Shown here piece by piece: positions 1-64,000 of a DNA stretch of 64,000 bases (position 1 is its first letter; the number at the start of each line of letters is the position of its first letter). Position numbers and translations under genes: made by a program. The notes under the pieces were generated by a model. The model did no database searches. It was not told where the DNA came from and was given only the letters and a program-made list of their open reading frames with translations. This DNA is from Streptomyces sedi (lineage in GTDB: Bacteria > Actinomycetota > Actinomycetes > Streptomycetales > Streptomycetaceae), in contig NZ_VDGT01000011.1 in NCBI RefSeq assembly GCF_006335015.1, forward strand, positions 62,001-126,000, written 5' to 3'.

Positions 1-383
1 TCGGTGTCGCCGGCGCCCACCAGGGCACCGGCCTCGGCGGCCGGCTGCTGGCGCGGATGCTCTCCGCCGCGGGGGCGTTCGGCTGCGCCGCGGTGATGCT
101 GGAGGTCCGGGTGGACAACGAGCCGGCCAAGCGCCTCTACCGGCGTTTCGGCTTCCAGCAGGTCGGCGTGCGGCGCGGCTACTACCAGCCGGGGAACCGC
201 GACGCCCTGGTGATGCGCAGGGAACTGTCCGCCGACGCGGCGCCGGCGCCGGAGCCGACCCCGGAGAACGTTTCCGCGGGGTCCGTCGAGTCCGTCGGGT
301 CCGTCGGGTCCGTCGGTTCCGCGCGGCACGCGCGGCATGTGAAGGGAGAGACCGTGAACGGCGGGGAGCGTGAGGATGGCTGA
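1..383 (+). CDS. rimI: Ribosomal-protein-alanine N-acetyltransferase RimI, C-terminal part
   Basis: The gene starts upstream of the window; the open frame enters at base 3. The visible part begins with the GNAT acetyl-CoA loop ([11 protein letters not shown]), followed by the [15 protein letters not shown] segment typical of RimI, which acetylates the N-terminal alanine of ribosomal protein bS18. The last 45 or so residues are a low-complexity Pro/Ala/Ser tail with repeated Ser-Val-Gly, encoded by a 9-bp tandem repeat around 282-320. The frame overlaps the start of tsaD by 8 bp, which implies translational coupling. The rimI-tsaD pairing supports the name; with only the C-terminal half visible, another GNAT enzyme cannot be fully excluded. 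Confidence 0.85.
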
Positions 384-1431
384 CGAACCGCTGGTCCTCG
401 GCATCGAGACCTCGTGTGACGAGACGGGCGTCGGCGTGGTGCGCGGCACCACGCTGCTCGCCGACGTCGTCGCCTCCAGCGTGGACGACCACGCGCGCTA
501 CGGCGGCGTGGTCCCCGAGATCGCCAGCCGTGCGCATCTGGAGGCGATGGTCCCGACCATCGAACGCGCCCTCGCCCAGGCGGGCGTGCGCGCCACCGAC
601 CTGGACGGGATCGCCGTCACCGCGGGGCCGGGGCTGGCCGGGGCGCTGCTGGTGGGGGTGTCGGCAGCCAAGGCGTACGCCTACGCGCTGGACAAGCCGC
701 TCTACGGGGTGAACCACCTCGCCTCGCACATCTGCGTCGACCAGTTGGAGCACGGGCGGCTGCCCGAGCCGACGATGGCGCTGCTGGTCTCCGGCGGGCA
801 CTCCTCGCTGCTGCTGGCGCCGGACATCACCACGGACGTCCGCCCGTTGGGCGCCACCATCGACGACGCGGCGGGTGAGGCGTTCGACAAGGTCGCGCGG
901 GTTCTGGGTCTCGGCTTCCCCGGCGGGCCGGCCATCGACCGTTGGGCGCGGGACGGCGACCCGGCGGCGATCGCCTTCCCGCGCGGGCTGACCGGCCCGC
1001 GGGACGCGCCGCTCGACTTCTCGTTCTCCGGGCTGAAGACGGCCGTGGCGCGCTGGGTGGAGGCGCGGCGGCGGGAGGGCGTCGAGGTGCCGGTGGCCGA
1101 CGTGGCGGCCTCGTTCCAGGAGGCGGTCACCGACGTGCTGACCCGCAAGGCGGTCCGCGCCTGCCGCGAGCAGGGCGTCGACCATCTGATGATCGGCGGC
1201 GGCGTGGCGGCCAACACCCGGCTGCGCGCCATGGCCGAGGAACGCTGCGCCGCCGCCGGCATCACGCTGCGGGTGCCGAGGCCGGGGCTGTGCACGGACA
1301 ACGGGGCGATGGTGGCGGCGCTGGGCGCCGAGATGGTGGCGCGGAACCGCCCGGCCTCGGCGCTCGACCTGCCGGCCGACTCCTCGTTGCCGGTGACGGA
1401 GCCGCTGGTGCCGGCGGGGGAGCCCGGCTGA
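376..1431 (+). CDS. tsaD: tRNA N6-adenosine threonylcarbamoyltransferase TsaD
   Basis: TsaD transfers the threonylcarbamoyl group to A37 of ANN-decoding tRNAs (t6A synthesis). The protein of 351 aa has the family length. It shows the ASKHA fold start [13 protein letters not shown], the metal-binding HLASHI(C) motif near residue 115 and the [13 protein letters not shown] nucleotide-binding segment near residue 275. I chose ATG 376 because GGGGAG at 363-368 sits 7 nt upstream; an in-frame GTG at 370 is possible. It overlaps rimI at its start. Its stop codon overlaps the next start (TGATG), so rimI, tsaD and the small following gene form one transcription unit. Confidence 0.96.
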
Positions 1432-1682
1432 TGGCGCTCGCGCTGATGTGGGAGGCGAAGGCGGCGCCGGGGCGCGGCGAAGCGCTGCTGGAGTGGGCCC
1501 GCGCGCGGGCCCTGGACCCGGCGCCGGAGCGCCGCGAGACGTTCACCGCGCCCCGGGACCGGGTGCTGGTGATCACCTGGTGGCCGGAGAACGTCGCCGA
1601 GCCGCCCGAACTCCCCGACCCGCCGGAGGAGTTGCGGGCCCGTCCGCCGCACCGCTGGCGGTTCACCCCGGTCGCCTCCTGA
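1431..1682 (+). CDS. Small conserved-looking protein, 83 aa, unknown function
   Basis: The start codon overlaps the tsaD stop (TGATG at 1429-1433), a typical coupled arrangement. The frame has the same strong G/C third-position bias as tsaD. The product begins [16 protein letters not shown] and is Glu/Pro/Arg-rich with a TWWPENV segment; no signal peptide or membrane segment is seen. The length and the N-terminal EAKAAPGRGEALLEWA are faintly reminiscent of small ABM-type (dimeric alpha/beta barrel) proteins, but this is not a confident family call. It ends only 28 bp before the 3' end of the converging methyltransferase gene. Confidence 0.7.
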   Translation: MALALMWEAKAAPGRGEALLEWARARALDPAPERRETFTAPRDRVLVITWWPENVAEPPELPDPPEELRARPPHRWRFTPVAS

Positions 1683-1710
1683 GGCGGGCGGCGCCTACAG
1701 CTGCCGGCGC

Positions 1711-2928
1711 CTACAGCGGCCGGCCGAGGATCATGGTGGGGGCGTCGGCGACCCGGGTGAGGAAGACGGTCGCGGCGTTCGGCCCGCTCGGCCGGACGCG
1801 GCGGAGCAGTTCCTCGGGGCTGATCGCCGAGCCGCGCTTCTTGACGGTGAGCGTGCCGACGCCCCGTTCGCGCAGCAGCGCCCGCAGCCGCTTGAGGTGG
1901 AACGGGAGCACGTCGGTGATCTCGTAACCGGTGGCGTAGGGGGTGGGCGCGGGCGCGTCGGTGGTCAGATAGGCGATGCTCGCGTCGACCAGCCTGCCGT
2001 CGATCGCCTCGGCCACCTCGCCGACCAGCCCGGCCCTGATGACGGCGCCGTCCGGCTCGTACAGGTAGCGCCCGGGGGCGCCGACGGGCGCCGGTTCCGG
2101 CGTCCCGGTCAGCGTGTGGCCGCCGGGCAGCAGGGTGGCCCTGCGGCGGCCGGGCGCGGCGTCGCCGCCGAACCACAGCACCGCCTCCTTCACCTCGCCC
2201 CGGTGCGAGACCCACTCGGCCTCGGCCTCGGCGGGGATCGCCTCGTGCGGGACGCCGGGCGCGATCTTCAGCGCGGCGTTCGGCGTCCGGGCGGCGGTCT
2301 CCAGGGCCCAGGACAGCGGCGGCGAGTAGGCCGCGGGGTCGAAGACCCTGCCCCGGCCGCCGCGCCGCGCGGGGTCGACGAAGACGGTGTCGAAGCCGTC
2401 CAGCGCGACGTCCTCGACGGCCGCCTCCCGCACCTCGATCCGGTCGGCCAGCCCGAGCGCCGCCGCGTTGGCCTCGGCGACCGCGCGGGTCAGCGGGGAA
2501 CGGTCGACGGCCAGCACCGTGAGCCCGGCCTCGGCCAGCGCGACCGCGTCGCCGCCGATGCCGCAGCACAGGTCGGCGACCCGGCGCGCGCCGGCCCGCG
2601 CGAGGCGTCGGGCGCGCCAGTCGGCGACGGCGGTCCTGGTGGCCTGTTCGAGGCCGTCGGGGGTGAAGTACATGGCCGCCGCCCGGTCGCCGAACTTGGC
2701 GACCGCGCGCTGCCGCAGCCGCGCCTGGCCCAGCGCGGCGGCGACCAGCTCGGGCGGGTGCTCCCTGCGCAGCCGGGTGGCGACGGCCAACTCCTCGGCC
2801 GGGGTGACCTCGCGCACCCGTTCCAGCAGGTGCTGCCCCCGCTCGGTGAGCAGGGCGGCGAAGGCGGCAGGGGCGTCGGGGCGCTCGGACTCCGCCGAGG
2901 TCGCTGGGGGTGGGGCCACCCGGGTCAT
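1711..2928 (-). CDS. Class I SAM-dependent methyltransferase with THUMP-like C-terminal domain
   Basis: A predicted 405-aa cytoplasmic methyltransferase. The SAM-binding motif I is RVADLCCGIGGDAVALA, followed by the acidic TVLAVDRS loop (motif II). The substrate-side DPARR motif takes the place of the NPPY/DPPY motif of other RNA or DNA methylases. The C-terminal part (GTLTVKKRGSAI, TVFLTRV) matches the THUMP-like region of the actinobacterial family, so an RNA substrate is likely but unproven. ATG 2928 was chosen; an upstream GTG-type extension to 2994 would overlap the divergent deacetylase gene. The gene converges on the tsaD operon. Confidence 0.88.
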   Translation of the reverse strand: MTRVAPPPATSAESERPDAPAAFAALLTERGQHLLERVREVTPAEELAVATRLRREHPPELVAAALGQARLRQRAVAKFGDRAAAMYFTPDGLEQATRTAVADWRARRLARAGARRVADLCCGIGGDAVALAEAGLTVLAVDRSPLTRAVAEANAAALGLADRIEVREAAVEDVALDGFDTVFVDPARRGGRGRVFDPAAYSPPLSWALETAARTPNAALKIAPGVPHEAIPAEAEAEWVSHRGEVKEAVLWFGGDAAPGRRRATLLPGGHTLTGTPEPAPVGAPGRYLYEPDGAVIRAGLVGEVAEAIDGRLVDASIAYLTTDAPAPTPYATGYEITDVLPFHLKRLRALLRERGVGTLTVKKRGSAISPEELLRRVRPSGPNAATVFLTRVADAPTMILGRPL

Positions 2929-2992
2929 TCTGCCCGGCCGCCCGGTCGGGCCTGCGGGGGAGTGGTCGTTGCCGGTGGCACGATCCCGAACC

Positions 2993-4087
2993 ATGAAGCT
3001 AATCCGACAAGTAGTACAAAATTATTGGCGGAGTTGGCTTGGAAGACGCGCCCGCGCTCCCCGCCACGCGCGCCCCCGCGCGGTGTCCGCGCGCCGACTG
3101 GCCGGCGTGGTCGGCGGGCCGTCCCCCGCGGTCCGCGTGCGGCTGCGGCGGTACGGCGCTCTGACCGGGGCCGGCGTGCTCGCCGTGGTCTGCTCGGGCG
3201 TCGGCCTGCCGCCGCCGTCGCACGCCGAACCGCCCTCGGCCGGCCCCCGTTGGCGCCCGCTGGCCGCTGAGGCGGCCAGCCCGGTCAGCGGCGCCTTCCA
3301 GGGCGTGGCGCAGCACGTGCAGGCGCCCGACATCGCGCGTTCGCTCCAGGCGTACGCGCGGGAGCTTCAGCAGGCCGAAGTGCGCCGAGGGGCGGCCACC
3401 AAGCACTGGAAACTGCGCCGCGTGCCGCTGCGCGCGCCCAGACCCCCCGAGGAGAAGCCGAAGCTGACCACCGAGCCGGGGCACATCACGGGCGAGGGCC
3501 TGCCCCCGGTGATCGTCCAGGTCCCGACGGACGAGAAGGTCATCTTCCTCACGGTCGACGACGGCGAGGAGAAGGACCCCGCGCTGCTGGAGATGCTGCG
3601 CGCGCTCGACATCCCGATGAGCGGCTTCCTCTCCGACGAGGTGGCCCGCGCCGACTACGGCTACTTCCGCGAGGCCCAGCGCGAGGGCTTCGCGATGCAC
3701 AACCACGCGATCAACCACCGGCAGATGAACACCCTCGACGAGGCCGCGCAGCACGCCGAGATCTGCGGCCAACAGAAGAACATGGAACGGGGGTTGGGCC
3801 AACGCCCCAAGCTGTTCCGGCCGCCGTACGGCGCCTACGACGAGGCGACGCTGCGGGCGGCGGCCGACTGCGGGATCGAGGTCGTTCCCCTGTGGGCGTC
3901 CGAGGCGTTCCCCGACCGGATCGAGTACGGGCGGGCGGACAAGAAGTTCCACCCCGGCGACATCGTGCTCACCCACTTCCGCGGCGAGGCGGAGTGGGAC
4001 GCGGCGATGACGGACATGCTCCGCCGGCTGGTGGACGCCGCCACGGACCAGGGCTTCGCCATCGCCCGCCTGGAGGACTACCTCTGA
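2993..4087 (+). CDS. Secreted polysaccharide deacetylase (NodB/CE4 family)
   Basis: CE4 enzymes remove N- or O-acetyl groups from peptidoglycan, chitin or xylan using a metal bound by Asp-His-His. Motif 1 is FLTVDDG, motif 2 is HNHAINH, motif 3 is RPPYGAYD, and a late LTHF supplies the motif 5 histidine. A signal-peptide-like stretch (RLRRYGALTGAGVLAVVCSG) precedes the domain, so the protein acts outside the membrane. The start is uncertain. ATG 2993 gives 364 aa, but codons 2-17 are AT-rich with poor G/C third positions. GTG 3083 or GTG 3137 (giving a clean 30-residue signal peptide) may be the real start, with the AT-rich stretch acting as promoter. Confidence 0.88.
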   Translation: MKLIRQVVQNYWRSWLGRRARAPRHARPRAVSARRLAGVVGGPSPAVRVRLRRYGALTGAGVLAVVCSGVGLPPPSHAEPPSAGPRWRPLAAEAASPVSGAFQGVAQHVQAPDIARSLQAYARELQQAEVRRGAATKHWKLRRVPLRAPRPPEEKPKLTTEPGHITGEGLPPVIVQVPTDEKVIFLTVDDGEEKDPALLEMLRALDIPMSGFLSDEVARADYGYFREAQREGFAMHNHAINHRQMNTLDEAAQHAEICGQQKNMERGLGQRPKLFRPPYGAYDEATLRAAADCGIEVVPLWASEAFPDRIEYGRADKKFHPGDIVLTHFRGEAEWDAAMTDMLRRLVDAATDQGFAIARLEDYL

Positions 4088-4099
4088 CCCACCGGTGGC

Positions 4100-4445
4100 C
4101 CCTTGCCGGGGGCACGGGGTCGACTACTGACCTTGCCGGTCCGGGTGGGTTGTCGTCCTCGGCCCGGCGTCGGGTCGCTCGCGCAGTTCCCCGCGCCCCT
4201 GGTGTGGTGGGTGTGGTCGGGTCAGGTGCGGGTTCACGCTCGGTAGGTGGCGGCCTGCTTGGGGGGCGCGGGGAACTGCGCGGTGCATTGGTGGCGGGCC
4301 GCAGTCGACCACGGTCCGCACCGGCAAGGTGGGTTGTCGGCGTGAGCCCGACGTCCGGTTGCTCGCGCAGTTCCCCGCGCCCCTTCTTGGCCGGTGGGCG
4401 GCTTGGGGGCGCGGGGAACGGCGCGAATGCTGGGTGGCGGGCCGA
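4100..4445. repeat. Intergenic inverted-repeat block 1 (two hairpin modules)
   Basis: The block contains two copies of the left arm GCGCAGTTCCCCGCGCCCC (4181-4199, 4365-4383) and two right arms GGGGCGCGGGGAACTGCGC (4263-4281, and 4406-4424 with one T-to-G change). The first pair encloses about 63 nt, the second about 22 nt. Spacer modules resembling GTCGACTACGG and GGGTTGTCGTCCTCGG separate them. The same units recur in three other places in the window (23.56-23.87, 53.16-53.51 and 60.54-61.04 kb). Repeats of this kind are common between Streptomyces genes; function unknown. No coding sequence is credible here. Confidence 0.85.
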
Positions 4446-4525
4446 GGACGACAACCCACGTGCGCGATACGGACGCGTTGTCGCTCCCAGCCCCGCCGGA
4501 CGGCACCCCGCCGGACGGCGCCTCA

Positions 4526-4598
4526 TTGGCACTCTAGTTGACTGAGTGCTAACCGCGTCATAGTCTCGTGGTTGGCACTCTCACTGAAGGAGTGCCAA
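4526..4598 (+). promoter_or_regulatory. groESL promoter with two CIRCE (HrcA) operators
   Basis: Two inverted repeats match the CIRCE operator TTAGCACTC-N9-GAGTGCTAA bound by the heat-shock repressor HrcA. They are TTGGCACTC-N9-GAGTGCTAA at 4526-4552 and TTGGCACTC-N9-GAGTGCCAA at 4572-4598. A housekeeping promoter lies between and under them: TTGACT at 4538-4543, a 17-nt spacer, and TAGTCT at 4561-4566. The -35 is inside the first operator and the second operator covers the transcription start, so HrcA would block both RNA polymerase binding and escape. Confidence 0.95.
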
Positions 4599-4699
4599 CC
4601 GCGCGACAGGCGGACTCGGCACCCGCGACGACGGGTCCACCAGGTCGCCATCCAGCCCTAGATAAACCCCGTGAGATCTCCGAAGGGGGAGGTCGGATC

Positions 4700-5008
4700 G
4701 TGACGACCGCCAGCTCCAAGGTTGCCATCAAGCCGCTTGAGGACCGCATCGTGGTCCAGCCGCTCGACGCCGAGCAGACCACGGCCTCGGGCCTGGTCAT
4801 TCCTGACACCGCCAAGGAGAAGCCCCAGGAGGGCACCGTCCTGGCCGTGGGCCCGGGCCGCTTCGAGGACGGCAACCGTCTGCCGCTCGACGTCAAGGTC
4901 GGCGACATCGTGCTGTACAGCAAGTACGGCGGCACCGAGGTCAAGTACAACAACGAGGAGTACCTCGTTCTCTCGGCCCGCGACGTTCTCGCCATCGTCG
5001 AGAAGTAA
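4700..5008 (+). CDS. groES: Co-chaperonin GroES (Cpn10)
   Basis: The 102-aa product has the Cpn10 length. The start is GTG 4700, 7 nt after AGGGGGAGG. It carries [22 protein letters not shown] (read in two parts: [10 protein letters not shown] and the mobile loop [10 protein letters not shown] that contacts GroEL), VLAVGPGR and [13 protein letters not shown]. It caps the GroEL cylinder during protein folding. It is the first gene of the CIRCE-regulated operon with groEL1, and an intergenic hairpin separates the two. The last four codons plus stop are duplicated directly after the gene. Confidence 0.98.
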
Positions 5009-5023
5009 ATCGTCGAGAAGTAA
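4994..5023 (+). repeat. Tandem duplication of groES terminal codons
   Basis: The 15 bp ATCGTCGAGAAGTAA that encode the last four residues and stop of groES (4994-5008) are repeated exactly at 5009-5023, just beyond the functional stop. A similar 3'-end duplication is seen after the membrane-protein gene ending at 48171. Confidence 0.9.
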
Positions 5024-5040
5024 CACGCGAGCGCCTGTGT

Positions 5041-5097
5041 CAGACCGCGCCCCGGACCCGCGCCGCACCGGCTGCCGGGGCCGGGGCGCTGTCTGAC
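5041..5097 (+). terminator. groES-groEL intergenic hairpin
   Basis: A long GC-rich inverted repeat with ends CAGACCGCGCCCCGG and CCGGGGCGCTGTCTG (one mismatch) lies between groES and groEL1. There is no following T run. It could act as a partial terminator or RNA-processing barrier that makes groES transcript more abundant than groEL1; that role is inference. Confidence 0.6.
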
Positions 5098-5177
5098 GCG
5101 AGCGGCTCGTGCGCGGCCCGCACGCGGCCCGCTCGCGGCACCGACTCCACGGCCGCGGCCCTGACTCCACGGCCTGA

Positions 5178-6842
<1,665 letters not shown>

Positions 6843-6878
6843 GCCAGGTGAGCCCCCGGGCCGCCTGAGCGCGACAAA

Positions 6879-6918
6879 GGCCGGTCCCGACACCCCGCGG
6901 GGGGTGCCGGGACCGGCC
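6879..6918. terminator. Bidirectional terminator hairpin after groEL
   Basis: Arms GGCCGGTCCCGACACCCC (6879-6896) and GGGGTGCCGGGACCGGCC (6901-6918) pair along 18 bp with a tiny loop, in the 100-bp gap between converging groEL1 and the SDR gene. Confidence 0.85.
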
Positions 6919-6943
6919 GTTCGCGTTCCCCGGCCGGTGTGCC

Positions 6944-7780
6944 CTACTCGGTGGGCGCCTCGCGGGACGCCGCCCGCCGGGCCAGCGCCCCCGGGCGCTC
7001 GCCGCGCCGGCGCGGCCCGAACTCCCGCCCGGCCCGCGCCGAGACCCGGCCCAGCGCGCCGACGGGCAGCAGCTTCGCCGCGCCCAGCAGCGCCTTGTAA
7101 CGGAAGTACGGCACGCTCACCACGCGCCGCCGCGCCAGGTCCCGCATCGCGGTGGCCACCACCCGGTCGGCGTCCAGCCACATCCAGCCCGGCAGCGACG
7201 CCATGTCCATCTCGGCGCGCCGGTGGAACTCGGTGCGCACGAAGCCGGGGCAGAGCGCCATCAGCCGCACCCCGCTGCCGGCCAGTTCGAGCGCCACGCC
7301 CTCGGTGAACCTGACCACCCACGCCTTGGAGGCGCCGTAGGTCCCGCGCGGCACGAACGCGGCGACGGAGGCCACGTTCACCACCCCGCCGCGCCCGCGC
7401 TCCCGCATCCCGGGCACGGCGGCCGAGGTCAGCCGCAGCACGGCCTCGCAGTGCACCCGCAGCATCCGCAGCTCGTCGTCGAGCGGGGCCCGCAGAAAGC
7501 CGCCGCCCAGGCCGAAGCCGGCGTTGTTCACCAGCAGGTCGATCGGGCGGTCGGCGTCGGCGAGCCGTTCGGCGACCTTCCCGATGCCCTCGTCCGTGGC
7601 CAGGTCGGCGGGCAGCGGCGTCACGGAGACGCCGTGGCGCTCGGCCAGCTCGGCGGCCTGGGCCGCCAGCCGTTCCTCGTCCCTGGCCACCAGCACCAGG
7701 TCCAGGCCGTCCCCGGCCAGTCTGCGGGCGAAGGCCGCGCCGATCCCCGCGCTCGCCCCGGTCACCAATGCGGTCGTCAT
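6944..7780 (-). CDS. Short-chain dehydrogenase/reductase (SDR)
   Basis: A classical NAD(P)-dependent SDR of 278 aa. The cofactor motif TGASAGIG is at residues 7-14, NNAGFG near residue 90, and the catalytic pair YGASK near residue 155 after a serine in [10 protein letters not shown]. An Arg right after the cofactor sheet (LVARDEER) favours NADP. Substrate unknown. The C-terminal tail is basic and Arg-rich. It converges on groEL1 and starts about 50 bp from the end of whiD; the same strand suggests possible readthrough from whiD. Confidence 0.92.
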
Positions 7781-7831
7781 GGGGCGACGGTAGCCGCCGC
7801 GTCGCGGTGCGTCCGCACCGCCCCGCGTTCC

Positions 7832-8146
7832 TCAGCCGCGGCGCACGGCCCCGCTCTCGGCGAGCCCGCGCCGCGCGCGCCCCAGCAGTTCCTCGCGCTC
7901 GTCCTCCGTCAGCCCGCCCCAGACCCCGTAGGGCTCACGGACGGAGAGGGCGTGTGCCGCGCACTCGGTGCGCACCGGGCAACGGGTGCAGACCTCCTTC
8001 GCGGCCTCCTCCCTGGCGCTGCGCGCGGCCCCGCGTTCCCCCTCGGGATGGAAGAACAGCGAGCTGTCCACCCCCCGACAGGCGGCCATCAACTGCCAGT
8101 CCCACAGATCGGCGTTGGGGCCGGGTAGGCGGGAGAAATCTGCCAT
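7832..8146 (-). CDS. whiD: WhiB-family sporulation regulator WhiD
   Basis: A 104-aa Wbl protein with four cysteine [4Fe-4S] ligands at C23, C53, C56 and C62, and the G(V/I)WGG turn (YGVWGGLTEDERE) that contacts the principal sigma factor. The N-terminus MADFSRLPGPNADLWDW matches WhiD of S. coelicolor as I remember it, where the protein is needed for late sporulation. ATG 8146 was chosen over an upstream start at 8260, whose extra residues are AT-rich and unlike WhiD. It is divergent from bldM across a 350-bp regulatory region, the usual Streptomyces arrangement. Confidence 0.95.
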   Translation of the reverse strand: MADFSRLPGPNADLWDWQLMAACRGVDSSLFFHPEGERGAARSAREEAAKEVCTRCPVRTECAAHALSVREPYGVWGGLTEDEREELLGRARRGLAESGAVRRG

Positions 8147-8499
8147 GGCATGTCCCATCGTCATCGGGGTCGTCGGCGCGACCAGCCCTTGAGCCAGCGA
8201 GGAGCCCAGGAAGTAGATGTAAATATGACTACCAGCCGAATATAGCCTTAGACACGTCAAAGCGGAAAAGAAGGTCTAAATAGGGCAGAACTCAAACCCC
8301 GGCGTGTTTGCCGGACCCCCGCTTCGGGGTGACGGATCAGTCACGTACAGTGCGGATGCGGCGGGGTTGGAAGCCGTAACTCTTTCGGGTGACCGTCGTT
8401 GAGAGGGCGGAGGCGGTTGGCGTGGTTGTCAATCGCCAGGACGACGAATCACACTCCCTGGAGGCTCAAGGTGACGCGCATCAGCTGCGGAGGACGGCC
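8147..8499. promoter_or_regulatory. whiD-bldM divergent regulatory region
   Basis: This non-coding region is clearly AT-richer than its surroundings around 8205-8290. It holds the sigma-BldN promoter of bldM (separate entry) and presumably the whiD promoter(s), which I could not assign. A small hairpin (CCCCGCTTCGGGG) lies at about 8322-8336. Confidence 0.75.
8375..8402 (+). promoter_or_regulatory. Sigma-BldN-dependent promoter of bldM
   Basis: CGTAAC (8375-8380) and CGTTGA (8397-8402) are separated by exactly 16 nt. This is the published sigma-BldN consensus (CGTAAC-N16-CGTTGA), and bldM is the classical sigma-BldN target. Transcription would begin about 90 nt before the bldM start codon. 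Confidence 0.9.
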
Positions 8500-9111
8500 A
8501 TGACTTCTGTCCTTGTCTGCGACGACTCCCCGCTCGCCCGGGAGGCACTCCGTCGCGCGGTCGCGACCGTGCCCGGTGTCGAACGGGTCACGACGGCGGC
8601 GAACGGCGAGGAGGTCCTCCGCCGTTGGGGTGCCGACCGCTCCGACCTCATCCTGATGGACGTGCGGATGCCGGGGCTCGGCGGTGTCGAGACGGTCCGC
8701 CGGCTGCTCTCCGCCGACCCGGGCGCCCGCATCATCATGCTGACGGTCGCCGAGGACCTCGACGGCGTGGCCCTGGCCGTCGCCGCCGGCGCCCGCGGCT
8801 ATCTCCACAAGGACGCCTCGCGCGCGGAGTTGCGGGCCACGGTCACCCAGGCCCTGGCCGACCCGACCTGGCGGCTCGCCCCCCGCCGGCTGCGCTCCTC
8901 GGACATGGGCGCGGCGCCCACGCTCACCGCCCGGGAGATCCAGGTGCTGGAGGGCATGAGCCACGGCCGGTCGAACGCGGAGATCGGCCGTGAGTTGTTT
9001 CTCTCCGAGGACACGGTCAAGACCCACGCCCGCCGGCTCTTCAAAAAGCTCGGAGCCTCGGACCGCGCACACGCCGTGGCCTTGGGTTTTCGTTGGGGGC
9101 TGGTCCGCTGA
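8500..9111 (+). CDS. bldM: Orphan response regulator BldM
   Basis: A 203-aa NarL/FixJ-type regulator needed for aerial hyphae and sporulation. The receiver domain (residues 1-120) has D8/D9, the phospho-acceptor position D54 (ILMDVRMPG) and K104 (YLHKDAS). The C-terminal LuxR-type helix-turn-helix is LTAREIQVLEGMSHGRSNAEI. In S. coelicolor BldM acts without a partner kinase, D54 is dispensable, and it works as a homodimer or as a heterodimer with WhiI. ATG 8500 follows GCGGAGGA; the longer frame from 8389 runs through the promoter and is rejected. Transcription is from a consensus sigma-BldN site. Confidence 0.96.
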   Translation: MTSVLVCDDSPLAREALRRAVATVPGVERVTTAANGEEVLRRWGADRSDLILMDVRMPGLGGVETVRRLLSADPGARIIMLTVAEDLDGVALAVAAGARGYLHKDASRAELRATVTQALADPTWRLAPRRLRSSDMGAAPTLTAREIQVLEGMSHGRSNAEIGRELFLSEDTVKTHARRLFKKLGASDRAHAVALGFRWGLVR

Positions 9112-9358
9112 CCCCAGGCGGCGCACGGGGCGGGACGGGGTGTTCGCCGGCGGCGCTCCACCCCGTCCGGCGGGAAGCGGGACGCAAACGGTCCACCGGT
9201 GTCGCATCCTGGAGGTATGAAGCTCCTTGGGGACGAGCCAGCCGGGTGTGAAGGGGAGGGCCAGGATCGTGACCTTCAGCGCTCCCGCGCATAACGCTTC
9301 GGTGCACAACTCCGCCTCGACGGCCACGGACCGGCCGGCGGGGGTGCACCATGGACCG
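9112..9358 (+). other. bldM-shbA intergenic region with a possible short leader ORF
   Basis: ATG 9217 follows GGAGGT immediately (spacing only 1-2 nt) and opens a frame of about 23 codons beginning [10 protein letters not shown] that stops before shbA. The tight spacing makes translation doubtful. No clear promoter could be assigned. Confidence 0.3.
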
Positions 9359-11538
<2,180 letters not shown>

Positions 11539-11607
11539 CGGGCCCGGTGCCGCCGCGGCGGCATCGGTGATACTGGGGGGCGCACACCGTATGAAGGGGC
11601 TCTACCT

Positions 11608-12723
11608 GTGACTGAGATCGAGATCGGGCGTGGCAAGCGTGGGCGTCGTGCCTACGCCTTCGACGACATCGCCGTGGTGCCCTCGCGCCGCACCCGCGAC
11701 CCGAAGGAGGTCTCGATCGCCTGGCAGATCGACGCCTACCGCTTCGAGCTGCCGTTCCTGGCGGCGCCGATGGACTCCGTCGTGTCGCCGAAGACCGCGA
11801 TCCACATCGGCGAGCTGGGCGGGCTCGGGGTGCTGAACCTTGAGGGGCTGTGGACCCGTTACGAGGACCCGGAGCCGCTGCTCGCCGAGATCGCGGAGCT
11901 GGACGAGGAGCTGGCCAACCGCCGGCTCCAGGAGATCTACGCGGCGCCGATCCAGGAGGAGCTGATCTTCCGGCGCATCCGTGAGGTCAGGGACGCGGGC
12001 GTGGTCACGGCCGCGGCGCTCTCCCCGCAGCGGACGGCGCAGTTCTCCAAGGCGGTGCTCGACGCCGGCGTCGACATCTTCGTGATCCGGGGCACCACGG
12101 TCTCGGCCGAGCATGTCTCGGGCGCGGCGGAGCCGTTGAACCTCAAGCAGTTCATCTACGAGCTGGACGTCCCGGTCATCGTCGGCGGCTGCGCCACCTA
12201 CACGGCGGCGCTGCACCTGATGCGGACCGGCGCGGCCGGCGTGCTGGTGGGCTTCGGCGGCGGTGCCGCGCACACCACGCGCAACGTGCTGGGCATCCAG
12301 GTGCCGATGGCGACGGCGGTGGCGGACGTGGCCGCCGCCCGGCGCGACTACCTGGACGAGTCGGGCGGGCGCTACGTGCATGTGATCGCCGACGGCGGTG
12401 TCGGCTGGTCGGGCGACCTGCCGAAGGCCATCGCCTGCGGCGCCGACTCCGTGATGATGGGCTCGCCGCTGGCCCGCGCCACCGACGCCCCCGGCCGCGG
12501 GCACCACTGGGGCATGGAGGCCGTGCACGAGGACGTGCCGCGCGGCAAGAAGGTGCACCTGGGCACGGTGGGGACGACCCGCGAGGTGCTGGCGGGCCCC
12601 TCGCACATCCCGGACGGCTCGATGAACTTCTTCGGCGCGCTGCGTCGGGCGATGGCCACCACGGGCTACTCGGAGCTCAAGGAGTTCCAGCGGGTCGAGG
12701 TCACGGTCGCCCGCTCGCGCTGA
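11608..12723 (+). CDS. guaB3: GuaB3 family IMP dehydrogenase-related protein
   Basis: A 371-aa CBS-lacking paralogue of IMPDH, starting GTG 11608. It retains the barrel (YAFDDIAVVPSRRTRDP, FLAAPMDSVVSP) and a DGGVGWSGDLPKA phosphate-binding loop. However, the usual GSxCxTR catalytic loop is replaced by GFGGGAAHTTRNVLG, with no cysteine in the canonical place. Actinobacteria carry guaB3 right after guaB, as here. Its activity is debated; cyanobacterial GuaB3 has been reported to be active, but the actinobacterial branch cannot be assumed to be the same. Confidence 0.93.
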   Translation: MTEIEIGRGKRGRRAYAFDDIAVVPSRRTRDPKEVSIAWQIDAYRFELPFLAAPMDSVVSPKTAIHIGELGGLGVLNLEGLWTRYEDPEPLLAEIAELDEELANRRLQEIYAAPIQEELIFRRIREVRDAGVVTAAALSPQRTAQFSKAVLDAGVDIFVIRGTTVSAEHVSGAAEPLNLKQFIYELDVPVIVGGCATYTAALHLMRTGAAGVLVGFGGGAAHTTRNVLGIQVPMATAVADVAAARRDYLDESGGRYVHVIADGGVGWSGDLPKAIACGADSVMMGSPLARATDAPGRGHHWGMEAVHEDVPRGKKVHLGTVGTTREVLAGPSHIPDGSMNFFGALRRAMATTGYSELKEFQRVEVTVARSR

Positions 12724-12747
12724 GCGACGGGGCGTTCGCCGGCCGGC

Positions 12748-13974
12748 TCACAGCCGGTGGGCGGCGCCCGCCGGGGTGACGCCCCTGGTGTCGAAGAGCA
12801 GCTGCGCCTTGGCGGCCAGGCCCTGGAGGTCGTAGGTGCCGTGGTGGTGCAGCAGCAGCGTCAGATCGGCAGCCGCCGCCGACTCGTACGGTGAGTCGGC
12901 GCGCGGCACCCGCCGGCCCGCCACCCGCCACTCGCCGACGCCCGGGTCGTGGAAGCTCAGCCGGGCGCCGAGCGTCATCAGCCGGGAGGCGATCTCCCGC
13001 GCGGCGCCGCGCTCCGGCTCGGGCAGCTCGGGGTCGGCGACGCCGAGCAGCAGGACGTCGGCGCCCCTGGCCGACTTGCCGTGCTCGTTGAGGAGCGCGG
13101 TGGCCCGGCCGGTCAGATAGCCGGGCATCCGCGCGTTGACCTCGTGGGCCAGGCCCACCAGCCGCAGTCGTTCGCCCGGGTTGACCGGCGCGTCCGGGCC
13201 GGCGACGCCGGGTCCCGGGCGGCTCACTCCGGTGGCGGGGGCGCGGGTCTCGGCGCAGCGGACGACGTCCCACAGGTCGATGCCCAGCTCGTGGCAGAAC
13301 ATCGCCATCTCGTTGATCAGCGCGGCGGAGACGTGCTGGACGTTGGTCTCCAGCACCTTCACCGTCTCCGCCTCGCGGAGGCCGCGGGCGCGCACCACCT
13401 TGTCGGTGAGCCGCCCGTAGAACGCGGCGGCGGCCTCGACGCAGTCGGAGGTCAGGCCGCCGATCACCCGGGGGACGGCGGCGGGGCCGCCGGCGGGCTG
13501 GGGGCCGGAACGGCCGGGGGCGTGCGCCAGTTGGAAGTCGCGCCCGGCGCGCAGCCCCGAGCCGCGCTCCAGCACCGGGCGCAGCACGCCCTCCGTGGTG
13601 CCGGGCGGCACCGTGGACTCCAACACCACCAGCGTGCGCGGGCGCAGCCGGGGCGCGAGCGCGGCGGCGGCCTCCCGCACGCCGGTGAGGTCGGGGGCGC
13701 CCCGGTCGTCGGGCGGGGTCGGCGCGCAGATCAGCGCGGTGCGGACCCGGCCCAGCACGACCGGGTCGCTGGCGGCGCGGAAGCCGCCGGCCAGCATCCG
13801 CCGCAGCGCGGGCGCGGAGAGCGAGCCGTCGGCGGGCGGGCGGCCCGCGTTCAAGCCCGACGCGAGCCGGGCATCCGGTACGAAGGCGACGGTACAGATG
13901 CCGGCGGCGGTGGCCGCCCTGGCGGCGGGCATTCCCATGGGCCCAAGGCCGAGAACGGCGAGATCAGCGGGCAT
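12748..13974 (-). CDS. Nucleotide-sugar dehydrogenase homologue lacking the catalytic cysteine
   Basis: A 408-aa member of the UDP-glucose/GDP-mannose dehydrogenase family: N-terminal NAD site AVLGLGPMGMP, ICAPTP, the central helix EAETVKVLETNVQHVSAALI with the conserved Lys, and the C-terminal KSARGADVLLLGV domain. Active members have GVGGHCxPVDP, where Cys is the nucleophile. Here the aligned stretch is GPGVAGPDAPVNP (13182-13216), so His-Cys became Pro-Asp. The SPERxxPG motif is also degraded to APGRSGPQPAGG. The four-electron oxidation is therefore unlikely; the protein may be a reductase-like or regulatory relic. ATG 13974 follows GGGAAGGGAG. Confidence 0.85.
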   Translation of the reverse strand: MPADLAVLGLGPMGMPAARAATAAGICTVAFVPDARLASGLNAGRPPADGSLSAPALRRMLAGGFRAASDPVVLGRVRTALICAPTPPDDRGAPDLTGVREAAAALAPRLRPRTLVVLESTVPPGTTEGVLRPVLERGSGLRAGRDFQLAHAPGRSGPQPAGGPAAVPRVIGGLTSDCVEAAAAFYGRLTDKVVRARGLREAETVKVLETNVQHVSAALINEMAMFCHELGIDLWDVVRCAETRAPATGVSRPGPGVAGPDAPVNPGERLRLVGLAHEVNARMPGYLTGRATALLNEHGKSARGADVLLLGVADPELPEPERGAAREIASRLMTLGARLSFHDPGVGEWRVAGRRVPRADSPYESAAAADLTLLLHHHGTYDLQGLAAKAQLLFDTRGVTPAGAAHRL

Positions 13975-14265
13975 ACGCGGGCGGCTCCCTTCCCTTCTGC
14001 CGCTCCCCCCGGGGAGGGCATATGCGCTGCCGGTCAGGTTACGGGCATATATGACAGAAATGGTGGATTGTGTCGATCGGCGGGGCCGGGCGAGTGCCGG
14101 AGGGCGGCGCTCGGGCGGCGAGCCGGTCCGGCCTGGGGGACGCTGGAACGGCGTGCTGAAAGGGCGTCGGAAGACGAAGGCGGGACGGCGTTCCGGGCGG
14201 CCGGAACGCGGGGCCGATCGGGACCAGGGCACGGCGGACGCACACGACATGCCAGGGAGGCAGCG
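13975..14265. other. Non-coding gap between divergent genes
   Basis: About 290 bp between the sugar-dehydrogenase homologue and glpD. It is mildly AT-rich around 14030-14075 and otherwise GC-rich. It must hold both promoters, but I could not identify clear -35/-10 elements. No credible gene. Confidence 0.5.
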
Positions 14266-15996
14266 GTGAGGACAGCGACGCTAGGACCGGAACAGCGAGC
14301 CGAGGCACTGGCGCGGATGGCGGAACGGGAGCTGGACGTCCTGGTGGTCGGCGGCGGCGTCGTCGGCGCCGGCACCGCGCTGGACGCCACCACCAGGGGC
14401 CTGTCCACGGGCCTCGTCGAGGCCAGGGACTGGGCGGCCGGCACCTCAAGCCGCTCAAGCAAGCTGATCCACGGTGGGCTGCGCTATCTGGAGATGCTGG
14501 ACTTCGGCCTGGTCAGGGAGGCGCTGCGGGAACGCGGGCTGCTGCTCGGCCGGATCGCCCCGCACCTGGTGCGCCCGGTGCCGTTCCTCTATCCGCTGCG
14601 GCACCGCGGCTGGGAGAGGTTCTACGCGGGCTCGGGCGTGGCGCTCTACGACGCGATGTCGCTCTCCTCGGGACACGGGCGTGGGCTGCCCACGCACCGT
14701 CACCTCAGCCGCACCAGGGCGCTGCGGGTGGCGCCCTGTCTGCGGAAGGACGCGCTGGTCGGCGCGTTGCAGTACTACGACGCGCAGGTGGACGACGCCC
14801 GGTTCGTCGCCTCCCTGGTGCGCACCGCCGCCGGCTACGGCGCGCGGGTCGCCAACCGGGCGCGGGTCACCGCGTTCCTCAGGGAGGGGGAACGGGTCGT
14901 CGGCGTGCGGGTCTCGGACCTGGAGAGCGGCAGCGGGAAGGGCGAGGGGGACTTCCGCGCCTACGAGATCAGGGCGCGGCAGGTGGTCAACGCGACCGGC
15001 GTGTGGACCGACGACACCCAGGCGATGATCGCGGAGCGCGGGCAGTTCCACGTCCGGGCCTCCAAGGGCATCCACCTGGTGGTGCCCAAGGACCGCATCC
15101 ACTCCTCGACCGGGCTGATCCTGCGCACCGAGACCAGCGTGCTCTTCGTGATCCCCTGGGGCCGCCACTGGGTGGTCGGCACCACGGACACCGCCTGGGA
15201 CCTGGACAAGGCGCACCCGGCCGCGTCCAGCGCCGACATCGACTATCTGCTGGAACACGTCAACTCCGTGCTGGCCACGCCGCTCACCAGGGACGACGTG
15301 GAGGGCGTCTACGCGGGGCTGCGCCCGCTGCTGGCCGGGGAGTCCGACGCCACCAGCACGCTCTCCCGCGAGCACACCGTCGCCCACCCGGTGCCCGGGC
15401 TCGTGGTGGTCGCCGGCGGCAAGTACACCACCTACCGGGTGATGGCCAAGGACGCGGTGGACGCCGCGGTCCACGGGCTGGACCAGCGGGTGGCGGAGTG
15501 CTGCACGGAGGAGGTCAGGCTGGCGGGGGCCGAGGGCTTCGCCGCGCTGTGGAACGCCAGGGCCAGGATCGCGGCCAGGGCGGGGCTGCACGAGGCGCGG
15601 GTCGAGCACCTGCTGCTCCGCTACGGCTCCCTGACGCAGGAGGTGCTGGACCTGATCGTCGACGACCCGCGCCTCGGCCGGCCGCTGCCGGCGGCCGACG
15701 ACTACCTCAAGGCCGAGATCGTGTACGCCTGTTCGCACGAGGGCGCCCGCCACCTGGAGGACGTGCTGACGCGGCGCACCCGGATCTCGATCGAGACCTT
15801 CGACCGGGGCACCCGAAGTGCCCAGGAGTGCGCCGAGTTGATGGGAGGCGTCCTCGGCTGGTCCGACCGGCAGGTGGAACGTGAGGTGGAGCACTATCTG
15901 AAGCGGGTCGAGGCCGAGCGGGAGTCGCAGCTCCAGCCCGACGACCAGACCGCCGACGCCGCTCGGCTGGGGGCCCCGGACACCGTTCCGCTCTGA
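14266..15996 (+). CDS. glpD: Aerobic glycerol-3-phosphate dehydrogenase
   Basis: A 576-aa FAD enzyme at the membrane that oxidises sn-glycerol-3-phosphate to dihydroxyacetone phosphate. The FAD Rossmann motif is DVLVVGGGVVGAGTALDA. It is followed by the family signatures RSSKLIHGGLRYLE, GVWTDD and SKGIHLVVPK, and C-terminally VVAGGKYTTYR and the DAO C-terminal domain. GTG 14266 was chosen because AGGGAGG lies 7 nt upstream. Unlike many bacteria, glpF and glpK are not adjacent in this window. Confidence 0.95.
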   Translation: MRTATLGPEQRAEALARMAERELDVLVVGGGVVGAGTALDATTRGLSTGLVEARDWAAGTSSRSSKLIHGGLRYLEMLDFGLVREALRERGLLLGRIAPHLVRPVPFLYPLRHRGWERFYAGSGVALYDAMSLSSGHGRGLPTHRHLSRTRALRVAPCLRKDALVGALQYYDAQVDDARFVASLVRTAAGYGARVANRARVTAFLREGERVVGVRVSDLESGSGKGEGDFRAYEIRARQVVNATGVWTDDTQAMIAERGQFHVRASKGIHLVVPKDRIHSSTGLILRTETSVLFVIPWGRHWVVGTTDTAWDLDKAHPAASSADIDYLLEHVNSVLATPLTRDDVEGVYAGLRPLLAGESDATSTLSREHTVAHPVPGLVVVAGGKYTTYRVMAKDAVDAAVHGLDQRVAECCTEEVRLAGAEGFAALWNARARIAARAGLHEARVEHLLLRYGSLTQEVLDLIVDDPRLGRPLPAADDYLKAEIVYACSHEGARHLEDVLTRRTRISIETFDRGTRSAQECAELMGGVLGWSDRQVEREVEHYLKRVEAERESQLQPDDQTADAARLGAPDTVPL

Positions 15997-16117
15997 CGCC
16001 CCGGCGGCCCGCCCGTGTTGATTCGTTACTGATCGACTCGGCCGGGCGGGTCGCCCGGCGCCCCGGATGTCATACGGATGGGTGACAATGGCCCGGGAAG
16101 CCGGAGGGGACGCACGC

Positions 16118-18424
16118 ATGGGCCAGGACAGTGGGGCGAACGAGTCGAGGCTGCGCCGACAGCCGGACGAGGTAGAGGACGGCGGCACGGAAGCCGGCGC
16201 CTCGTCAGCGAAGGGCGGGGAAGCGGGCGTTGCCGAGGGCTCCGGCGCCGGGCGGGGCGCGGCGGGAGCGGCCCGGAGGCGGGACGAGGACGAGGCGGAG
16301 GACGCGTCCGACGGGGCTGAGGACGAAGCCGCCGGGGCGGACGACGCGGCCGAGGCGCCCAAGGACGGCGAGGACGAGGGCCGTTCGACCGGCGCGAAGG
16401 GCAAGGGCGGCGGCGCGGGCGGCCGTTCGGGCGCGGCGGACGTGGAGGACCGGCCGACCACCAAGGTGGCCCCGGGCCGCAAGGCGGGGGCGAGCAAGCT
16501 GCTCAACGGGCGCTACCGGCTGGGTTCCGTCGTCGGGCGCGGCGGCATGGGCACGGTGTGGCGGGCCAGGGACGAGGTGCTGGGGCGCTCCGTCGCGGTC
16601 AAGGAGCTGCGGCTGTCCGCCGGGATCGAGGACGCCGAGCGCAAGCGCATGATCACCCGCACGCTGCGGGAGGCCAAGGCCATCGCCACCATCCGCAGCC
16701 GGGGCGTCGTCACCATCTACGACGTGGTGGACGAGGGCTCCCGCCCCTGGATCGTGATGGAGCTGATCGAGGGGCGTTCGCTGGCCGACATCATTCGGCA
16801 GGAAGGCCCGATGTCCCCGCACCGGGCCGCCGAGACCGGTCTGGCCATCCTCGACGTGCTGCGGGACGCGCACCTGGCGGGCATCCTGCACCGCGACGTC
16901 AAGCCGTCCAACGTGATCGTCGCCGACGACGAGGGCCGGGTGGTGCTGACGGACTTCGGCATCGCGAAGGTCGAGGGCGACCCGTCGATCACCTCGACCG
17001 GGATGCTGGTGGGCGCCCCCTCCTACATCTCGCCCGAGCGGGCCAGGGGCGCCTCGCCGGGGCCGCCGGCCGACATGTGGTCGCTGGGCGCGCTGCTGTA
17101 CTGCTGTGTGGAGGGCCGGCCGCCGTTCGACGAGGGCAGCGCGATCGCCACGTTGGCGGCCGTGATGCACGACCCGGTGCCGCCGCCCGCCCAGGCGGGC
17201 CGACTGGGCGGCCTGATCATGGAGTTGCTCCAGAGGAAGCCGGAGGACCGGCCGGCGGAGCCCCGGGTGCGGGAGCTGCTGAACGCGGCGCTGGCCGGGG
17301 ACGAGGGCTCCGGGTCGACGACCGACCACCAGACGCTGTTGGTGGCCGGGGGAAGCACCCCGAAGCCGGGGGACGTTCCGGCGGTCTCGCGCGGGGAGGG
17401 TGCCGAGGGCGGTGCGGACGGCGAGGGCCGTAACGACGGCGCGAGGGCGAGGGGCGCGGGGGCTGCCGCGGGCGCCGGCGCGCGGCCGAAGGCCGGAGCC
17501 CGCGACCCGCGCACGCCGGCGCGGCCCGCGGCCCCGCTCGGTGCCGCCGGTGCCCCCGGCGGGCCGCGCACCCCGCCGCCGGCCGGGCGGCCGGGCGGCG
17601 AGGACGCGGACCGGCGGCGGCTGGTGCTGGCGATCGGCGCGGTGGCGCTGGCGCTGGTCGTGCTCGGGACGGCCGTCGTGATCTGGCTGACCAGCGGCGA
17701 CGACACGAAGAACGAGGGCGGCCCGTCCGGGGAGCAGGAGCAGGGCGAGACCGAGGGGCAGCAGGAGGGCAACGAGCCGGGCCCCGAGGGCGGTTCGGGC
17801 GGCGACTCCGAGGGCGGCCCCGAGGGCGGCCCCGAGGGCGAGGAGGGCGGGGGCGACTCCGCGGGAGCGCCCGGCGACTCGGGCGGGGAGGACGGCGGGT
17901 CGGGTGACGACGACGGGCCGCCCGGCACGGCGCCGGAGAACGACCCGGACGCCGAGCCGGACGGACCCAGCGGCTACGCCGAGGTCGTGGACGCGGACTT
18001 CCACTTCCGCATCGCGCTGCCGCAGGGCTGGCAGCGGATAGGCATAGCCGGACAGAATTCGGGCGCCATCTACGCGGCGGAGTCCGGCAGTCCGGTCAAG
18101 CTCCAGGTGGACTTCAACGGCAGCCCCGGCTCCGACGCGGAGGACGCGTGGCGCGATCTGGAGCCGGCGGTCCGGAGCAACAGCGACGGGTACGAACCGC
18201 TGGGGATCGAGAGCGTCGAGTGGCGGGACTATCCCACGGTTGCCGACTGGCAGTTCGAAAGGGTGGAGAACGGGGAAAGAGTCCGGGTGCTCAACCGTGG
18301 CTTCAAGGTCGACGACGACCGGGGCTACGCGATCATGATCACCTGCCCGGCGGGCGAGTGGGAGGGAGGCTCGTGCGAGACGTTGCGGGAGACGGCTTTC
18401 CAGACCTTCCAGCCGCTGGAGTGA
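16118..18424 (+). CDS. Membrane serine/threonine protein kinase (active)
   Basis: A 768-aa Hanks-type (PknB-like) kinase. An acidic, low-complexity N-terminal extension of about 125 residues precedes the kinase domain (about 128-390). The domain has GRGGMGTVW (P-loop), VAVKE (Lys), LHRDVKPSN (catalytic loop), DFGIAK and SPERA, so all catalytic residues are present. A linker, one transmembrane helix (about 497-520), an acidic Gly-rich stretch and an extracellular domain (about 625-768, FHFRIALPQGWQR) follow. ATG 16118 follows CCGGAGGGG. It is the first of three tandem paralogues with similar extracellular domains. Confidence 0.93.
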   Translation: MGQDSGANESRLRRQPDEVEDGGTEAGASSAKGGEAGVAEGSGAGRGAAGAARRRDEDEAEDASDGAEDEAAGADDAAEAPKDGEDEGRSTGAKGKGGGAGGRSGAADVEDRPTTKVAPGRKAGASKLLNGRYRLGSVVGRGGMGTVWRARDEVLGRSVAVKELRLSAGIEDAERKRMITRTLREAKAIATIRSRGVVTIYDVVDEGSRPWIVMELIEGRSLADIIRQEGPMSPHRAAETGLAILDVLRDAHLAGILHRDVKPSNVIVADDEGRVVLTDFGIAKVEGDPSITSTGMLVGAPSYISPERARGASPGPPADMWSLGALLYCCVEGRPPFDEGSAIATLAAVMHDPVPPPAQAGRLGGLIMELLQRKPEDRPAEPRVRELLNAALAGDEGSGSTTDHQTLLVAGGSTPKPGDVPAVSRGEGAEGGADGEGRNDGARARGAGAAAGAGARPKAGARDPRTPARPAAPLGAAGAPGGPRTPPPAGRPGGEDADRRRLVLAIGAVALALVVLGTAVVIWLTSGDDTKNEGGPSGEQEQGETEGQQEGNEPGPEGGSGGDSEGGPEGGPEGEEGGGDSAGAPGDSGGEDGGSGDDDGPPGTAPENDPDAEPDGPSGYAEVVDADFHFRIALPQGWQRIGIAGQNSGAIYAAESGSPVKLQVDFNGSPGSDAEDAWRDLEPAVRSNSDGYEPLGIESVEWRDYPTVADWQFERVENGERVRVLNRGFKVDDDRGYAIMITCPAGEWEGGSCETLRETAFQTFQPLE

Positions 18425-18783
18425 GCCCCGGCGGCCCGAGTTACGGCGCCCGGTGCTCCGGCGCCCGGTGTTCGGGCGCCCGGTGTTCCGGCGACCTGGG
18501 TGCCGCTGGCCCGTGTACGGCCGGTCCGTGACCCGGCGACCCGTGACCCGGCGACCCGGCTCCGGCCGCGTCCCGGGCGGCGGGGTCGGGGCGGCGGTGT
18601 CGGGCGTTCCCTCCACCACTGACCGGATCTGGCGGGAGATGACTGGTGCTGAACGAGGGCTGCCATAGGGCTGATTGGAACTGAGAAGAATCGTGAGTTG
18701 ACAGACCGTAGCCGGACAGGCGTCCCGCGCCGTATCGTGTGGGAAGCCGTTCGCTGGGTGGGCACGCGGTGGGGAGGCGCAAG
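18425..18783 (+). other. Intergenic region with short tandem repeats
   Basis: The gap between kinase genes 1 and 2 begins with three imperfect 15-bp repeats GGCGCCCGGTGTTCC (18445-18489) plus degenerate further copies including GTGACCCGGCGACCC twice (about 18527-18556). A TTGACA hexamer at 18698-18703 could be a -35 element, but no convincing -10 lies 16-19 nt downstream. No gene is credible here. Confidence 0.6.
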
Positions 18784-21654
18784 GTGGACAAGTACGCGGG
18801 GCGGTTGCTGGCCGATCGGTACCGGCTTCCCCCAACCCCGTCCGACGAGTTCGAGTTCGTCGAGTCCCGGGCCTTCGACACCGCCAGCGGCCAGGAGGTC
18901 CTGGTCCGCCAGGTGCCGCTGCCCGAGGTCGTCGACGCCGAGCTGGCCGACGGCGGCGGGCGCGGCCCCGGCGCGGACCGGGCGACCAGGACGCCGGACG
19001 ACCCCGTCGTCCGACGGGCCGTCGAGGCCGCCATGGCGGCGGCGGCGCTGCCCGACCACCCCAGGCTCGACCAGGTCTTCGACGTCTTCGTGCAGGGCGA
19101 CGGGCTGTGGATCGTCAGTGAGTTAGTGCCGTCGAGGCCGCTGGCCGCCCTGCTCGCTGAGGAACGACTCGGCCCCTACCGCGCGGCCGAGGTCGCCGCC
19201 GACCTGCTCGCCGCGCTGCGGATCGTGCACGCCCACGGCTGGACCCACCGCAACGTCTCCGCGCGTACCGTGCTGATCTGCGACGACGGCCGCGCCGTGC
19301 TGACCGGGCTGGCGGCGGGCGCCGCGGAGGAAGTCCTCTGCGGCTACGACCCGTTGCCCGCGCCCGACATCCCCGACACCTTCGCCGCCCACCCCCGCAC
19401 CGGCGTCTCGCCGACCGGCCCCGCCGGCGGCCGGACCCCGGCGAAGCCCGCGCCCGGCGGCCCGCCCGCCGGGCGCTACGGCGCGCCGCCCGCCGGTGGC
19501 GGCTCCTGGGGCGACGACGCCCCGACGGCCGACGGCGGCCCGCGCCCCTCGGGCGCGGCGGCGCCCGACGCCGGAGGCCGGGCCGGCAACGGCCGGGCGC
19601 GGGAGGCCGGTTGGCCGCCGGACGGCGGCGAGACGGGCGGCGCGCCCACCGGCGCCGGGTACTGGGGCTCCGAGGAGCCGCGGTGGCCCGCCGGCTTCGC
19701 CGGGGACGAGGCGCCCGCCGATGACGAGCGGGGCGAGCCGGGCGAACGGGCGGAGCTGCCGCCCGGCTTCCAGGAGGGAGAGCCGGGGAGCGAGCTGCCC
19801 GACGGCTACCGGCGTTGGGACAACGGCCAGCAGGGCGGCCAGCGGGCCGGACGGCCGTCCGAGCGCGAAGGGCTGCCCACCACCTGGGACTTCGAAGGCG
19901 GCGAAGGCCCGCCGGGCGACCCGGGGCAGCAGCCGGGCGCCCCCGGCGAGCGCCCCACCACGGACCGCGCCGCGCGCAGCGGCGCCATCGCCGCCTACCG
20001 CGCCGGCGCGCGGGCCGGCGCGGCGCGCAGCGCCAGCATGTCCCCGCGCCCCCCGGGCGGCGAAGGCGCGGACGGCGCCCACGGCGGCGGCGCGGGGCCG
20101 ACGGACCTGCCAGGCGCTCGGCGGCCGAGCGAACCGGTGCGCACCGGCTGGGAGTTGACCGAGCCGCCGCGCCCCAGGCCCCAGGAGGGGCCCCCGCACC
20201 CGCCCGCGGGGCAGGACGGCCACGACGTGTACGAGGGGCGCTTCGGCCCGGGCCCCCACGCGGGGCAGGGCGCGCGGGGCGGCCACGCCCCGGCGCTACC
20301 GCCCGCGCGGCGAGAGCCCTCCGGCGCGCCCCAGCCGCCGCCCGCCCCCCACGTCGAGCACGCGCCCCCGCCCGGCGAACGCGCGGCCGACGAGCAGCGC
20401 TACCGGGGTCCGGACAGCGCGTTGGCCGCCGAACGCGCCCGCCAGGCGCGGATCACCACCGTGGGCGCCGTCACCGAGCGCTGGGCACCCGAGCAGGCCG
20501 GTCCCGTCTACGAGCACTGGCGGCTGGCCCCGCCCGTCGGCCCGCCGGCGGACTTCTGGGCGTTGGGCGCGCTGCTCTTCCGCGCGGTGCAGGGCCACCC
20601 CGCCTACCCCGAGGACAGCGCGGCCGAGCTGGTGCAGGCCGTCTGCGCCGAGCAGCCCGCGTTCGCCGAGGACTGCGGCGCGCTGCGGCCCATCGTGGAG
20701 TCCCTGCTGCGGCAGGACCCGACGGAGCGGCCGAGCGCCGAGGCGCTGCGCGGCTGGCTGCGTTCCATGCTGCGCGGCGCGCCCGAGCCGGACGTCGGCC
20801 GCCGCACGGTCACCGCGCCGCCGCCCGCGTTGGAGCCGGGCCGCCCCTCCGACCCCCGGCGGCTGCCGATACTGCGCCGCCGCGGCGAGTTGGTCGGCCC
20901 GCGCCGGCGCCCGCGCCGGGAGCGCGGCCCGCGCCGGCTCGGGCGGGTGCTGCTGACGCTGGTGCTGCTCGGGTTGGCCGGCGCGGTCGCCTATGTGCTC
21001 GCGTTCGCGCCCGACGAGCGCGGCGAGGGCGACGCGACGGGGGAGAACACCCCGGACGTCGACCCCACGCCTGACGAGGCGGAGGACCCGACGGGCGGCG
21101 CCGGCGGCGCCGACGGCGAGCCCGAGGAGGAGCCGGACGGGGGCGAGCCCACCGAGGGCGCCACCCAGCCCTCGCCCAACGAGCAGGACAGCCAACCGGC
21201 CCCGCCGCCCGACGGCTTCGGCCTCGTCGAGGACGGCGCCGGCTTCACGCTGGCCGTCCCGGACGACTGGCAGCGCGAGGAGGGGCCGGAGCAGCGGGTC
21301 GTCTTCACCGACGGCGAGATAGAGATCGTGGTGGTCCCCGGCCGTGACAGCGTGGCCGACTTCGGTGACACGCCGATGGACTACCAGCTCACCGAGCAGC
21401 CCGAGTTGGCGGACTTCCGGGCGTACCAGTTCGGCTCGCAGAGCGGGCTGATCGAGACCAGGGTCGGCGACGTGCAGATGGCCGAGGGGGTCTTCGGCTG
21501 GCGCGAGGGCGGCGGGGAGCTGGTGGCGTTCAACCGCGTGCTGCTCATCGCCGGTGACTACCATGTGGTGCAGGTGCTCGGCCCCGACGACCTCAGGGAC
21601 CGGGTGGCCGACATCTACGACGTGACAGCCGAGAGCTACCGCCGCGGCGGCTGA
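18784..21654 (+). CDS. Membrane-anchored pseudokinase with a large disordered insertion
   Basis: A 956-aa protein of the Ser/Thr kinase fold with its catalytic residues lost. There is no glycine-rich P-loop, the VAIK lysine is Arg (VLVRQV), the catalytic loop HRDxKxxN reads HRNVSARTV (about residue 154), and DFG is replaced by TGLAAG. A Pro/Gly/Ala-rich segment of roughly 370 residues (about 195-570) is inserted where the activation segment should be. The C-lobe then resumes (PPADFWALGALLFRAV, RQDPTERPSAEAL). One membrane helix (about 719-741) leads to an extracellular domain like that of its neighbours. GTG 18784 follows GGGGAGG by 7 nt. It is probably a scaffold or regulator of the flanking kinases. 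Confidence 0.88.
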   Translation: MDKYAGRLLADRYRLPPTPSDEFEFVESRAFDTASGQEVLVRQVPLPEVVDAELADGGGRGPGADRATRTPDDPVVRRAVEAAMAAAALPDHPRLDQVFDVFVQGDGLWIVSELVPSRPLAALLAEERLGPYRAAEVAADLLAALRIVHAHGWTHRNVSARTVLICDDGRAVLTGLAAGAAEEVLCGYDPLPAPDIPDTFAAHPRTGVSPTGPAGGRTPAKPAPGGPPAGRYGAPPAGGGSWGDDAPTADGGPRPSGAAAPDAGGRAGNGRAREAGWPPDGGETGGAPTGAGYWGSEEPRWPAGFAGDEAPADDERGEPGERAELPPGFQEGEPGSELPDGYRRWDNGQQGGQRAGRPSEREGLPTTWDFEGGEGPPGDPGQQPGAPGERPTTDRAARSGAIAAYRAGARAGAARSASMSPRPPGGEGADGAHGGGAGPTDLPGARRPSEPVRTGWELTEPPRPRPQEGPPHPPAGQDGHDVYEGRFGPGPHAGQGARGGHAPALPPARREPSGAPQPPPAPHVEHAPPPGERAADEQRYRGPDSALAAERARQARITTVGAVTERWAPEQAGPVYEHWRLAPPVGPPADFWALGALLFRAVQGHPAYPEDSAAELVQAVCAEQPAFAEDCGALRPIVESLLRQDPTERPSAEALRGWLRSMLRGAPEPDVGRRTVTAPPPALEPGRPSDPRRLPILRRRGELVGPRRRPRRERGPRRLGRVLLTLVLLGLAGAVAYVLAFAPDERGEGDATGENTPDVDPTPDEAEDPTGGAGGADGEPEEEPDGGEPTEGATQPSPNEQDSQPAPPPDGFGLVEDGAGFTLAVPDDWQREEGPEQRVVFTDGEIEIVVVPGRDSVADFGDTPMDYQLTEQPELADFRAYQFGSQSGLIETRVGDVQMAEGVFGWREGGGELVAFNRVLLIAGDYHVVQVLGPDDLRDRVADIYDVTAESYRRGG

Positions 21655-21765
21655 GCACGGACCCGAAGGTGGTTCGGGACCGCGGTGCCGCCGGTGGCCC
21701 GGCGGCCCGCCGGGCGTGGTGCCGGACACGGCAAGCGGAGCACGGGACAGACGGGGAACGGGCTG

Positions 21766-23538
21766 GTGAACGAGGGCGCGCACGTCGACCCACGCCTTTC
21801 GCGGGGCGACGCGAGGGGCCGACTGCTGGGTGGCCGCTACCAGTTGGTGGAGCGGCTCGGGCAGGGCGGGATGGGCACCGTCTGGCGGGCGCGCGACGAG
21901 GTCACCGGCCGGGAGGTCGCGGTCAAGGAGCCGCGGCTGCCCGCCTCCGTCGCACCGGAGCGTCAGCGGCGCGCGTTCGCCCGGATGCGCCGGGAAGCCG
22001 CCGCGGCGGCCAGGATCGGGCACCCCGGGGTGATCACCCTCCACGACCTGGTCTTCGAGGAGGGCCGCCCCTGGCTCGTGATGGAGCTGGTGCGCGGCGG
22101 CTCGCTGGAGGACCTGCTGGACAGGGGCCCGATACCCCGCGCCGAGGCCGCGCGGATCGGTCTCGGCGTGCTGGAGGCGCTGGTCGCCGCGCACGAGGCG
22201 GGGGTGCTGCACCGCGACGTGAAGCCGGGCAACGTGCTGCTCGGCGCCTACGGCCGGGTGGTGTTGACGGACTTCGGGATCGCCGCCGTCGAGGGCGAGC
22301 AGGCGCTGACCGACACGGGGGCGTTCGTCGGCTCGCCCGAGTTCGTCGCGCCCGAGCTGGCGTTGGGCGAGAAGCCGGGGCCCGAGGCCGACCTGTGGTC
22401 GCTCGGCGTGCTGCTGTATCTGGCGACGGAGGGCGTCTCGCCGTTCCGCAGGGAGCAGTTGGCCGCCACCATCCAGGCGGTGATCTCCGCGCCGCCCCGG
22501 CCGCCGGAGCGCGTCGACGACGCCCTCGGCGACCTGATGCTGCGGCTGCTCAGCAAGCGCCCGGGGGCGCGCCCCGAACCGGACGAGATACGCAGGGTGT
22601 TGCGTCGCGAGGCGGCCGGCGCGCCGGGCCCGAAGGCGCCGCCCGGCGTTGCCGCCCGGCTGCGCCGGCTCAGGCTGGGACGGCGCGGCCGTTGGGTGGC
22701 GGGCGGCGCGGTCGCCGCCGCGCTGCTGGCGGCGGCGGTGCTGCTGGTGCCGTGGCCCGGCGAGGACGGCGACACGACGGCGGGCGGCGACGGCGTGGAG
22801 GAGCGCACGGAGTCGGCCGCGGGCGCCGGCGCGGACGAGGGGGAGAACGGGCGCGCGCCGGAGGACGAGGACGAGGAACGCGCCGCCGACGAGGGCTCCG
22901 AGGAGGAGAACGACGGCGGGCAGGACGAGGGCCCCGCGGAACGGGAGCGGGGCGGCGCCGACGAGGGCGCCGACGACCCCTCCGACCCGACGGAGGACTC
23001 GACCGACCCCGGCGACCCGGAGGGACTCGACGACTCAGGACCGCCGCAGGAGGTGGCGCCGCCGGCCCAGTGGGACGCGATCGAAGAGCCGGCCCTGGCC
23101 ATGACGCTGTCGCTGCCGCCCGGCTATGTCCGCGAGCAGAACCCCTCCAGCGAACGGCAGGTGAGCTACCGCTCGCCCGACGGGCGCCACTCGGTCGATC
23201 TCTGGCACCACCCCGGCTTCACGTCCCCGCCGCTGACCGAGGCGGAGCACCAGGTCGCCGCGTACCGTGCCGACGCCAACTACGCGAGCGTCGACGGCGA
23301 GGCCTGGGCCACCGACTTCCAGTCGGGCGGCGACGCGGCGGAGCTGCGGGTCGTCACGACCAGCGCCACCCGGCCGCACGAGGGGCCGGCGGAACGGCGC
23401 TCGCTGCACTTCGGCGGCCCGACGGCCGGCTCGCACTGGCAGGTCCAGGTGACCACGCTCGGCTCGGAGGGCGAGGCCGCGACGGCGGGGGACCGGCTCT
23501 ACACCGGACTCCTCGCGGATTTGGCCTTCCGGCCCTGA
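21766..23538 (+). CDS. Membrane serine/threonine protein kinase (active)
   Basis: A 590-aa PknB-like kinase. The domain (about 22-285) carries GQGGMGTVW, VAVKE, LHRDVKPGN, DFGIAA and APELA, hence a complete catalytic set. A membrane helix (about 308-330, WVAGGAVAAALLAAAVLL) is followed by an acidic Glu/Asp-rich linker and an extracellular domain of about 130 residues (LAMTLSLPPGYVRE) related to those of the two preceding genes. GTG 21766 is preferred to the longer frame at 21685. It is 111 bp after the pseudokinase gene and probably co-transcribed. Confidence 0.92.
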   Translation: MNEGAHVDPRLSRGDARGRLLGGRYQLVERLGQGGMGTVWRARDEVTGREVAVKEPRLPASVAPERQRRAFARMRREAAAAARIGHPGVITLHDLVFEEGRPWLVMELVRGGSLEDLLDRGPIPRAEAARIGLGVLEALVAAHEAGVLHRDVKPGNVLLGAYGRVVLTDFGIAAVEGEQALTDTGAFVGSPEFVAPELALGEKPGPEADLWSLGVLLYLATEGVSPFRREQLAATIQAVISAPPRPPERVDDALGDLMLRLLSKRPGARPEPDEIRRVLRREAAGAPGPKAPPGVAARLRRLRLGRRGRWVAGGAVAAALLAAAVLLVPWPGEDGDTTAGGDGVEERTESAAGAGADEGENGRAPEDEDEERAADEGSEEENDGGQDEGPAERERGGADEGADDPSDPTEDSTDPGDPEGLDDSGPPQEVAPPAQWDAIEEPALAMTLSLPPGYVREQNPSSERQVSYRSPDGRHSVDLWHHPGFTSPPLTEAEHQVAAYRADANYASVDGEAWATDFQSGGDAAELRVVTTSATRPHEGPAERRSLHFGGPTAGSHWQVQVTTLGSEGEAATAGDRLYTGLLADLAFRP

Positions 23539-23559
23539 CGTTTCGCGTGCGCGGCCGGG

Positions 23560-23875
23560 TTGTGGGCAGTTCCCCGCGCCCCTGGTGTGGGCTGGCGTGG
23601 TGGGTTGGGTGCGGGTTCGTGTTCGCGTTTGGCAGGTGGCGGCCTGCTTGGGGGCGCGGGGAACTGCGCGGTGCATTTGTGGCGGGGGTTGGTCGACTAC
23701 GGAGCTTCGTGGGTGGGTGGGGTGTCGGCGTGAGCCCGGTGTGTGGTTGCTCGCGCAGTTCCCCGCGCCCCTGCACTGCCGGTGGGCGGCTTGGGGGCGC
23801 GGGGAACTGCGCGAATGCTGGGTGGCGGGGGTTGGTCGACTACGGAGCTTCGTGGCTGGGTGGGTTGTCGTCCTC
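23560..23875. repeat. Intergenic inverted-repeat block 2
   Basis: It has the same units as the block before groES. Left arms end at 23582 (partly degraded, GGCAGTTCCCCGCGCCCC) and at 23771 (23753-23771, exact). Right arms are at 23651-23669 and 23794-23812. A GGTCGACTACGGAGCTTCGTGG spacer (seen in two pieces: GGTCGACTACGG and AGCTTCGTGG) occurs twice, at about 23690 and 23834. The region lies downstream of the kinase cluster and ends just before the aldehyde dehydrogenase promoter. Confidence 0.85.
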
Positions 23876-23970
23876 GCCCGGCGCGGCGCCGGAAAAGCGC
23901 CAGTGATCGCTGGCAAAAAACTCGTTACCAGTGGGTAGGAATGGCCCACACTCCGACGTACCCTCCCGTT

Positions 23971-25545
23971 ATGACGACAGCGCAGTCCGACGTGAGCGAG
24001 GCCGCCGCCCGTATCGTCACCCCCGCTCTGGTCGAGTCGCTGACCAGCGGAGTGGTGGGCGGTGGGCGCACCGCGTGCCACTGTCCGTTCACCGGGGAGC
24101 GGTTGGCCGAGCTGCCCGAGGCCACCCCGGACGAGGTGGCCGACGCGTTCCGGCGGGCCAGGGCCGCCCAGCCGGCGTGGGCCGGCAGACCCGTCAGGGA
24201 ACGCGCCCGCGTGGCGCTCCGCTTTCACGACCTGCTGCTGCGCCGCCAGTCCGAGGTGCTCGACCTCGTCCAGCTGGAGACCGGCAAGAGCCGGCTCTCG
24301 GCGCACGAGGAGGTGCAGGCGGTGGCGATGGCGGCCCGCCACTACGGCCGCACGGCGCCCGGCAGGCTCGGCGAGCGCCGTCACCTGGGCGCGATACCGC
24401 TGCTCACCCAGGTCAGGGAGGTGCGCCACCCGCACGGCGTGGTGGGCCACATATCGCCGTGGAACTACCCGTTGGAGCTGTCGGCCGGCGACGTGCTGCC
24501 GGCGTTGCTCGCCGGCAACGCCGTCGTCATGAAGCCCGACACGGAGACCGCGCTCACCGCCCTGTGGGCCCGCCGGCTGATGCGCGAGGCGGGGCTGCCC
24601 GAGGACGTGTGGACGGTGGTGCTGGGGGAGGGGCCCGTCGTCGGCCCGGCCGTCGTGGAGCACGCGGACTACGTCACGTTCACCGGGTCGACCCGCACCG
24701 GGCGCGAGGTCGCCCAGCGCGCCGCCGCCCGACTGATCGGTGCCAGCCTGGAGTTGGGGGGCAAGAACGCGCTGCTGGTGCTGCGCGACGCCGATCTGGA
24801 CCGGGCCGCCGAGGGGGCGGTGCGCGCCGCCTTCTCCTCCTCGGGGCAGCTGTGTGTCTCCGTCGAACGGCTGCTGGTCGACGCCTCGGTGGCGGACGAC
24901 TTCCTCGCGCGGTTCGTCGCCCGCGTCGAGGCGATGCGGCTCGGCCCCGCCCTCGACTACGGCACCGACATGGGCAGCCTCTGCTCGGCGGCCCAACTCG
25001 CCGCCGTCACCACCCATGTCGAGGACGCCGTCGCGCGGGGCGCCAAGGTGCTCGCCGGCGGGCGGCACCGCCCGGACCTGGGGCCCTACTTCTACGAGCC
25101 CACCGTGCTGGAGGGGGTCACCCCGGCCATGCGGGTCTGCGCCGAGGAGACCTTCGGCCCCGTCGTCTCGGTCCAGCGCTTCACGGACGAGGAGCAGGCG
25201 GTGGCGATCGCCAACGACACCCCGTTCGGGCTCAACGCCAGCGTCTGGTCGCGCGACTCCCGCCGCGCCGGCCGCCTGGCCCACCGGCTGCGCACCGGCA
25301 CGGTCAACATCAACGAGGGGTACGCCGCCGCCTACGGCAGCGTCGCGGCGCCGATGGGCGGCATGCGCGACTCGGGGCTCGGCCGGCGCCACGGCGCCGA
25401 CGGGCTGCTGAAGTACACCGAGCCGCAGACCGTCGCCCGCCAGCGCCTGCTGCCGCTCGCCCCCTCGCACGGACTGGACGACCGCCGCTACGCCGCGCTG
25501 ATCAGTCGCTCGCTGCGCGCGCTGAAGTCGCTGGGGGTGCGCTGA
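23971..25545 (+). CDS. NAD(P)-dependent (succinate-)semialdehyde dehydrogenase
   Basis: A 524-aa aldehyde dehydrogenase superfamily protein with the N-terminal succinic-semialdehyde-type features (CPFTGERLAELPEAT). Catalytic residues are visible: PWNYP, FTGSTRTG, LELGGKN (general-base Glu) and SSGQLC (nucleophilic Cys near residue 300). The homologue at this position in S. coelicolor is annotated succinate-semialdehyde dehydrogenase; the true substrate is not provable from sequence. ATG 23971 is used; ATG 23941 in the same frame is an alternative, and neither has a clear ribosome site. It overlaps the following GMC gene (TGATG). Confidence 0.9.
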   Translation: MTTAQSDVSEAAARIVTPALVESLTSGVVGGGRTACHCPFTGERLAELPEATPDEVADAFRRARAAQPAWAGRPVRERARVALRFHDLLLRRQSEVLDLVQLETGKSRLSAHEEVQAVAMAARHYGRTAPGRLGERRHLGAIPLLTQVREVRHPHGVVGHISPWNYPLELSAGDVLPALLAGNAVVMKPDTETALTALWARRLMREAGLPEDVWTVVLGEGPVVGPAVVEHADYVTFTGSTRTGREVAQRAAARLIGASLELGGKNALLVLRDADLDRAAEGAVRAAFSSSGQLCVSVERLLVDASVADDFLARFVARVEAMRLGPALDYGTDMGSLCSAAQLAAVTTHVEDAVARGAKVLAGGRHRPDLGPYFYEPTVLEGVTPAMRVCAEETFGPVVSVQRFTDEEQAVAIANDTPFGLNASVWSRDSRRAGRLAHRLRTGTVNINEGYAAAYGSVAAPMGGMRDSGLGRRHGADGLLKYTEPQTVARQRLLPLAPSHGLDDRRYAALISRSLRALKSLGVR

Positions 25546-27431
25546 TGACCGGGGGAACCGGGCGCGAGGAGGACGAACGGGTCGGCGAGGACGGCGCGTT
25601 CGACTACGACGTGGCCGTGGTGGGCTCCGGCTTCGGCGGGGCCGTGGCGGCGCTGCGGCTGAGCGAGAAGGGGTACCGGGTGGTGGTCCTGGAGGCCGGC
25701 CGCCGGTTCACCAGGGAACGGCTGCCGAAGAACTCGTGGCATCTGCGCGACTACCTCTGGGCGCCGAGGCTCGGCCTCTACGGCATCCAGCGCATCCACC
25801 TCCTCAGCAATGTCATGATCCTGGCAGGTGCCGGGGTCGGCGGCGGCTCGCTGAACTACGCCAACACGCTCTATGTGCCGCCCGACGCCTTCTTCGAGGA
25901 CCGCCAGTGGCGCCACATCACCGACTGGCGGCGGGAGTTGACCCCCTACTACGAGCAGGCCAGGCGGATGCTCGGGGTGCGGACCAACCCCACGATGACC
26001 GCGTCCGACCGCCATCTGCGGTGCGCGGCCGAACGGATGGGCGTGGGCGACACGTTCCGGATGGCCCCGGTGGGGGTCTTCTTCGGGGACGGCGGGGACG
26101 CCGACGGCGAGCACCGGGCGGGACCCGGCGAGGAGGTCTCCGACCCGTACTTCGGCGGCGCCGGCCCCTCGCGGCGGGCCTGTCTGGAGTGCGGCGAGTG
26201 CATGACGGGCTGTCGGCACGGCGCCAAGAACACCCTGAACGAGAACTACCTCCATCTCGCCGAGCGCGCCGGCGCCGAGATCCGCCCGCTGACCACCGTC
26301 ACCGAGGTCGCCGAGGCGCCCGAACTCCCCGACGGCGGCGGCCACCTGGTCACCTGCGTGCCGACGAGGGCGGGGGCGCGCGGTCGGCGCAGGCGGCGCA
26401 CCGTGCTGCGCGTGCGCCAGGTGGTCCTCGCGGCCGGCACCTACGGCACCCAGACGCTGCTGCACCGGATGCGCGACGCGGGAACGCTGCCCCGGCTCTC
26501 CGCCCGGCTCGGCACCCTCACCCGCACCAACTCCGAGGCACTGGTCGGCGCCAGCACCATCTCGCGCCGCTACCGCGCCCGGCACGGGGAGGACGCGACC
26601 CTGGACTTCAGCCGGGGCGTGGCGATCACCTCCTCCATCCACCCGGACGAGCACACCCATGTGGAGCCCGTCCGCTACGGCAAGGGCTCCAACGCGATGG
26701 GGTTCCTGTCGATCAAGCAGTTCCGCAGGGGCGGCCGGCTGCCCCGGCTGCTCGCCTACGCCGCGACCAGCCTGCGCCACCCGGTGGTCTTCGTGCTGTC
26801 GCTCTCCAACCGGCGCTGGTCGGAGCGGACCATCATCGGGCTGGTGATGCAGACGCACGACAACTCGCTGACCACCTACCGCAGAACGCGCCGCCCCGGC
26901 CGTGGGCTGCTCACCGCGCGGCAGGGGCACGGCGCGCCCAACCCGGACCACATCCCGGCGGGCGCCGAGGCCGCGCGTCATCTCGCCGACGACATCGGCG
27001 GGTTCGCCGGCACCAACGTGGGCGAGCTGGTCGGTACGCCGCTGACCGCGCACTTCCTCGGCGGCTGCCCGATCGGGGACACCGCCGAGCGCGGGGTGGT
27101 CGACCCCTATCACCGGCTGCACGGCCACCCGGGGATCAGCGTGGTCGACGGCTCGGCCGTCTCGGCCAACCTCGGCGTCAACCCGGCGCTGACCATCACC
27201 GCCCAGGCGGAACGCGCGTTCGCGCTGTGGCCCAACGCGGGCGAGCCGGACGGGCGGCCGGCCCCCGACGAGCCCTACCGTTCGCTGCGCCCGACACCGC
27301 CGCGCCGGCCGGCCGTTCCCGAGTCGGCCTTCGGCGCGCTGCGGCTGCCGGTCGTGCTGCCCGTGCCCGAGGTGCCGCCACCCGCCCCGAGCGGGGACGA
27401 CGACGCGATGCCCGGTGGTCTGGACCAGTGA
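25545..27431 (+). CDS. GMC-type FAD oxidoreductase with a cysteine cluster
   Basis: A 628-aa flavoprotein. The FAD site is DYDVAVVGSGFGGAVAALRL at residues 20-39, with GAGVGGGSLNYAN and the C-terminal GMC signature HFLGGCPIG...GVNPALTITA. A CLECGECMTGCRHGAKNT motif near residue 212 (C-x2-C-x3-C) occurs in a subfamily of these oxidoreductases and may bind an Fe-S cluster or be structural. The distant relatives include cholesterol and choline oxidases; substrate unknown. Start-stop overlap with the aldehyde dehydrogenase suggests alcohol then aldehyde oxidation in one pathway. A terminator hairpin follows. Confidence 0.9.
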   Translation: MTGGTGREEDERVGEDGAFDYDVAVVGSGFGGAVAALRLSEKGYRVVVLEAGRRFTRERLPKNSWHLRDYLWAPRLGLYGIQRIHLLSNVMILAGAGVGGGSLNYANTLYVPPDAFFEDRQWRHITDWRRELTPYYEQARRMLGVRTNPTMTASDRHLRCAAERMGVGDTFRMAPVGVFFGDGGDADGEHRAGPGEEVSDPYFGGAGPSRRACLECGECMTGCRHGAKNTLNENYLHLAERAGAEIRPLTTVTEVAEAPELPDGGGHLVTCVPTRAGARGRRRRRTVLRVRQVVLAAGTYGTQTLLHRMRDAGTLPRLSARLGTLTRTNSEALVGASTISRRYRARHGEDATLDFSRGVAITSSIHPDEHTHVEPVRYGKGSNAMGFLSIKQFRRGGRLPRLLAYAATSLRHPVVFVLSLSNRRWSERTIIGLVMQTHDNSLTTYRRTRRPGRGLLTARQGHGAPNPDHIPAGAEAARHLADDIGGFAGTNVGELVGTPLTAHFLGGCPIGDTAERGVVDPYHRLHGHPGISVVDGSAVSANLGVNPALTITAQAERAFALWPNAGEPDGRPAPDEPYRSLRPTPPRRPAVPESAFGALRLPVVLPVPEVPPPAPSGDDDAMPGGLDQ

Positions 27432-27480
27432 AGGGCGGGGTGTGGCGCCCGGGACCCGCGGCGACATTCCGGGCAAACGA

Positions 27481-27516
27481 AGAGGCCCGCTCGACGGGGG
27501 AATGGAGCGGGCCTCT
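27481..27516 (+). terminator. Terminator after the GMC oxidoreductase gene
   Basis: Perfect 12-bp arms AGAGGCCCGCTC (27481-27492) and GAGCGGGCCTCT (27505-27516) with a 12-nt loop, 50 bp downstream of the stop codon. Confidence 0.85.
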
Positions 27517-28103
27517 CCGTTCATGATGGCACAGCCGGTAAACGGCTGTACATGTGCTGAGACCGTTGAATCACGTGGAAGGTTGTTCGCCGTTCGGTCA
27601 CGAAAGGGACACGGACCTTCAGTCGGGCCGAGAACACCACCCCCGGGGAGAGTCCCGGGGACCCCGGCCGTCGACCGAGGCCCCCGGGTCAGCACGGCGA
27701 CAGGGCGGCGCCTGTGCTGGGAGCGGCACCCGGGGGGTAGGCGCCGCTTTTCGTTGGTCGAACCACTGGAGGGGGGTGCGCCGTGGCTCGCCAACGTCCT
27801 TGGCCCCGCTCGCGTGCGTCGCCTCACGCGGGAGACGGGGGCGCTGCCCGCGAAGCCGGGGGCGGCCGGTCCTCGGCGTCCCGAGAACCGACCGTGGGGC
27901 GTGACCGGCCTGCTGTCCCCTGCTGCCCGGCCACCGCACCGGAGCGAGGTCCCACGGCGCGTGGACCTCGCCACACCGCGAGGACCACAGCGCCTCATCG
28001 CCCCGGGGACACCACCTTCAACGAAGCCCCGCGCGGGCGGTCACGCTCCGTACGGGTGACGCGTCGTGCCCCGGTTCGGCCGGCGTCGCGCGGCGCCGGC
28101 GGG
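27517..28103. other. Gene-poor region between converging genes, hairpin-rich
   Basis: About 590 bp with no convincing gene. It opens with a small hairpin ACAGCCG-GTAAA-CGGCTGT (27531-27549), then less GC-rich sequence to about 27620, a CCCCGGG/CCCGGGG hairpin near 27645-27665, and GGCGCC-bounded structures near 27700-27750. Open frames exist on both strands (for example from GTG 27783 after a GGAGGGGGG). Their third-position bias is weaker than in the neighbouring genes, and that frame runs antisense through the chorismate mutase gene. A structured RNA is possible but not shown. Confidence 0.5.
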
Positions 28104-28430
28104 TCAGACGCGGCCCCGGCAGAGCTCCAGCAGCGTCATCGCCAACGCGGTGCCCGGCTGGCCCAACTCCGCGTGCCAGCGGCGCAGTACCTCGTTCTCC
28201 CGCGCCAGGTCGGTCCGCCGGCCGCCGCGCGCCATCCGGATGTGCTGCACGCCCTCGGAGAGCGCCATGCGCCGGCGGAGAAGGCGCACGATCTCCTCGT
28301 CCAGCGCGTCGATGTCCGCGCGCGCCCGCGCGATCGCCGCCTCGGGGTCGGCGTCGGGGCCCTCGGGGGCGGAACCCCCGGGATCGGCGGCGGCCCGGGG
28401 CGGGGTGGTGGTCGTTGTCTGAGTCGTCAT
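28104..28430 (-). CDS. Chorismate mutase (AroQ class)
   Basis: A 108-aa monofunctional chorismate mutase that rearranges chorismate to prephenate, the branch point to Phe and Tyr. An N-terminal low-complexity segment of about 30 residues (Thr-rich) precedes the helical AroQ core: ARADIDALDEEIVRLLRRRM, SEGVQHIRM and DLARENEVLRRW. ATG 28430 follows CCAGGGAG. No secretion signal is present, so the enzyme is cytoplasmic. A leader peptide with Phe and Tyr codons and an attenuator-like hairpin precede it (separate entries), fitting control by aromatic amino-acid supply. Confidence 0.9.
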   Translation of the reverse strand: MTTQTTTTTPPRAAADPGGSAPEGPDADPEAAIARARADIDALDEEIVRLLRRRMALSEGVQHIRMARGGRRTDLARENEVLRRWHAELGQPGTALAMTLLELCRGRV

Positions 28431-28497
28431 GATCCGGTTCTCCCTGGAACTGTCCCCCGACGCCCGGTGGCCGGAGCCTCCGGCCCGCGAACGCGAC

Positions 28498-28533
28498 GAC
28501 GCCCCGGGCCGGTTGATCCGGGCCCGGGGCGTC
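28498..28533 (-). terminator. Attenuator-like hairpin upstream of chorismate mutase
   Basis: Thirteen perfectly paired bases, GACGCCCCGGGCC (28498-28510) with GGCCCGGGGCGTC (28521-28533), and a 10-nt loop. It lies 15 bp after the leader-peptide stop codon on the minus strand and about 65 nt before the chorismate mutase start. There is no following U run, which is usual for actinomycete hairpins. The minus-strand 5' arm contains CCGGGCC, which can pair instead with GGCCCGG inside the leader ORF. Confidence 0.75.
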
Positions 28534-28548
28534 GGGGAGTCTTCACTG

Positions 28549-28629
28549 TCAGTGCCGCGTGCGACACTCCCCATGACGGCCGGCCGGGCCGGTGCCATAG
28601 GTGAAGAAGATGTGTCGCGGCTGTGCCAT
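28549..28629 (-). CDS. Putative Phe/Tyr attenuator leader peptide for chorismate mutase
   Basis: A 26-codon frame on the minus strand begins [14 protein letters not shown] and ends 15 bp before the attenuator-like hairpin. Codons 8-11 are Phe-Phe-Thr-Tyr, analogous in idea to the pheL leader upstream of enterobacterial pheA and the trp leaders known in Streptomyces. The ATG lies 7 nt after the -10 element, so the mRNA would be leaderless, a common mode in this genus. It is too short for ordinary gene calling. The role is inferred from position, content and structure; no homologue comparison was possible here. Confidence 0.7.
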
Positions 28630-28636
28630 GCGTCCG

Positions 28637-28665
28637 AGTATGCCACCGCACGGTGCCCACCCCAA
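28637..28665 (-). promoter_or_regulatory. Promoter of the leader peptide-chorismate mutase unit
   Basis: On the minus strand TTGGGG (complement of 28660-28665), a 17-nt spacer and CATACT (complement of 28637-28642) form a housekeeping-type promoter. The predicted start coincides with the ATG of the leader peptide. Confidence 0.7.
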
Positions 28666-28830
28666 GGGGGCCGCCGCCCCGGCGGCCGGCCGGCGCCCGC
28701 CCCGTGGACGCCAGGACCGCGGGCCCCGCGCCGCCGGTAGACTCGGGCCACATCCCCGCACCGCGCGCCCGCGCGGCGACCACCTCGCCGCCGCCCGAAC
28801 GTCGGCACCCCGCACCGTTCCCACCCTTCC

Positions 28831-28902
28831 GCATCACCGGCACCACTCGCATCACCGGCACTACTCGCATCACCGGCACTACTCGCAGCACCCGCACCAC
28901 TC
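28831..28902 (+). repeat. 18-bp tandem repeat upstream of guaA
   Basis: Four head-to-tail copies of an 18-bp unit close to GCATCACCGGCACTACTC occupy 28831-28848, 28849-28866, 28867-28884 and 28885-28902, with a fragment of a fifth. Copies 2 and 3 are identical. The array lies 53 bp before the guaA start, in the region expected to hold its promoter or leader. Confidence 0.9.
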
Positions 28903-28954
28903 GCACCAACTCCGCCGACAGGCAGCAGGCCGGGTAGGCACGAAAGGCAGTTCT

Positions 28955-30550
28955 GTGGCATCCGTGGCAACCGTGGCAGAGACGGCCCCCCAGGACACGG
29001 TCCTCGTCGTCGACTTCGGCGCGCAGTACGCCCAGCTCATCGCCCGCAGGGTCAGGGAGGCCCGGGTCTACAGCGAGATCGTCCCCTCCACCACCCCCGT
29101 GGACGAGATCCTGGCCCGGCGCCCCAGCGCGATCATCCTCTCCGGCGGCCCCTCGTCCGTCTACGCCGAGGAGGCCCCCGGCCTGGACCCGGCGATCTTC
29201 GAGGCGGGCGTCCCCGTCTTCGGGATGTGCTACGGCTTCCAGCTGATGGCCCAGGCCCTCGGCGGCACGGTCGACAACACCGGCGCCCGCGAGTACGGAC
29301 GCACCCAGCTGTCGGTGACCCGCTCCGGCTCCACCCTCTTCGAGGGGACGCCCGACGAGCAGCAGGTCTGGATGTCGCACGGCGACGCCTGCTCGGCCGC
29401 GCCCGAGGGCTTCCTGGTGACGGCCGCGACGGACACCGTTCCCGTCGCCGCGTTCGAGAACGACGAGCGCCGGCTCTACGGCGTCCAGCACCACCCCGAG
29501 GTGCTGCACTCCACCCACGGCCAGCAGGTGCTGGAGCACTTCCTCTACCGGGGCGCCGGGATCAGCCCGAGCTGGACGACCGGCTCCATCGTCGAGGAGC
29601 AGGTCGCGGCGATCCGCGCCCAGATCGGCTCGAAGCGCGCCATCTGCGCGCTCTCCGGCGGCGTCGACTCCGCGGTCGCCGCCGCACTGGTCAACCGCGC
29701 CGTCGGCGAGCAGCTCACCTGCGTCTACGTCGACCACGGGCTGATGCGCAAGGGCGAGACCGAGCAGGTCGAGAAGGACTTCGTCGCCGCGACCGGCGCG
29801 AAGCTGCGGCTGGTCGACGCCTCCGAGCGCTTCCTCGACGCGCTGGCCGGGGTCTCCGACCCCGAGACCAAGCGGAAGATCATCGGCCGCGAGTTCATCC
29901 GGGTCTTCGAGCAGGCCCAGGCCGAGCTCGTCGCCGAGGCCGGCGCCGCCGGCGAGGACGTCGCCTTCCTCGTCCAGGGCACCCTCTACCCCGACGTCGT
30001 CGAGTCCGGCGGCGGGACGGGCACCGCCAACATCAAGTCCCACCACAACGTGGGGGGCCTCCCCGAGGACATCGAGTTCCAACTGGTCGAGCCGTTGCGG
30101 CAGTTGTTCAAGGACGAGGTCCGCATGGTCGGCCAGGAGCTGGGCCTGCCCGAGGAGATCGTCCACCGCCAGCCGTTCCCCGGCCCCGGCCTCGGCATCC
30201 GCATCATCGGCGAGGTCACGCGGGACCGACTCGACCTGCTGCGCGAGGCCGACGCCATCGTCCGCGAGGAGCTGACGGCCGCCGGCCTCGACCGCGACAT
30301 CTGGCAGTGCCCCGTCGTCCTCCTCGCCGACGTCCGCAGCGTCGGCGTCCAGGGCGACGGCCGCACCTACGGCCACCCGATCGTGCTGCGCCCCGTCAGC
30401 TCCGAGGACGCCATGACGGCCGACTGGTCCCGCCTCCCGTACGACCTGCTGGCCCGCGTCTCCAACCGCATCACCAACGAGGTCCGCGACGTCAACCGCG
30501 TCACCCTGGACATCACGAGCAAGCCGCCGGGCACCATCGAGTGGGAGTGA
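28955..30550 (+). CDS. guaA: GMP synthase (glutamine-hydrolysing)
   Basis: Converts XMP to GMP with glutamine and ATP. The 531-aa protein has the N-terminal class I amidotransferase domain ([18 protein letters not shown], nucleophile in [13 protein letters not shown]) and the ATP pyrophosphatase domain (ALSGGVDSA, residues about 225-233). The C-terminal dimerisation domain carries [13 protein letters not shown] and ends in GTIEWE. GTG 28955 was chosen with AAAGG 7 nt upstream; further in-frame GTGs follow at 28964 and 28973. It is the third guanine-nucleotide gene in the window after guaB and guaB3. Confidence 0.97.
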
Positions 30551-30646
30551 ACGGCGGGACGGGCGGCTCCGGATCGGTTCCGTCAACCTGAGCCGTTTCG
30601 CCCCGAGATCGACCGGATGTGACCGTCGGCGACCTCAGGGGGCCGC

Positions 30647-31672
30647 TCAGGGGCGGACGACGGACTGGATCTCGTTGACCTGGACCTCGTGGGTGGTGGC
30701 GAAGGTGGCGTCCGGGAGGGTGCCGCCGGTGTCGCCCGTGCCCTCCCAGGTGATGGACCACGTGATGCTGGCGGTCAACGGGTAGTTCCCGCCGCCGTGG
30801 GTCGCGCGCAGATAGGTGAGGCCGCAGGGCGGAACGGCGTCCTCGTCGCCGCCGTAGGGCGCGCCGATCGACCCGTCCCCGTTGATCGGGCAACTCCCCG
30901 ACGCGGGACGGGTCTCGGCGTCCGCCGTGCCCGGTTCGACGGTGAGCGCCGTCGGCGTCGCGGTGGTGGTGGCCGAGATGCCCCAACTCTCCAACGACGC
31001 GGTCACGGCCACCGGGTCGTACTCCCCGCTCTCCGCCCAGATCCAGGTCGGCAGGTTGACGACCTGTCCGTCGAGGTCGGCGGGGCTGAAGGAGACCTCG
31101 GTCTCCGGCACGCGGATCCGTTCGTACGCCAACTCCGCGAGGACGGAAGGGGACAGCGCGTTCTCGACGTCCGGGACGACGCCGGTCTCCGCCCAGAAGG
31201 GGATCTCGGTGCAGGACATGCGTTCCAGGACATCGGGTTCCGAGGGATTCTCGACGGCCCCCCACCACATGCCCTCGTCCGCCTCCTCGGCGTTGAAGTC
31301 GGTGTAGGGGTCGCCACCGTCGTAGTGGTTCCACATCCAGCCGATGGCCGCCGCCGCGTGGCCCGACTGGCCGTCGGCGGTCCATCCGGTCTCGGCGGTC
31401 ACGCGTAACTCCCCGGGGGTCCACCGCGGGGCATACCAGCACGGGGGTGGGGACCAGTTCCGTGCGGTCGTCGTGAGCCGACCACCTGAGCCGTTGCCGC
31501 TCTCGTCGAAGGCCACCTCTTCGGCCGCCGCGTGCGCGGCGACCTCGCCGCCCTCCTGGCTGCCCCCGATCTCACGGTCGGGCGGCGCGGACAGGGCGGG
31601 CGCCGCACACAGGAGCACAAGGCCGACCGCGGCGACGGGGGGGACGTGGTGTCGAGCCCTCAGCCGGCGCAC
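30647..31672 (-). CDS. Secreted protein of unknown function, 341 aa
   Basis: GTG 31672 follows GGAGGGAG by about 8 nt and gives a textbook signal peptide (MRRLRARHH..., AVGLVLLCAAPALSA). The mature part is Trp-rich (NWSPPPCWYAPRWTPGEL, MWWGAVENP) with several cysteines and a C-terminal Thr-rich beta-type region (NYPLTASITWSITWEGTGDTGG). I recognise the type from Streptomyces genomes, where such proteins are called hypothetical. The start codon lies inside the end of the preceding lipoprotein gene (13-nt overlap), so the two are translated together and probably form a surface pair. Confidence 0.85.
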   Translation of the reverse strand: MRRLRARHHVPPVAAVGLVLLCAAPALSAPPDREIGGSQEGGEVAAHAAAEEVAFDESGNGSGGRLTTTARNWSPPPCWYAPRWTPGELRVTAETGWTADGQSGHAAAAIGWMWNHYDGGDPYTDFNAEEADEGMWWGAVENPSEPDVLERMSCTEIPFWAETGVVPDVENALSPSVLAELAYERIRVPETEVSFSPADLDGQVVNLPTWIWAESGEYDPVAVTASLESWGISATTTATPTALTVEPGTADAETRPASGSCPINGDGSIGAPYGGDEDAVPPCGLTYLRATHGGGNYPLTASITWSITWEGTGDTGGTLPDATFATTHEVQVNEIQSVVRP

Positions 31673-32334
31673 TGCGGCGCGTCTCCCTCCACGGTGACGC
31701 TGCGCGCCTGCCAGAAGCCCTCGACCCCGGGGGCCGGGGACATGCTGACGGTGTAGTGGTAGACGGAGGTCTCGTTCTGTTCTTCGTCGGGGACGACCTC
31801 CCCGGATTCCACGTACTTGCCGACCAACTCCGATCCGTCGTTGCAGAACTCGACGACCACCAGCTCCTCGTTGGCCGGGTTGGGGGCGGTGGTGGCCTGG
31901 TAGTACCGGTCGGTGCCGTACATCGTCCAGCCGCCGTCGATCCACAACTCCGTCTGCGTGCGCGCGTACTCCGCCGCCTGTTCCACCCCGTAACCGTTGT
32001 ACGCGTCCGGGTCCTGGGCCACCACGCTGGCGGCGATCGCGCGGAGGTACTCGCCCGCGCCGTGGAGGGCCGCCGCCTCGTTCGGGTCCTCGGGGGTCTC
32101 CCAGTCGAAGACCAGTTCCACGTCGTCCGGGAGCGGGATCTCCGAGGCGTCGGGGTCCGCCTCGTGGTCCCGGGCGTCGTCCTCGGCGGCGTCTGTGTCC
32201 TCCGCCGGGGTCTCCTCGTCGACGCCGGCGATCGGGTCGTCCGCGGAGTCGTCGGAGTCGCCGCCGCAGGCGGTGAGGGCGAGGAGCAGGGCCGTGGTGA
32301 GGGCCGTGGTGGTGGCCAGGCGGTGGCGGAGCAC
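31660..32334 (-). CDS. Putative lipoprotein, 224 aa, unknown function
   Basis: GTG 32334 follows AAGGGGA. The N-terminus is a lipoprotein signal with lipobox LTAC (LLLALTACGGDSDD), followed by an acidic Asp/Glu-rich linker of about 40 residues. The compact domain after it starts EIPLPDDVELVFDWETPED and has a cysteine pair (EFCNDG, DAPQCAG). No known family was recognised. It overlaps the secreted-protein gene downstream. Confidence 0.85.
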   Translation of the reverse strand: MLRHRLATTTALTTALLLALTACGGDSDDSADDPIAGVDEETPAEDTDAAEDDARDHEADPDASEIPLPDDVELVFDWETPEDPNEAAALHGAGEYLRAIAASVVAQDPDAYNGYGVEQAAEYARTQTELWIDGGWTMYGTDRYYQATTAPNPANEELVVVEFCNDGSELVGKYVESGEVVPDEEQNETSVYHYTVSMSPAPGVEGFWQARSVTVEGDAPQCAG

Positions 32335-32399
32335 GGGAAGTCCCCTTCGCTTACACGGTGTTGACGGGCGATGACACCGTAGCAGCGGGGCAGCGTCGT

Positions 32400-32747
32400 T
32401 CAGGAGGGTTCCCCGGGGCGGTGGGAGCGGCGGTGGGCGAGGCCGGTGCGGGCGAGGAGGCCGCCGACCATGGCGAAGAGGCTGACGGCGCTCGCCGCGT
32501 AGATCATCGTGAAGACGCGGGAGAGCGCGGTGGTGGGCGCCAGGTCGCCGTAGCCGATGGTCAGGCCCGTGGTCACCGAGAAGTACAGCGACTCCAGCAC
32601 CGACCAGTGCTCGTGCACCCGGTAGAAGAGCGTCCCGGTGGCCAGGACGAGCAGCAGGGAGAGCGCGGCGCCGCGGAACGAGGGGGAGCGCCACGCCTCT
32701 CGTCCCGCGGTGACCAGCGCCGCGGCGAGGACCACGAATCCGAACAT
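32400..32747 (-). CDS. Two-helix potassium channel-like protein
   Basis: A 115-aa membrane protein with two transmembrane helices flanking a pore loop that has the K+ selectivity filter signature (TTGLTIGYGDLAPTT). It fits the ion-channel-2 family of minimal K+ channel pore units, without RCK or cyclic-nucleotide domains. An extra N-terminal hydrophobic stretch (FGFVVLAAALVTA) may form a third helix. It stands alone between the two-component system and the lipoprotein pair on the same strand. Confidence 0.85.
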   Translation of the reverse strand: MFGFVVLAAALVTAGREAWRSPSFRGAALSLLLVLATGTLFYRVHEHWSVLESLYFSVTTGLTIGYGDLAPTTALSRVFTMIYAASAVSLFAMVGGLLARTGLAHRRSHRPGEPS

Positions 32748-32792
32748 TCCCCCAGTCTTGGCCAGCGGGGGCGCCGGCCGGGGGAGCGACGC

Positions 32793-33473
32793 TCAGACCA
32801 GTCGGCGCGCGGTCGCCCAGCGGGTGAGCTCGTGGCGGTTGGAGAGCTGGAGCTTGCGGAGCACGGCCGAGACATGGCTCTCGACCGTCTTCACCGAGAT
32901 GAACAGCTCCTTGCCGACCTCCTTGTACGCGTAGCCGCGGGCGATCAGCCGCAGCACCTCGCGTTCTCGCTGCGTCAGCCGGTCCATGTCCTCGTCGACC
33001 GGCGGGGCCTCGGACGAGGCGAACGCGTCCAGCACGAAGCCCGCGAGCCGCGGCGAGAAGACCGCGTCGCCGTCCGCGACGCGGAAGATCGCGTCGACCA
33101 GGTCGGTCCCGGTGATCGTCTTGGTGACGTACCCGCGCGCCCCGCCCCGGATGACACCGATGACGTCCTCCGCCGCGTCGGAGACGGAGAGCGCGAGGAA
33201 ACGGACGGTGGCGCCCGACGCGCTCACCAGCTCCGAGCCGCGGCGCAGCACCTCGACGCCGCCGCCGCCCGGCAGGTGCACGTCCAGCAGCACCACGTCG
33301 GGCGCCGCCGCCTTGATCACGGTGATGGCCTGGTCGACGTCGCCGGCCTCGCCGACCACCTCGACGCCGGTCTCGTCCGTGCGGCCGATCTCGGCCTGCA
33401 CCCCCGCGCGGAACATGCGGTGGTCGTCGACCAGCACCACCCGGGCGCGTCGTTCCTCCGGTGACCGGTTCAT
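32793..33473 (-). CDS. NarL/LuxR-family response regulator
   Basis: A 226-aa two-component regulator. The receiver domain has D16/D17, phosphorylation site D64 (VVLLDVHLPG) and K in YVTKT. The LuxR-type helix-turn-helix is LTQREREVLRLIARGYAYKEVG. Its ATG overlaps the stop of the sensor kinase gene (ATGA), so the pair is translationally coupled. By context (PspC-bearing kinase and LiaF-like neighbour) it most likely answers cell-envelope stress. Confidence 0.93.
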   Translation of the reverse strand: MNRSPEERRARVVLVDDHRMFRAGVQAEIGRTDETGVEVVGEAGDVDQAITVIKAAAPDVVLLDVHLPGGGGVEVLRRGSELVSASGATVRFLALSVSDAAEDVIGVIRGGARGYVTKTITGTDLVDAIFRVADGDAVFSPRLAGFVLDAFASSEAPPVDEDMDRLTQREREVLRLIARGYAYKEVGKELFISVKTVESHVSAVLRKLQLSNRHELTRWATARRLV

Positions 33474-34747
33474 TGGGATCGCTCCATCGTCAGCTCCACC
33501 TCTGTGCCCTCGCCTGGTGTGGACCGTACCCGGGCGGTGCCGCCGTGGCGCCGCATCCGGCCCACGATGGACTCGCGCACGCCCATCCGGTCGGCCGGCA
33601 CCGAGTCCTGGTCGAAGCCCGGGCCCCGGTCGCGCACCGAGACGAAGACCGTGCGACCCTCGACCTCGGCGAACACCCGGATGGGCCCGCCCTCCCCACC
33701 GTACTTGGCCGCGTTGACCATGGCCTCACGTGCCGCCTGGAGTGTGGCGCCCAGCGGTTCGTCGAGGGGGCAGTCGCCGACGCAGACCACCTCGATCTGC
33801 ACCCCGTGGTGGTCCTCGACGGAGGCGGCGGTGGCGCGCACCGCCTCGGCGAGGGTCTTCGGCTCGTCGTCCTCCTCCGCCGGCTGGCCGTCGACGGACT
33901 CGGCGGAACGGTAGAGCCAGGCGCGGAGTTCGCGTTCCTGGGCGCGGGCGAGGCGGGCGACCTCCCGGCCGTTCTCGGCGTTGCGCTGGATCAACGTCAG
34001 GGTGTGCAGCACCGAGTCGTGGACGTGGGCGGCGACCTCGGCGCGTTCCTGGGCGCGGATGCGCATGGTGCGCTCCTCGGAGAGGTCCTGCACGATCCGC
34101 ACCAGGTAGGGGCCGGCGAGCAGCGCGATGCCGACGACCACGGCGACGGAGGCCTGGAGCGCGACGCGGAGGCTCTCGGTGGCCGCGCCGCCCTGGCCCA
34201 CCACGAAGACGGAGACGCCAGCGCCGACGAGTACCGCGCCGGCCGCGCTGCGCAGCAGCGGCAGCCAGCGGCTTCTGCGGGTGGCCTCGGCCCAGGCGGC
34301 GCGGCGCGAGTTGTCGGCCTGCCGCCAGACGACGGCGGCGCCGACGCCGATGATCAGCAGCGGCCACAGGTAGCGGCCGGAGATGGGGTACTGGATGCTG
34401 CCGGCGAACGCGAAGAGCGCGACGGCCAGCACCAGGAACGCGACCAGCGACTCCTTGCCGGGCTTGCGCCAGTTCATCCTGCGGCGCGCGGGCGCGGCGG
34501 GGCTGGTCTCGGGCGCGCCGAGCGGCACCACGAACCAGAAGACCGCGTAGAGCAGCACGCCCAGTCCGTTGGAGGAGAGGAGCACCAGCAGGATCACCCG
34601 GACCCAGGAGACCGGGACACCCAGGTGCCCGGCCAGGCCCTGGGCGACCCCGCCCAACCAGCGTCCGTCCGCGCTGCGGTAGAGCTTGCGGACCGGTGCC
34701 TCGTCCCCGGCGCTCGCGTAGGGCGTGGCCATCGTCATGCCCCGCAT
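33470..34747 (-). CDS. PspC-domain sensor histidine kinase (LiaS/DesK-like)
   Basis: The start is uncertain within a run MTMRGMTMATPYASAG (GTG 34753 or ATGs shortly after); ATG at 34747 is used, giving 425 aa. An N-terminal PspC domain (KLYRSADGRWLGGVAQGLAGHLG) with one helix is followed by four or so more membrane helices. Then come the HisKA_3 phospho-acceptor box (AHVHDSVLHTLTLIQ) and a HATPase_c domain (EAMVNAAKYGG, RDRGPGFD, ESIVGRMRRHGGTA). Class IIc kinases of this build pair with NarL-type regulators, as here. It is divergent from the PspC/LiaF-like gene. Confidence 0.92.
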   Translation of the reverse strand: MRGMTMATPYASAGDEAPVRKLYRSADGRWLGGVAQGLAGHLGVPVSWVRVILLVLLSSNGLGVLLYAVFWFVVPLGAPETSPAAPARRRMNWRKPGKESLVAFLVLAVALFAFAGSIQYPISGRYLWPLLIIGVGAAVVWRQADNSRRAAWAEATRRSRWLPLLRSAAGAVLVGAGVSVFVVGQGGAATESLRVALQASVAVVVGIALLAGPYLVRIVQDLSEERTMRIRAQERAEVAAHVHDSVLHTLTLIQRNAENGREVARLARAQERELRAWLYRSAESVDGQPAEEDDEPKTLAEAVRATAASVEDHHGVQIEVVCVGDCPLDEPLGATLQAAREAMVNAAKYGGEGGPIRVFAEVEGRTVFVSVRDRGPGFDQDSVPADRMGVRESIVGRMRRHGGTARVRSTPGEGTEVELTMERSQ

Positions 34748-34861
34748 CGTCACACGAGCGGTCGGCGCCGCACATCAGGGGTGCCCCGGAAGGGGGCGTC
34801 AGGGGCGTTCTCCGGGGCTCCCCCGATTCCGTCGTGCCACGGGCGGGGAGAGGATGGCCCC

Positions 34862-36280
34862 ATGACCGACGACCGCACGTGGCCCGGGGCCGGCACCGGG
34901 TCGACCTCCACGGCGACGCCGCCGGCGGCGCCCGGCGACGCGCCGTTGCGCCGTTCCCGCAAGCACAAGGTGATCGGCGGTGTGTGCGGAGGTTTCGGCC
35001 GGCACTACCGGATGGATCCGGTGATCTTCCGGGTGTCGCTCCTGGTGCTGTCGGTGCTGGGCGGGCTGGGGCTCGTCGCCTACGGCGTCGCGTGGCTGGT
35101 CACACCGTTCGACGGCGAGGAGGAGAACGAGGGGCGGCGGCTGCTCTCCGGCCGGGTCGAGGGCCCGGGGCTGACAGCGCTGCTCTTCGTGGTCGCCGGG
35201 TGCGGGCTGATGCTGGCGTCGCTGGGGGGCAGCAGGACGACGACGTGGTTCTCGCTTGAGGTGCTGGCCGCGTTGGCGGCTGCCGCCTACTGGGCGAAGT
35301 ACCGGCGCGGCACCGAGCGGGAGACGACGCCGGAGGGGACGCCGGCGCACCCCAAGCTGGCGCAGGTGGCGGCCGAGGCGCCGCCGGAGGCGCGGCGACC
35401 GCCGGCGCCCAGCGGGCCCTCGTGGTGGCGGGGGAACGCGGGCCAGGCCAGCTATCTGTGGGGCCCCGAGCAGGCGGCGCCCGGCGACTACGCGCACGCG
35501 GGCGCCCCGCCGGTCGGGCGCCCGCCGGCGCCGGGATGGCCGGGCGGCCCGGGCGGGCCGCCGCTGCCGCCACCGCCGCCGCGCGAGCTGCCGCTGAGCG
35601 GGTTGGTCTTCCTGGGGGCTGTGGTCGCGTTCGGCGTCGGCGTCGCCGCGTCGTGGACCAGCCAGCCGCTGGGACCCGCGCTGGTCATCGGCTTCTCGGC
35701 GGCGCTGACGGTCTTCGCCGTCGGGCTGGTGGTCAGCGCGTTCCGGGGGCGGCTCGGGGCGGGCACCATCACGTCGGTGCTGCTGACGGGCGGGATGCTG
35801 GCGGGTGCCTCCGTGCTGCCCGACAACATCACCACCAGCTGGGAGAGCCACGAGTGGCGTCCCGGCGACGCCGAGACGGTCCGTTCTCAGTACGAACTGG
35901 GCAGCGGGCAGGCCGAGTTGGACCTGACGGGGGTGGACCTGGCGGTCGGCGGCGAGCTGGCCACGCAGGTGCGGGCCGGTGCGGGCGAGGTGACCGTGCT
36001 GGTGCCCTACGACGTCGATCTGGAGGTCTCGGTGGACATCGGCGCCGGGGCGTTCACCTACCAGCCGCTGCGCGGCATCGGGGAGAACGACAACCGCGAC
36101 TCCTGGGGCGGCTTCGGGCAGGAGCGGCTCCTGGAGTATCCGGCCGTGCTCGACGCCGCCGAGGAGGCGGAGCGCGAGGCCGCGGGGGAGACGGTGGAGA
36201 ACGCGAGGATCGAGCTGCGGCTGGAGATGGGCATCGGCCACGTCCAGATCCAGCGCGCGGGAGAGGAGCCACGGCCGTGA
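34862..36280 (+). CDS. PspC-domain, LiaF-like membrane protein
   Basis: A 472-aa protein. The N-terminal PspC domain (RSRKHKVIGGVCGGFGRHYRMDP) leads to membrane helices and a Pro/Gly-rich cytoplasmic linker (about residues 170-245). Two to three more helices and a C-terminal beta-rich domain (LDLTGVDLAVGG, VRAGAGEVTVLVPYDVDLEV) resemble the LiaF/VraT cell-wall-stress domain. LiaF proteins inhibit their kinase in the absence of envelope stress. Divergence from the PspC kinase-regulator pair supports a three-part LiaFSR-like system. Confidence 0.88.
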   Translation: MTDDRTWPGAGTGSTSTATPPAAPGDAPLRRSRKHKVIGGVCGGFGRHYRMDPVIFRVSLLVLSVLGGLGLVAYGVAWLVTPFDGEEENEGRRLLSGRVEGPGLTALLFVVAGCGLMLASLGGSRTTTWFSLEVLAALAAAAYWAKYRRGTERETTPEGTPAHPKLAQVAAEAPPEARRPPAPSGPSWWRGNAGQASYLWGPEQAAPGDYAHAGAPPVGRPPAPGWPGGPGGPPLPPPPPRELPLSGLVFLGAVVAFGVGVAASWTSQPLGPALVIGFSAALTVFAVGLVVSAFRGRLGAGTITSVLLTGGMLAGASVLPDNITTSWESHEWRPGDAETVRSQYELGSGQAELDLTGVDLAVGGELATQVRAGAGEVTVLVPYDVDLEVSVDIGAGAFTYQPLRGIGENDNRDSWGGFGQERLLEYPAVLDAAEEAEREAAGETVENARIELRLEMGIGHVQIQRAGEEPRP

Positions 36281-36570
36281 GCGACGGAGGACAGCGGTGC
36301 CGGGGCGGTCGCCGCCGGTTGGGGCGTCACCGGTTCGAGCCGGCCAGGCTGGTGCTGGGGCTGTGCCTGCTGCCGATCGCGGCGCTCTACGCCCTGGACG
36401 CCGTCGACGAGACGGACGTGCCGATGGCGGCGCGGTTCGCGATGCTGCCGGCCGCGCTGCTGCTGGCGGCGGTGGTCGCGGTGATCGCCGTCGCGGTGCG
36501 CCGCGCGAGGGGGCCCCGCGAGACGGCGAAGGAACGGGAGGCGGGCGAGGTGCGCGGCGGCGAGAGGTAA
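36277..36570 (+). CDS. Small membrane protein, 97 aa
   Basis: GTG 36277 overlaps the stop of the PspC gene (GTGA), with GAGGAG upstream. It has a basic N-terminus, two transmembrane helices (LVLGLCLLPIAALYAL and AALLLAAVVAVIAVAV) and a charged C-terminal tail. No family was recognised. Co-expression with the LiaF-like protein suggests an accessory role in the same envelope system. Confidence 0.75.
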   Translation: MSDGGQRCRGGRRRLGRHRFEPARLVLGLCLLPIAALYALDAVDETDVPMAARFAMLPAALLLAAVVAVIAVAVRRARGPRETAKEREAGEVRGGER

Positions 36571-36591
36571 ATAGCCGCGGCGAGAGATAGA

Positions 36592-36610
36592 TAAGGGGAG
36601 CCTTACCTAA
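36592..36610 (+). promoter_or_regulatory. Iron-box-like operator at the VOC gene start
   Basis: Read on the minus strand, TTAGGTAAGGCTCCCCTTA matches 16 of 19 positions of the actinobacterial iron box (TTAGGTTAGGCTNACCTAA) bound by DmdR1/IdeR. It overlaps a possible -10 (TAGATA, 36587-36592) and extends to the ATG at 36610. Part of the match (AAGGGGAG) is also the ribosome site, which weakens the call. Confidence 0.45.
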
Positions 36611-37383
36611 TGAACTCTCCCGGTGAGCGCCCCCGGTTCGACCATCTGCTGCACTACGTGCCCGACGTGCCCGAGGCGGTGGCCGCCTACCGCGCGGCCG
36701 GGCTGCCGGCCCACACCAACGACGCGCGCGACGGCTTCCAGAACGGCGGCTGGCGGCTGGACGCCCGCTACGTCGAGATCCTCACCGTCACCGACCACAC
36801 CGCGCTGCCCCGTTCCCGCTTCGAGCGGGGGGTGCGCCTGCTGGAGCCGGCGATCGAAGCGCTGCCCGGCCCCGCCGGCCCGCTCACCTTCGCGGTCGAC
36901 GTGGCCGACGCGCACGCCACGGCCGCCCGGCTGCGCGCCGCCGGGCACCGGGTCGAGGTGCTGGAGATCGAACTGGCCGAGCACGGCATCTCGTTCGTCG
37001 AGGTGTTCGTGGTGGACGGGCCGCCGTGGTGGCCGTTCTTCATCACCTGCACGCCGTCAGGTGAGGAGCTGGTCGCCGACCTGCCGCCCGGCGCGTTCGA
37101 GCGCGGGCCGCACGATCTGACCGGGCTGGTCGTCTCGGCCCCCGAACCGGAGGCCGCCGCCCGCGCTTTGGGGGAGCTGCTCGGCCTCCCCGCCGAGGGC
37201 ACCCGGGTGCCGCTACCGGGGGCAGCCGTCACCTTCGAACGCGTGGGGGACGACCCGCACACCGGCCGGGACGCGGCCGGCGGCCACGGGCGGCTGACCG
37301 CCATCGGTCTCGACGGCGCCGACGGCGCGGACACGTACCGCGCCGTGGAGCTCCACGGGCTGCGGGTCCGTTACCGCGCCTGA
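36610..37383 (+). CDS. VOC (glyoxalase-like) family protein
   Basis: A 257-aa protein of the glyoxalase-like domain type. It has two related halves, beginning FDHLLHYVPDVPEAVAAYRAAG and HDLTGLVVSAPEPEAAARALGEL, with an N-terminal His in the metal-ligand position. The WWPFFITC motif near residue 140 is characteristic of this subgroup. Substrate unknown. The iron-box-like element at its start would make it iron-responsive if real. Confidence 0.85.
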   Translation: MNSPGERPRFDHLLHYVPDVPEAVAAYRAAGLPAHTNDARDGFQNGGWRLDARYVEILTVTDHTALPRSRFERGVRLLEPAIEALPGPAGPLTFAVDVADAHATAARLRAAGHRVEVLEIELAEHGISFVEVFVVDGPPWWPFFITCTPSGEELVADLPPGAFERGPHDLTGLVVSAPEPEAAARALGELLGLPAEGTRVPLPGAAVTFERVGDDPHTGRDAAGGHGRLTAIGLDGADGADTYRAVELHGLRVRYRA

Positions 37384-37412
37384 GCCCCCGCCGGCGGGCG
37401 GGGGGCGCCGGC

Positions 37413-37958
37413 TCAGCGGAAGATCTTGCTCTTCCGCTGCGGCAGGAACCACGGCTTCGAGCCCAGCAGCCCGTCCACGGTGTACGGGCCGCCGCCCGCC
37501 AACGCCAGCGTCACGAAGCCGAAGAGCAGCGGCAGGTCGGGGCCGAAGTAGTACGGGTCCGACGACCAGGAGACCGTCAGCCAGAACGCCAGCGCCAGCA
37601 GCGCGCCCAGCGCCGCCGCCCACCTGGTGCGCAGCCCCACCAGGATCGCCACCCCGATCACGATCTCCGCGACGGCCGTCCCGTGCCCCATCAACTCCGG
37701 GGACTCCAACGCCAGATCGACCAGCCAGGGCACGGGCGAGTCGTCCTTGGCGACGGTCAGCATCCCCTCCATCGTGTCGGTGTTCATCACCGAGCTGAAG
37801 GGGCCACCGTCCACGTACTTGTCGATCCCCGCGTAGAGGAAGGTGAACCCGAGGAACAGGCGCAGCGGCAGCATCGCCCACCGCGTGGCGGCCTCCCGGA
37901 CGCCTCCGGGCCCCCCGGGCACCGGGGGATGGCCGCCCAACTGGTCCGACACCGACAT
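37413..37958 (-). CDS. DoxX-family membrane protein
   Basis: A 181-aa protein with four transmembrane helices. The first is followed by the family-typical FLYAGIDKYVDGG, and the later ones by GHGTAVAEIVIGVAILVGLRTR and a PLLFGFVTLALAGGGPYTVDGLL helix. DoxX proteins associate with membrane thiol/redox systems in some actinobacteria; the function here is open. The gene is on the same strand and just downstream of the membrane protein at 37996-39309. Confidence 0.88.
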   Translation of the reverse strand: MSVSDQLGGHPPVPGGPGGVREAATRWAMLPLRLFLGFTFLYAGIDKYVDGGPFSSVMNTDTMEGMLTVAKDDSPVPWLVDLALESPELMGHGTAVAEIVIGVAILVGLRTRWAAALGALLALAFWLTVSWSSDPYYFGPDLPLLFGFVTLALAGGGPYTVDGLLGSKPWFLPQRKSKIFR

Positions 37959-37995
37959 GGGCCAACGCCCTTTCGTCGCGGCTTTCTGGGACGGG

Positions 37996-39309
37996 TCAGT
38001 CTGCCACCGTGACGCGGTAGCGGCCAGACTCCGTGCCGGCCGCGGTGATCACCTGCACCTCGACCCGGCCCGGCTCGACCTCAGCCGGCACGCACACCAC
38101 CAGCCGGTCGTCGCGCGGGTTGTCGAACCCGCCGCGCCGGGGCACCAGCGGCACCGGAACGGTCAGGCCGCCGATCCGCACCACCGTCTCCGCCAGCCGC
38201 TGCGCGGAACCCGCGCCGGCCGGCACGAACCCCGAGCCCCTGATCTCCAGTTCGTCGCCCTGCCTGATCGGCGCCACCACCGTGCCCGGCTCCCGCACCC
38301 GCACCACCGACTGGATGACGGGCCGCGCGCCCTCGGTGTACTTGGCGCCCAGATACGTCAACGCGGAGACCGCGAGCAGCAGCGCCACGCCCCACGGCAG
38401 GTCGGGCAACTCCCGTGGCGCCCGCGCCAGTCGCACCCCGACCAGCACCATCGCCGCCGCGTTCACCAGCAGGAACTGCGTGTCGGGGAAGCTGCCGCGC
38501 CCCGCGTCGTCGGTCAACAGGTCGGCCGGGCGCGGCGCCTCGGCCCTGACCTTCTGCATCCGGAAGCCGCGCACCCGCGTCGCCACCGTGTGCCGCACCC
38601 AGACCGTCACCGCGCAGGAGAGCGCGACCGCGGCCAGCAGCCCGCCGCCGCGCGTGAGCTCCAACCCGTCGAGCAGCGCCGAGCGTTCACCGCCTTCGCC
38701 GAGCGCGGCCAGCGTGAACGCCAGCATCAGCACGGTCACCCCGCAGAACAGCAGCCAGCCGGCGGCCACCCCGCGGGACGTCGACAGCCGGTTGTCCTCG
38801 CCGATCAGCGGCGCCAGGAACCCGCCGCGCTCGCGGTGCGCCCGGCCGACGACCGTCAGCAACGCGGCGACCAGCGCGGCGGCCAGCAGCGCCGTGGTGC
38901 GCGCCGTCGTCCAACCCCGGTCGCCCAGCAGCGCGGTCACGCCCTGGCCCAACGCCAGCGCCCCCACCACGCCCCACAGGGCGAACGACGCCCGGTCGGC
39001 CAGCCGCGCCAGCCGGAAACGGCCGTGCGCCTCGGTGCTGGCCGCCACCTCCCTGGCCGCCTCCGTCAGTTCGTCGGAGATCCACTGCCGGGACGCCTCG
39101 GGGGAGTGGCCCAGGGCCGGCGGTATCCCGTCGCCCCTGGCCAGCCGGTCACGCAGCTCCGCCAGCGCCTCCTCGGAACGGCGCAGCGCGGCCCGGGTCG
39201 ACTGCGGGCAGTCGCCGCACGCGCAGTCCGCCGGATGGGCCGGCGGAGCCGGGCGCGCGGCCTCCGGCGCCCCGCTCGGCGCGGCTTCGCTGGACGGCTC
39301 CTCGGCCAC
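37996..39309 (-). CDS. Multi-spanning membrane protein with IPT/TIG-like C-terminal domain
   Basis: A 437-aa protein with a cytoplasmic N-terminal part of about 100 residues containing a CACGDC motif. About six to seven transmembrane helices follow (ASFALWGVVGALALGQGV onward). A C-terminal beta domain (VRVREPGTVVAPIRQGDELEIRGSGF, written here in part) looks like an IPT/TIG fold for ligand or protein binding outside. No named family. Frequent in Streptomyces as a hypothetical protein, by memory. Confidence 0.75.
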   Translation of the reverse strand: MAEEPSSEAAPSGAPEAARPAPPAHPADCACGDCPQSTRAALRRSEEALAELRDRLARGDGIPPALGHSPEASRQWISDELTEAAREVAASTEAHGRFRLARLADRASFALWGVVGALALGQGVTALLGDRGWTTARTTALLAAALVAALLTVVGRAHRERGGFLAPLIGEDNRLSTSRGVAAGWLLFCGVTVLMLAFTLAALGEGGERSALLDGLELTRGGGLLAAVALSCAVTVWVRHTVATRVRGFRMQKVRAEAPRPADLLTDDAGRGSFPDTQFLLVNAAAMVLVGVRLARAPRELPDLPWGVALLLAVSALTYLGAKYTEGARPVIQSVVRVREPGTVVAPIRQGDELEIRGSGFVPAGAGSAQRLAETVVRIGGLTVPVPLVPRRGGFDNPRDDRLVVCVPAEVEPGRVEVQVITAAGTESGRYRVTVAD

Positions 39310-39439
39310 GGTGTTCCCTACTTCCCCCGGGCCCGGAGCGCGGGGCCGGCGACCGGCGCCTTATCGCATCAACGCCGGGCCGTGGATAGACGCTCCTCGA
39401 TGTCTGTGGCCCTAGGGATTCTGCCTTACCCGCGCGCGC

Positions 39440-40516
39440 TCACGCGGGCCGGGTCGCGCCGCTGAACGGCATCGAGTCGACGCCGGCCAGCCGCACCGGG
39501 GTGCCCGACCTCGCGGCGTGCACGATCTGGCCGTTGCCGATGTAGAGCGCGACATGGCTGTTGTCCGCGTAGTAGAACACCAGGTCGCCGGGGGCCAACT
39601 CGGAACGCGCGACGCGCGGCCCCGCCGTCGCCTGCGCGTAGCTGGTGCGCGGCAGCGACACCCCGGCCGCGCCCCACGCGGCCTGCGTCAGCCCGGAGCA
39701 GTCGAACGCGTCCGGGCCCGTCGCGCCCCAGCCGTACGGCTTGCCCACCTGCGCCAGCGCGAAGCCGACCGCCGTCGCCGCCCGCGCCGACGGCGCCTCC
39801 ACGGCGCCGACCGGCCGGGGCTCGTCCCGCCCCGCGCGGGCCGGGGCCAGGCCCTCGCCCTCCTCGGCGAGCAGCCGCTCGCGCTCCTCCGCGGTGCGGG
39901 TCGCCAGCAGCTCCTCCGCCTCCGCCAGCCGCTCCTCGACCGTCTCGCGGTGCCGCTCGGCCTCCTCCCGCGCCTCCTCGACGGTCTCGGCGCGCTGGTC
40001 CGCCTCGTCCCGCAACTGCTCCAGGTCGCGCAGCTTCTCGGTGACCTCGCGCACCCGCTGCGCCTGCCGGTCGCCGGTGCGGCTGGCCACGGCGGCGCGG
40101 CGCAGATAGTCCTCCGGGTCGCTGGAGAGCGCCAGGGCCAGCCCGGCCGGCATCCCGCCCGAGCGGTAGCTGGCGCTGGCGTGCGCGCCGAGGGCGTCGC
40201 GCGCCTCGTTCAACTCCTCGGTGTGCCGGTCGGATCGGGCCGCCAGCTCGGCCAGCTGCTCCTCCGCCTCCTCGGCGGTCTCCGTCGCCGCGTTGTACGC
40301 CTCGGTGGCGCGCTCGGCCTCGTGGTGCAGCGTGTCGACGCGCTCCTCGACCTCGGCGAGGGTCGGCTCCGGCTCGGCCATCGCCGGCGCCTCCAGCGCG
40401 CCGGCGGCGGCGCCGGCGAGGGTGAGCCCCGCGGCGACCCGCAGGGCGGGGCGTCTGGACGACCAGGGTTTTCGGTAGGTGGGACGCCTCCAGCGGCGCC
40501 CGCGATGCTCGGCCAT
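39440..40516 (-). CDS. Secreted NlpC/P60 peptidoglycan endopeptidase
   Basis: A 358-aa exported cell-wall hydrolase. A signal peptide (RVAAGLTLAGAAAGALEAPAMA) is followed by a long Glu/Ala/Arg-rich coiled coil (about 50-220). The catalytic NlpC/P60 domain (about 245-358) has Cys in DAFDCSGLTQ and His in DNSHVALYIGNGQ. These enzymes cut D-Glu-meso-DAP bonds, and the coiled coil is typical of RipA-like auto-inhibited hydrolases. A second enzyme of the same design lies at 51735-52928. Confidence 0.93.
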   Translation of the reverse strand: MAEHRGRRWRRPTYRKPWSSRRPALRVAAGLTLAGAAAGALEAPAMAEPEPTLAEVEERVDTLHHEAERATEAYNAATETAEEAEEQLAELAARSDRHTEELNEARDALGAHASASYRSGGMPAGLALALSSDPEDYLRRAAVASRTGDRQAQRVREVTEKLRDLEQLRDEADQRAETVEEAREEAERHRETVEERLAEAEELLATRTAEERERLLAEEGEGLAPARAGRDEPRPVGAVEAPSARAATAVGFALAQVGKPYGWGATGPDAFDCSGLTQAAWGAAGVSLPRTSYAQATAGPRVARSELAPGDLVFYYADNSHVALYIGNGQIVHAARSGTPVRLAGVDSMPFSGATRPA

Positions 40517-40684
40517 GAGGCAGGACGCTAGACCGGCGCGGACCCCGCAACCGCTCTCTGACCGGCATTGGCGGCAAACGGCTGTAGCTGACCCGAGTTG
40601 ATCGAAACGATCGAGAACGACTACCGTTCGCTCAAGCTTTGGGACTCAGCGTGATCACTTTCGGGGGATGGGGACACCGGCGCC

Positions 40685-41506
40685 TCAGGAGCCCTCGGCG
40701 GCCTCCGCCAGCGGCTCGATCAGCTCGACGAACTCGGCGAACGGCCGCGCCCCCTGGAGAGGCTGCCCGTTGACCAGGAACGACGGCGGCGTGGTGATCC
40801 CCAGATCCATCGCCTCCTCGGCGTCGGCGCCCACCGCCTCACCGGCCTCGTCCGACTCCATGTCGGCCAACAGCCGCTCCACGTCCGGCACCCCGGCCTC
40901 CTCGGCCAGCTCCGTCAACCCCTCCTCGGAGAACCTGCCGCTCTCCAGATGGAACTCCTCGGCGAACGCCGCCTCGTGGAACTCCCAGAACCGCCCCTGC
41001 CGCCCCGCCGCCCACGCGGCCCGCGCGGCGGCGTCCGACTCCGGGCCGTTGATCGGGAAGTTGCGGAACTCGATGCGCAGCAGCCCCCGCTCCACGTACT
41101 CCTCGACCAGCATCCCGTGCGCGCCCCTGGCGTGCGTCCCGCAGAACGCGCACTGGAAGTCCGCGTACTCGATCATCACCACCGGCGCGTCCGCCTCGCC
41201 GAGCGCCAGCGGATCGTTCGCGTCCCGCCGCGCCAGTTCGAGCGCCGGATGCCCGTCCGGCAGCGGCACGACCTCCTCCTGGCCGCCGGCCCCGTCGGCG
41301 TCGTCGCCACCACCACCGCTCACCAGCAACGCGGCGATGCTCCCCACCAGCAGGAACAGCACGACCACGACGGCCACCGCCCCCACCCCGAGGCGCTTCG
41401 ACCGGCTCCCGCCCTCCCGCGAGGACCCGGGCCCACGCCCTCCCGCCCGCCCACTCGACGGACGGCGCTGCTTCGACTTCGGCTTACGCGAACGGGAGAC
41501 CGGCAT
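40685..41506 (-). CDS. Membrane-anchored DsbA-like thioredoxin-fold protein
   Basis: A 273-aa protein with a basic cytoplasmic N-terminus, one membrane helix (VGAVAVVVVLFLLVGSIAALLV) and an extracytoplasmic thioredoxin-4/DsbA domain. The redox motif is C-A-F-C (YADFQCAFCGTHA), and the cis-Pro loop is ITTPPSFLVNG. It probably acts in oxidative folding of exported proteins. ATG 41506 was preferred to 41533. It is divergent from the HAD gene across 71 bp. Confidence 0.9.
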   Translation of the reverse strand: MPVSRSRKPKSKQRRPSSGRAGGRGPGSSREGGSRSKRLGVGAVAVVVVLFLLVGSIAALLVSGGGGDDADGAGGQEEVVPLPDGHPALELARRDANDPLALGEADAPVVMIEYADFQCAFCGTHARGAHGMLVEEYVERGLLRIEFRNFPINGPESDAAARAAWAAGRQGRFWEFHEAAFAEEFHLESGRFSEEGLTELAEEAGVPDVERLLADMESDEAGEAVGADAEEAMDLGITTPPSFLVNGQPLQGARPFAEFVELIEPLAEAAEGS

Positions 41507-41577
41507 GTCCCCCAGCGTAGGCGCCCCGCGCACGAGCGCTCGGGGGTGGCCTGAGCGTGCGCTCTACGCTGGATGCC

Positions 41578-42222
41578 GTGATCAAATGTGTGGCGTTCGA
41601 CATCGGCGAGACCCTGACGTGCGACGACCGGTACTGGGCCTCTTGGGCCGACTGGCTCGACGTGCCGCACCACACACTGTCGGCCCCGGTCGGGGCGGTC
41701 GTGGCGCAGGGCCGCGACAACGCGGACGCGCTCCGCCTGCTCCGACCGGACATCGACCTGACCGTCGAGTACGCCGCCCGGGAGCGGGCCGGGCTGGGTG
41801 AACTACTGACGGAGAACGACCTCTATCCGGACGTGCGACCGGCGCTGGCCGCGCTGTGTGATCTTGGCGTCCGTGTGGTGGTGGCCGGCAACCAGACTCG
41901 GCGCGCGGGAGAGTCGTTGCGTTCGCTGGGCCTGCCCGCGGACGCGGTCGCGGTCTCCGAGGAGTGGGGGACGGCGAAGCCGGACGTCGAGTTCTTCCAC
42001 CGGGTGACCGACCTGGCCAGGGCTGAGCCCGAGGAAACACTCTACGTGGGTGACCACCCGGCCAACGACGTGTTCCCCGCACGCGAAGCGGGGCTGTTGA
42101 CGGCCCACCTCCGGCGTGGTCCCTGGGGGCGACTCTGGGCGGACACCCGGGAGGTGCTGGCGGCTGCCGACTGGTCCGTCTCCGGCCTCGGTCAGCTGGC
42201 GAGCGTCGTCGCGGGGAAGTGA
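41578..42222 (+). CDS. HAD-superfamily hydrolase
   Basis: A 214-aa HAD-fold protein: motif I VAFDIGETL (the nucleophilic Asp is present, but the second Asp is Gly), motif III Lys in AKPDVEFF, and motif IV YVGDHPANDV. Substrate unknown. GTG 41578 lies 7 nt after TACGCT (41565-41570), consistent with a leaderless transcript; GTG 41557 is an alternative. Base composition and codon use here are somewhat less G/C-biased than in flanking genes, as in the next three genes. Confidence 0.88.
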   Translation: MIKCVAFDIGETLTCDDRYWASWADWLDVPHHTLSAPVGAVVAQGRDNADALRLLRPDIDLTVEYAARERAGLGELLTENDLYPDVRPALAALCDLGVRVVVAGNQTRRAGESLRSLGLPADAVAVSEEWGTAKPDVEFFHRVTDLARAEPEETLYVGDHPANDVFPAREAGLLTAHLRRGPWGRLWADTREVLAAADWSVSGLGQLASVVAGK

Positions 42223-42256
42223 ACGCCCGACCGCGTCAGGGCGACGGCTCGATGTC

Positions 42257-42793
42257 TCAGTCGCCACCTGCCACCATGGCGTGCAGCATCATCAGCGCGG
42301 CGGCGGTGTTGGCCGCACGGATCTGCCCCTTGGCGAGTAGATCCGGCACATCCGCCAGCGGCACCCAGGCGCGCCGCGACGACTCGAAGTCATCCTCCGG
42401 AGGCCCCATCTGCTCCGCGCCCTCCGACCAGTACACGTGATGCCGAGCGTCGCTGAGTCCGTTTGACGGCTCGACGGTCAGAAGATGCCGTAGCGGCCCG
42501 GCCGGCCGCCACCCCGTCTCCTCCAACATCTCCCGCGCCGCCGCGTCCTCCAACGACTCGCCGTCCTCGACCACGCCGGCCGCGATCTCCCAGCCCCAGG
42601 AGTCCGTGATGAACCGGTGCCGCCACAACAGCAGCGCCTCGCCTGCCTCGTTGACCGCCGTCGCCAGCGCGACGGGGCGTTGCCGAATCAGGTAGTGGTC
42701 GAGATGACGGCCGTCGGGCAGCTCTACGTCGGCCAAATTCACCCGCAGCCACGGGTTTGAGTACACCGTTCGCTCACCGTGGTTCTTCCACAT
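42257..42793 (-). CDS. NUDIX hydrolase
   Basis: A 178-aa NUDIX enzyme with a complete box GVVEDGESLEDAAAREMLEETGW (given as GVVEDGESLED and REMLEETG), the Mg-binding Glu residues intact. The N-terminal NPWLRVNLADVELPDG and GWEIAAG resemble ADP-ribose/nucleoside diphosphate-sugar pyrophosphatases. ATG 42793 follows GAGAGGA. A GTG at 42835 in frame would overlap the upstream regulator's stop and is a real alternative (192 aa). The overlap links it to the regulator gene. Confidence 0.88.
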   Translation of the reverse strand: MWKNHGERTVYSNPWLRVNLADVELPDGRHLDHYLIRQRPVALATAVNEAGEALLLWRHRFITDSWGWEIAAGVVEDGESLEDAAAREMLEETGWRPAGPLRHLLTVEPSNGLSDARHHVYWSEGAEQMGPPEDDFESSRRAWVPLADVPDLLAKGQIRAANTAAALMMLHAMVAGGD

Positions 42794-42824
42794 TCCGTCA
42801 ACGTCCTCTCGTGATGCGTTCGTG

Positions 42825-44174
42825 TCACTGGACACTGCCTAGGTCCAGGGGCACCAGAAGCGTCTCGTCGATCAGCTCGACGGCGTCCGCCGCGCTACGC
42901 GTCTCGTAGCGCGCCAACGTGGTCCGCACCGAGTTGAGCCGATCCCTGATGCGCTGTGATTCCATCCCCCGCGCCGTCGCCACCAGTTCGGTCGTGGTGG
43001 CCGCGGCTCTGTCGATCTCGCCGGCCGCCGCTTCGGTGCGGGCCAGGGTCGCCAGACGGTGAGCCCGCCCCCGCGTGTGGGCCAACGAATGTACGGCCTC
43101 CTCCGCGTACACCTGTGCCGGGGCGGTGTCGCCCAGGCTCATCAACGCCTCTGCCAGGTGGGCCTCCACCAGGCCGGGTTGCACGTAGCCTGTCTCCTCC
43201 GGCTCCTGGTCGATCCTGATGTGACCGGCCGCGCGCTCCGCGAGCCCCATGCAGCGGTGGGCGGCTGACTCGTCACCCATGCGTGCGAACGCCTTGGCCT
43301 GCATGGCGTGGAGGTCCGCCGCAAGCGCGGGGGAGATATGTGCGCCGGCAGCGCGGACGCCGGCTTCCGCGAAGGCCACTGCTTGCCGAAAGTCCTTCAT
43401 GTACACGGCCTGGTTGACCAACAGCACGATTACGTAGCCGCCGAACCGTCGGTCGCCGGAGGCCTTCGCCAGCCGTAGGGCCTGGTGGAAGTATCGCTGC
43501 GCGATGGCCTGTTGATCAGAGTCGTAGGAACAGATCCCCGCCACGGCGACCAGGCTTCCGACCGCTCGGAAGAGTTCCCGCCCGACGGGGTCGCAGTAGG
43601 CGCCCCGCAACATCGGTGCAGCTTCTCTGGTCAGGAAACGGAGAATTCTGCCTCGCGTCGCCATCCCGCCGACGCGACGGTACATCTGTTCGTAATGGGA
43701 ACGCGCTACGCCGAGAACGGCGATGTCATCGGGGCCGACACGAACGGTGCCCTGGCGCGAGACATCCACGTCGTGTGGCGGGTTCTCCCACTCCCAGACC
43801 GGAGCCACCGCCTCCATTCCCGTGACCACGCCCAGTTCACTGAGACGCATTCTTCCGTCCGAGTGCCAGAAGGCCGTGGCGCGGTCCAAAAACCCAGGCA
43901 GCGTCGGGCCGGTCGCGCGCGTGGATGCGAGCGGACCAAACCCGGCGGCGTCCAGGGAGACCGGGCGGCCGAGCCGGTCGGTGAGCACGGAGCAGATGAT
44001 GTCCGGGACCTCGCCCCGCGGTTTCTGACCTCGTATCCACCGAAGGACGGACGTGTTGTCGTACCGAAGCGAGAGGCCTCGCGGTCTCCCCGCCTCGTTC
44101 ACTCGGGTGGCCAGGCCCACATGGGACACACCGGCCTCATCAAGGAGTGCCGCCAGAAGCGTGTTCGGTTCCAC
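42825..44174 (-). CDS. Large XRE/NsdA-like transcriptional regulator with TPR-like domain
   Basis: A 449-aa actinomycete regulator type. The N-terminus MEPNTLLAALLDEAGVSHVGLATRVN forms an atypical helix-turn-helix (seen to RWIRGQKPRGEVPDIICSVL). A VWEWENPPHDVDVSR motif follows, and a helical repeat, TPR-like C-terminal domain (from about residue 190, FHQALRLAKASGDR, VEAHLAEALMSLGD). Similar Streptomyces proteins include sporulation/antibiotic regulators of the NsdA kind. GTG 44174 lies 6 nt after TACACT, suggesting leaderless mRNA; ATG 44198 is an alternative. Confidence 0.82.
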   Translation of the reverse strand: MEPNTLLAALLDEAGVSHVGLATRVNEAGRPRGLSLRYDNTSVLRWIRGQKPRGEVPDIICSVLTDRLGRPVSLDAAGFGPLASTRATGPTLPGFLDRATAFWHSDGRMRLSELGVVTGMEAVAPVWEWENPPHDVDVSRQGTVRVGPDDIAVLGVARSHYEQMYRRVGGMATRGRILRFLTREAAPMLRGAYCDPVGRELFRAVGSLVAVAGICSYDSDQQAIAQRYFHQALRLAKASGDRRFGGYVIVLLVNQAVYMKDFRQAVAFAEAGVRAAGAHISPALAADLHAMQAKAFARMGDESAAHRCMGLAERAAGHIRIDQEPEETGYVQPGLVEAHLAEALMSLGDTAPAQVYAEEAVHSLAHTRGRAHRLATLARTEAAAGEIDRAAATTTELVATARGMESQRIRDRLNSVRTTLARYETRSAADAVELIDETLLVPLDLGSVQ

Positions 44175-44194
44175 GGGGGGAGTGTAGTGAACCG

Positions 44195-44250
44195 GCATTC
44201 ACACACTGTGTGTTGAGTGTGCCTCCGATGACCTGCTTCACACACTCCCG
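44195..44250. promoter_or_regulatory. Palindromic operator candidate between divergent genes
   Basis: CACACA-C-TGTGTG (44200-44212) is a 6-bp-arm palindrome embedded in TTCACACACTGTGTGTTGAG. The half TTCACACACT recurs at 44238-44247, and AGTGTG at 44216-44221. The cluster lies just upstream of the NsdA-like regulator start, where an autoregulatory site would be expected. Confidence 0.5.
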
Positions 44251-44362
44251 GCCTGCCCCGCCCCACGGCACTCTGATCGCGACCCGCATTCCCGAAAGCC
44301 TCATGGACGTGGGCGGTAAGAACCATTCCCCGTCCACGTCAGGCGGAAAGGCAGGAAAACCC

Positions 44363-45037
44363 GTGCCAGATCTACTCGTTCCGGAATCCGTCGCGACGTG
44401 GGGACCACGTCGCGTTCCCGTTCCCTACGCCGCTCACTGGACCGGCGAGAAGGTCACCGCCTCGCGGGTGGTCTCACGGGTCGACGGCGCCGGAATCCGA
44501 TACGTCGACGAGACGGCCGCCGACCGCGACGCCTTCGGCGTGCTGTGGGGCCGGCTCGCCAACGCCCCCGGCGCCGGACGCCCCGACTTCCGCAGCCTGC
44601 ACCCCGCACGCCAACGCCACACTCAGGCCGAACGGTTGTGCCAGGTCTGCGCCAAGCCCGCCAGCCACAACCGCGACGGCTGGCTCTTCCTCGTGAACGA
44701 AGACGAAGCGAGTCACGACGCAGGCGGTCAGCACACCACCCACGACGGCACCCTCACCACCAAACCGCCGGTCTGTCTGCCCTGTGCACGGCTGGCCGTT
44801 CAGCACTGTCCCCACCTCACCCACCCTCTCGGCGTTCGCGCCCGCCGCCCGAGGATCTGGGGCGTCTTCGGGACCTTCTACACCCCCACGCCCGAGGGGC
44901 GTCTCCGCCCTCACCACGATCACCACCTGCCATACGGTCATCGTGCCCTCGCCTGGTTCCTCGCTTCCCAGCTCGTCACCGAACTCAAGCGTTGCACCAC
45001 CGTCGACCTCACCGCCGAGTTCCGCGCACTGAGTTGA
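44363..45037 (+). CDS. Cysteine-rich CxxC protein, 224 aa, unknown function
   Basis: GTG 44363 follows CAGGAAAA; an upstream ATG 44303 is in frame. The protein begins MPDLLVPESVATWGPRRVP and has two CxxC pairs, CQVCAKPASH (about 94) and CLPCARLAVQHC (about 138), that could bind zinc. No membrane segment. It reads divergently from the NsdA-like regulator; small proteins of this kind sit next to such regulators in Streptomyces, so a functional pair is plausible. Its C-terminus ends before a large hairpin shared with the converging cellulase gene. Confidence 0.7.
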   Translation: MPDLLVPESVATWGPRRVPVPYAAHWTGEKVTASRVVSRVDGAGIRYVDETAADRDAFGVLWGRLANAPGAGRPDFRSLHPARQRHTQAERLCQVCAKPASHNRDGWLFLVNEDEASHDAGGQHTTHDGTLTTKPPVCLPCARLAVQHCPHLTHPLGVRARRPRIWGVFGTFYTPTPEGRLRPHHDHHLPYGHRALAWFLASQLVTELKRCTTVDLTAEFRALS

Positions 45038-45066
45038 ACGGCTCTGCCCGCGCGCCGACCCCACCG

Positions 45067-45112
45067 GCCGCCCGCCCCCCGCCCGGGGGGCCGGGCGAGG
45101 GGCGGGCGGGGG
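45067..45112. terminator. Bidirectional terminator between CxxC gene and cellulase gene
   Basis: A long GC-only inverted repeat, with outer arms CCGCCCGCCCC and GGGGCGGGCGG and an inner CCCGCCCGG/CCGGGCG stem, lies in the 78-bp gap between converging genes. Confidence 0.75.
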
Positions 45113-45115
45113 CGG

Positions 45116-47452
45116 TCAGTCGGTGGTGGGGGTGCCGCCGGCGAGGTCGTCCGTGTAGGAGGCGATCCAGGCCAGGGGCGCGTTCCAGTTGATGGTGATC
45201 TCGTTGGTCGAGTAGGACTCGATGTCGTCGACGTAGCACATCGCGGGGGCGCATCCCTGGAGCAGGTCCTCGGCGACCGGGTCCTCAAGGGAGCTGTTGG
45301 GGCCGCCCGCCACCGAGCCGGGGGCCGGGTTCGGCAGGTCGGGGTCCAGCTGGTTGGCCCAGAAGCGGTGGTGCTGGTTGTGGGCGTCGCGCTCGCCGTG
45401 GCCCGTCACGTAGGAGAGGTTCAGCGGGTTGCGCCCCAGCAGGTAGTCCAGCCCGGTCAGCACCGCGTCCCGGTAGGCGCTCTCGCCCGTCAGGTCGTGG
45501 GCCGTGGCCAGCACCACCATGTTGTTGAGCACCTGCGAGTTGGAGCCCCAGACATAGCTGTCGGCGCCCAGCGGCACGCCGTACGCCTGCTCGCCGGCCA
45601 GCGCGACCAGCCCGTCGGCCGCCTCGGCGACCGTGGCCCGCGCCGCCGCCAGCTCGTCCTCGTCCAGCGCGTTGGGAACGGTCGCCAGCGAGAGTCCGCC
45701 GAGCGCCGCCGTCTCACCCCAGGAGAAGCCGCCGGGCGGGAAGACGCCCTCGACGTCGCCGTGCAGCTCGGAGCCGAGCACCGCTTCCCGGTAGGTGTCC
45801 TCGCCGGTGGTGACGAACAGCTCGGCCGCCGCCCAGTAGAACTCGTCCGTCAGCTTCGCGTCGCTGTAGGCGCCGCCGCCGACGCCGTCGTTCGGGTCGG
45901 CCAGCAGTTCGGGGTTGGCCACCGCCGCCGCGTACGACGACTCGGCCGCCGCCAGCAGCTGGTCGGCGAAGTCCGCGTCGTACTCGGCGAAGAGCCGCGC
46001 GCCCTGCGCGGCGGAGGCGGCCACGTTCAACGTCGCGGCCGTCGAGACCGGGTGCAGCTCACGCGGCTGGTCGTCCTCGTGGGGCAGCGTCGGCAGCGCG
46101 GTCCACGCCGCGTCGTGCAGCTTGTGGTGCGCGAGACCCGCCTGCTCCTCGCCCTCGGGGACCCGCATCGACAGCAGGAACTCCAGCTGCCAGCGCGCCT
46201 CGTCGAGGATGTCCGGCACCCCGTTGCCCTGCTCGGGAACGGCCAGCGCGCCGTCGCCCAGCGGCTCGCCGTCGGCGCCCTCGGTGGTCAGGGTCCGCTC
46301 GTAGGAGGAGAGCAGCTGCGCCACCGAGATGCCGCCGTTGACCACGTACTTGCCGTGGTCGCCCGCGTCGTACCAGCCGCCGGCCGCGTCCAGGGTGTAG
46401 TCACAGGCGTCCTGCCAGCAGGTCACGCCGTCGTCGCCCTGGTTGGGCGCCTCGCCCACGTGTCCCGCCGGGCGCGCGTACTCCTCGCCGACCAGCTCGG
46501 CGTCGATCTCGATGCCGCTGCGGTTGTGGTAGAAGTACGCCAGCGCGTCGGTGCGCAGCGTCGAGTAGAGGTCGTCGCCGATGGCGAACGGTTCGCTGGT
46601 CTCCTCGCCGACGGTCACCGTGTAGCCCTCGCCCGGCGTGGTGAACTCGCCGAAGTCGAAGGCGTGCACGTTCTCCTCGGACGACGGGTCCACGCCCAGC
46701 GGGGTGGTGGTGCCGGTCGCGACCTCGGTGCCGGAGTCGTCGGCGAGGGACCAGGGCAGCGCCTCGGTCGACTCGGTGACCAGGGTGCCCTGCTTGGGGC
46801 CTTCGGTGAGATAGCCGACCTGGTTGACGCGGACCGGCGAACCGGTGTCCGGCTCGTACACCGGCGGCTCGGCGCCGCCGGTCAGCGAGATGTCGTCCAG
46901 GCAGAGGGTGAACGCCTCGTCCCGGCCGCCCACCTGGAAGACCAGCTGCGCCGCCTCGTGGTCGGCGCCGGCGGTGAAGACATGGGTGAAGGTGGTCGCC
47001 TCCTCGCCGATCCGGTCGGCGGCGGCCAGCTCGGCCGCGTAGGGCTCCTCCGCCTGCTGCACGTTGGTGCGGCTGACGACGGTGGCGGTGGCGGTGGCGG
47101 TGTAACTCAGCTCGTAGGACTCGCCGGCGGTCAGCGGCAGGTCGTCCTGGCCGATGATCGCGTCCCAGGGGTTGGTGGTGCCGCCCGGTATGTCGGCGCA
47201 CAGCTGGCCTTCGACGACCTCGCCCGGGTTGTCGGCGGTCCACCACCAGGGGGCGGTGGTGCCGTCGGCGAAGTCGCCGTTGACTATCAGCTCGGGGCCC
47301 TCGGCCGACGCGGGGCCCTCGGCCGCGCCGGCCTGGGGCAGCGTCAGCGCGCCGGCGATCAGGCCGGCGCCGAGTGCGGCGCCCAGCAGGCGTCGGCCCC
47401 GCGTGGCGCGGGGATGCCGCCGGGGGGCGGCGGGGGAAGGACGTGGGGTCAC
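45116..47452 (-). CDS. Secreted glycoside hydrolase family 9 cellulase with CBM4-like module
   Basis: A 778-aa endoglucanase-type enzyme. An export signal (RRLLGAALGAGLIAGALTLPQAGAA) comes first. A CBM4/9-like carbohydrate-binding module (ELIVNGDFADGTTAPWWW to DDISLTGG), an Ig-like CelD_N domain (VRVNQVGYLTEGPKQGTLV) and the GH9 catalytic domain follow. GH9 landmarks are GGWYDAGDHGKYV (Asp pair), HHRFWANQ, and the acid Glu in STNEITINWNAPL. No C-terminal CBM2 or dockerin. GTG 47452 follows AAGGAACG. A perfect CebR operator 67 nt upstream predicts induction by cello-oligosaccharides. Confidence 0.95.
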   Translation of the reverse strand: MTPRPSPAAPRRHPRATRGRRLLGAALGAGLIAGALTLPQAGAAEGPASAEGPELIVNGDFADGTTAPWWWTADNPGEVVEGQLCADIPGGTTNPWDAIIGQDDLPLTAGESYELSYTATATATVVSRTNVQQAEEPYAAELAAADRIGEEATTFTHVFTAGADHEAAQLVFQVGGRDEAFTLCLDDISLTGGAEPPVYEPDTGSPVRVNQVGYLTEGPKQGTLVTESTEALPWSLADDSGTEVATGTTTPLGVDPSSEENVHAFDFGEFTTPGEGYTVTVGEETSEPFAIGDDLYSTLRTDALAYFYHNRSGIEIDAELVGEEYARPAGHVGEAPNQGDDGVTCWQDACDYTLDAAGGWYDAGDHGKYVVNGGISVAQLLSSYERTLTTEGADGEPLGDGALAVPEQGNGVPDILDEARWQLEFLLSMRVPEGEEQAGLAHHKLHDAAWTALPTLPHEDDQPRELHPVSTAATLNVAASAAQGARLFAEYDADFADQLLAAAESSYAAAVANPELLADPNDGVGGGAYSDAKLTDEFYWAAAELFVTTGEDTYREAVLGSELHGDVEGVFPPGGFSWGETAALGGLSLATVPNALDEDELAAARATVAEAADGLVALAGEQAYGVPLGADSYVWGSNSQVLNNMVVLATAHDLTGESAYRDAVLTGLDYLLGRNPLNLSYVTGHGERDAHNQHHRFWANQLDPDLPNPAPGSVAGGPNSSLEDPVAEDLLQGCAPAMCYVDDIESYSTNEITINWNAPLAWIASYTDDLAGGTPTTD

Positions 47453-47518
47453 GGCTCGTTCCTTCGACGGAGCGGATGGGGTTCGCTGCGCTGTTCTGTC
47501 GACGGTGTCCCTGGCCTG

Positions 47519-47532
47519 TGGGAGCGCTCCCA
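47519..47532. promoter_or_regulatory. CebR operator upstream of the GH9 cellulase
   Basis: TGGGAGCGCTCCCA is a perfect 14-bp palindrome identical to the CebR binding site that represses cellulose and cellobiose utilisation genes in Streptomyces until cellobiose or cellotriose binds CebR. It is centred about 73 nt from the cellulase start codon. Confidence 0.93.
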
Positions 47533-47642
47533 AGTGTCGGGTTATCGTCGAACGAGTGGCAGGAACCCGTCAACCCCCGTGCCGTGGTTCGCGGGTGTCG
47601 GTGCGCCCGGAAGCCCGCCGGCCGGGGAGGGCGCGGTGCTCA

Positions 47643-47812
47643 CTAGGCCGTCTCGTTTGGATCTTCGCGGGGGCGCGACGCCAGCTACGGCACCTCGCTG
47701 CGTTACCGAATCGCGCGAATACGGCCAAGTATGAGCTGCGATCCGGCGCCTTGCGATGCACCGCATCTGACGCCGCGCCCTGCTCCACGAAGATCCAAAC
47801 GAGACGACCTAG
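47643..47812. mobile_element. MITE-like foldback element with CTAG duplication
   Basis: A 162-bp segment (47647-47808) is bounded by 21-bp inverted ends that differ at one base; both share GTCTCGTTTGGATCTTCG (left 47650-47667; right is its complement from 47788). CTAG flanks it on both sides (47643-47646 and 47809-47812), like a 4-bp target duplication of IS5-type elements. The inner sequence is also partly self-complementary (GGGCGCGACGCCAG against its counterpart), so the whole element can fold back. No transposase is encoded. It ends 11 bp before the next gene. Confidence 0.8.
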
Positions 47813-47823
47813 ACTCCCGTGGC

Positions 47824-48171
47824 ATGGGAGTAGCCATCGATCTGGTCCTCGCGCTGCACATCATCGGCATCGCCGCGCTGCTCGGCGGGGTGCTCGCGCA
47901 GGTGAGGGCGCTCGGCGCGGGTGACGCCGTCGTGACGCCCGGGATGCTGCACGGGGCCGCGACCATGCTGGTCACGGGGATGGTCCTGGTCGGGCTCAAC
48001 CAGGCCGACGACCAGGAGGTCGACAACACCAAGATCGCCGTCAAGCTGGCGGTGCTGGTGGTGATCTCCGTGCTGGTCTATCTCAACCGCGGTGAGAAGG
48101 TGTCGTCCGCGATCATGGGGGCCATCGGTCTGCTCACGGTGGCCAACATCGTGATCGCCACCGTCTGGTAA
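47824..48171 (+). CDS. Small integral membrane protein, 115 aa
   Basis: Starting ATG 47824, the protein has about four transmembrane helices (IDLVLALHIIGIAALLGGVLA, MLHGAATMLVTGMVLVGL, KIAVKLAVLVVISVLVYL, GAIGLLTVANIVIATVW). A conserved-looking His in the first helix and NQADDQEVDNTKIAVK in the loop are visible. No family name was recognised. The MITE-like element sits directly upstream and probably supplies or displaces its promoter. The last eight codons, stop included, are tandemly repeated three more times downstream. Confidence 0.85.
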   Translation: MGVAIDLVLALHIIGIAALLGGVLAQVRALGAGDAVVTPGMLHGAATMLVTGMVLVGLNQADDQEVDNTKIAVKLAVLVVISVLVYLNRGEKVSSAIMGAIGLLTVANIVIATVW

Positions 48172-48246
48172 AGCGTGATCGCCGCCGTCTGGTAAAGCGT
48201 GGTCGCCACCATCTGGTAAACCGTGGTCGCCGCCGTCTGGTGACCG
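48151..48246 (+). repeat. 24-bp tandem repeat containing the membrane-protein stop codon
   Basis: Four copies of a 24-bp unit (GTGATCGCC...CTGGTAAAGC) occupy 48151-48174, 48175-48198, 48199-48222 and 48223-48246. The first copy encodes the last codons and stop of the membrane-protein gene. Copies diverge slightly (ATC/GTC, GCC/ACC), and the fourth has TGA instead of TAA. Confidence 0.92.
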
Positions 48247-48269
48247 GTCGGAAGGCGGCCCCGGGGGCC

Positions 48270-49916
<1,647 letters not shown>

Positions 49917-50057
49917 GGGTCTCCCCGGGGAGTGAGGGGCGGGCGCGGGGGCGTGCGCGAGATGAGCCGCGCGCCGGGGGCTCAGGAAGATCGCGTCACG
50001 GCAGCGTAGACGGAGCGCCCCGGGACTGGCAACGGTCACGGAACGTAACCCGCGGGC

Positions 50058-50468
50058 TCATTCGTCGAGCAGCGCCGCGACCGCCTCGATCTCCACCAGC
50101 TGGTCGTCGTAGCCGAGCACGGTCACCCCGAACAGGGTGCTCGGCACGTCGTGGTCGCCGAAGGCGTCCCGCACCACCTCCCAGGCGGCCACCAGGTCGG
50201 CCTGGTCGGAACTGGCCACCAGCACCCGGGTGTTGAGCACGTCGGTCAGGGTGGCGCCGGCCTCGGCGAGCGCGGTGCGCAGATTGGCGACGGCCACGGC
50301 CGCCTGGCCGGCGTAGTCGCCGACGGCGGCGGTGGAACCGTCGGCGTTCAACGGGCAGGCGCCGGCGAGAAAGACGAGCCGCGCCTCGGCGGGCGCGGTG
50401 GCGGCGTAGGCGTACTCCGCGACATCGGAGAGCGCGGCGGAACGGATCAGGGTCACGGCCTTCGGCAC
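50058..50468 (-). CDS. RidA-family protein
   Basis: A 136-aa RidA/YjgF-like protein: VFLAGACPLNADG, GDYAGQAAVAVANLRTALAEAG and TVLGYDDQLVEIEAVA follow the family pattern. The arginine of canonical RidA (needed for enamine/imine deaminase activity) is not at its usual C-terminal CxR place, since the motif reads VTVLGYDDQLVEIEAV. The activity may therefore differ. GTG 50468 follows AAAGGCG; GTG 50495 is an alternative. It is divergent from the Gfo/Idh/MocA gene. Confidence 0.85.
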   Translation of the reverse strand: MPKAVTLIRSAALSDVAEYAYAATAPAEARLVFLAGACPLNADGSTAAVGDYAGQAAVAVANLRTALAEAGATLTDVLNTRVLVASSDQADLVAAWEVVRDAFGDHDVPSTLFGVTVLGYDDQLVEIEAVAALLDE

Positions 50469-50593
50469 GGTGGCGCCTTTCGGGGACGGTTTCACGGGGC
50501 GTTGGTGCGCGTGCGTGATCGTCGCACGCCGGCGTCCGCGCCGGCGCGCAAATTCGGTTGCCGCCGCGCGGCGGATGGGCTGGGGTGGCGGCC

Positions 50594-51667
50594 ATGAGAG
50601 TCGGAGTGGTCGGTCTGGGCATGGGTCTGCATCTGGCGCTGTGGTGCCGGCGGGTGGGGATCGAGGTGGGGATGGTCTGCGACCGGGACCCGGCGCGGCT
50701 GTCGGCCGCGCGGGACCAGATCCCGGAGGCGGCCGGCACGGACGACTGGCGCGCGCTGCTCGACGCCGGCCTCGACGGGGTGGTGCTGGCCAACGACTTC
50801 GACGCCCACGCCCCGCTCGCCATCGCCTTCCTGGAACGCGGCGTCGCCGTGCTCTCGGAGACCGCCGCCTGCGTGGACGAGGACGAGGGGCGGCGGCTGA
50901 TCGCGGCGGCCGAGGCGTCGAGCGCCAGCTACTCGTTCGCCGAGAACTACCCGCTGATGCCCGGCACCCGACTGCTGAGGGAGGCCGTCGAGGCCGGCGA
51001 GTTGGGGCGACTCCAACTGGTCGAGGCCGACTACCTGCACGGACTCTCCCCGGACGCGCTCGCCGAGCTGACCGGCGACCCCGACCACTGGCGGGGCCGC
51101 ATCGCCCCGACCGCCTACTGCACCCACACCCTCTCGCCGATCCTGTCCCTCACCGGCGCCTGGCCGGTCGAGGTCTCCGCGTTCCCCGTCGACGAGGGCG
51201 ACGCGACGACGGCGGTGGTACTCGTGGTCCGGCTCTCCAGCGGCACGTTGGCCGTCAGCCGCTTCTGCTTCCTCCAGGGCGAGCCGGACGGCCACTGGAG
51301 CGCGGTGACGCTGCGCGGCACCCACGCGATGGCCGAGTCGGTGCGCGCCCAGGGCGAGCGCGCCTGGTCGGTGCGGGTCCGCCGCGAGGCGTGGGCGACC
51401 GAGGAGGGCACCGCCGCGCACGAGGAGGAACGCGTGCCCCCGCGTGTGCTCCTCGACGGCACGGAGGTGGAACGCGAACGGGAGGCCACCGTGCTGCTGC
51501 TCCAGGGCTGGCGGGACACCGTGGAACGGGGACGTCCCCCGCTGGTGCCCGTGCGGCAGGCCGTCGCCGCCTCGCTGGTCGGCGTCGCGGGCGCGCGCTC
51601 CCTGCGCGAGGGCTCACGGCCGGTCCCGGTCACCGACGTCAGCGCGGGAGCGCCCGCCGCCGGCTGA
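50594..51667 (+). CDS. Gfo/Idh/MocA family oxidoreductase
   Basis: A 357-aa NAD(P)-dependent oxidoreductase. The N-terminal Rossmann motif is MRVGVVGLGMGLHLALW, followed by SETAACVDEDEG in the EKP position (the Lys is replaced), and FAENYPLMPGTRLLREAVEAG at the domain junction. Members act on sugars, cyclitols or bilins. The missing EKP lysine makes the substrate and activity uncertain. ATG 50594 was preferred to 50558. Confidence 0.86.
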   Translation: MRVGVVGLGMGLHLALWCRRVGIEVGMVCDRDPARLSAARDQIPEAAGTDDWRALLDAGLDGVVLANDFDAHAPLAIAFLERGVAVLSETAACVDEDEGRRLIAAAEASSASYSFAENYPLMPGTRLLREAVEAGELGRLQLVEADYLHGLSPDALAELTGDPDHWRGRIAPTAYCTHTLSPILSLTGAWPVEVSAFPVDEGDATTAVVLVVRLSSGTLAVSRFCFLQGEPDGHWSAVTLRGTHAMAESVRAQGERAWSVRVRREAWATEEGTAAHEEERVPPRVLLDGTEVEREREATVLLLQGWRDTVERGRPPLVPVRQAVAASLVGVAGARSLREGSRPVPVTDVSAGAPAAG

Positions 51668-51734
51668 CAGGATGCCCGGCTGAACGGATCCCCGGCTGAA
51701 CGGGCGTGCGCCGCCCGCCCGTTCAGCCGTGCGG

Positions 51735-52928
51735 TCAGGCCGGGCGGACGGCGCTGTGCCAGGGCATGTTGTCGATCGACTCGAACTTGATCACGTCGTT
51801 CGGCTTCGGCGCGTGGATCATCTGGCCGTCGCCGACATAGAGCCCGACGTGGCTGATGTCGTCGTAGAAGAAGATCAGGTCACCCGGCTGTATCTGGTCG
51901 CGCGGGATGGTCGTCCCGATGTTGACCTGGTCCCAGGTGACCCGGGGTATCTCCACACCGGCCGCGCGCCAGGCGGCCTGGGTGAGCCCGGAGCAGTCGT
52001 AGCTGTTCGGGCCGGTGGCGCCCCACACGTAGGGCTTGCCCAACTCGCCCTCGGCGAAGGCGATCGCGGCCTCGGCGGCGGTGGCGTAGTCGCCCGAGTC
52101 CGGCGGGGTCTCCGGCTGTTGCTGCTCCTGCTCCTGCTCCTCCCGCTCCTGCCGCTCGCGTTCCTCCTGCTCGCGCCGCTCCTGCTCCTGCCGGGCCTCC
52201 TCGGCGCGGCGGGCGGCCTCCTCCTCTTCGAGGCGCTCCAACTCCTCCAGCTCGGCCTGCTCCTCCTCGTCGAGCTGGTCGAGCAGGCTCCGCGCCTCCG
52301 CGAGCCGGTCCTGGACCGCCTGCTTCTGCGACTGGAGCTCCCGCTCCCGCTCCTCCAGCTCGGCCAACGCCTCGGTGGCGGCGTCCCGTTCCTCGTCGGC
52401 GGCCTGCTCGCGCTCGGAGAAACGGTCCAACGCGTGCTGCTGGAGGCTGGTCAGCCGGTCCAGCGTGTAGCCGATGTCGAAGAAGCTCTTCGGATCGTCG
52501 GCGAGCAGCATCGCCGCGGCGTCCGGCAGCCCGCCGGTGCCCGCGCGGTACTGGGCGGCGGCCATGGCGCCCAGCGTCTGCCGGGCCTCGTTCACCTGCT
52601 CGGTGGCGGCGTCCGCGGCGGCCAACGCGTCGTCGACCTGGCCCTGTTGGGCGTCCACGTTCTCCTGGGACGCGTTGTAGTGCTGGGTGGCGACGCCCGC
52701 CTCGTGGTACAGCGCGTCGACCTGCTCCCGCACCTCGCGGGCACGCTCGGCGGCCGAGGTGGCGCGGTCGCGCTGCTCCTCGATGCCCTGTTGCTCGTCG
52801 TCGTCGGCGAAGGCCGGCTGACCGAACAGCGTCGCGGACGCGAGGGCACAGGCGCCGACGCCGATGGCTCCACGGCGGGCGGACGGGGACTCCAGGATGC
52901 CGCCGCGCGGCTTGCGGTGAGTACCCAA
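51735..52928 (-). CDS. Secreted NlpC/P60 peptidoglycan endopeptidase (second copy)
   Basis: A 397-aa exported hydrolase starting at TTG 52928 (MGTHRKPRGG), with GGAGA upstream. Signal peptide IGVGACALASATLFGQPAFA, then a long coiled coil (about 45-285) ending in a Glu/Gln/Arg-rich stretch. The NlpC/P60 domain (about 290-397) has catalytic Cys in NSYDCSGLTQAAW and His in ISHVGLYVGDGQMI. It is a paralogue of the enzyme at 39440-40516. A long structured leader without a gene precedes it. Confidence 0.93.
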   Translation of the reverse strand: MGTHRKPRGGILESPSARRGAIGVGACALASATLFGQPAFADDDEQQGIEEQRDRATSAAERAREVREQVDALYHEAGVATQHYNASQENVDAQQGQVDDALAAADAATEQVNEARQTLGAMAAAQYRAGTGGLPDAAAMLLADDPKSFFDIGYTLDRLTSLQQHALDRFSEREQAADEERDAATEALAELEERERELQSQKQAVQDRLAEARSLLDQLDEEEQAELEELERLEEEEAARRAEEARQEQERREQEERERQEREEQEQEQQQPETPPDSGDYATAAEAAIAFAEGELGKPYVWGATGPNSYDCSGLTQAAWRAAGVEIPRVTWDQVNIGTTIPRDQIQPGDLIFFYDDISHVGLYVGDGQMIHAPKPNDVIKFESIDNMPWHSAVRPA

Positions 52929-53130
52929 GGCCGGTGTGTCTCCAATCCCTGGCCGATCGTGGGCTGCTGGCGGCCGGGGCCGCGGCGAGGGAGATCTGTC
53001 CCCACGAACGGGGGCGGCCCGTGCCGCCGGGTGCGGCGTCAGGGGAGCGAGCCACCTGCCGCCGCACGCTAGTCACTGCGCGGGGCTCTTGGGAAGGCTG
53101 ATGCGCGATATGACCGAAACCAAGTTGTGA
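52929..53130 (-). other. Structured leader of the NlpC/P60 gene
   Basis: About 200 bp of non-coding sequence upstream of the hydrolase. On the minus strand it holds several strong hairpins (GCCGCACCCGGCGGC, CCCCGTTCGTGGGG) before GGATTGGAGA near the start codon. The actinobacterial ydaO/c-di-AMP riboswitch landmarks (GGGGAACC, GGGGTGAAT, CAGCTAACC) are absent, so it is not that class as far as I can see. Confidence 0.45.
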
Positions 53131-53159
53131 TCTTTGCCTCGTGATTGTTCTCGACCGGT

Positions 53160-53510
53160 GGCCTTGCCGGCCGGGGGAGGGGTGTCGTCTGCGGCTTGGT
53201 GTTGGGTTGCTCGCGCAGTTCCCCGCGCCCCTGGTGTGGGCTGGCGTGGTCGGTCGGGTGCGGGTTGGGCTTCGGCAGGTGGCGGCCTGTTTGGGGGCGC
53301 GGGGAACTGCGCGGTGCATGTGTGGCGGGGGTGAGACGACTACGGTCCGCACCGGTGAGGTGGGTTGTCGTCTGCGGCTGGGTGTTGGGTTGCTCGCGCA
53401 GTTCCCCGCGCCCCTGCACTCGCGGCGGGCTTGGGGGCGCGGGGAACTGCGCGAATGCTGGGTGGCGGGGGCTGGTCGACTACGGTCCGCACCGGTGAGG
53501 CGGGTGGTCG
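53160..53510. repeat. Intergenic inverted-repeat block 3
   Basis: Left arms GCGCAGTTCCCCGCGCCCC lie at 53213-53231 and 53396-53414, right arms GGGGCGCGGGGAACTGCGC at 53294-53312 and 53434-53452; all four are exact. Spacing alternates between about 62 nt and about 19 nt inside the pairs, as in blocks 1 and 2. It lies between the leader of the NlpC/P60 gene and the 3' end of the DUF1707 gene. Confidence 0.9.
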
Positions 53511-53558
53511 TCCTCGCCCCGGTGGGGCCCCGCGCCCCAGGATGTGGTGGGCGTCCGG

Positions 53559-54263
53559 TCAGGAGGACGAGAGGCGGCGGCGTTCCCAGCGGTTGGGGTG
53601 GCGCACCGTCGTGCCGGCCATGCCGCACGTGCCGGTGAGCCACAGCGTCGGCGCGCCCTCCGGCGCCTCGTCCGAGGTGCGGTCGCGCAGCCCGCCGATC
53701 GCCGGGTCGACGCCCGTGGTGTCCACCCGCCAGCCGTCCGGCACGATGAGGGTGACGCCTCCCATGTCGCCGTGTACCTCCACCTCCGTCTCACCCAACG
53801 GAAGCCGCGTGCGGGTGAAGTCCAACTTGGCCCCGCCCAGCCCCGCCTTCACCACGATCTTCGGCGGCACCAGCCAGCGGCCCACCCGTTCCACGCCGTG
53901 CAGCCCGCCCTTGAGCAGCAGCGGTTCCCCGCTGTCCGGTGGGGGCTGCGGGCCCATGGGCGGCGGCTGGCGCAGGTGCGGGCCCGGCAGGTCGGCGGTC
54001 AACGGGGCCAGTTCGCCGTAGGTCTTCGCGGAGAACGCCGCCTCCAGCCGTTCCTCCAGCTCCTCCAGGTCCAGCCGTCCGTCGCCCGCGGCCTCCCGCA
54101 GGCGTTCGGCCACCGCCTCCCGGTCCGAGTGCGAGGCGCGCAACGCCGCCCGCGGGTCGGCCGTTTGGTGCCCGCCGAGCGTCGGCGCGGCGTTCTCCGT
54201 TCCCCGCGGGTCTCCCCGCAGGTCCATCCCCCCTGTGTCCCCGGGCTGGCTCACGGATGTCAT
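53559..54263 (-). CDS. DUF1707 protein with LiaF-like C-terminal domain
   Basis: A 234-aa protein. The DUF1707 segment RASHSDREAVAERLREAAGDGRLDLEELEERLEAAF (seen from about residue 44) is common in actinobacterial envelope or SHOCT-like proteins. The C-terminal part is a beta domain similar to LiaF/cell-wall-active-antibiotic response (IVVKAGLGGAKLDFTRT, VEVHGDMGGVTLIVPDGWRV). No membrane helix is evident. ATG 54263 follows GGAGGGGAA. It is divergent from pcrA. Confidence 0.88.
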   Translation of the reverse strand: MTSVSQPGDTGGMDLRGDPRGTENAAPTLGGHQTADPRAALRASHSDREAVAERLREAAGDGRLDLEELEERLEAAFSAKTYGELAPLTADLPGPHLRQPPPMGPQPPPDSGEPLLLKGGLHGVERVGRWLVPPKIVVKAGLGGAKLDFTRTRLPLGETEVEVHGDMGGVTLIVPDGWRVDTTGVDPAIGGLRDRTSDEAPEGAPTLWLTGTCGMAGTTVRHPNRWERRRLSSS

Positions 54264-54524
54264 GCGCGCGTTCCCCTCCTGTGCGCTGATCCCGCCTGAC
54301 GGCGGGGGCGGCCCGGCGGCGCCGGAGCCTGCTCCCTCAACGTAGCCGCGCCCGCCGCCCGCGTCGCCTCCGCCGGCACGATCTCGGGGCCCTCTCCGGG
54401 CAAACTCCGGGCTGACCCGGGGAGGACGCCGACCCGCCCCCGAACGCGCCCCCGGGAGCGGGCGGACCGGGAGCGGGCGGACCGGGCTTCCGTTGTCAGT
54501 GGGGGCATCTAGACTCGGTGGGCG

Positions 54525-56966
54525 ATGAGCGGCCTCTTCGACGACCAAGCCCTGGCGGACCTCGACCCCACCCCGGACGAGGGGCCGCCCCCCGAGCCCG
54601 AGGACGCGCACGGCGCCGATCCCGAGGGCATCCCCGACGACCTGTTCGCCGGCACCTTCGCCGAGCCCAGGGCCGCCGAGGAGGACGCCTACTACCGCAA
54701 CGGCGCGCGCAAGCCGCTCGACCCCGCCGCCCTGCTGGACGGGCTCAACGAGCAGCAGCGCGCCGCCGTCACCCACAGCGGGGGGCCGCTGCTGATCGTG
54801 GCGGGCGCCGGCTCGGGCAAGACCCGGGTGCTGACCCACCGCATCGCCCATCTGCTGTCGGCGCGCGGCGCGCACCCGGGGCAGATCCTCGCGATCACGT
54901 TCACCAACAAGGCCGCCGGCGAGATGCGCGAGCGGGTCGCCGAGCTGGTCGGCCCGCGCGCCCAGGCGATGTGGGTGATGACGTTCCACAGCGCCTGCGT
55001 CCGCATCCTGCGCAGGGAGAGCCGCCAGCTCGGCTTCACCTCCAGCTTCTCGATCTACGACGCGGCCGACTCCAAGCGCCTCATGGCCCTGGTCTGCCGG
55101 GACCTGGAGCTGGACCCCAAGCGCTTCCCGCCCAAGTCGTTCAGCGCCAAGGTGTCCAACCTGAAGAACGAGCTGATCGACCCGGAGGACTTCGCCGCCC
55201 GGGCGACCGACGGCTTCGAGAAGACGCTCTCCGAGGCGTACACGATGTACCAGGCGCGGCTGCGCGAGGCCAACGCGCTGGACTTCGACGACATCATCAT
55301 GACCACCGTCCATCTGCTCCAGGCGTTCCCCGACGTCGCCGAGCACTACCGCCGCCGCTTCCGGCACCTCCTGGTCGACGAGTACCAGGACACCAACATC
55401 GCCCAGTACACCCTGATCAGGGAGCTGGTCGGCGAGCAGGGCGGCCCGCTGGAGCCGGCGGAGCTGTGCGTGGTGGGCGACGCCGACCAGTCGATCTACG
55501 CGTTCCGCGGCGCCACGATCCGCAACATCCTCCAGTTCGAGCAGGACTTCCCGCAGGCCGCGACGTTGCTGCTGGAGCAGAACTACCGCTCCACGGAGAC
55601 CATTCTCTCCGCGGCCAACGCGGTGATCGCGCGGAACGAGGACCGCCGCCCCAAGCGCCTGTGGACGGACTCCGGTGGCGGCGCCCGGATCACCGGGTAT
55701 GTCGCCGACACCGAGCACGACGAGGCGCAGTTCGTCGCGGACGAGATCGACCGGCTGACGGACGCGGGCGACGCCAGGCCGGGCGAGGTCGCGATCTTCT
55801 ACCGCACCAACGCCCAGTCCCGGATCTTCGAGGAGGTCTTCATCCGGGTCGGCCTGCCGTACAAGGTCGTCGGCGGCGTCCGCTTCTACGAGCGGCGGGA
55901 GGTCCGCGACGTCCTGGCCTATCTGCGGGTCCTGGCCAACCCGGAGGACACGGTGCCGCTGCGCCGCATCCTCAACGTCCCCAAGCGCGGCATCGGCGAC
56001 CGCGCCGAGGCGATGATCGAGGCCCTCGCGCTGCGCGAGCGGATCTCGTTCGCCCAGGCGCTGCGCCGCGTCGACGAGGCGTACGGGATGGCGGCGCGCT
56101 CGGCGAACGCGGTCCGGAAGTTCAACGTGCTGCTGGAGGAGCTGCGCACGGTCGTCGAGTCCGGCGCGGGCCCGGCCACGGTGCTGGAGGCGGTGCTGGA
56201 GCGCACGGGCTATCTCGCGGAGTTGCAGTCCTCCACCGACCCGCAGGACGAGACCCGCGTGGAGAACCTCCAGGAGCTGGCCGCCGTCGCCCTGGAGTTC
56301 GAGCAGGAGCGTGCCAACGCGGAGGACGCGTCGCCCGGCACGCTGGCCGACTTCCTGGAGCGGGTGGCGCTGGTCGCGGACTCCGACGAGATCCCCGACG
56401 AGGAGGACGAGGGCGGCGTGATCACGTTGATGACGCTGCACACCGCGAAGGGCCTGGAGTTTCCCGTGGTCTTCCTGACCGGCATGGAGGACGGGGTCTT
56501 CCCGCACATGCGGTCGCTGGGCAAGACCAAGGAGCTGGAGGAGGAGCGCCGGCTGGCGTATGTGGGGATCACCCGCGCCAGGCAGCGGCTGTATCTGACG
56601 CGTTCGGTGCTGCGCAGCGCGTGGGGGCAGCCGCAGCACAACCCGCCCTCCCGGTTCCTGGAGGAGGTGCCCGAGGAGTTCCTGGACTGGCGGCGCACCG
56701 GCCCGACGGTGAGGGCGCCGGAGCCGAAGGCGCCGGTGGCCGCCCGGCGCGGCGGCGGCGCGGCCGGCGGGTTCGCCACCGGCCGGAAGTCGGACCGCCC
56801 CGTGGTGTCGCTGGCGCCGGGGGACCGGGTGACGCACGACACGTTCGGGATGGGGCGGGTCGTCGCCGTGCAGGGCGAGGGCGACCGGGCCGAGGCCAGC
56901 ATCGACTTCGGCGGGGAGAAGCCCAAGCGGCTGCTGCTGCGGTACGCGCCGGTGGAGAAACTCTGA
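54525..56966 (+). CDS. pcrA: ATP-dependent DNA helicase PcrA/UvrD
   Basis: A superfamily 1A 3'-5' helicase of 813 aa for repair and replication restart. Motifs in order: Q-motif LNEQQRAAV, I GAGSGKTR, Ia AITFTNKAAGEM, II LLVDEYQDTN, III VVGDADQSIYAFRGA, IV QNYRST, V TLHTAKGLEF, VI YVGITRARQRL. An acidic N-terminal extension of about 70 residues is usual in actinomycetes. The C-terminus has the Tudor-like RNAP-binding segment (GDRVTHDTFGMGRVVAV). A -10-like TAGACT at 54510-54515 leaves almost no 5' leader. Confidence 0.96.
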   Translation: MSGLFDDQALADLDPTPDEGPPPEPEDAHGADPEGIPDDLFAGTFAEPRAAEEDAYYRNGARKPLDPAALLDGLNEQQRAAVTHSGGPLLIVAGAGSGKTRVLTHRIAHLLSARGAHPGQILAITFTNKAAGEMRERVAELVGPRAQAMWVMTFHSACVRILRRESRQLGFTSSFSIYDAADSKRLMALVCRDLELDPKRFPPKSFSAKVSNLKNELIDPEDFAARATDGFEKTLSEAYTMYQARLREANALDFDDIIMTTVHLLQAFPDVAEHYRRRFRHLLVDEYQDTNIAQYTLIRELVGEQGGPLEPAELCVVGDADQSIYAFRGATIRNILQFEQDFPQAATLLLEQNYRSTETILSAANAVIARNEDRRPKRLWTDSGGGARITGYVADTEHDEAQFVADEIDRLTDAGDARPGEVAIFYRTNAQSRIFEEVFIRVGLPYKVVGGVRFYERREVRDVLAYLRVLANPEDTVPLRRILNVPKRGIGDRAEAMIEALALRERISFAQALRRVDEAYGMAARSANAVRKFNVLLEELRTVVESGAGPATVLEAVLERTGYLAELQSSTDPQDETRVENLQELAAVALEFEQERANAEDASPGTLADFLERVALVADSDEIPDEEDEGGVITLMTLHTAKGLEFPVVFLTGMEDGVFPHMRSLGKTKELEEERRLAYVGITRARQRLYLTRSVLRSAWGQPQHNPPSRFLEEVPEEFLDWRRTGPTVRAPEPKAPVAARRGGGAAGGFATGRKSDRPVVSLAPGDRVTHDTFGMGRVVAVQGEGDRAEASIDFGGEKPKRLLLRYAPVEKL

Positions 56967-57123
56967 CCTGCGGCGCCTGACTCTGTCGCCGTCCTGTCAC
57001 AGACCGGGGAAAGGGGTTGTGGCCGGGCAAGCCGGGCGGTGGGATGACCCTTGTACGTTTGGCGCCCCGTGCACACACCGCTCTCGCGGGGCTCGCTTTT
57101 CTTCTCTTCCTCAGGGGGAACCC

Positions 57124-57921
57124 ATGAGCCAGCCCTGGCAGCAAGGTCCGCAGGGCGGGTACGGAGGCCAGCAGCCGCCGCCGCAACAGCCCCCGGGCCC
57201 GGCGCCCTACGGGCAGCAGCCGGGTTACGGGTATCCGCAACAGCAGCCGCAGCCGCCGCAGCAGCCCGGGTACGGCTATCCGCAGCCGCCGCAGCAGGGC
57301 TACGGCCAGCCGCCGCAGCCCGGTTACGGGCAGCCGCCGCAGCCCGGGTACGGCGGCCAGCCGCCCTACCCGCACCCCCCGCAGCAGCCCGGGCCCTACG
57401 GCGGTCCGCCCGGCGGTTTCCCGCCGCCCCCGCCGCCCGGCGGCGGTGTGAACAACCCGCTGCTGGCGCTGCTCGCGGCGCTCGGCGCCACGCTGATCGC
57501 CAGCATCGTGTACGCGATGATCTACAAGGAGTCCATCGACGAGCAGACCGGCGAGGCGAGCCAGTACCCGTGGCTCTTCCTGCTGGTCGGCGCGTTGGTC
57601 GCCGTCGGCCCCGCGTTTCTGTCCCGGCGCAACTACGCGGTCTGGGGCGCCGCCGCCGCGTTGGCGCTGGTCGCCGCCGTCGTGGGCGAGTTGTACGGCA
57701 TCGCGCTGTTCCTCGCGGAGAGCATGTCCGAGTTGGACAGTGACCTGGCGGCGGCCAACGGTGTCGAGGTCAAGAACGCGGTGGAGATCTTCTTCCAGGA
57801 CTTCGGCGACCTCTGGGACCTCTGGACGGAGGTCATGGAGGCGGACAACTACCTGATGCTCGTACTGGCCCCGGTCAGCGCCGTCGGCCTGTGCGCCTCG
57901 ATCGACAAGAAGCGCCGCTGA
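57124..57921 (+). CDS. Membrane protein with Pro/Gln/Gly/Tyr-rich N-terminal repeats
   Basis: A 265-aa protein. Residues 1-105 are a disordered repeat region of GYGQPPQP-type units, followed by three transmembrane helices (LLALLAALGATLIASIVYAMI, WLFLLVGALVAVGPAFL, WGAAAALALVAAVVGELYGIALFL) and a final hydrophobic segment near the C-terminus. No catalytic motif. Such PQG-rich tails occur in many actinomycete membrane proteins of unknown role. ATG 57124 follows CAGGGGGAA. A very strong terminator follows. Confidence 0.85.
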   Translation: MSQPWQQGPQGGYGGQQPPPQQPPGPAPYGQQPGYGYPQQQPQPPQQPGYGYPQPPQQGYGQPPQPGYGQPPQPGYGGQPPYPHPPQQPGPYGGPPGGFPPPPPPGGGVNNPLLALLAALGATLIASIVYAMIYKESIDEQTGEASQYPWLFLLVGALVAVGPAFLSRRNYAVWGAAAALALVAAVVGELYGIALFLAESMSELDSDLAAANGVEVKNAVEIFFQDFGDLWDLWTEVMEADNYLMLVLAPVSAVGLCASIDKKRR

Positions 57922-57935
57922 CGGCGACGGCGACC

Positions 57936-57987
57936 ACACACGGCGGAGGCGCCGGTCCCTGAGGGGGCCGGCGCCTCCGCCGTGTGT
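57936..57987. terminator. 20-bp perfect terminator hairpin
   Basis: ACACACGGCGGAGGCGCCGG (57936-57955) pairs perfectly with CCGGCGCCTCCGCCGTGTGT (57968-57987) between converging genes. Confidence 0.9.
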
Positions 57988-58021
57988 CGGGTGCGGAGCC
58001 GTGTGCCGGGCTCGGTCGGGC

Positions 58022-59740
58022 CTATGTGGGTTCGAGGCCCTGGTTGCGCAGCCAGGTCAACGGGTCGATCGGCGAGCCGCCGCCGGGCCTGACCTCGAAG
58101 TGCAGATGGGGACCCGTGGAGGTGCCGGAGCTGCCGGAGTAGGCGATCACGGTGCCCGCCTGGACGGAGCCGGAGTAGAAGACCGTGGACTGGAGGTGCG
58201 CGTACCAGGTCTCGGTGCCGTCGGGCGCCGTCAGGATCATCATGTTGCCGTAGCTGGGGTGCGACTGGGTGGTGATCACGCCGTCGGTCGCGGCCAGCAC
58301 GGGGGTCCCGAAGCCCACCGGGAAGTCGATCCCGGTGTGGGTGGACATCCAGTTGACGCCGGCCTGGCCGTAGTAGGCGCTGAGTCCCCGCTGTTCGACC
58401 GGCAGGAAGAACTTCTGCCGCGCCGCCTCGACGCGCGCGGCCTCCTCCTCCGCCGCCTGTTCCTCGGCCTCGATCTGCGCGGCGAGATCCATCCGGCCCT
58501 GGGTGCGGCTGGCGCGGTCGGCGTAGTCGTCGGCCGCCCGCGTGAGGCTCTGGAGCTGGGTGTCGAACTGCTCGTTGGCGGCGATCTCCTCCACCTCGGA
58601 GGGATCGGGGGCCGCGACGGGCGGCGGCTCGCCGGGGTCGGACGAGTTGGTGACGGTCGCCGCGGTGGCCGCCGCCGTGACGCCGAGCACCGCGAGGGAC
58701 GGTGCCGCGACGCTCAGCAGCGCGGAGCGGCGGGACTTCGGGCAGCGCCGCCGCCCCCGGTCGAGCGGCTTGCCGGCGGCGGGGCGGGGGGCGAGGGTTC
58801 GTTCACCGTCGGCCGGCACCGTCGCCCCGTCGTCGGCCGTGTCCGTGTCCGCGTCCGCGTCCTCGCACGAGGAGTCGTTCCACACGCCGACCGCCGGCTG
58901 CGCGCCGGTCTCGTCGGCGGCACGTTCGAAGGTGGCGGTCTCCATCGCGGCGAACGCGTCCGGCTCGATCGCCCAGCCGCCGGAGGGGGTCGAGTCCTGG
59001 GCGCTCCAGTCGCTCCACTCGCTCCGCACGGCCTCGAACTGGCCGGTGTCGAACCGCGGCGTCTCGAACTGCCCGGTGTCGTGGGGCTGGGCCTGATGTC
59101 GGTATGCGTCGTCGGCGTACGTGCCGTCGGCGTAGGTGCTGTCGGCGTACGCGCCGTTGCCGTACGCGTCCCCGGCGTAGGTGCCGTACCCGTCGACGTG
59201 GGAGTCGCCGCCGTACGAGTCCGTCCCGTACTGCTCGGCGAACGGGGCGAACTGCCCGTGCTCCCCGGCCTGTTCGCCCGTCAGTACCGCGGTCGCCTGC
59301 TGCGGGTAACCGCCGTACTCGGCCTGCTGGCTCTGTTGTTCGGGGGAGTAGGAGGGGAAGTCGCGCTGCTGGTAGGCGGGGTCCTGGTAGCCGTCGGTCT
59401 GATACCCGTCGGCCTGGTAGCCGTTGGTCGGGTAGCCGTGGCCCGCCGTGCCGGAGGGGTCGGCGCCCCAGGCGGTGCCCGCGCCGCTCGTGTCGTATCC
59501 CGCGCCCTCGTATCCGGCGCCGTAGCCGCCGTACGCCTGCCCGTAGCCGTACCCCTGGTCCTGTCCGGCCGACGTGCCGAACGTGCCCTGATGGCCCGTC
59601 ATCTCGCCCATGCCCTGGGCGGTCGCGTAGTGCCCCGCGTAGCTGTCCTGGGGGCTCTCACCGAAGCCGGGGGAGGGAAAGGATCCGAGGCCGGAGTAGT
59701 CCAACTGGTCGGGGTCTCCCGACAACAGACGATCGCTCAC
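58022..59740 (-). CDS. M23-family (LytM) metallopeptidase with long repetitive cytoplasmic N-terminus
   Basis: A 572-aa protein starting GTG 59740 after AAAGG. Residues 1-330 are a Gly/Tyr/Asp/Gln-rich disordered region with short repeats (DGYQ, YADGTYADD). A basic patch and a membrane helix (ALLSVAAPSLAVLGVTAAATAATV, about 340-362) come next, then a coiled coil (about 385-440) and a peptidase M23 domain (about 455-565). The Zn ligands are in HTGIDFP and HLHFEVR, so the enzyme is probably active and cuts peptidoglycan cross-bridges outside the membrane. Confidence 0.9.
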   Translation of the reverse strand: MSDRLLSGDPDQLDYSGLGSFPSPGFGESPQDSYAGHYATAQGMGEMTGHQGTFGTSAGQDQGYGYGQAYGGYGAGYEGAGYDTSGAGTAWGADPSGTAGHGYPTNGYQADGYQTDGYQDPAYQQRDFPSYSPEQQSQQAEYGGYPQQATAVLTGEQAGEHGQFAPFAEQYGTDSYGGDSHVDGYGTYAGDAYGNGAYADSTYADGTYADDAYRHQAQPHDTGQFETPRFDTGQFEAVRSEWSDWSAQDSTPSGGWAIEPDAFAAMETATFERAADETGAQPAVGVWNDSSCEDADADTDTADDGATVPADGERTLAPRPAAGKPLDRGRRRCPKSRRSALLSVAAPSLAVLGVTAAATAATVTNSSDPGEPPPVAAPDPSEVEEIAANEQFDTQLQSLTRAADDYADRASRTQGRMDLAAQIEAEEQAAEEEAARVEAARQKFFLPVEQRGLSAYYGQAGVNWMSTHTGIDFPVGFGTPVLAATDGVITTQSHPSYGNMMILTAPDGTETWYAHLQSTVFYSGSVQAGTVIAYSGSSGTSTGPHLHFEVRPGGGSPIDPLTWLRNQGLEPT

Positions 59741-60098
59741 CGACCATGCCTTTCGGCTCGACAACAGGAGCTGGGGTGGGGACCCGGCGGCTGCTGGTCG
59801 GTGACTGTACCCGGGGGTACGCGAGCCCCACAATCTTCGGCCGGTTGTTCTTGGGTTTCCAGACATGAGGAAACGGGCAATCACCCGCCTTTCGACGGAG
59901 GGGCCATGGAGACCGCACTATTTGTTCGAATAGAGTTCGAATTTCAGGGGGGTTTAACGGCGCCCGTCGGCCGTTCCCGAGGGGTTTTTTCGGCCGAGGT
60001 CACCCGCCGCTGACGGGCGGGGGCCCGGTGCGCGATGCTGTGGTTAACGTTCGTTCGCGTCCGCCTCGGTCGGTGGCGTGTTCCTTGGGAGGCAGTCG
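59741..60098. other. Divergent intergenic region M23 peptidase-icmB
   Basis: No gene is credible. It holds an AT-rich palindrome-like element TTCGAATAGAGTTCGAA (59925-59941), a GGCCGTTCCCGAGGGG/TTTTTTCGGCC stretch near 59969-59995 resembling a weak terminator with a T run, and TTAACGTTCGTTCG near 60043, a candidate promoter element of icmB. Confidence 0.5.
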
Positions 60099-60506
60099 AT
60101 GGGTGAGTCAGGACCGATCAGGGTCGTCGTGGCCAAGCCGGGTCTCGACGGGCACGACCGTGGCATCAAGCTGATCGCCCGGGCGCTGAGGGACGCGGGG
60201 ATGGAGGTCATCTACACCGGGCTGCACCAGACCCCGGAGCAGATCGTGGCGACGGCGATCCAGGAGGACGCGGACGCCATCGGCCTCTCCATCCTCTCGG
60301 GGGCCCACAACACGCTGTTCTCCCGCGTGTTGGAGCTGCTGCGTGAGCAGGAGGCGGGCGACATCACGGTCTTCGGCGGGGGGATCATCCCCGAGGACGA
60401 CATCCCGCCGCTGAAGGAGCAGGGGGTGGCGGCGATCTTCACCCCCGGTGCGCCGACGGGGGAGGTCGTGGAGTGGGTCCGTTCCCACGTACGCGCGGGC
60501 CTGTAG
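60099..60506 (+). CDS. icmB: Isobutyryl-CoA mutase small (B12-binding) subunit IcmB
   Basis: A 135-aa stand-alone cobalamin-binding domain. The base-on His motif is [10 protein letters not shown] (D-x-H-x-x-G), followed by [11 protein letters not shown] and VFGGGIIP for the corrin and nucleotide tail. With a large IcmA subunit encoded elsewhere it interconverts isobutyryl-CoA and n-butyryl-CoA, linking valine breakdown to polyketide precursors. The length and the position upstream of sucCD match S. coelicolor IcmB as I recall it. ATG 60099 follows TTGGGAGG. No B12 riboswitch is seen. Confidence 0.92.
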
Positions 60507-60539
60507 CGGCCCTTTCGCGGCGGGGTCCCCCGACTACCG

Positions 60540-61035
60540 GCCTTGCCGGCCGGGGGTGGGGTGTCGTCTGCGGCTTGGTGGTCGGTTGCTCGCGCGCTGT
60601 TCCGCCGGCGGGCGTTGGCGGTCGTCCTCGCCCCGGTGGTCGGTTGCTCGCGCAGTTCCCCGCGCCCCTGGGTGGGGTGGGCGTGGTCGGTCAGGTGCGG
60701 GTTCACGTTCGGCAGGTGGCGGCGGGCTTGGGGGCGCGGGGAACTGCGCGGTGCATTGGTGGCGGGGGTTGGTCGACTACGGACCTTGCCGGTCTGGGTG
60801 GGTGGTCGTCCTCGGCCCGGTGGTCGGTTGCTTGCGCAGTTCCCCGCGCCCCTGGGTGGGGTGGGCGTGGTCGGTCAGGTGCGGGTTCACGCTCGGCAGG
60901 TGACGGCGGGCTTGGGGGCGCGGGGAACGGCGCGGTGCATTCGTGGCGGGGGTTGGTCGACTACGGAGCTTCGTGGCCGGGTGGGTTGTCGTCCGCGCCC
61001 CGGTGATGGGTTGCTCGCGCCGTTCCCCGCGCCCC
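60540..61035. repeat. Intergenic inverted-repeat block 4 (largest)
   Basis: Left arms are at 60650-60668 and 60834-60852 (exact) and 61017-61035 (variant GCGCCGTTCCCCGCGCCCC). Right arms are at 60731-60749 (exact) and 60915-60933 (variant GGGGCGCGGGGAACGGCGC). The two variants are perfect complements of each other, 83 nt apart. All spacers here are long. The block fills most of the gap between icmB and sucC. Confidence 0.9.
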
Positions 61036-61056
61036 TGTCACGCCGGCTACCGTGTC

Positions 61057-61092
61057 GCGCCGGCAAGGCGGGCCGCGCCGGCAAGGCGGGCC
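61057..61092 (+). repeat. Two 18-bp tandem repeats before sucC
   Basis: GCGCCGGCAAGGCGGGCC occurs at 61057-61074 and 61075-61092, followed by a truncated third copy. The rest of 61093-61292 is non-coding and presumably contains the sucC promoter, which I could not define. Confidence 0.8.
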
Positions 61093-61292
61093 GCTCCGGC
61101 GGGGGGTTTGTGACGGGTCTCACCGCTCAGGGGCGACCCGGGGTCCGGAACGCCCACAGCGCACCGATACGCTCGACTTCGGACATGCCGCGTGCGCTCG
61201 CTCGCACTGATCGCCTCGCATCGCGGCCACGCGGCACGCCCACGTCGAGAACGAACCGCGAGATTCACTGACGACTGAGGACGGACGCGAGC

Positions 61293-62468
61293 GTGGACCT
61301 GTTCGAGTACCAGGCGAGGGACCTCTTCGCCAAGCATGGCGTGCCGGTGCTGGCCGGCGAAGTCATCGACACGCCGGAGGCGGCGCGTGAGGTGACCGAG
61401 CGGCTTGGCGGTCGCGCGGTCGTCAAGGCGCAGGTGAAGACCGGTGGTCGAGGGAAGGCCGGCGGCGTCAAGCTCGCCTCCGACCCGGCGGACGCCGTGG
61501 AGAAGGCCGGGGCCATCCTCGGCATGGACATCAAGGGCCACACGGTGCACCGCGTGATGCTGGCCCAGACCGCGGACATCGCGGACGAGTACTACGTCTC
61601 GTTCCTGCTGGACCGCACCAACCGCACCTTCCTGGCGATGGCCTCCGTCGAGGGCGGCATGGACATCGAGGAGGTGGCCGCCACCAAGCCGGAGGCGCTG
61701 GCCCGCATCCCCGTGGACGCCGTGGACGGCGTGGGCGTGGAGAAGGCGCGTGAGATCGTCGCCGCCGCCAACTTCCCCGCCGAGGTGGCCGAGCAGGTCG
61801 CCGACGTGCTGGTGAAGCTGTGGGGGGTCTTCGTCAACGAGGACGCCCTGCTGGTCGAGGTCAACCCGCTGGTGAAGACCGGCGACGGGCGGATCATCGC
61901 GCTGGACGGCAAGGTGTCGCTGGACGGCAACGCCGAGTTCCGCCAGCCCGACCACGCCGCGCTGGAGGACCGCGACGCGACCAACCCGCTGGAGGCGGCG
62001 GCCAAGGAGCGCGGCCTCAACTACGTGAAGCTGGACGACGGCAACGTCGGCATCATCGGCAACGGTGCCGGCCTGGTGATGAGCACCCTCGACGTGGTCG
62101 CCTACGCGGGCGAGAAGCACGGCGGGGCGAAGCCGGCCAACTTCCTGGACATCGGCGGCGGCGCCTCCGCCGAGGTGATGGCCAACGGCCTGGAGATCAT
62201 CCTGGGCGACCCGGACGTCAAGTCCGTCTTCGTGAACGTCTTCGGTGGCATCACCGCCTGCGACGCCGTCGCCAACGGCATCGTGCAGGCCCTGGAGCTG
62301 CTGCGCGGCAAGGGCGAGGACGTCAGCAAGCCCCTGGTGGTGCGGCTCGACGGCAACAACGCCGAGCTGGGGCGCAAGATCCTGACCGACGCCAACCACC
62401 CGCTGGTGGAGCAGGTCGACACCATGGACGGCGCGGCCGACAGGGCCGCGGAGCTGGCCGCCAAGTAA
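61293..62468 (+). CDS. sucC: Succinyl-CoA synthetase (ADP-forming) beta subunit
   Basis: A 391-aa ATP-grasp subunit of the TCA-cycle enzyme that makes ATP or GTP from succinyl-CoA. It starts GTG 61293 with [19 protein letters not shown]. Nucleotide-binding [34 protein letters not shown] with the Mg ligands, and FLDIGGGAS plus [16 protein letters not shown] in the C-terminal ligase domain are all present. It is followed 48 bp later by sucD, forming the usual sucCD operon. Confidence 0.97.
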
Positions 62469-62516
62469 CGCCCCCGATCGGGACAGACGAGAACAGAGGA
62501 CAGCGAGACTCACACC

Positions 62517-63401
62517 ATGGCTATCTTCCTCACCAAGGAGAGCAAGGTCATCGTCCAGGGGATGACCGGCTCCGAGGGCCAGAAGCACACCCGGCGGATG
62601 CTGGCCGCCGGCACCAACATCGTCGGCGGCGTCAACCCGCGCAAGGCCGGCACCAGCGTCGACTTCGACGGCAACGAGGTCCCCGTCTTCGGCGGCGTGA
62701 AGGAGGCCATCGAGGCCACCGGCGCCGACGTGACCGTGATCTTCGTGCCGGAGAAGTTCACCAAGTCCGCCGTGATCGAGGCGATCGACGCCGAGATCCC
62801 GCTGGCCGTGGTGATCACCGAGGGCATCGCGGTGCACGACACCGCCGCGTTCTGGTCCTACGCGGGCCAGAAGGGCAACAAGACGCGCATCGTCGGTCCG
62901 AACTGCCCCGGCCTGATCACCCCCGGGCAGTCCAACGCGGGCATCATCCCGGCGGACATCACCAAGCCCGGCTGCATCGGGCTGGTCTCCAAGTCCGGCA
63001 CGCTGACGTACCAGATGATGTACGAGCTGCGGGACATCGGCTTCAGCTCGTGCGTGGGCATCGGCGGTGACCCGATCATCGGCACCACGCACATCGACGC
63101 GCTCGCCGCGTTCGAGGCGGACCCGGAGACCGACCTGATCGTGATGATCGGCGAGATCGGCGGCGACGCCGAGGAGCGCGCGGCCGACTTCATCAAGGAG
63201 AACGTCACCAAGCCGGTCGTCGGCTATGTGGCGGGCTTCACCGCGCCCGAGGGCAAGACGATGGGCCACGCGGGCGCCATCGTCTCCGGCTCGTCCGGCA
63301 CCGCCCAGGCGAAGAAGGAGGCCCTGGAGGCCGCCGGCGTCAAGGTCGGGAAGACCCCGTCCGAGACCGCCCTGCTGGCGCGCGAGCTGCTGGCCGGCTG
63401 A
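62517..63401 (+). CDS. sucD: Succinyl-CoA synthetase alpha subunit
   Basis: A 294-aa CoA-binding subunit. [21 protein letters not shown] and [14 protein letters not shown] belong to the N-terminal CoA-binding Rossmann domain. The phosphohistidine is in [17 protein letters not shown] near residue 245, and [12 protein letters not shown] is the conserved power-helix region. Full length. ATG 62517 follows AGAGGACAGCGA. It is co-transcribed with sucC; a terminator hairpin follows. Confidence 0.97.
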
Positions 63402-63418
63402 GGACCCTTTCTCCCCGC

Positions 63419-63453
63419 TGGGGGCGCCCATCGGCCACGGCCGACCGGGCGCC
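63419..63453. terminator. Terminator between sucD and the converging gene
   Basis: GGGGGCGCCC and GGGCGCCCCC form a 10-bp stem around an inner GGCC/GGCC pairing, 18 bp after the sucD stop. Confidence 0.8.
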
Positions 63454-63490
63454 CCCTCGGCGTTTCCGGGGTGGCCCGCCGGGCCGGTCG

Positions 63491-64000
63491 TCACTGGAGC
63501 GCGGCCAGCACCCCCGAGCCGGCCAGGGCGACGGCGGTGCCGGCGAAGAGCACGGCCGAGCCGCGCACGATCCTGCGGGTGGTGCGTTCGCTGGCCCGCA
63601 GGGCCTCGGCGGCCGGCGGCGGTGGGGCGCCCGGCCCGGTCCGTGCGGCGCGGCGCAGCGCCTCGCCCGGGTCGGCGACTTCCGGTAGCCGTTCGGCGAG
63701 CGCGGCCCTGGCGTGCCGCAGCCGGCCGGCGGTCGCCGCCGTGCTGGCCTCGCACTCGGTGGCCACCGCCGCCTGCTTCATCCCGAGGCCGTCGGCGAGC
63801 AGCAGCGTCCGCCGGTAGGCGGGCGGCAGCGTCAGCAGCGCGGTGGTCAGCACGCCGTCGTCGTCCGCCGGCACCACCGGATCGAGCCAACGGTCGGGAA
63901 CGTAACGGTGCCAGGGCGCGAGCGCGTGCTCGTGACATCTGGCGCGCACCCAGCCGGCCGGGTCCTGGTCCGTGGCCACCTCGGGCCAGGACTCCCACGC
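63491..64000 (-). CDS. Sigma-70 region 4-like membrane protein, partial (N-terminus outside window)
   Basis: The frame runs to the window edge. The visible 169 residues contain a sigma-70 region 4-like helix-turn-helix (LLTLPPAYRRTLLLADGLGMKQAAVATECEAS, seen from about residue 48), but the second helix departs from ECF consensus. The C-terminus is a single transmembrane helix (SAVLFAGTAVALAGSGVLAAL). A WESWPEVATDQDPAGWVRARCHEHALAPWHR segment precedes it. I recognise the type as a sigma-factor-like actinomycete protein tethered to the membrane; function unknown. It converges on sucD. Confidence 0.65.
   Translation of the reverse strand, partial: AWESWPEVATDQDPAGWVRARCHEHALAPWHRYVPDRWLDPVVPADDDGVLTTALLTLPPAYRRTLLLADGLGMKQAAVATECEASTAATAGRLRHARAALAERLPEVADPGEALRRAARTGPGAPPPPAAEALRASERTTRRIVRGSAVLFAGTAVALAGSGVLAALQ

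Follow-up and report, generated by a model that had tools for sequence, protein, structure and literature searches.

The chorismate mutase gene of Streptomyces sedi is preceded by a short leader reading frame with Phe, Thr and Tyr codons and by two hairpins, an arrangement that we read, with a probability of about 0.8, as a ribosome-mediated attenuator which would control this gene by sensing the charging of Phe tRNA and possibly of Tyr tRNA. We are less sure that the output is transcription termination than that these amino acids are sensed. The leader, its codons, both hairpins and the association with the chorismate mutase gene were compared across genomes and found to be kept; judged from these comparisons, the element is real and conserved and its range is unexpectedly wide. 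An earlier note on this DNA had proposed a Phe/Tyr attenuator, and this reading is supported: the sequence is as stated, the Phe and Tyr codons are kept and both hairpins covary.

The window analysed here is a stretch of 64,000 nt of S. sedi (GCF_006335015.1, contig NZ_VDGT01000011.1, forward positions 62,001-126,000), and all coordinates refer to it. On its minus strand the hexamer TTGGGG (28660-28665), proposed as -35 element, is followed after 17 nt by the -10 element CATACT (28637-28642) and 7 nt downstream by the ATG at 28629 of a leader frame of 26 sense codons (28549-28629), which ends with the TGA at 28551-28549. Hexamers, spacing, start codon, frame and stop codon are all present as the earlier note had described them. 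Of TTGGGG-N17-CATACT, which the earlier note had called a promoter, a -10-like hexamer recurs at 27 of 27 genus loci; TTGGGG is weak and was not passed by the consensus scanner, which at its strict setting reported 0 sigma-70 promoters here and also 0 terminators with a T-run. Because of the spacing between the -10 element and the start codon a leaderless transcript is suggested, and the leader frame is predicted to be of this type.

The control codons TTC TTC ACC TAT are located at 28608-28597. From the Thr and Tyr codons a first hairpin, 1:2, extends over 28571-28602 (ACCTATGGCACCGG / CCGG-c-CGTCATGG); as read in the sequence it overlaps the control codons, as in ribosome-mediated attenuators. 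The candidate antiterminator strand GGCCCGG (28584-28590) is complementary to CCGGGCC (28527-28521) in the 5' arm of a terminator-like hairpin (28497-28534), which was found by inverted-repeat search. This hairpin consists of 14 perfect base pairs (arms 28534-28521 and 28510-28497) with a 10-nt loop, has no T-run and begins 14 nt past the leader stop; a perfect GC hairpin had been claimed correctly, but with 13 bp and at a distance of 15 bp. The layout, in which hairpin 1:2 rises from the control codons and is followed by the terminator-like hairpin, is that of a classical attenuator.

The controlled gene (28104-28430, ATG at 28430) encodes a protein of 108 amino acids that scores 100.1 bits against the NCBIfam equivalog NF005894 (cut-off 73) and lies above the cut-off of TIGR01808, which confirms its earlier naming as a chorismate mutase. 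It resembles the solved intracellular chorismate mutase Rv0948c and is presumably of the AroQ-delta type. By its sequence, the open reading frame on the opposite strand beside the leader reads as guaA; between its start and the leader promoter an 18-bp tandem repeat (CGCATCACCGGCACCACT) occupies 28830-28905 with 4.2 copies and 93% matches. Rfam covariance models, run over 20000-36000, gave no match in the leader region, T-box and other cis-regulatory RNAs included; the lone match at E 1 or better in this interval is at position 34780 on the other strand (E 0.98) and below the cut-off.

A search of 296 genomes of the class with a chorismate mutase protein matched 27 genomes of the genus Streptomyces, the window's own included, and gave no match in the genus genome G563. 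The leader precedes the main chorismate mutase locus in all 27, with F-T-Y-G upstream of the gene in 26 loci and F-S-Y-G in 1. Every one of these loci (27/27) also has an in-frame ATG or GTG with a -10-like hexamer of the form xAxxxT 5-8 nt upstream of it. The sequences ahead of the motif occur in 25 different forms. Two extra chorismate mutase copies, L117 and L118, found in two genus genomes, have no leader.

A larger set of 70 loci from the Streptomyces family, including at least one other genus, was chosen by the DNA pattern TTY-A[CG]C-TAY-GGC together with a perfectly paired stem of 9 bp or more. Such a selection makes the set unfit as proof that Phe and Tyr are invariant; the invariance of Phe, Tyr and Gly and the terminator stem are in part there by construction, and our claims therefore rest on the 27 protein-anchored loci. 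Free of the selection are the ratios TTT/TTC (68/2) and TAT/TAC (68/2), the 59 forms before FTY and the -10 hexamer (70/70), and both sets point the same way. Pattern matches without the stem, duplicates and truncated or N-bearing stretches were left out; among seven pattern matches without the stem, L011, L030, L044 and L053 have the leader and L095, L098 and L112 look unrelated. Two further searches were not used as counts: with E-values up to 1 accepted, a leader-peptide search over the genus matched 234 of 295 genomes, chance matches included, and the DNA pattern TTYACCTAYGGCAMCCGGCC, which fits one sequence variant only, matched 91 of 249 family genomes with at most one mismatch, some of these matches being apparently unrelated TTCACCTACCGC sequences.

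Within Streptomyces, FTYG and much of the C-terminal part of the leader are kept. The loop region CCGGCCCG is mostly kept by way of compensating one-base insertions and deletions that alter the peptide (GTGPSG, GNRPAG, GTRPAG). L044 and L053 keep the RNA, too, but remain in the shifted frame past FTYG. Since peptide and frame change while the RNA is kept, selection acts on the RNA in the loop region and on the amino acids at Phe and Tyr.

The codons themselves are also kept. The Phe codon is TTT in 26 of the 27 genus loci, the window with its TTC being the exception, and the Tyr codon is TAT in all 27. In 27 predicted genes of the window TTT accounts for 8 of 310 Phe codons and TAT for 28 of 267 Tyr codons. 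In a set of 52 loci with the motif, all but one from other families than the window's, 53 of the 73 Phe codons before Tyr are TTT and 30 of the 52 Tyr codons are TAT. Rare, slow codons at the putative sensing site fit attenuation; their invariance may in part be due to the hairpin that begins at the control codons.

All 52 motif-bearing loci and all 70 Streptomyces-family loci fold into a hairpin with 7 or more pairs at the Tyr codon or close to it. Alignment A1 comprises 57 sequences, 42 from the former set and 15 from the latter. Its six outer pairs are standard in 88.3% of cases (69.6% when shuffled) and show two-sided changes at all six positions; the covariation score is 0.531, as compared with 0.209 for shuffled alignments (sd 0.021) and at most 0.138 for slid ones. 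The rows of A1 were selected by the aromatic motif, mostly with Gly next to it, so that construction accounts in part for the G's at the beginning of the 5' arm, but not for the 3' arm. Rows that seem misaligned (e.g. L070, L080, L139, L141, L144) were retained and count against the structure; L161 (an insertion in the hairpin), L137 (an N) and duplicates were excluded. A third hairpin around the leader stop looked conserved by eye, but in 62 sequences its stability does not exceed that of shuffled ones (mean z 0.26), and it was rejected.

The terminator-like hairpin was examined in alignment A3, which holds the 27 genus loci, retrieved solely through the chorismate mutase protein and otherwise unfiltered. 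In it 96.0% of the cells are paired, two-sided changes occur in 5 of 15 pairs, and the covariation score is 0.158 as compared with 0.103 for shuffled (sd 0.008) and at most 0.064 for slid alignments. The stem in the 70-locus set has two-sided changes in 7 of 23 pairs, its pairing being partly by construction. Local hairpins that had been sought in the 27 loci at a few set lengths were left aside. For a true attenuator the earlier note had expected kept Phe/Tyr codons in a drifting peptide together with covarying stems, and this is what the alignments of genus and class gave; lack of conservation of leader or hairpin, which it had set against its own reading, was not found, as the leader is present at 27 of 27 genus loci and the terminator-like hairpin covaries in them.

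A strand past the terminator is able, in Streptomyces, to form base pairs with the 3' arm of this hairpin; in the 27 genus loci the mean z is -1.51 relative to shuffled sequence. An exact 7-mer complement of this arm is present in 9 of the 27 loci, and the covariation score of 0.173 stands against 0.134 for shuffled alignments (sd 0.012) and 0.154 when slid by one position. This pairing is suggestive only; if formed, it could lock a read-through form. The window has a 33-nt inverted repeat (28455-28487 / 28505-28537, 82% complementary) that overlaps both the terminator-like hairpin and the strand past it.

For the range of the leader, 65 chorismate mutase loci from 62 genomes, all outside the window's family, were used with a strict filter: an open reading frame of 7-40 codons starting with ATG or GTG, within at most 450 nt, with a -10-like hexamer 5-8 nt upstream and an adjacent F/Y pair or F[STA]Y. 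It matched 45 of the 65 loci, as opposed to 47 of 6700 first-order simulated sequences (0.7%). On antisense stretches (68) and on stretches further upstream (66) it gave no match; these two sets include loci of the window's family. Strict matches occur in nine families (f4, f12, f14, f18, f21, f31, f35, f37 and f46); examples are MFDQRFFYYGTGSPAAVGRA, MTRSAFFFYGSGRVR and MLSKQRFFYGYRSAVPVV. Eight of the loci missed by the filter were assigned a leader in hindsight, six with FYG[GD]R-RSP but no start that fits the filter and two as Phe-Ile-Tyr and Phe-Pro-Tyr variants. In twelve loci no leader was recognised, namely in three second copies in f18, one locus on a truncated contig, seven in f4 and one in genus g4. 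The seven f4 loci are all loci from three other genera of that family. Genus g4 has 17 loci, of which 14 match the filter and 2 are the Phe-Ile-Tyr and Phe-Pro-Tyr variants. We take genus f4/g4 to be Mycobacterium on the ground that Rv0948c is matched by one of its chorismate mutases with E 1.8e-42.

The peptides of the other families share little except the aromatic residues and usually a Gly. The far-side neighbour gene, inspected by eye at 15 loci, varies among families, so that the leader goes with the chorismate mutase. In a phylum-wide search the window's type of chorismate mutase was found in 13 of 198 genomes, all of f1 and f4. Applied to control genes, for which fewer than all matches were taken and those of the window's genome were included, the strict filter was passed at 1 of 31 prephenate dehydratase loci and 1 of 30 DAHP synthase loci. 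Within the window's own genome it found no such leader at DAHP synthase, PDT, PDH and the second chorismate mutase domain. This second domain (L001, G000:C1:202515-202751) lies inside an open frame of 765 amino acids, has a stronger Pfam score than the window gene and lacks a Phe/Tyr leader. The second chorismate mutase copies L155 (G399) and L157 (G389) of f18 lie beside a prephenate dehydratase match, likewise without leader.

The proposed attenuation would proceed as follows. Transcription would begin at or beside the leader ATG, and the leader would be translated without a Shine-Dalgarno site, the ribosome reaching UUC/UUU-ACC-UAU after about eight codons. With ample charged tRNA it would continue to the stop codon, the GC hairpin would form and transcription of the gene would be cut off. 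When Phe or Tyr is scarce, the ribosome would stall on the slow codons and keep hairpin 1:2 open, whose loop and 3' arm could then base-pair with the terminator's 5' arm and thereby allow transcription of the gene. Leaderless start, stalling, antiterminator and termination are the steps that we infer.

That GGCCCGG acts as a stall-dependent antiterminator is possible as far as pairing is concerned: the best duplex modelled in the window has about -26 kcal/mol. For the leader loop and 3' arm with the terminator 5' arm, 51 distinct Streptomyces-family sequences have a mean of -25.4 kcal/mol, whereas arms taken from other families give -19.2; relative to shuffled leader the z is -1.50. The dependence on stalling did not appear in the folding model for Streptomyces. 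In this model the RNA up to the terminator 5' arm was folded with a fixed ribosome footprint on the Tyr codon or the stop codon, the terminator being chosen automatically by a script that took a doubtful hairpin in a few loci (e.g. L163, L072, L078, L125). Streptomyces loci gave no stall-dependent pairing, with values of 0.69 for free, 0.68 for stalled, 0.60 for stop and 0.55 for shuffled RNA, and stalled exceeded stop in 24 of 70 loci. Family f4 gave stall-dependent pairing (0.77 versus 0.47 at the stop; 13 of 14 loci), as did f31 (2/2), f35 (1/1) and f37 (1/2); none was seen in the seven loci of f12, f14, f21 and f46, and in the 25 loci of f18 the result was reversed (0.11 stalled versus 0.43 at the stop). 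The 2:3 duplex of f4 is no better for cognate (-19.4) than for non-cognate arms (-21.5). As the modelled switch was not seen in Streptomyces and was reversed in f18 and its duplex is not favoured in f4, the switch itself stands as a conjectural part of the mechanism.

Control might be exerted on translation instead, the leader sensing Phe/Tyr charging all the same and stalling opening or closing a hairpin in which the ribosome-binding site of chorismate mutase would be hidden, without termination and perhaps differently from family to family. We consider this rather unlikely. It would account for the lack of a T-run in the window, and 24 of the 28 loci of f18 gave both motif and site, 23 of which (e.g. 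L083, L135, L146) have the Shine-Dalgarno GG in the 3' arm of a predicted hairpin, a hint of translation control in this family, where changes in the arms also look matched by eye; mycobacterial Cys leaders are reported as translation attenuators (PMC13236596). However, the f18 hairpins are no stabler than shuffled sequence (mean z -0.28), the strong hairpin of the window ends about 50 nt ahead of the Shine-Dalgarno site, and in some other families, as at L067, L069 and L078, the GC hairpin has a T-rich tail.

Two further explanations carry far less weight. A functional small protein, whose conservation would explain that of the reading frame, is very improbable: the kept FTYG and C-terminal part in Streptomyces would suit it, but the N-terminus is unconserved with its 25 forms in 27 loci, the C-terminal part changes frame in L044 and L053 while the RNA is kept, rare synonymous codons are maintained, peptides of other families have little in common past the aromatic residues and the usual Gly, and the leader peptide has no NCBIfam match. 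Chance coincidence of a short frame and a GC-rich hairpin has next to no probability. Both are plentiful in high-GC DNA, and the region around the stop codon has no excess stability (mean z 0.26, 62 sequences), but the null rates of 0.7% and 0 are opposed to 45/65 and 27/27, and the reading is refuted because the leader is conserved.

Attenuators of this kind are already known from pheL-pheA and aroR-aroF, and a class-wide family at chorismate mutase was not found in print. The aroR leader of Corynebacterium glutamicum was reportedly described as leaderless by Neshat et al. in 2014. With its Phe-Tyr-Phe codons aroR controls aroF, which encodes DAHP synthase, and, according to PMC11802643, it responds to Phe limitation, Tyr supply being without effect; Tyr sensing may for this reason be absent in the present leader, too. 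Like the present leader, aroR is an actinobacterial Phe/Tyr leader (PMC11802643, PMC8079986). Unlike aroR-aroF, the gene controlled here is chorismate mutase and not DAHP synthase, the DAHP synthase of the window's genome has no such leader, and a leader-like frame occurs at 1 of 30 DAHP synthase loci.

The pheL leader of Escherichia coli controls pheA and responds to the charging of Phe tRNA (PMC11802643), and in both systems the leader stands ahead of a gene with chorismate mutase activity, there as part of CM-PDT. The present leader differs in belonging to another phylum and preceding a stand-alone chorismate mutase. Whereas pheL has a long run of Phe codons, the leader described here combines few control codons, for Phe and Tyr, with a leaderless-type start and a GC hairpin without T-run.

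For Streptomyces lividans TK24, Table 4 of PMC8079986 gives the leaders trpL1, trpL2, leuL1, leuL2, ilvL, alaL, thrL and metL. The present element resembles them in that they are short peptides before amino acid genes, several of them leaderless and some without U-run, and leaderless transcripts are given as 17% of S. lividans transcripts in the same study. None of the eight is for Phe or Tyr and none precedes a chorismate mutase in that table. A comparative survey of actinobacterial attenuators from 2005 saw no conserved RNA structure upstream of the operons for Phe or Tyr (PMC1262725). Because the survey and the S. lividans table show no Phe/Tyr leader, the class-wide leader fills a gap (PMC1262725, PMC8079986). 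The earlier statement that a Phe/Tyr leader before an actinomycete chorismate mutase is not well described agrees with our search, in which no published report of a chorismate mutase or Phe leader or attenuator was found among the matches listed; the search left most subscription papers outside, and a report may exist. Nor did it find a paper on Rv0948c with a transcription start site or on SCO4784, which we take to be the locus tag of the Streptomyces coelicolor chorismate mutase.

Chorismate mutase sets the share of chorismate that goes to Phe and Tyr as against Trp, folates and chorismate-derived antibiotics, and the leader is an engineering handle on aromatic flux that is amenable to simple reporter strains. 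Even odds may be given to the broader view that a Phe/Tyr attenuator on this type of chorismate mutase is ancestral in the class Actinomycetes, Mycobacterium-like genomes included, with a free-drifting leaderless peptide, rare codons and a kept aromatic core and Tyr-codon hairpin, and with an output, termination or hiding of the ribosome site, exchanged between families. If so, the attenuator would be the gene-expression counterpart to allosteric control at the chorismate branch point. The leader family is also a natural data set on the trade-off among rare codons, peptide and RNA structure in attenuators. One of its members, the leader MTRSAYFYGTGFFYEKSPAAVDAV of L161 / L066 (G349, family f31), has a second FFY in the apical part of the hairpin.
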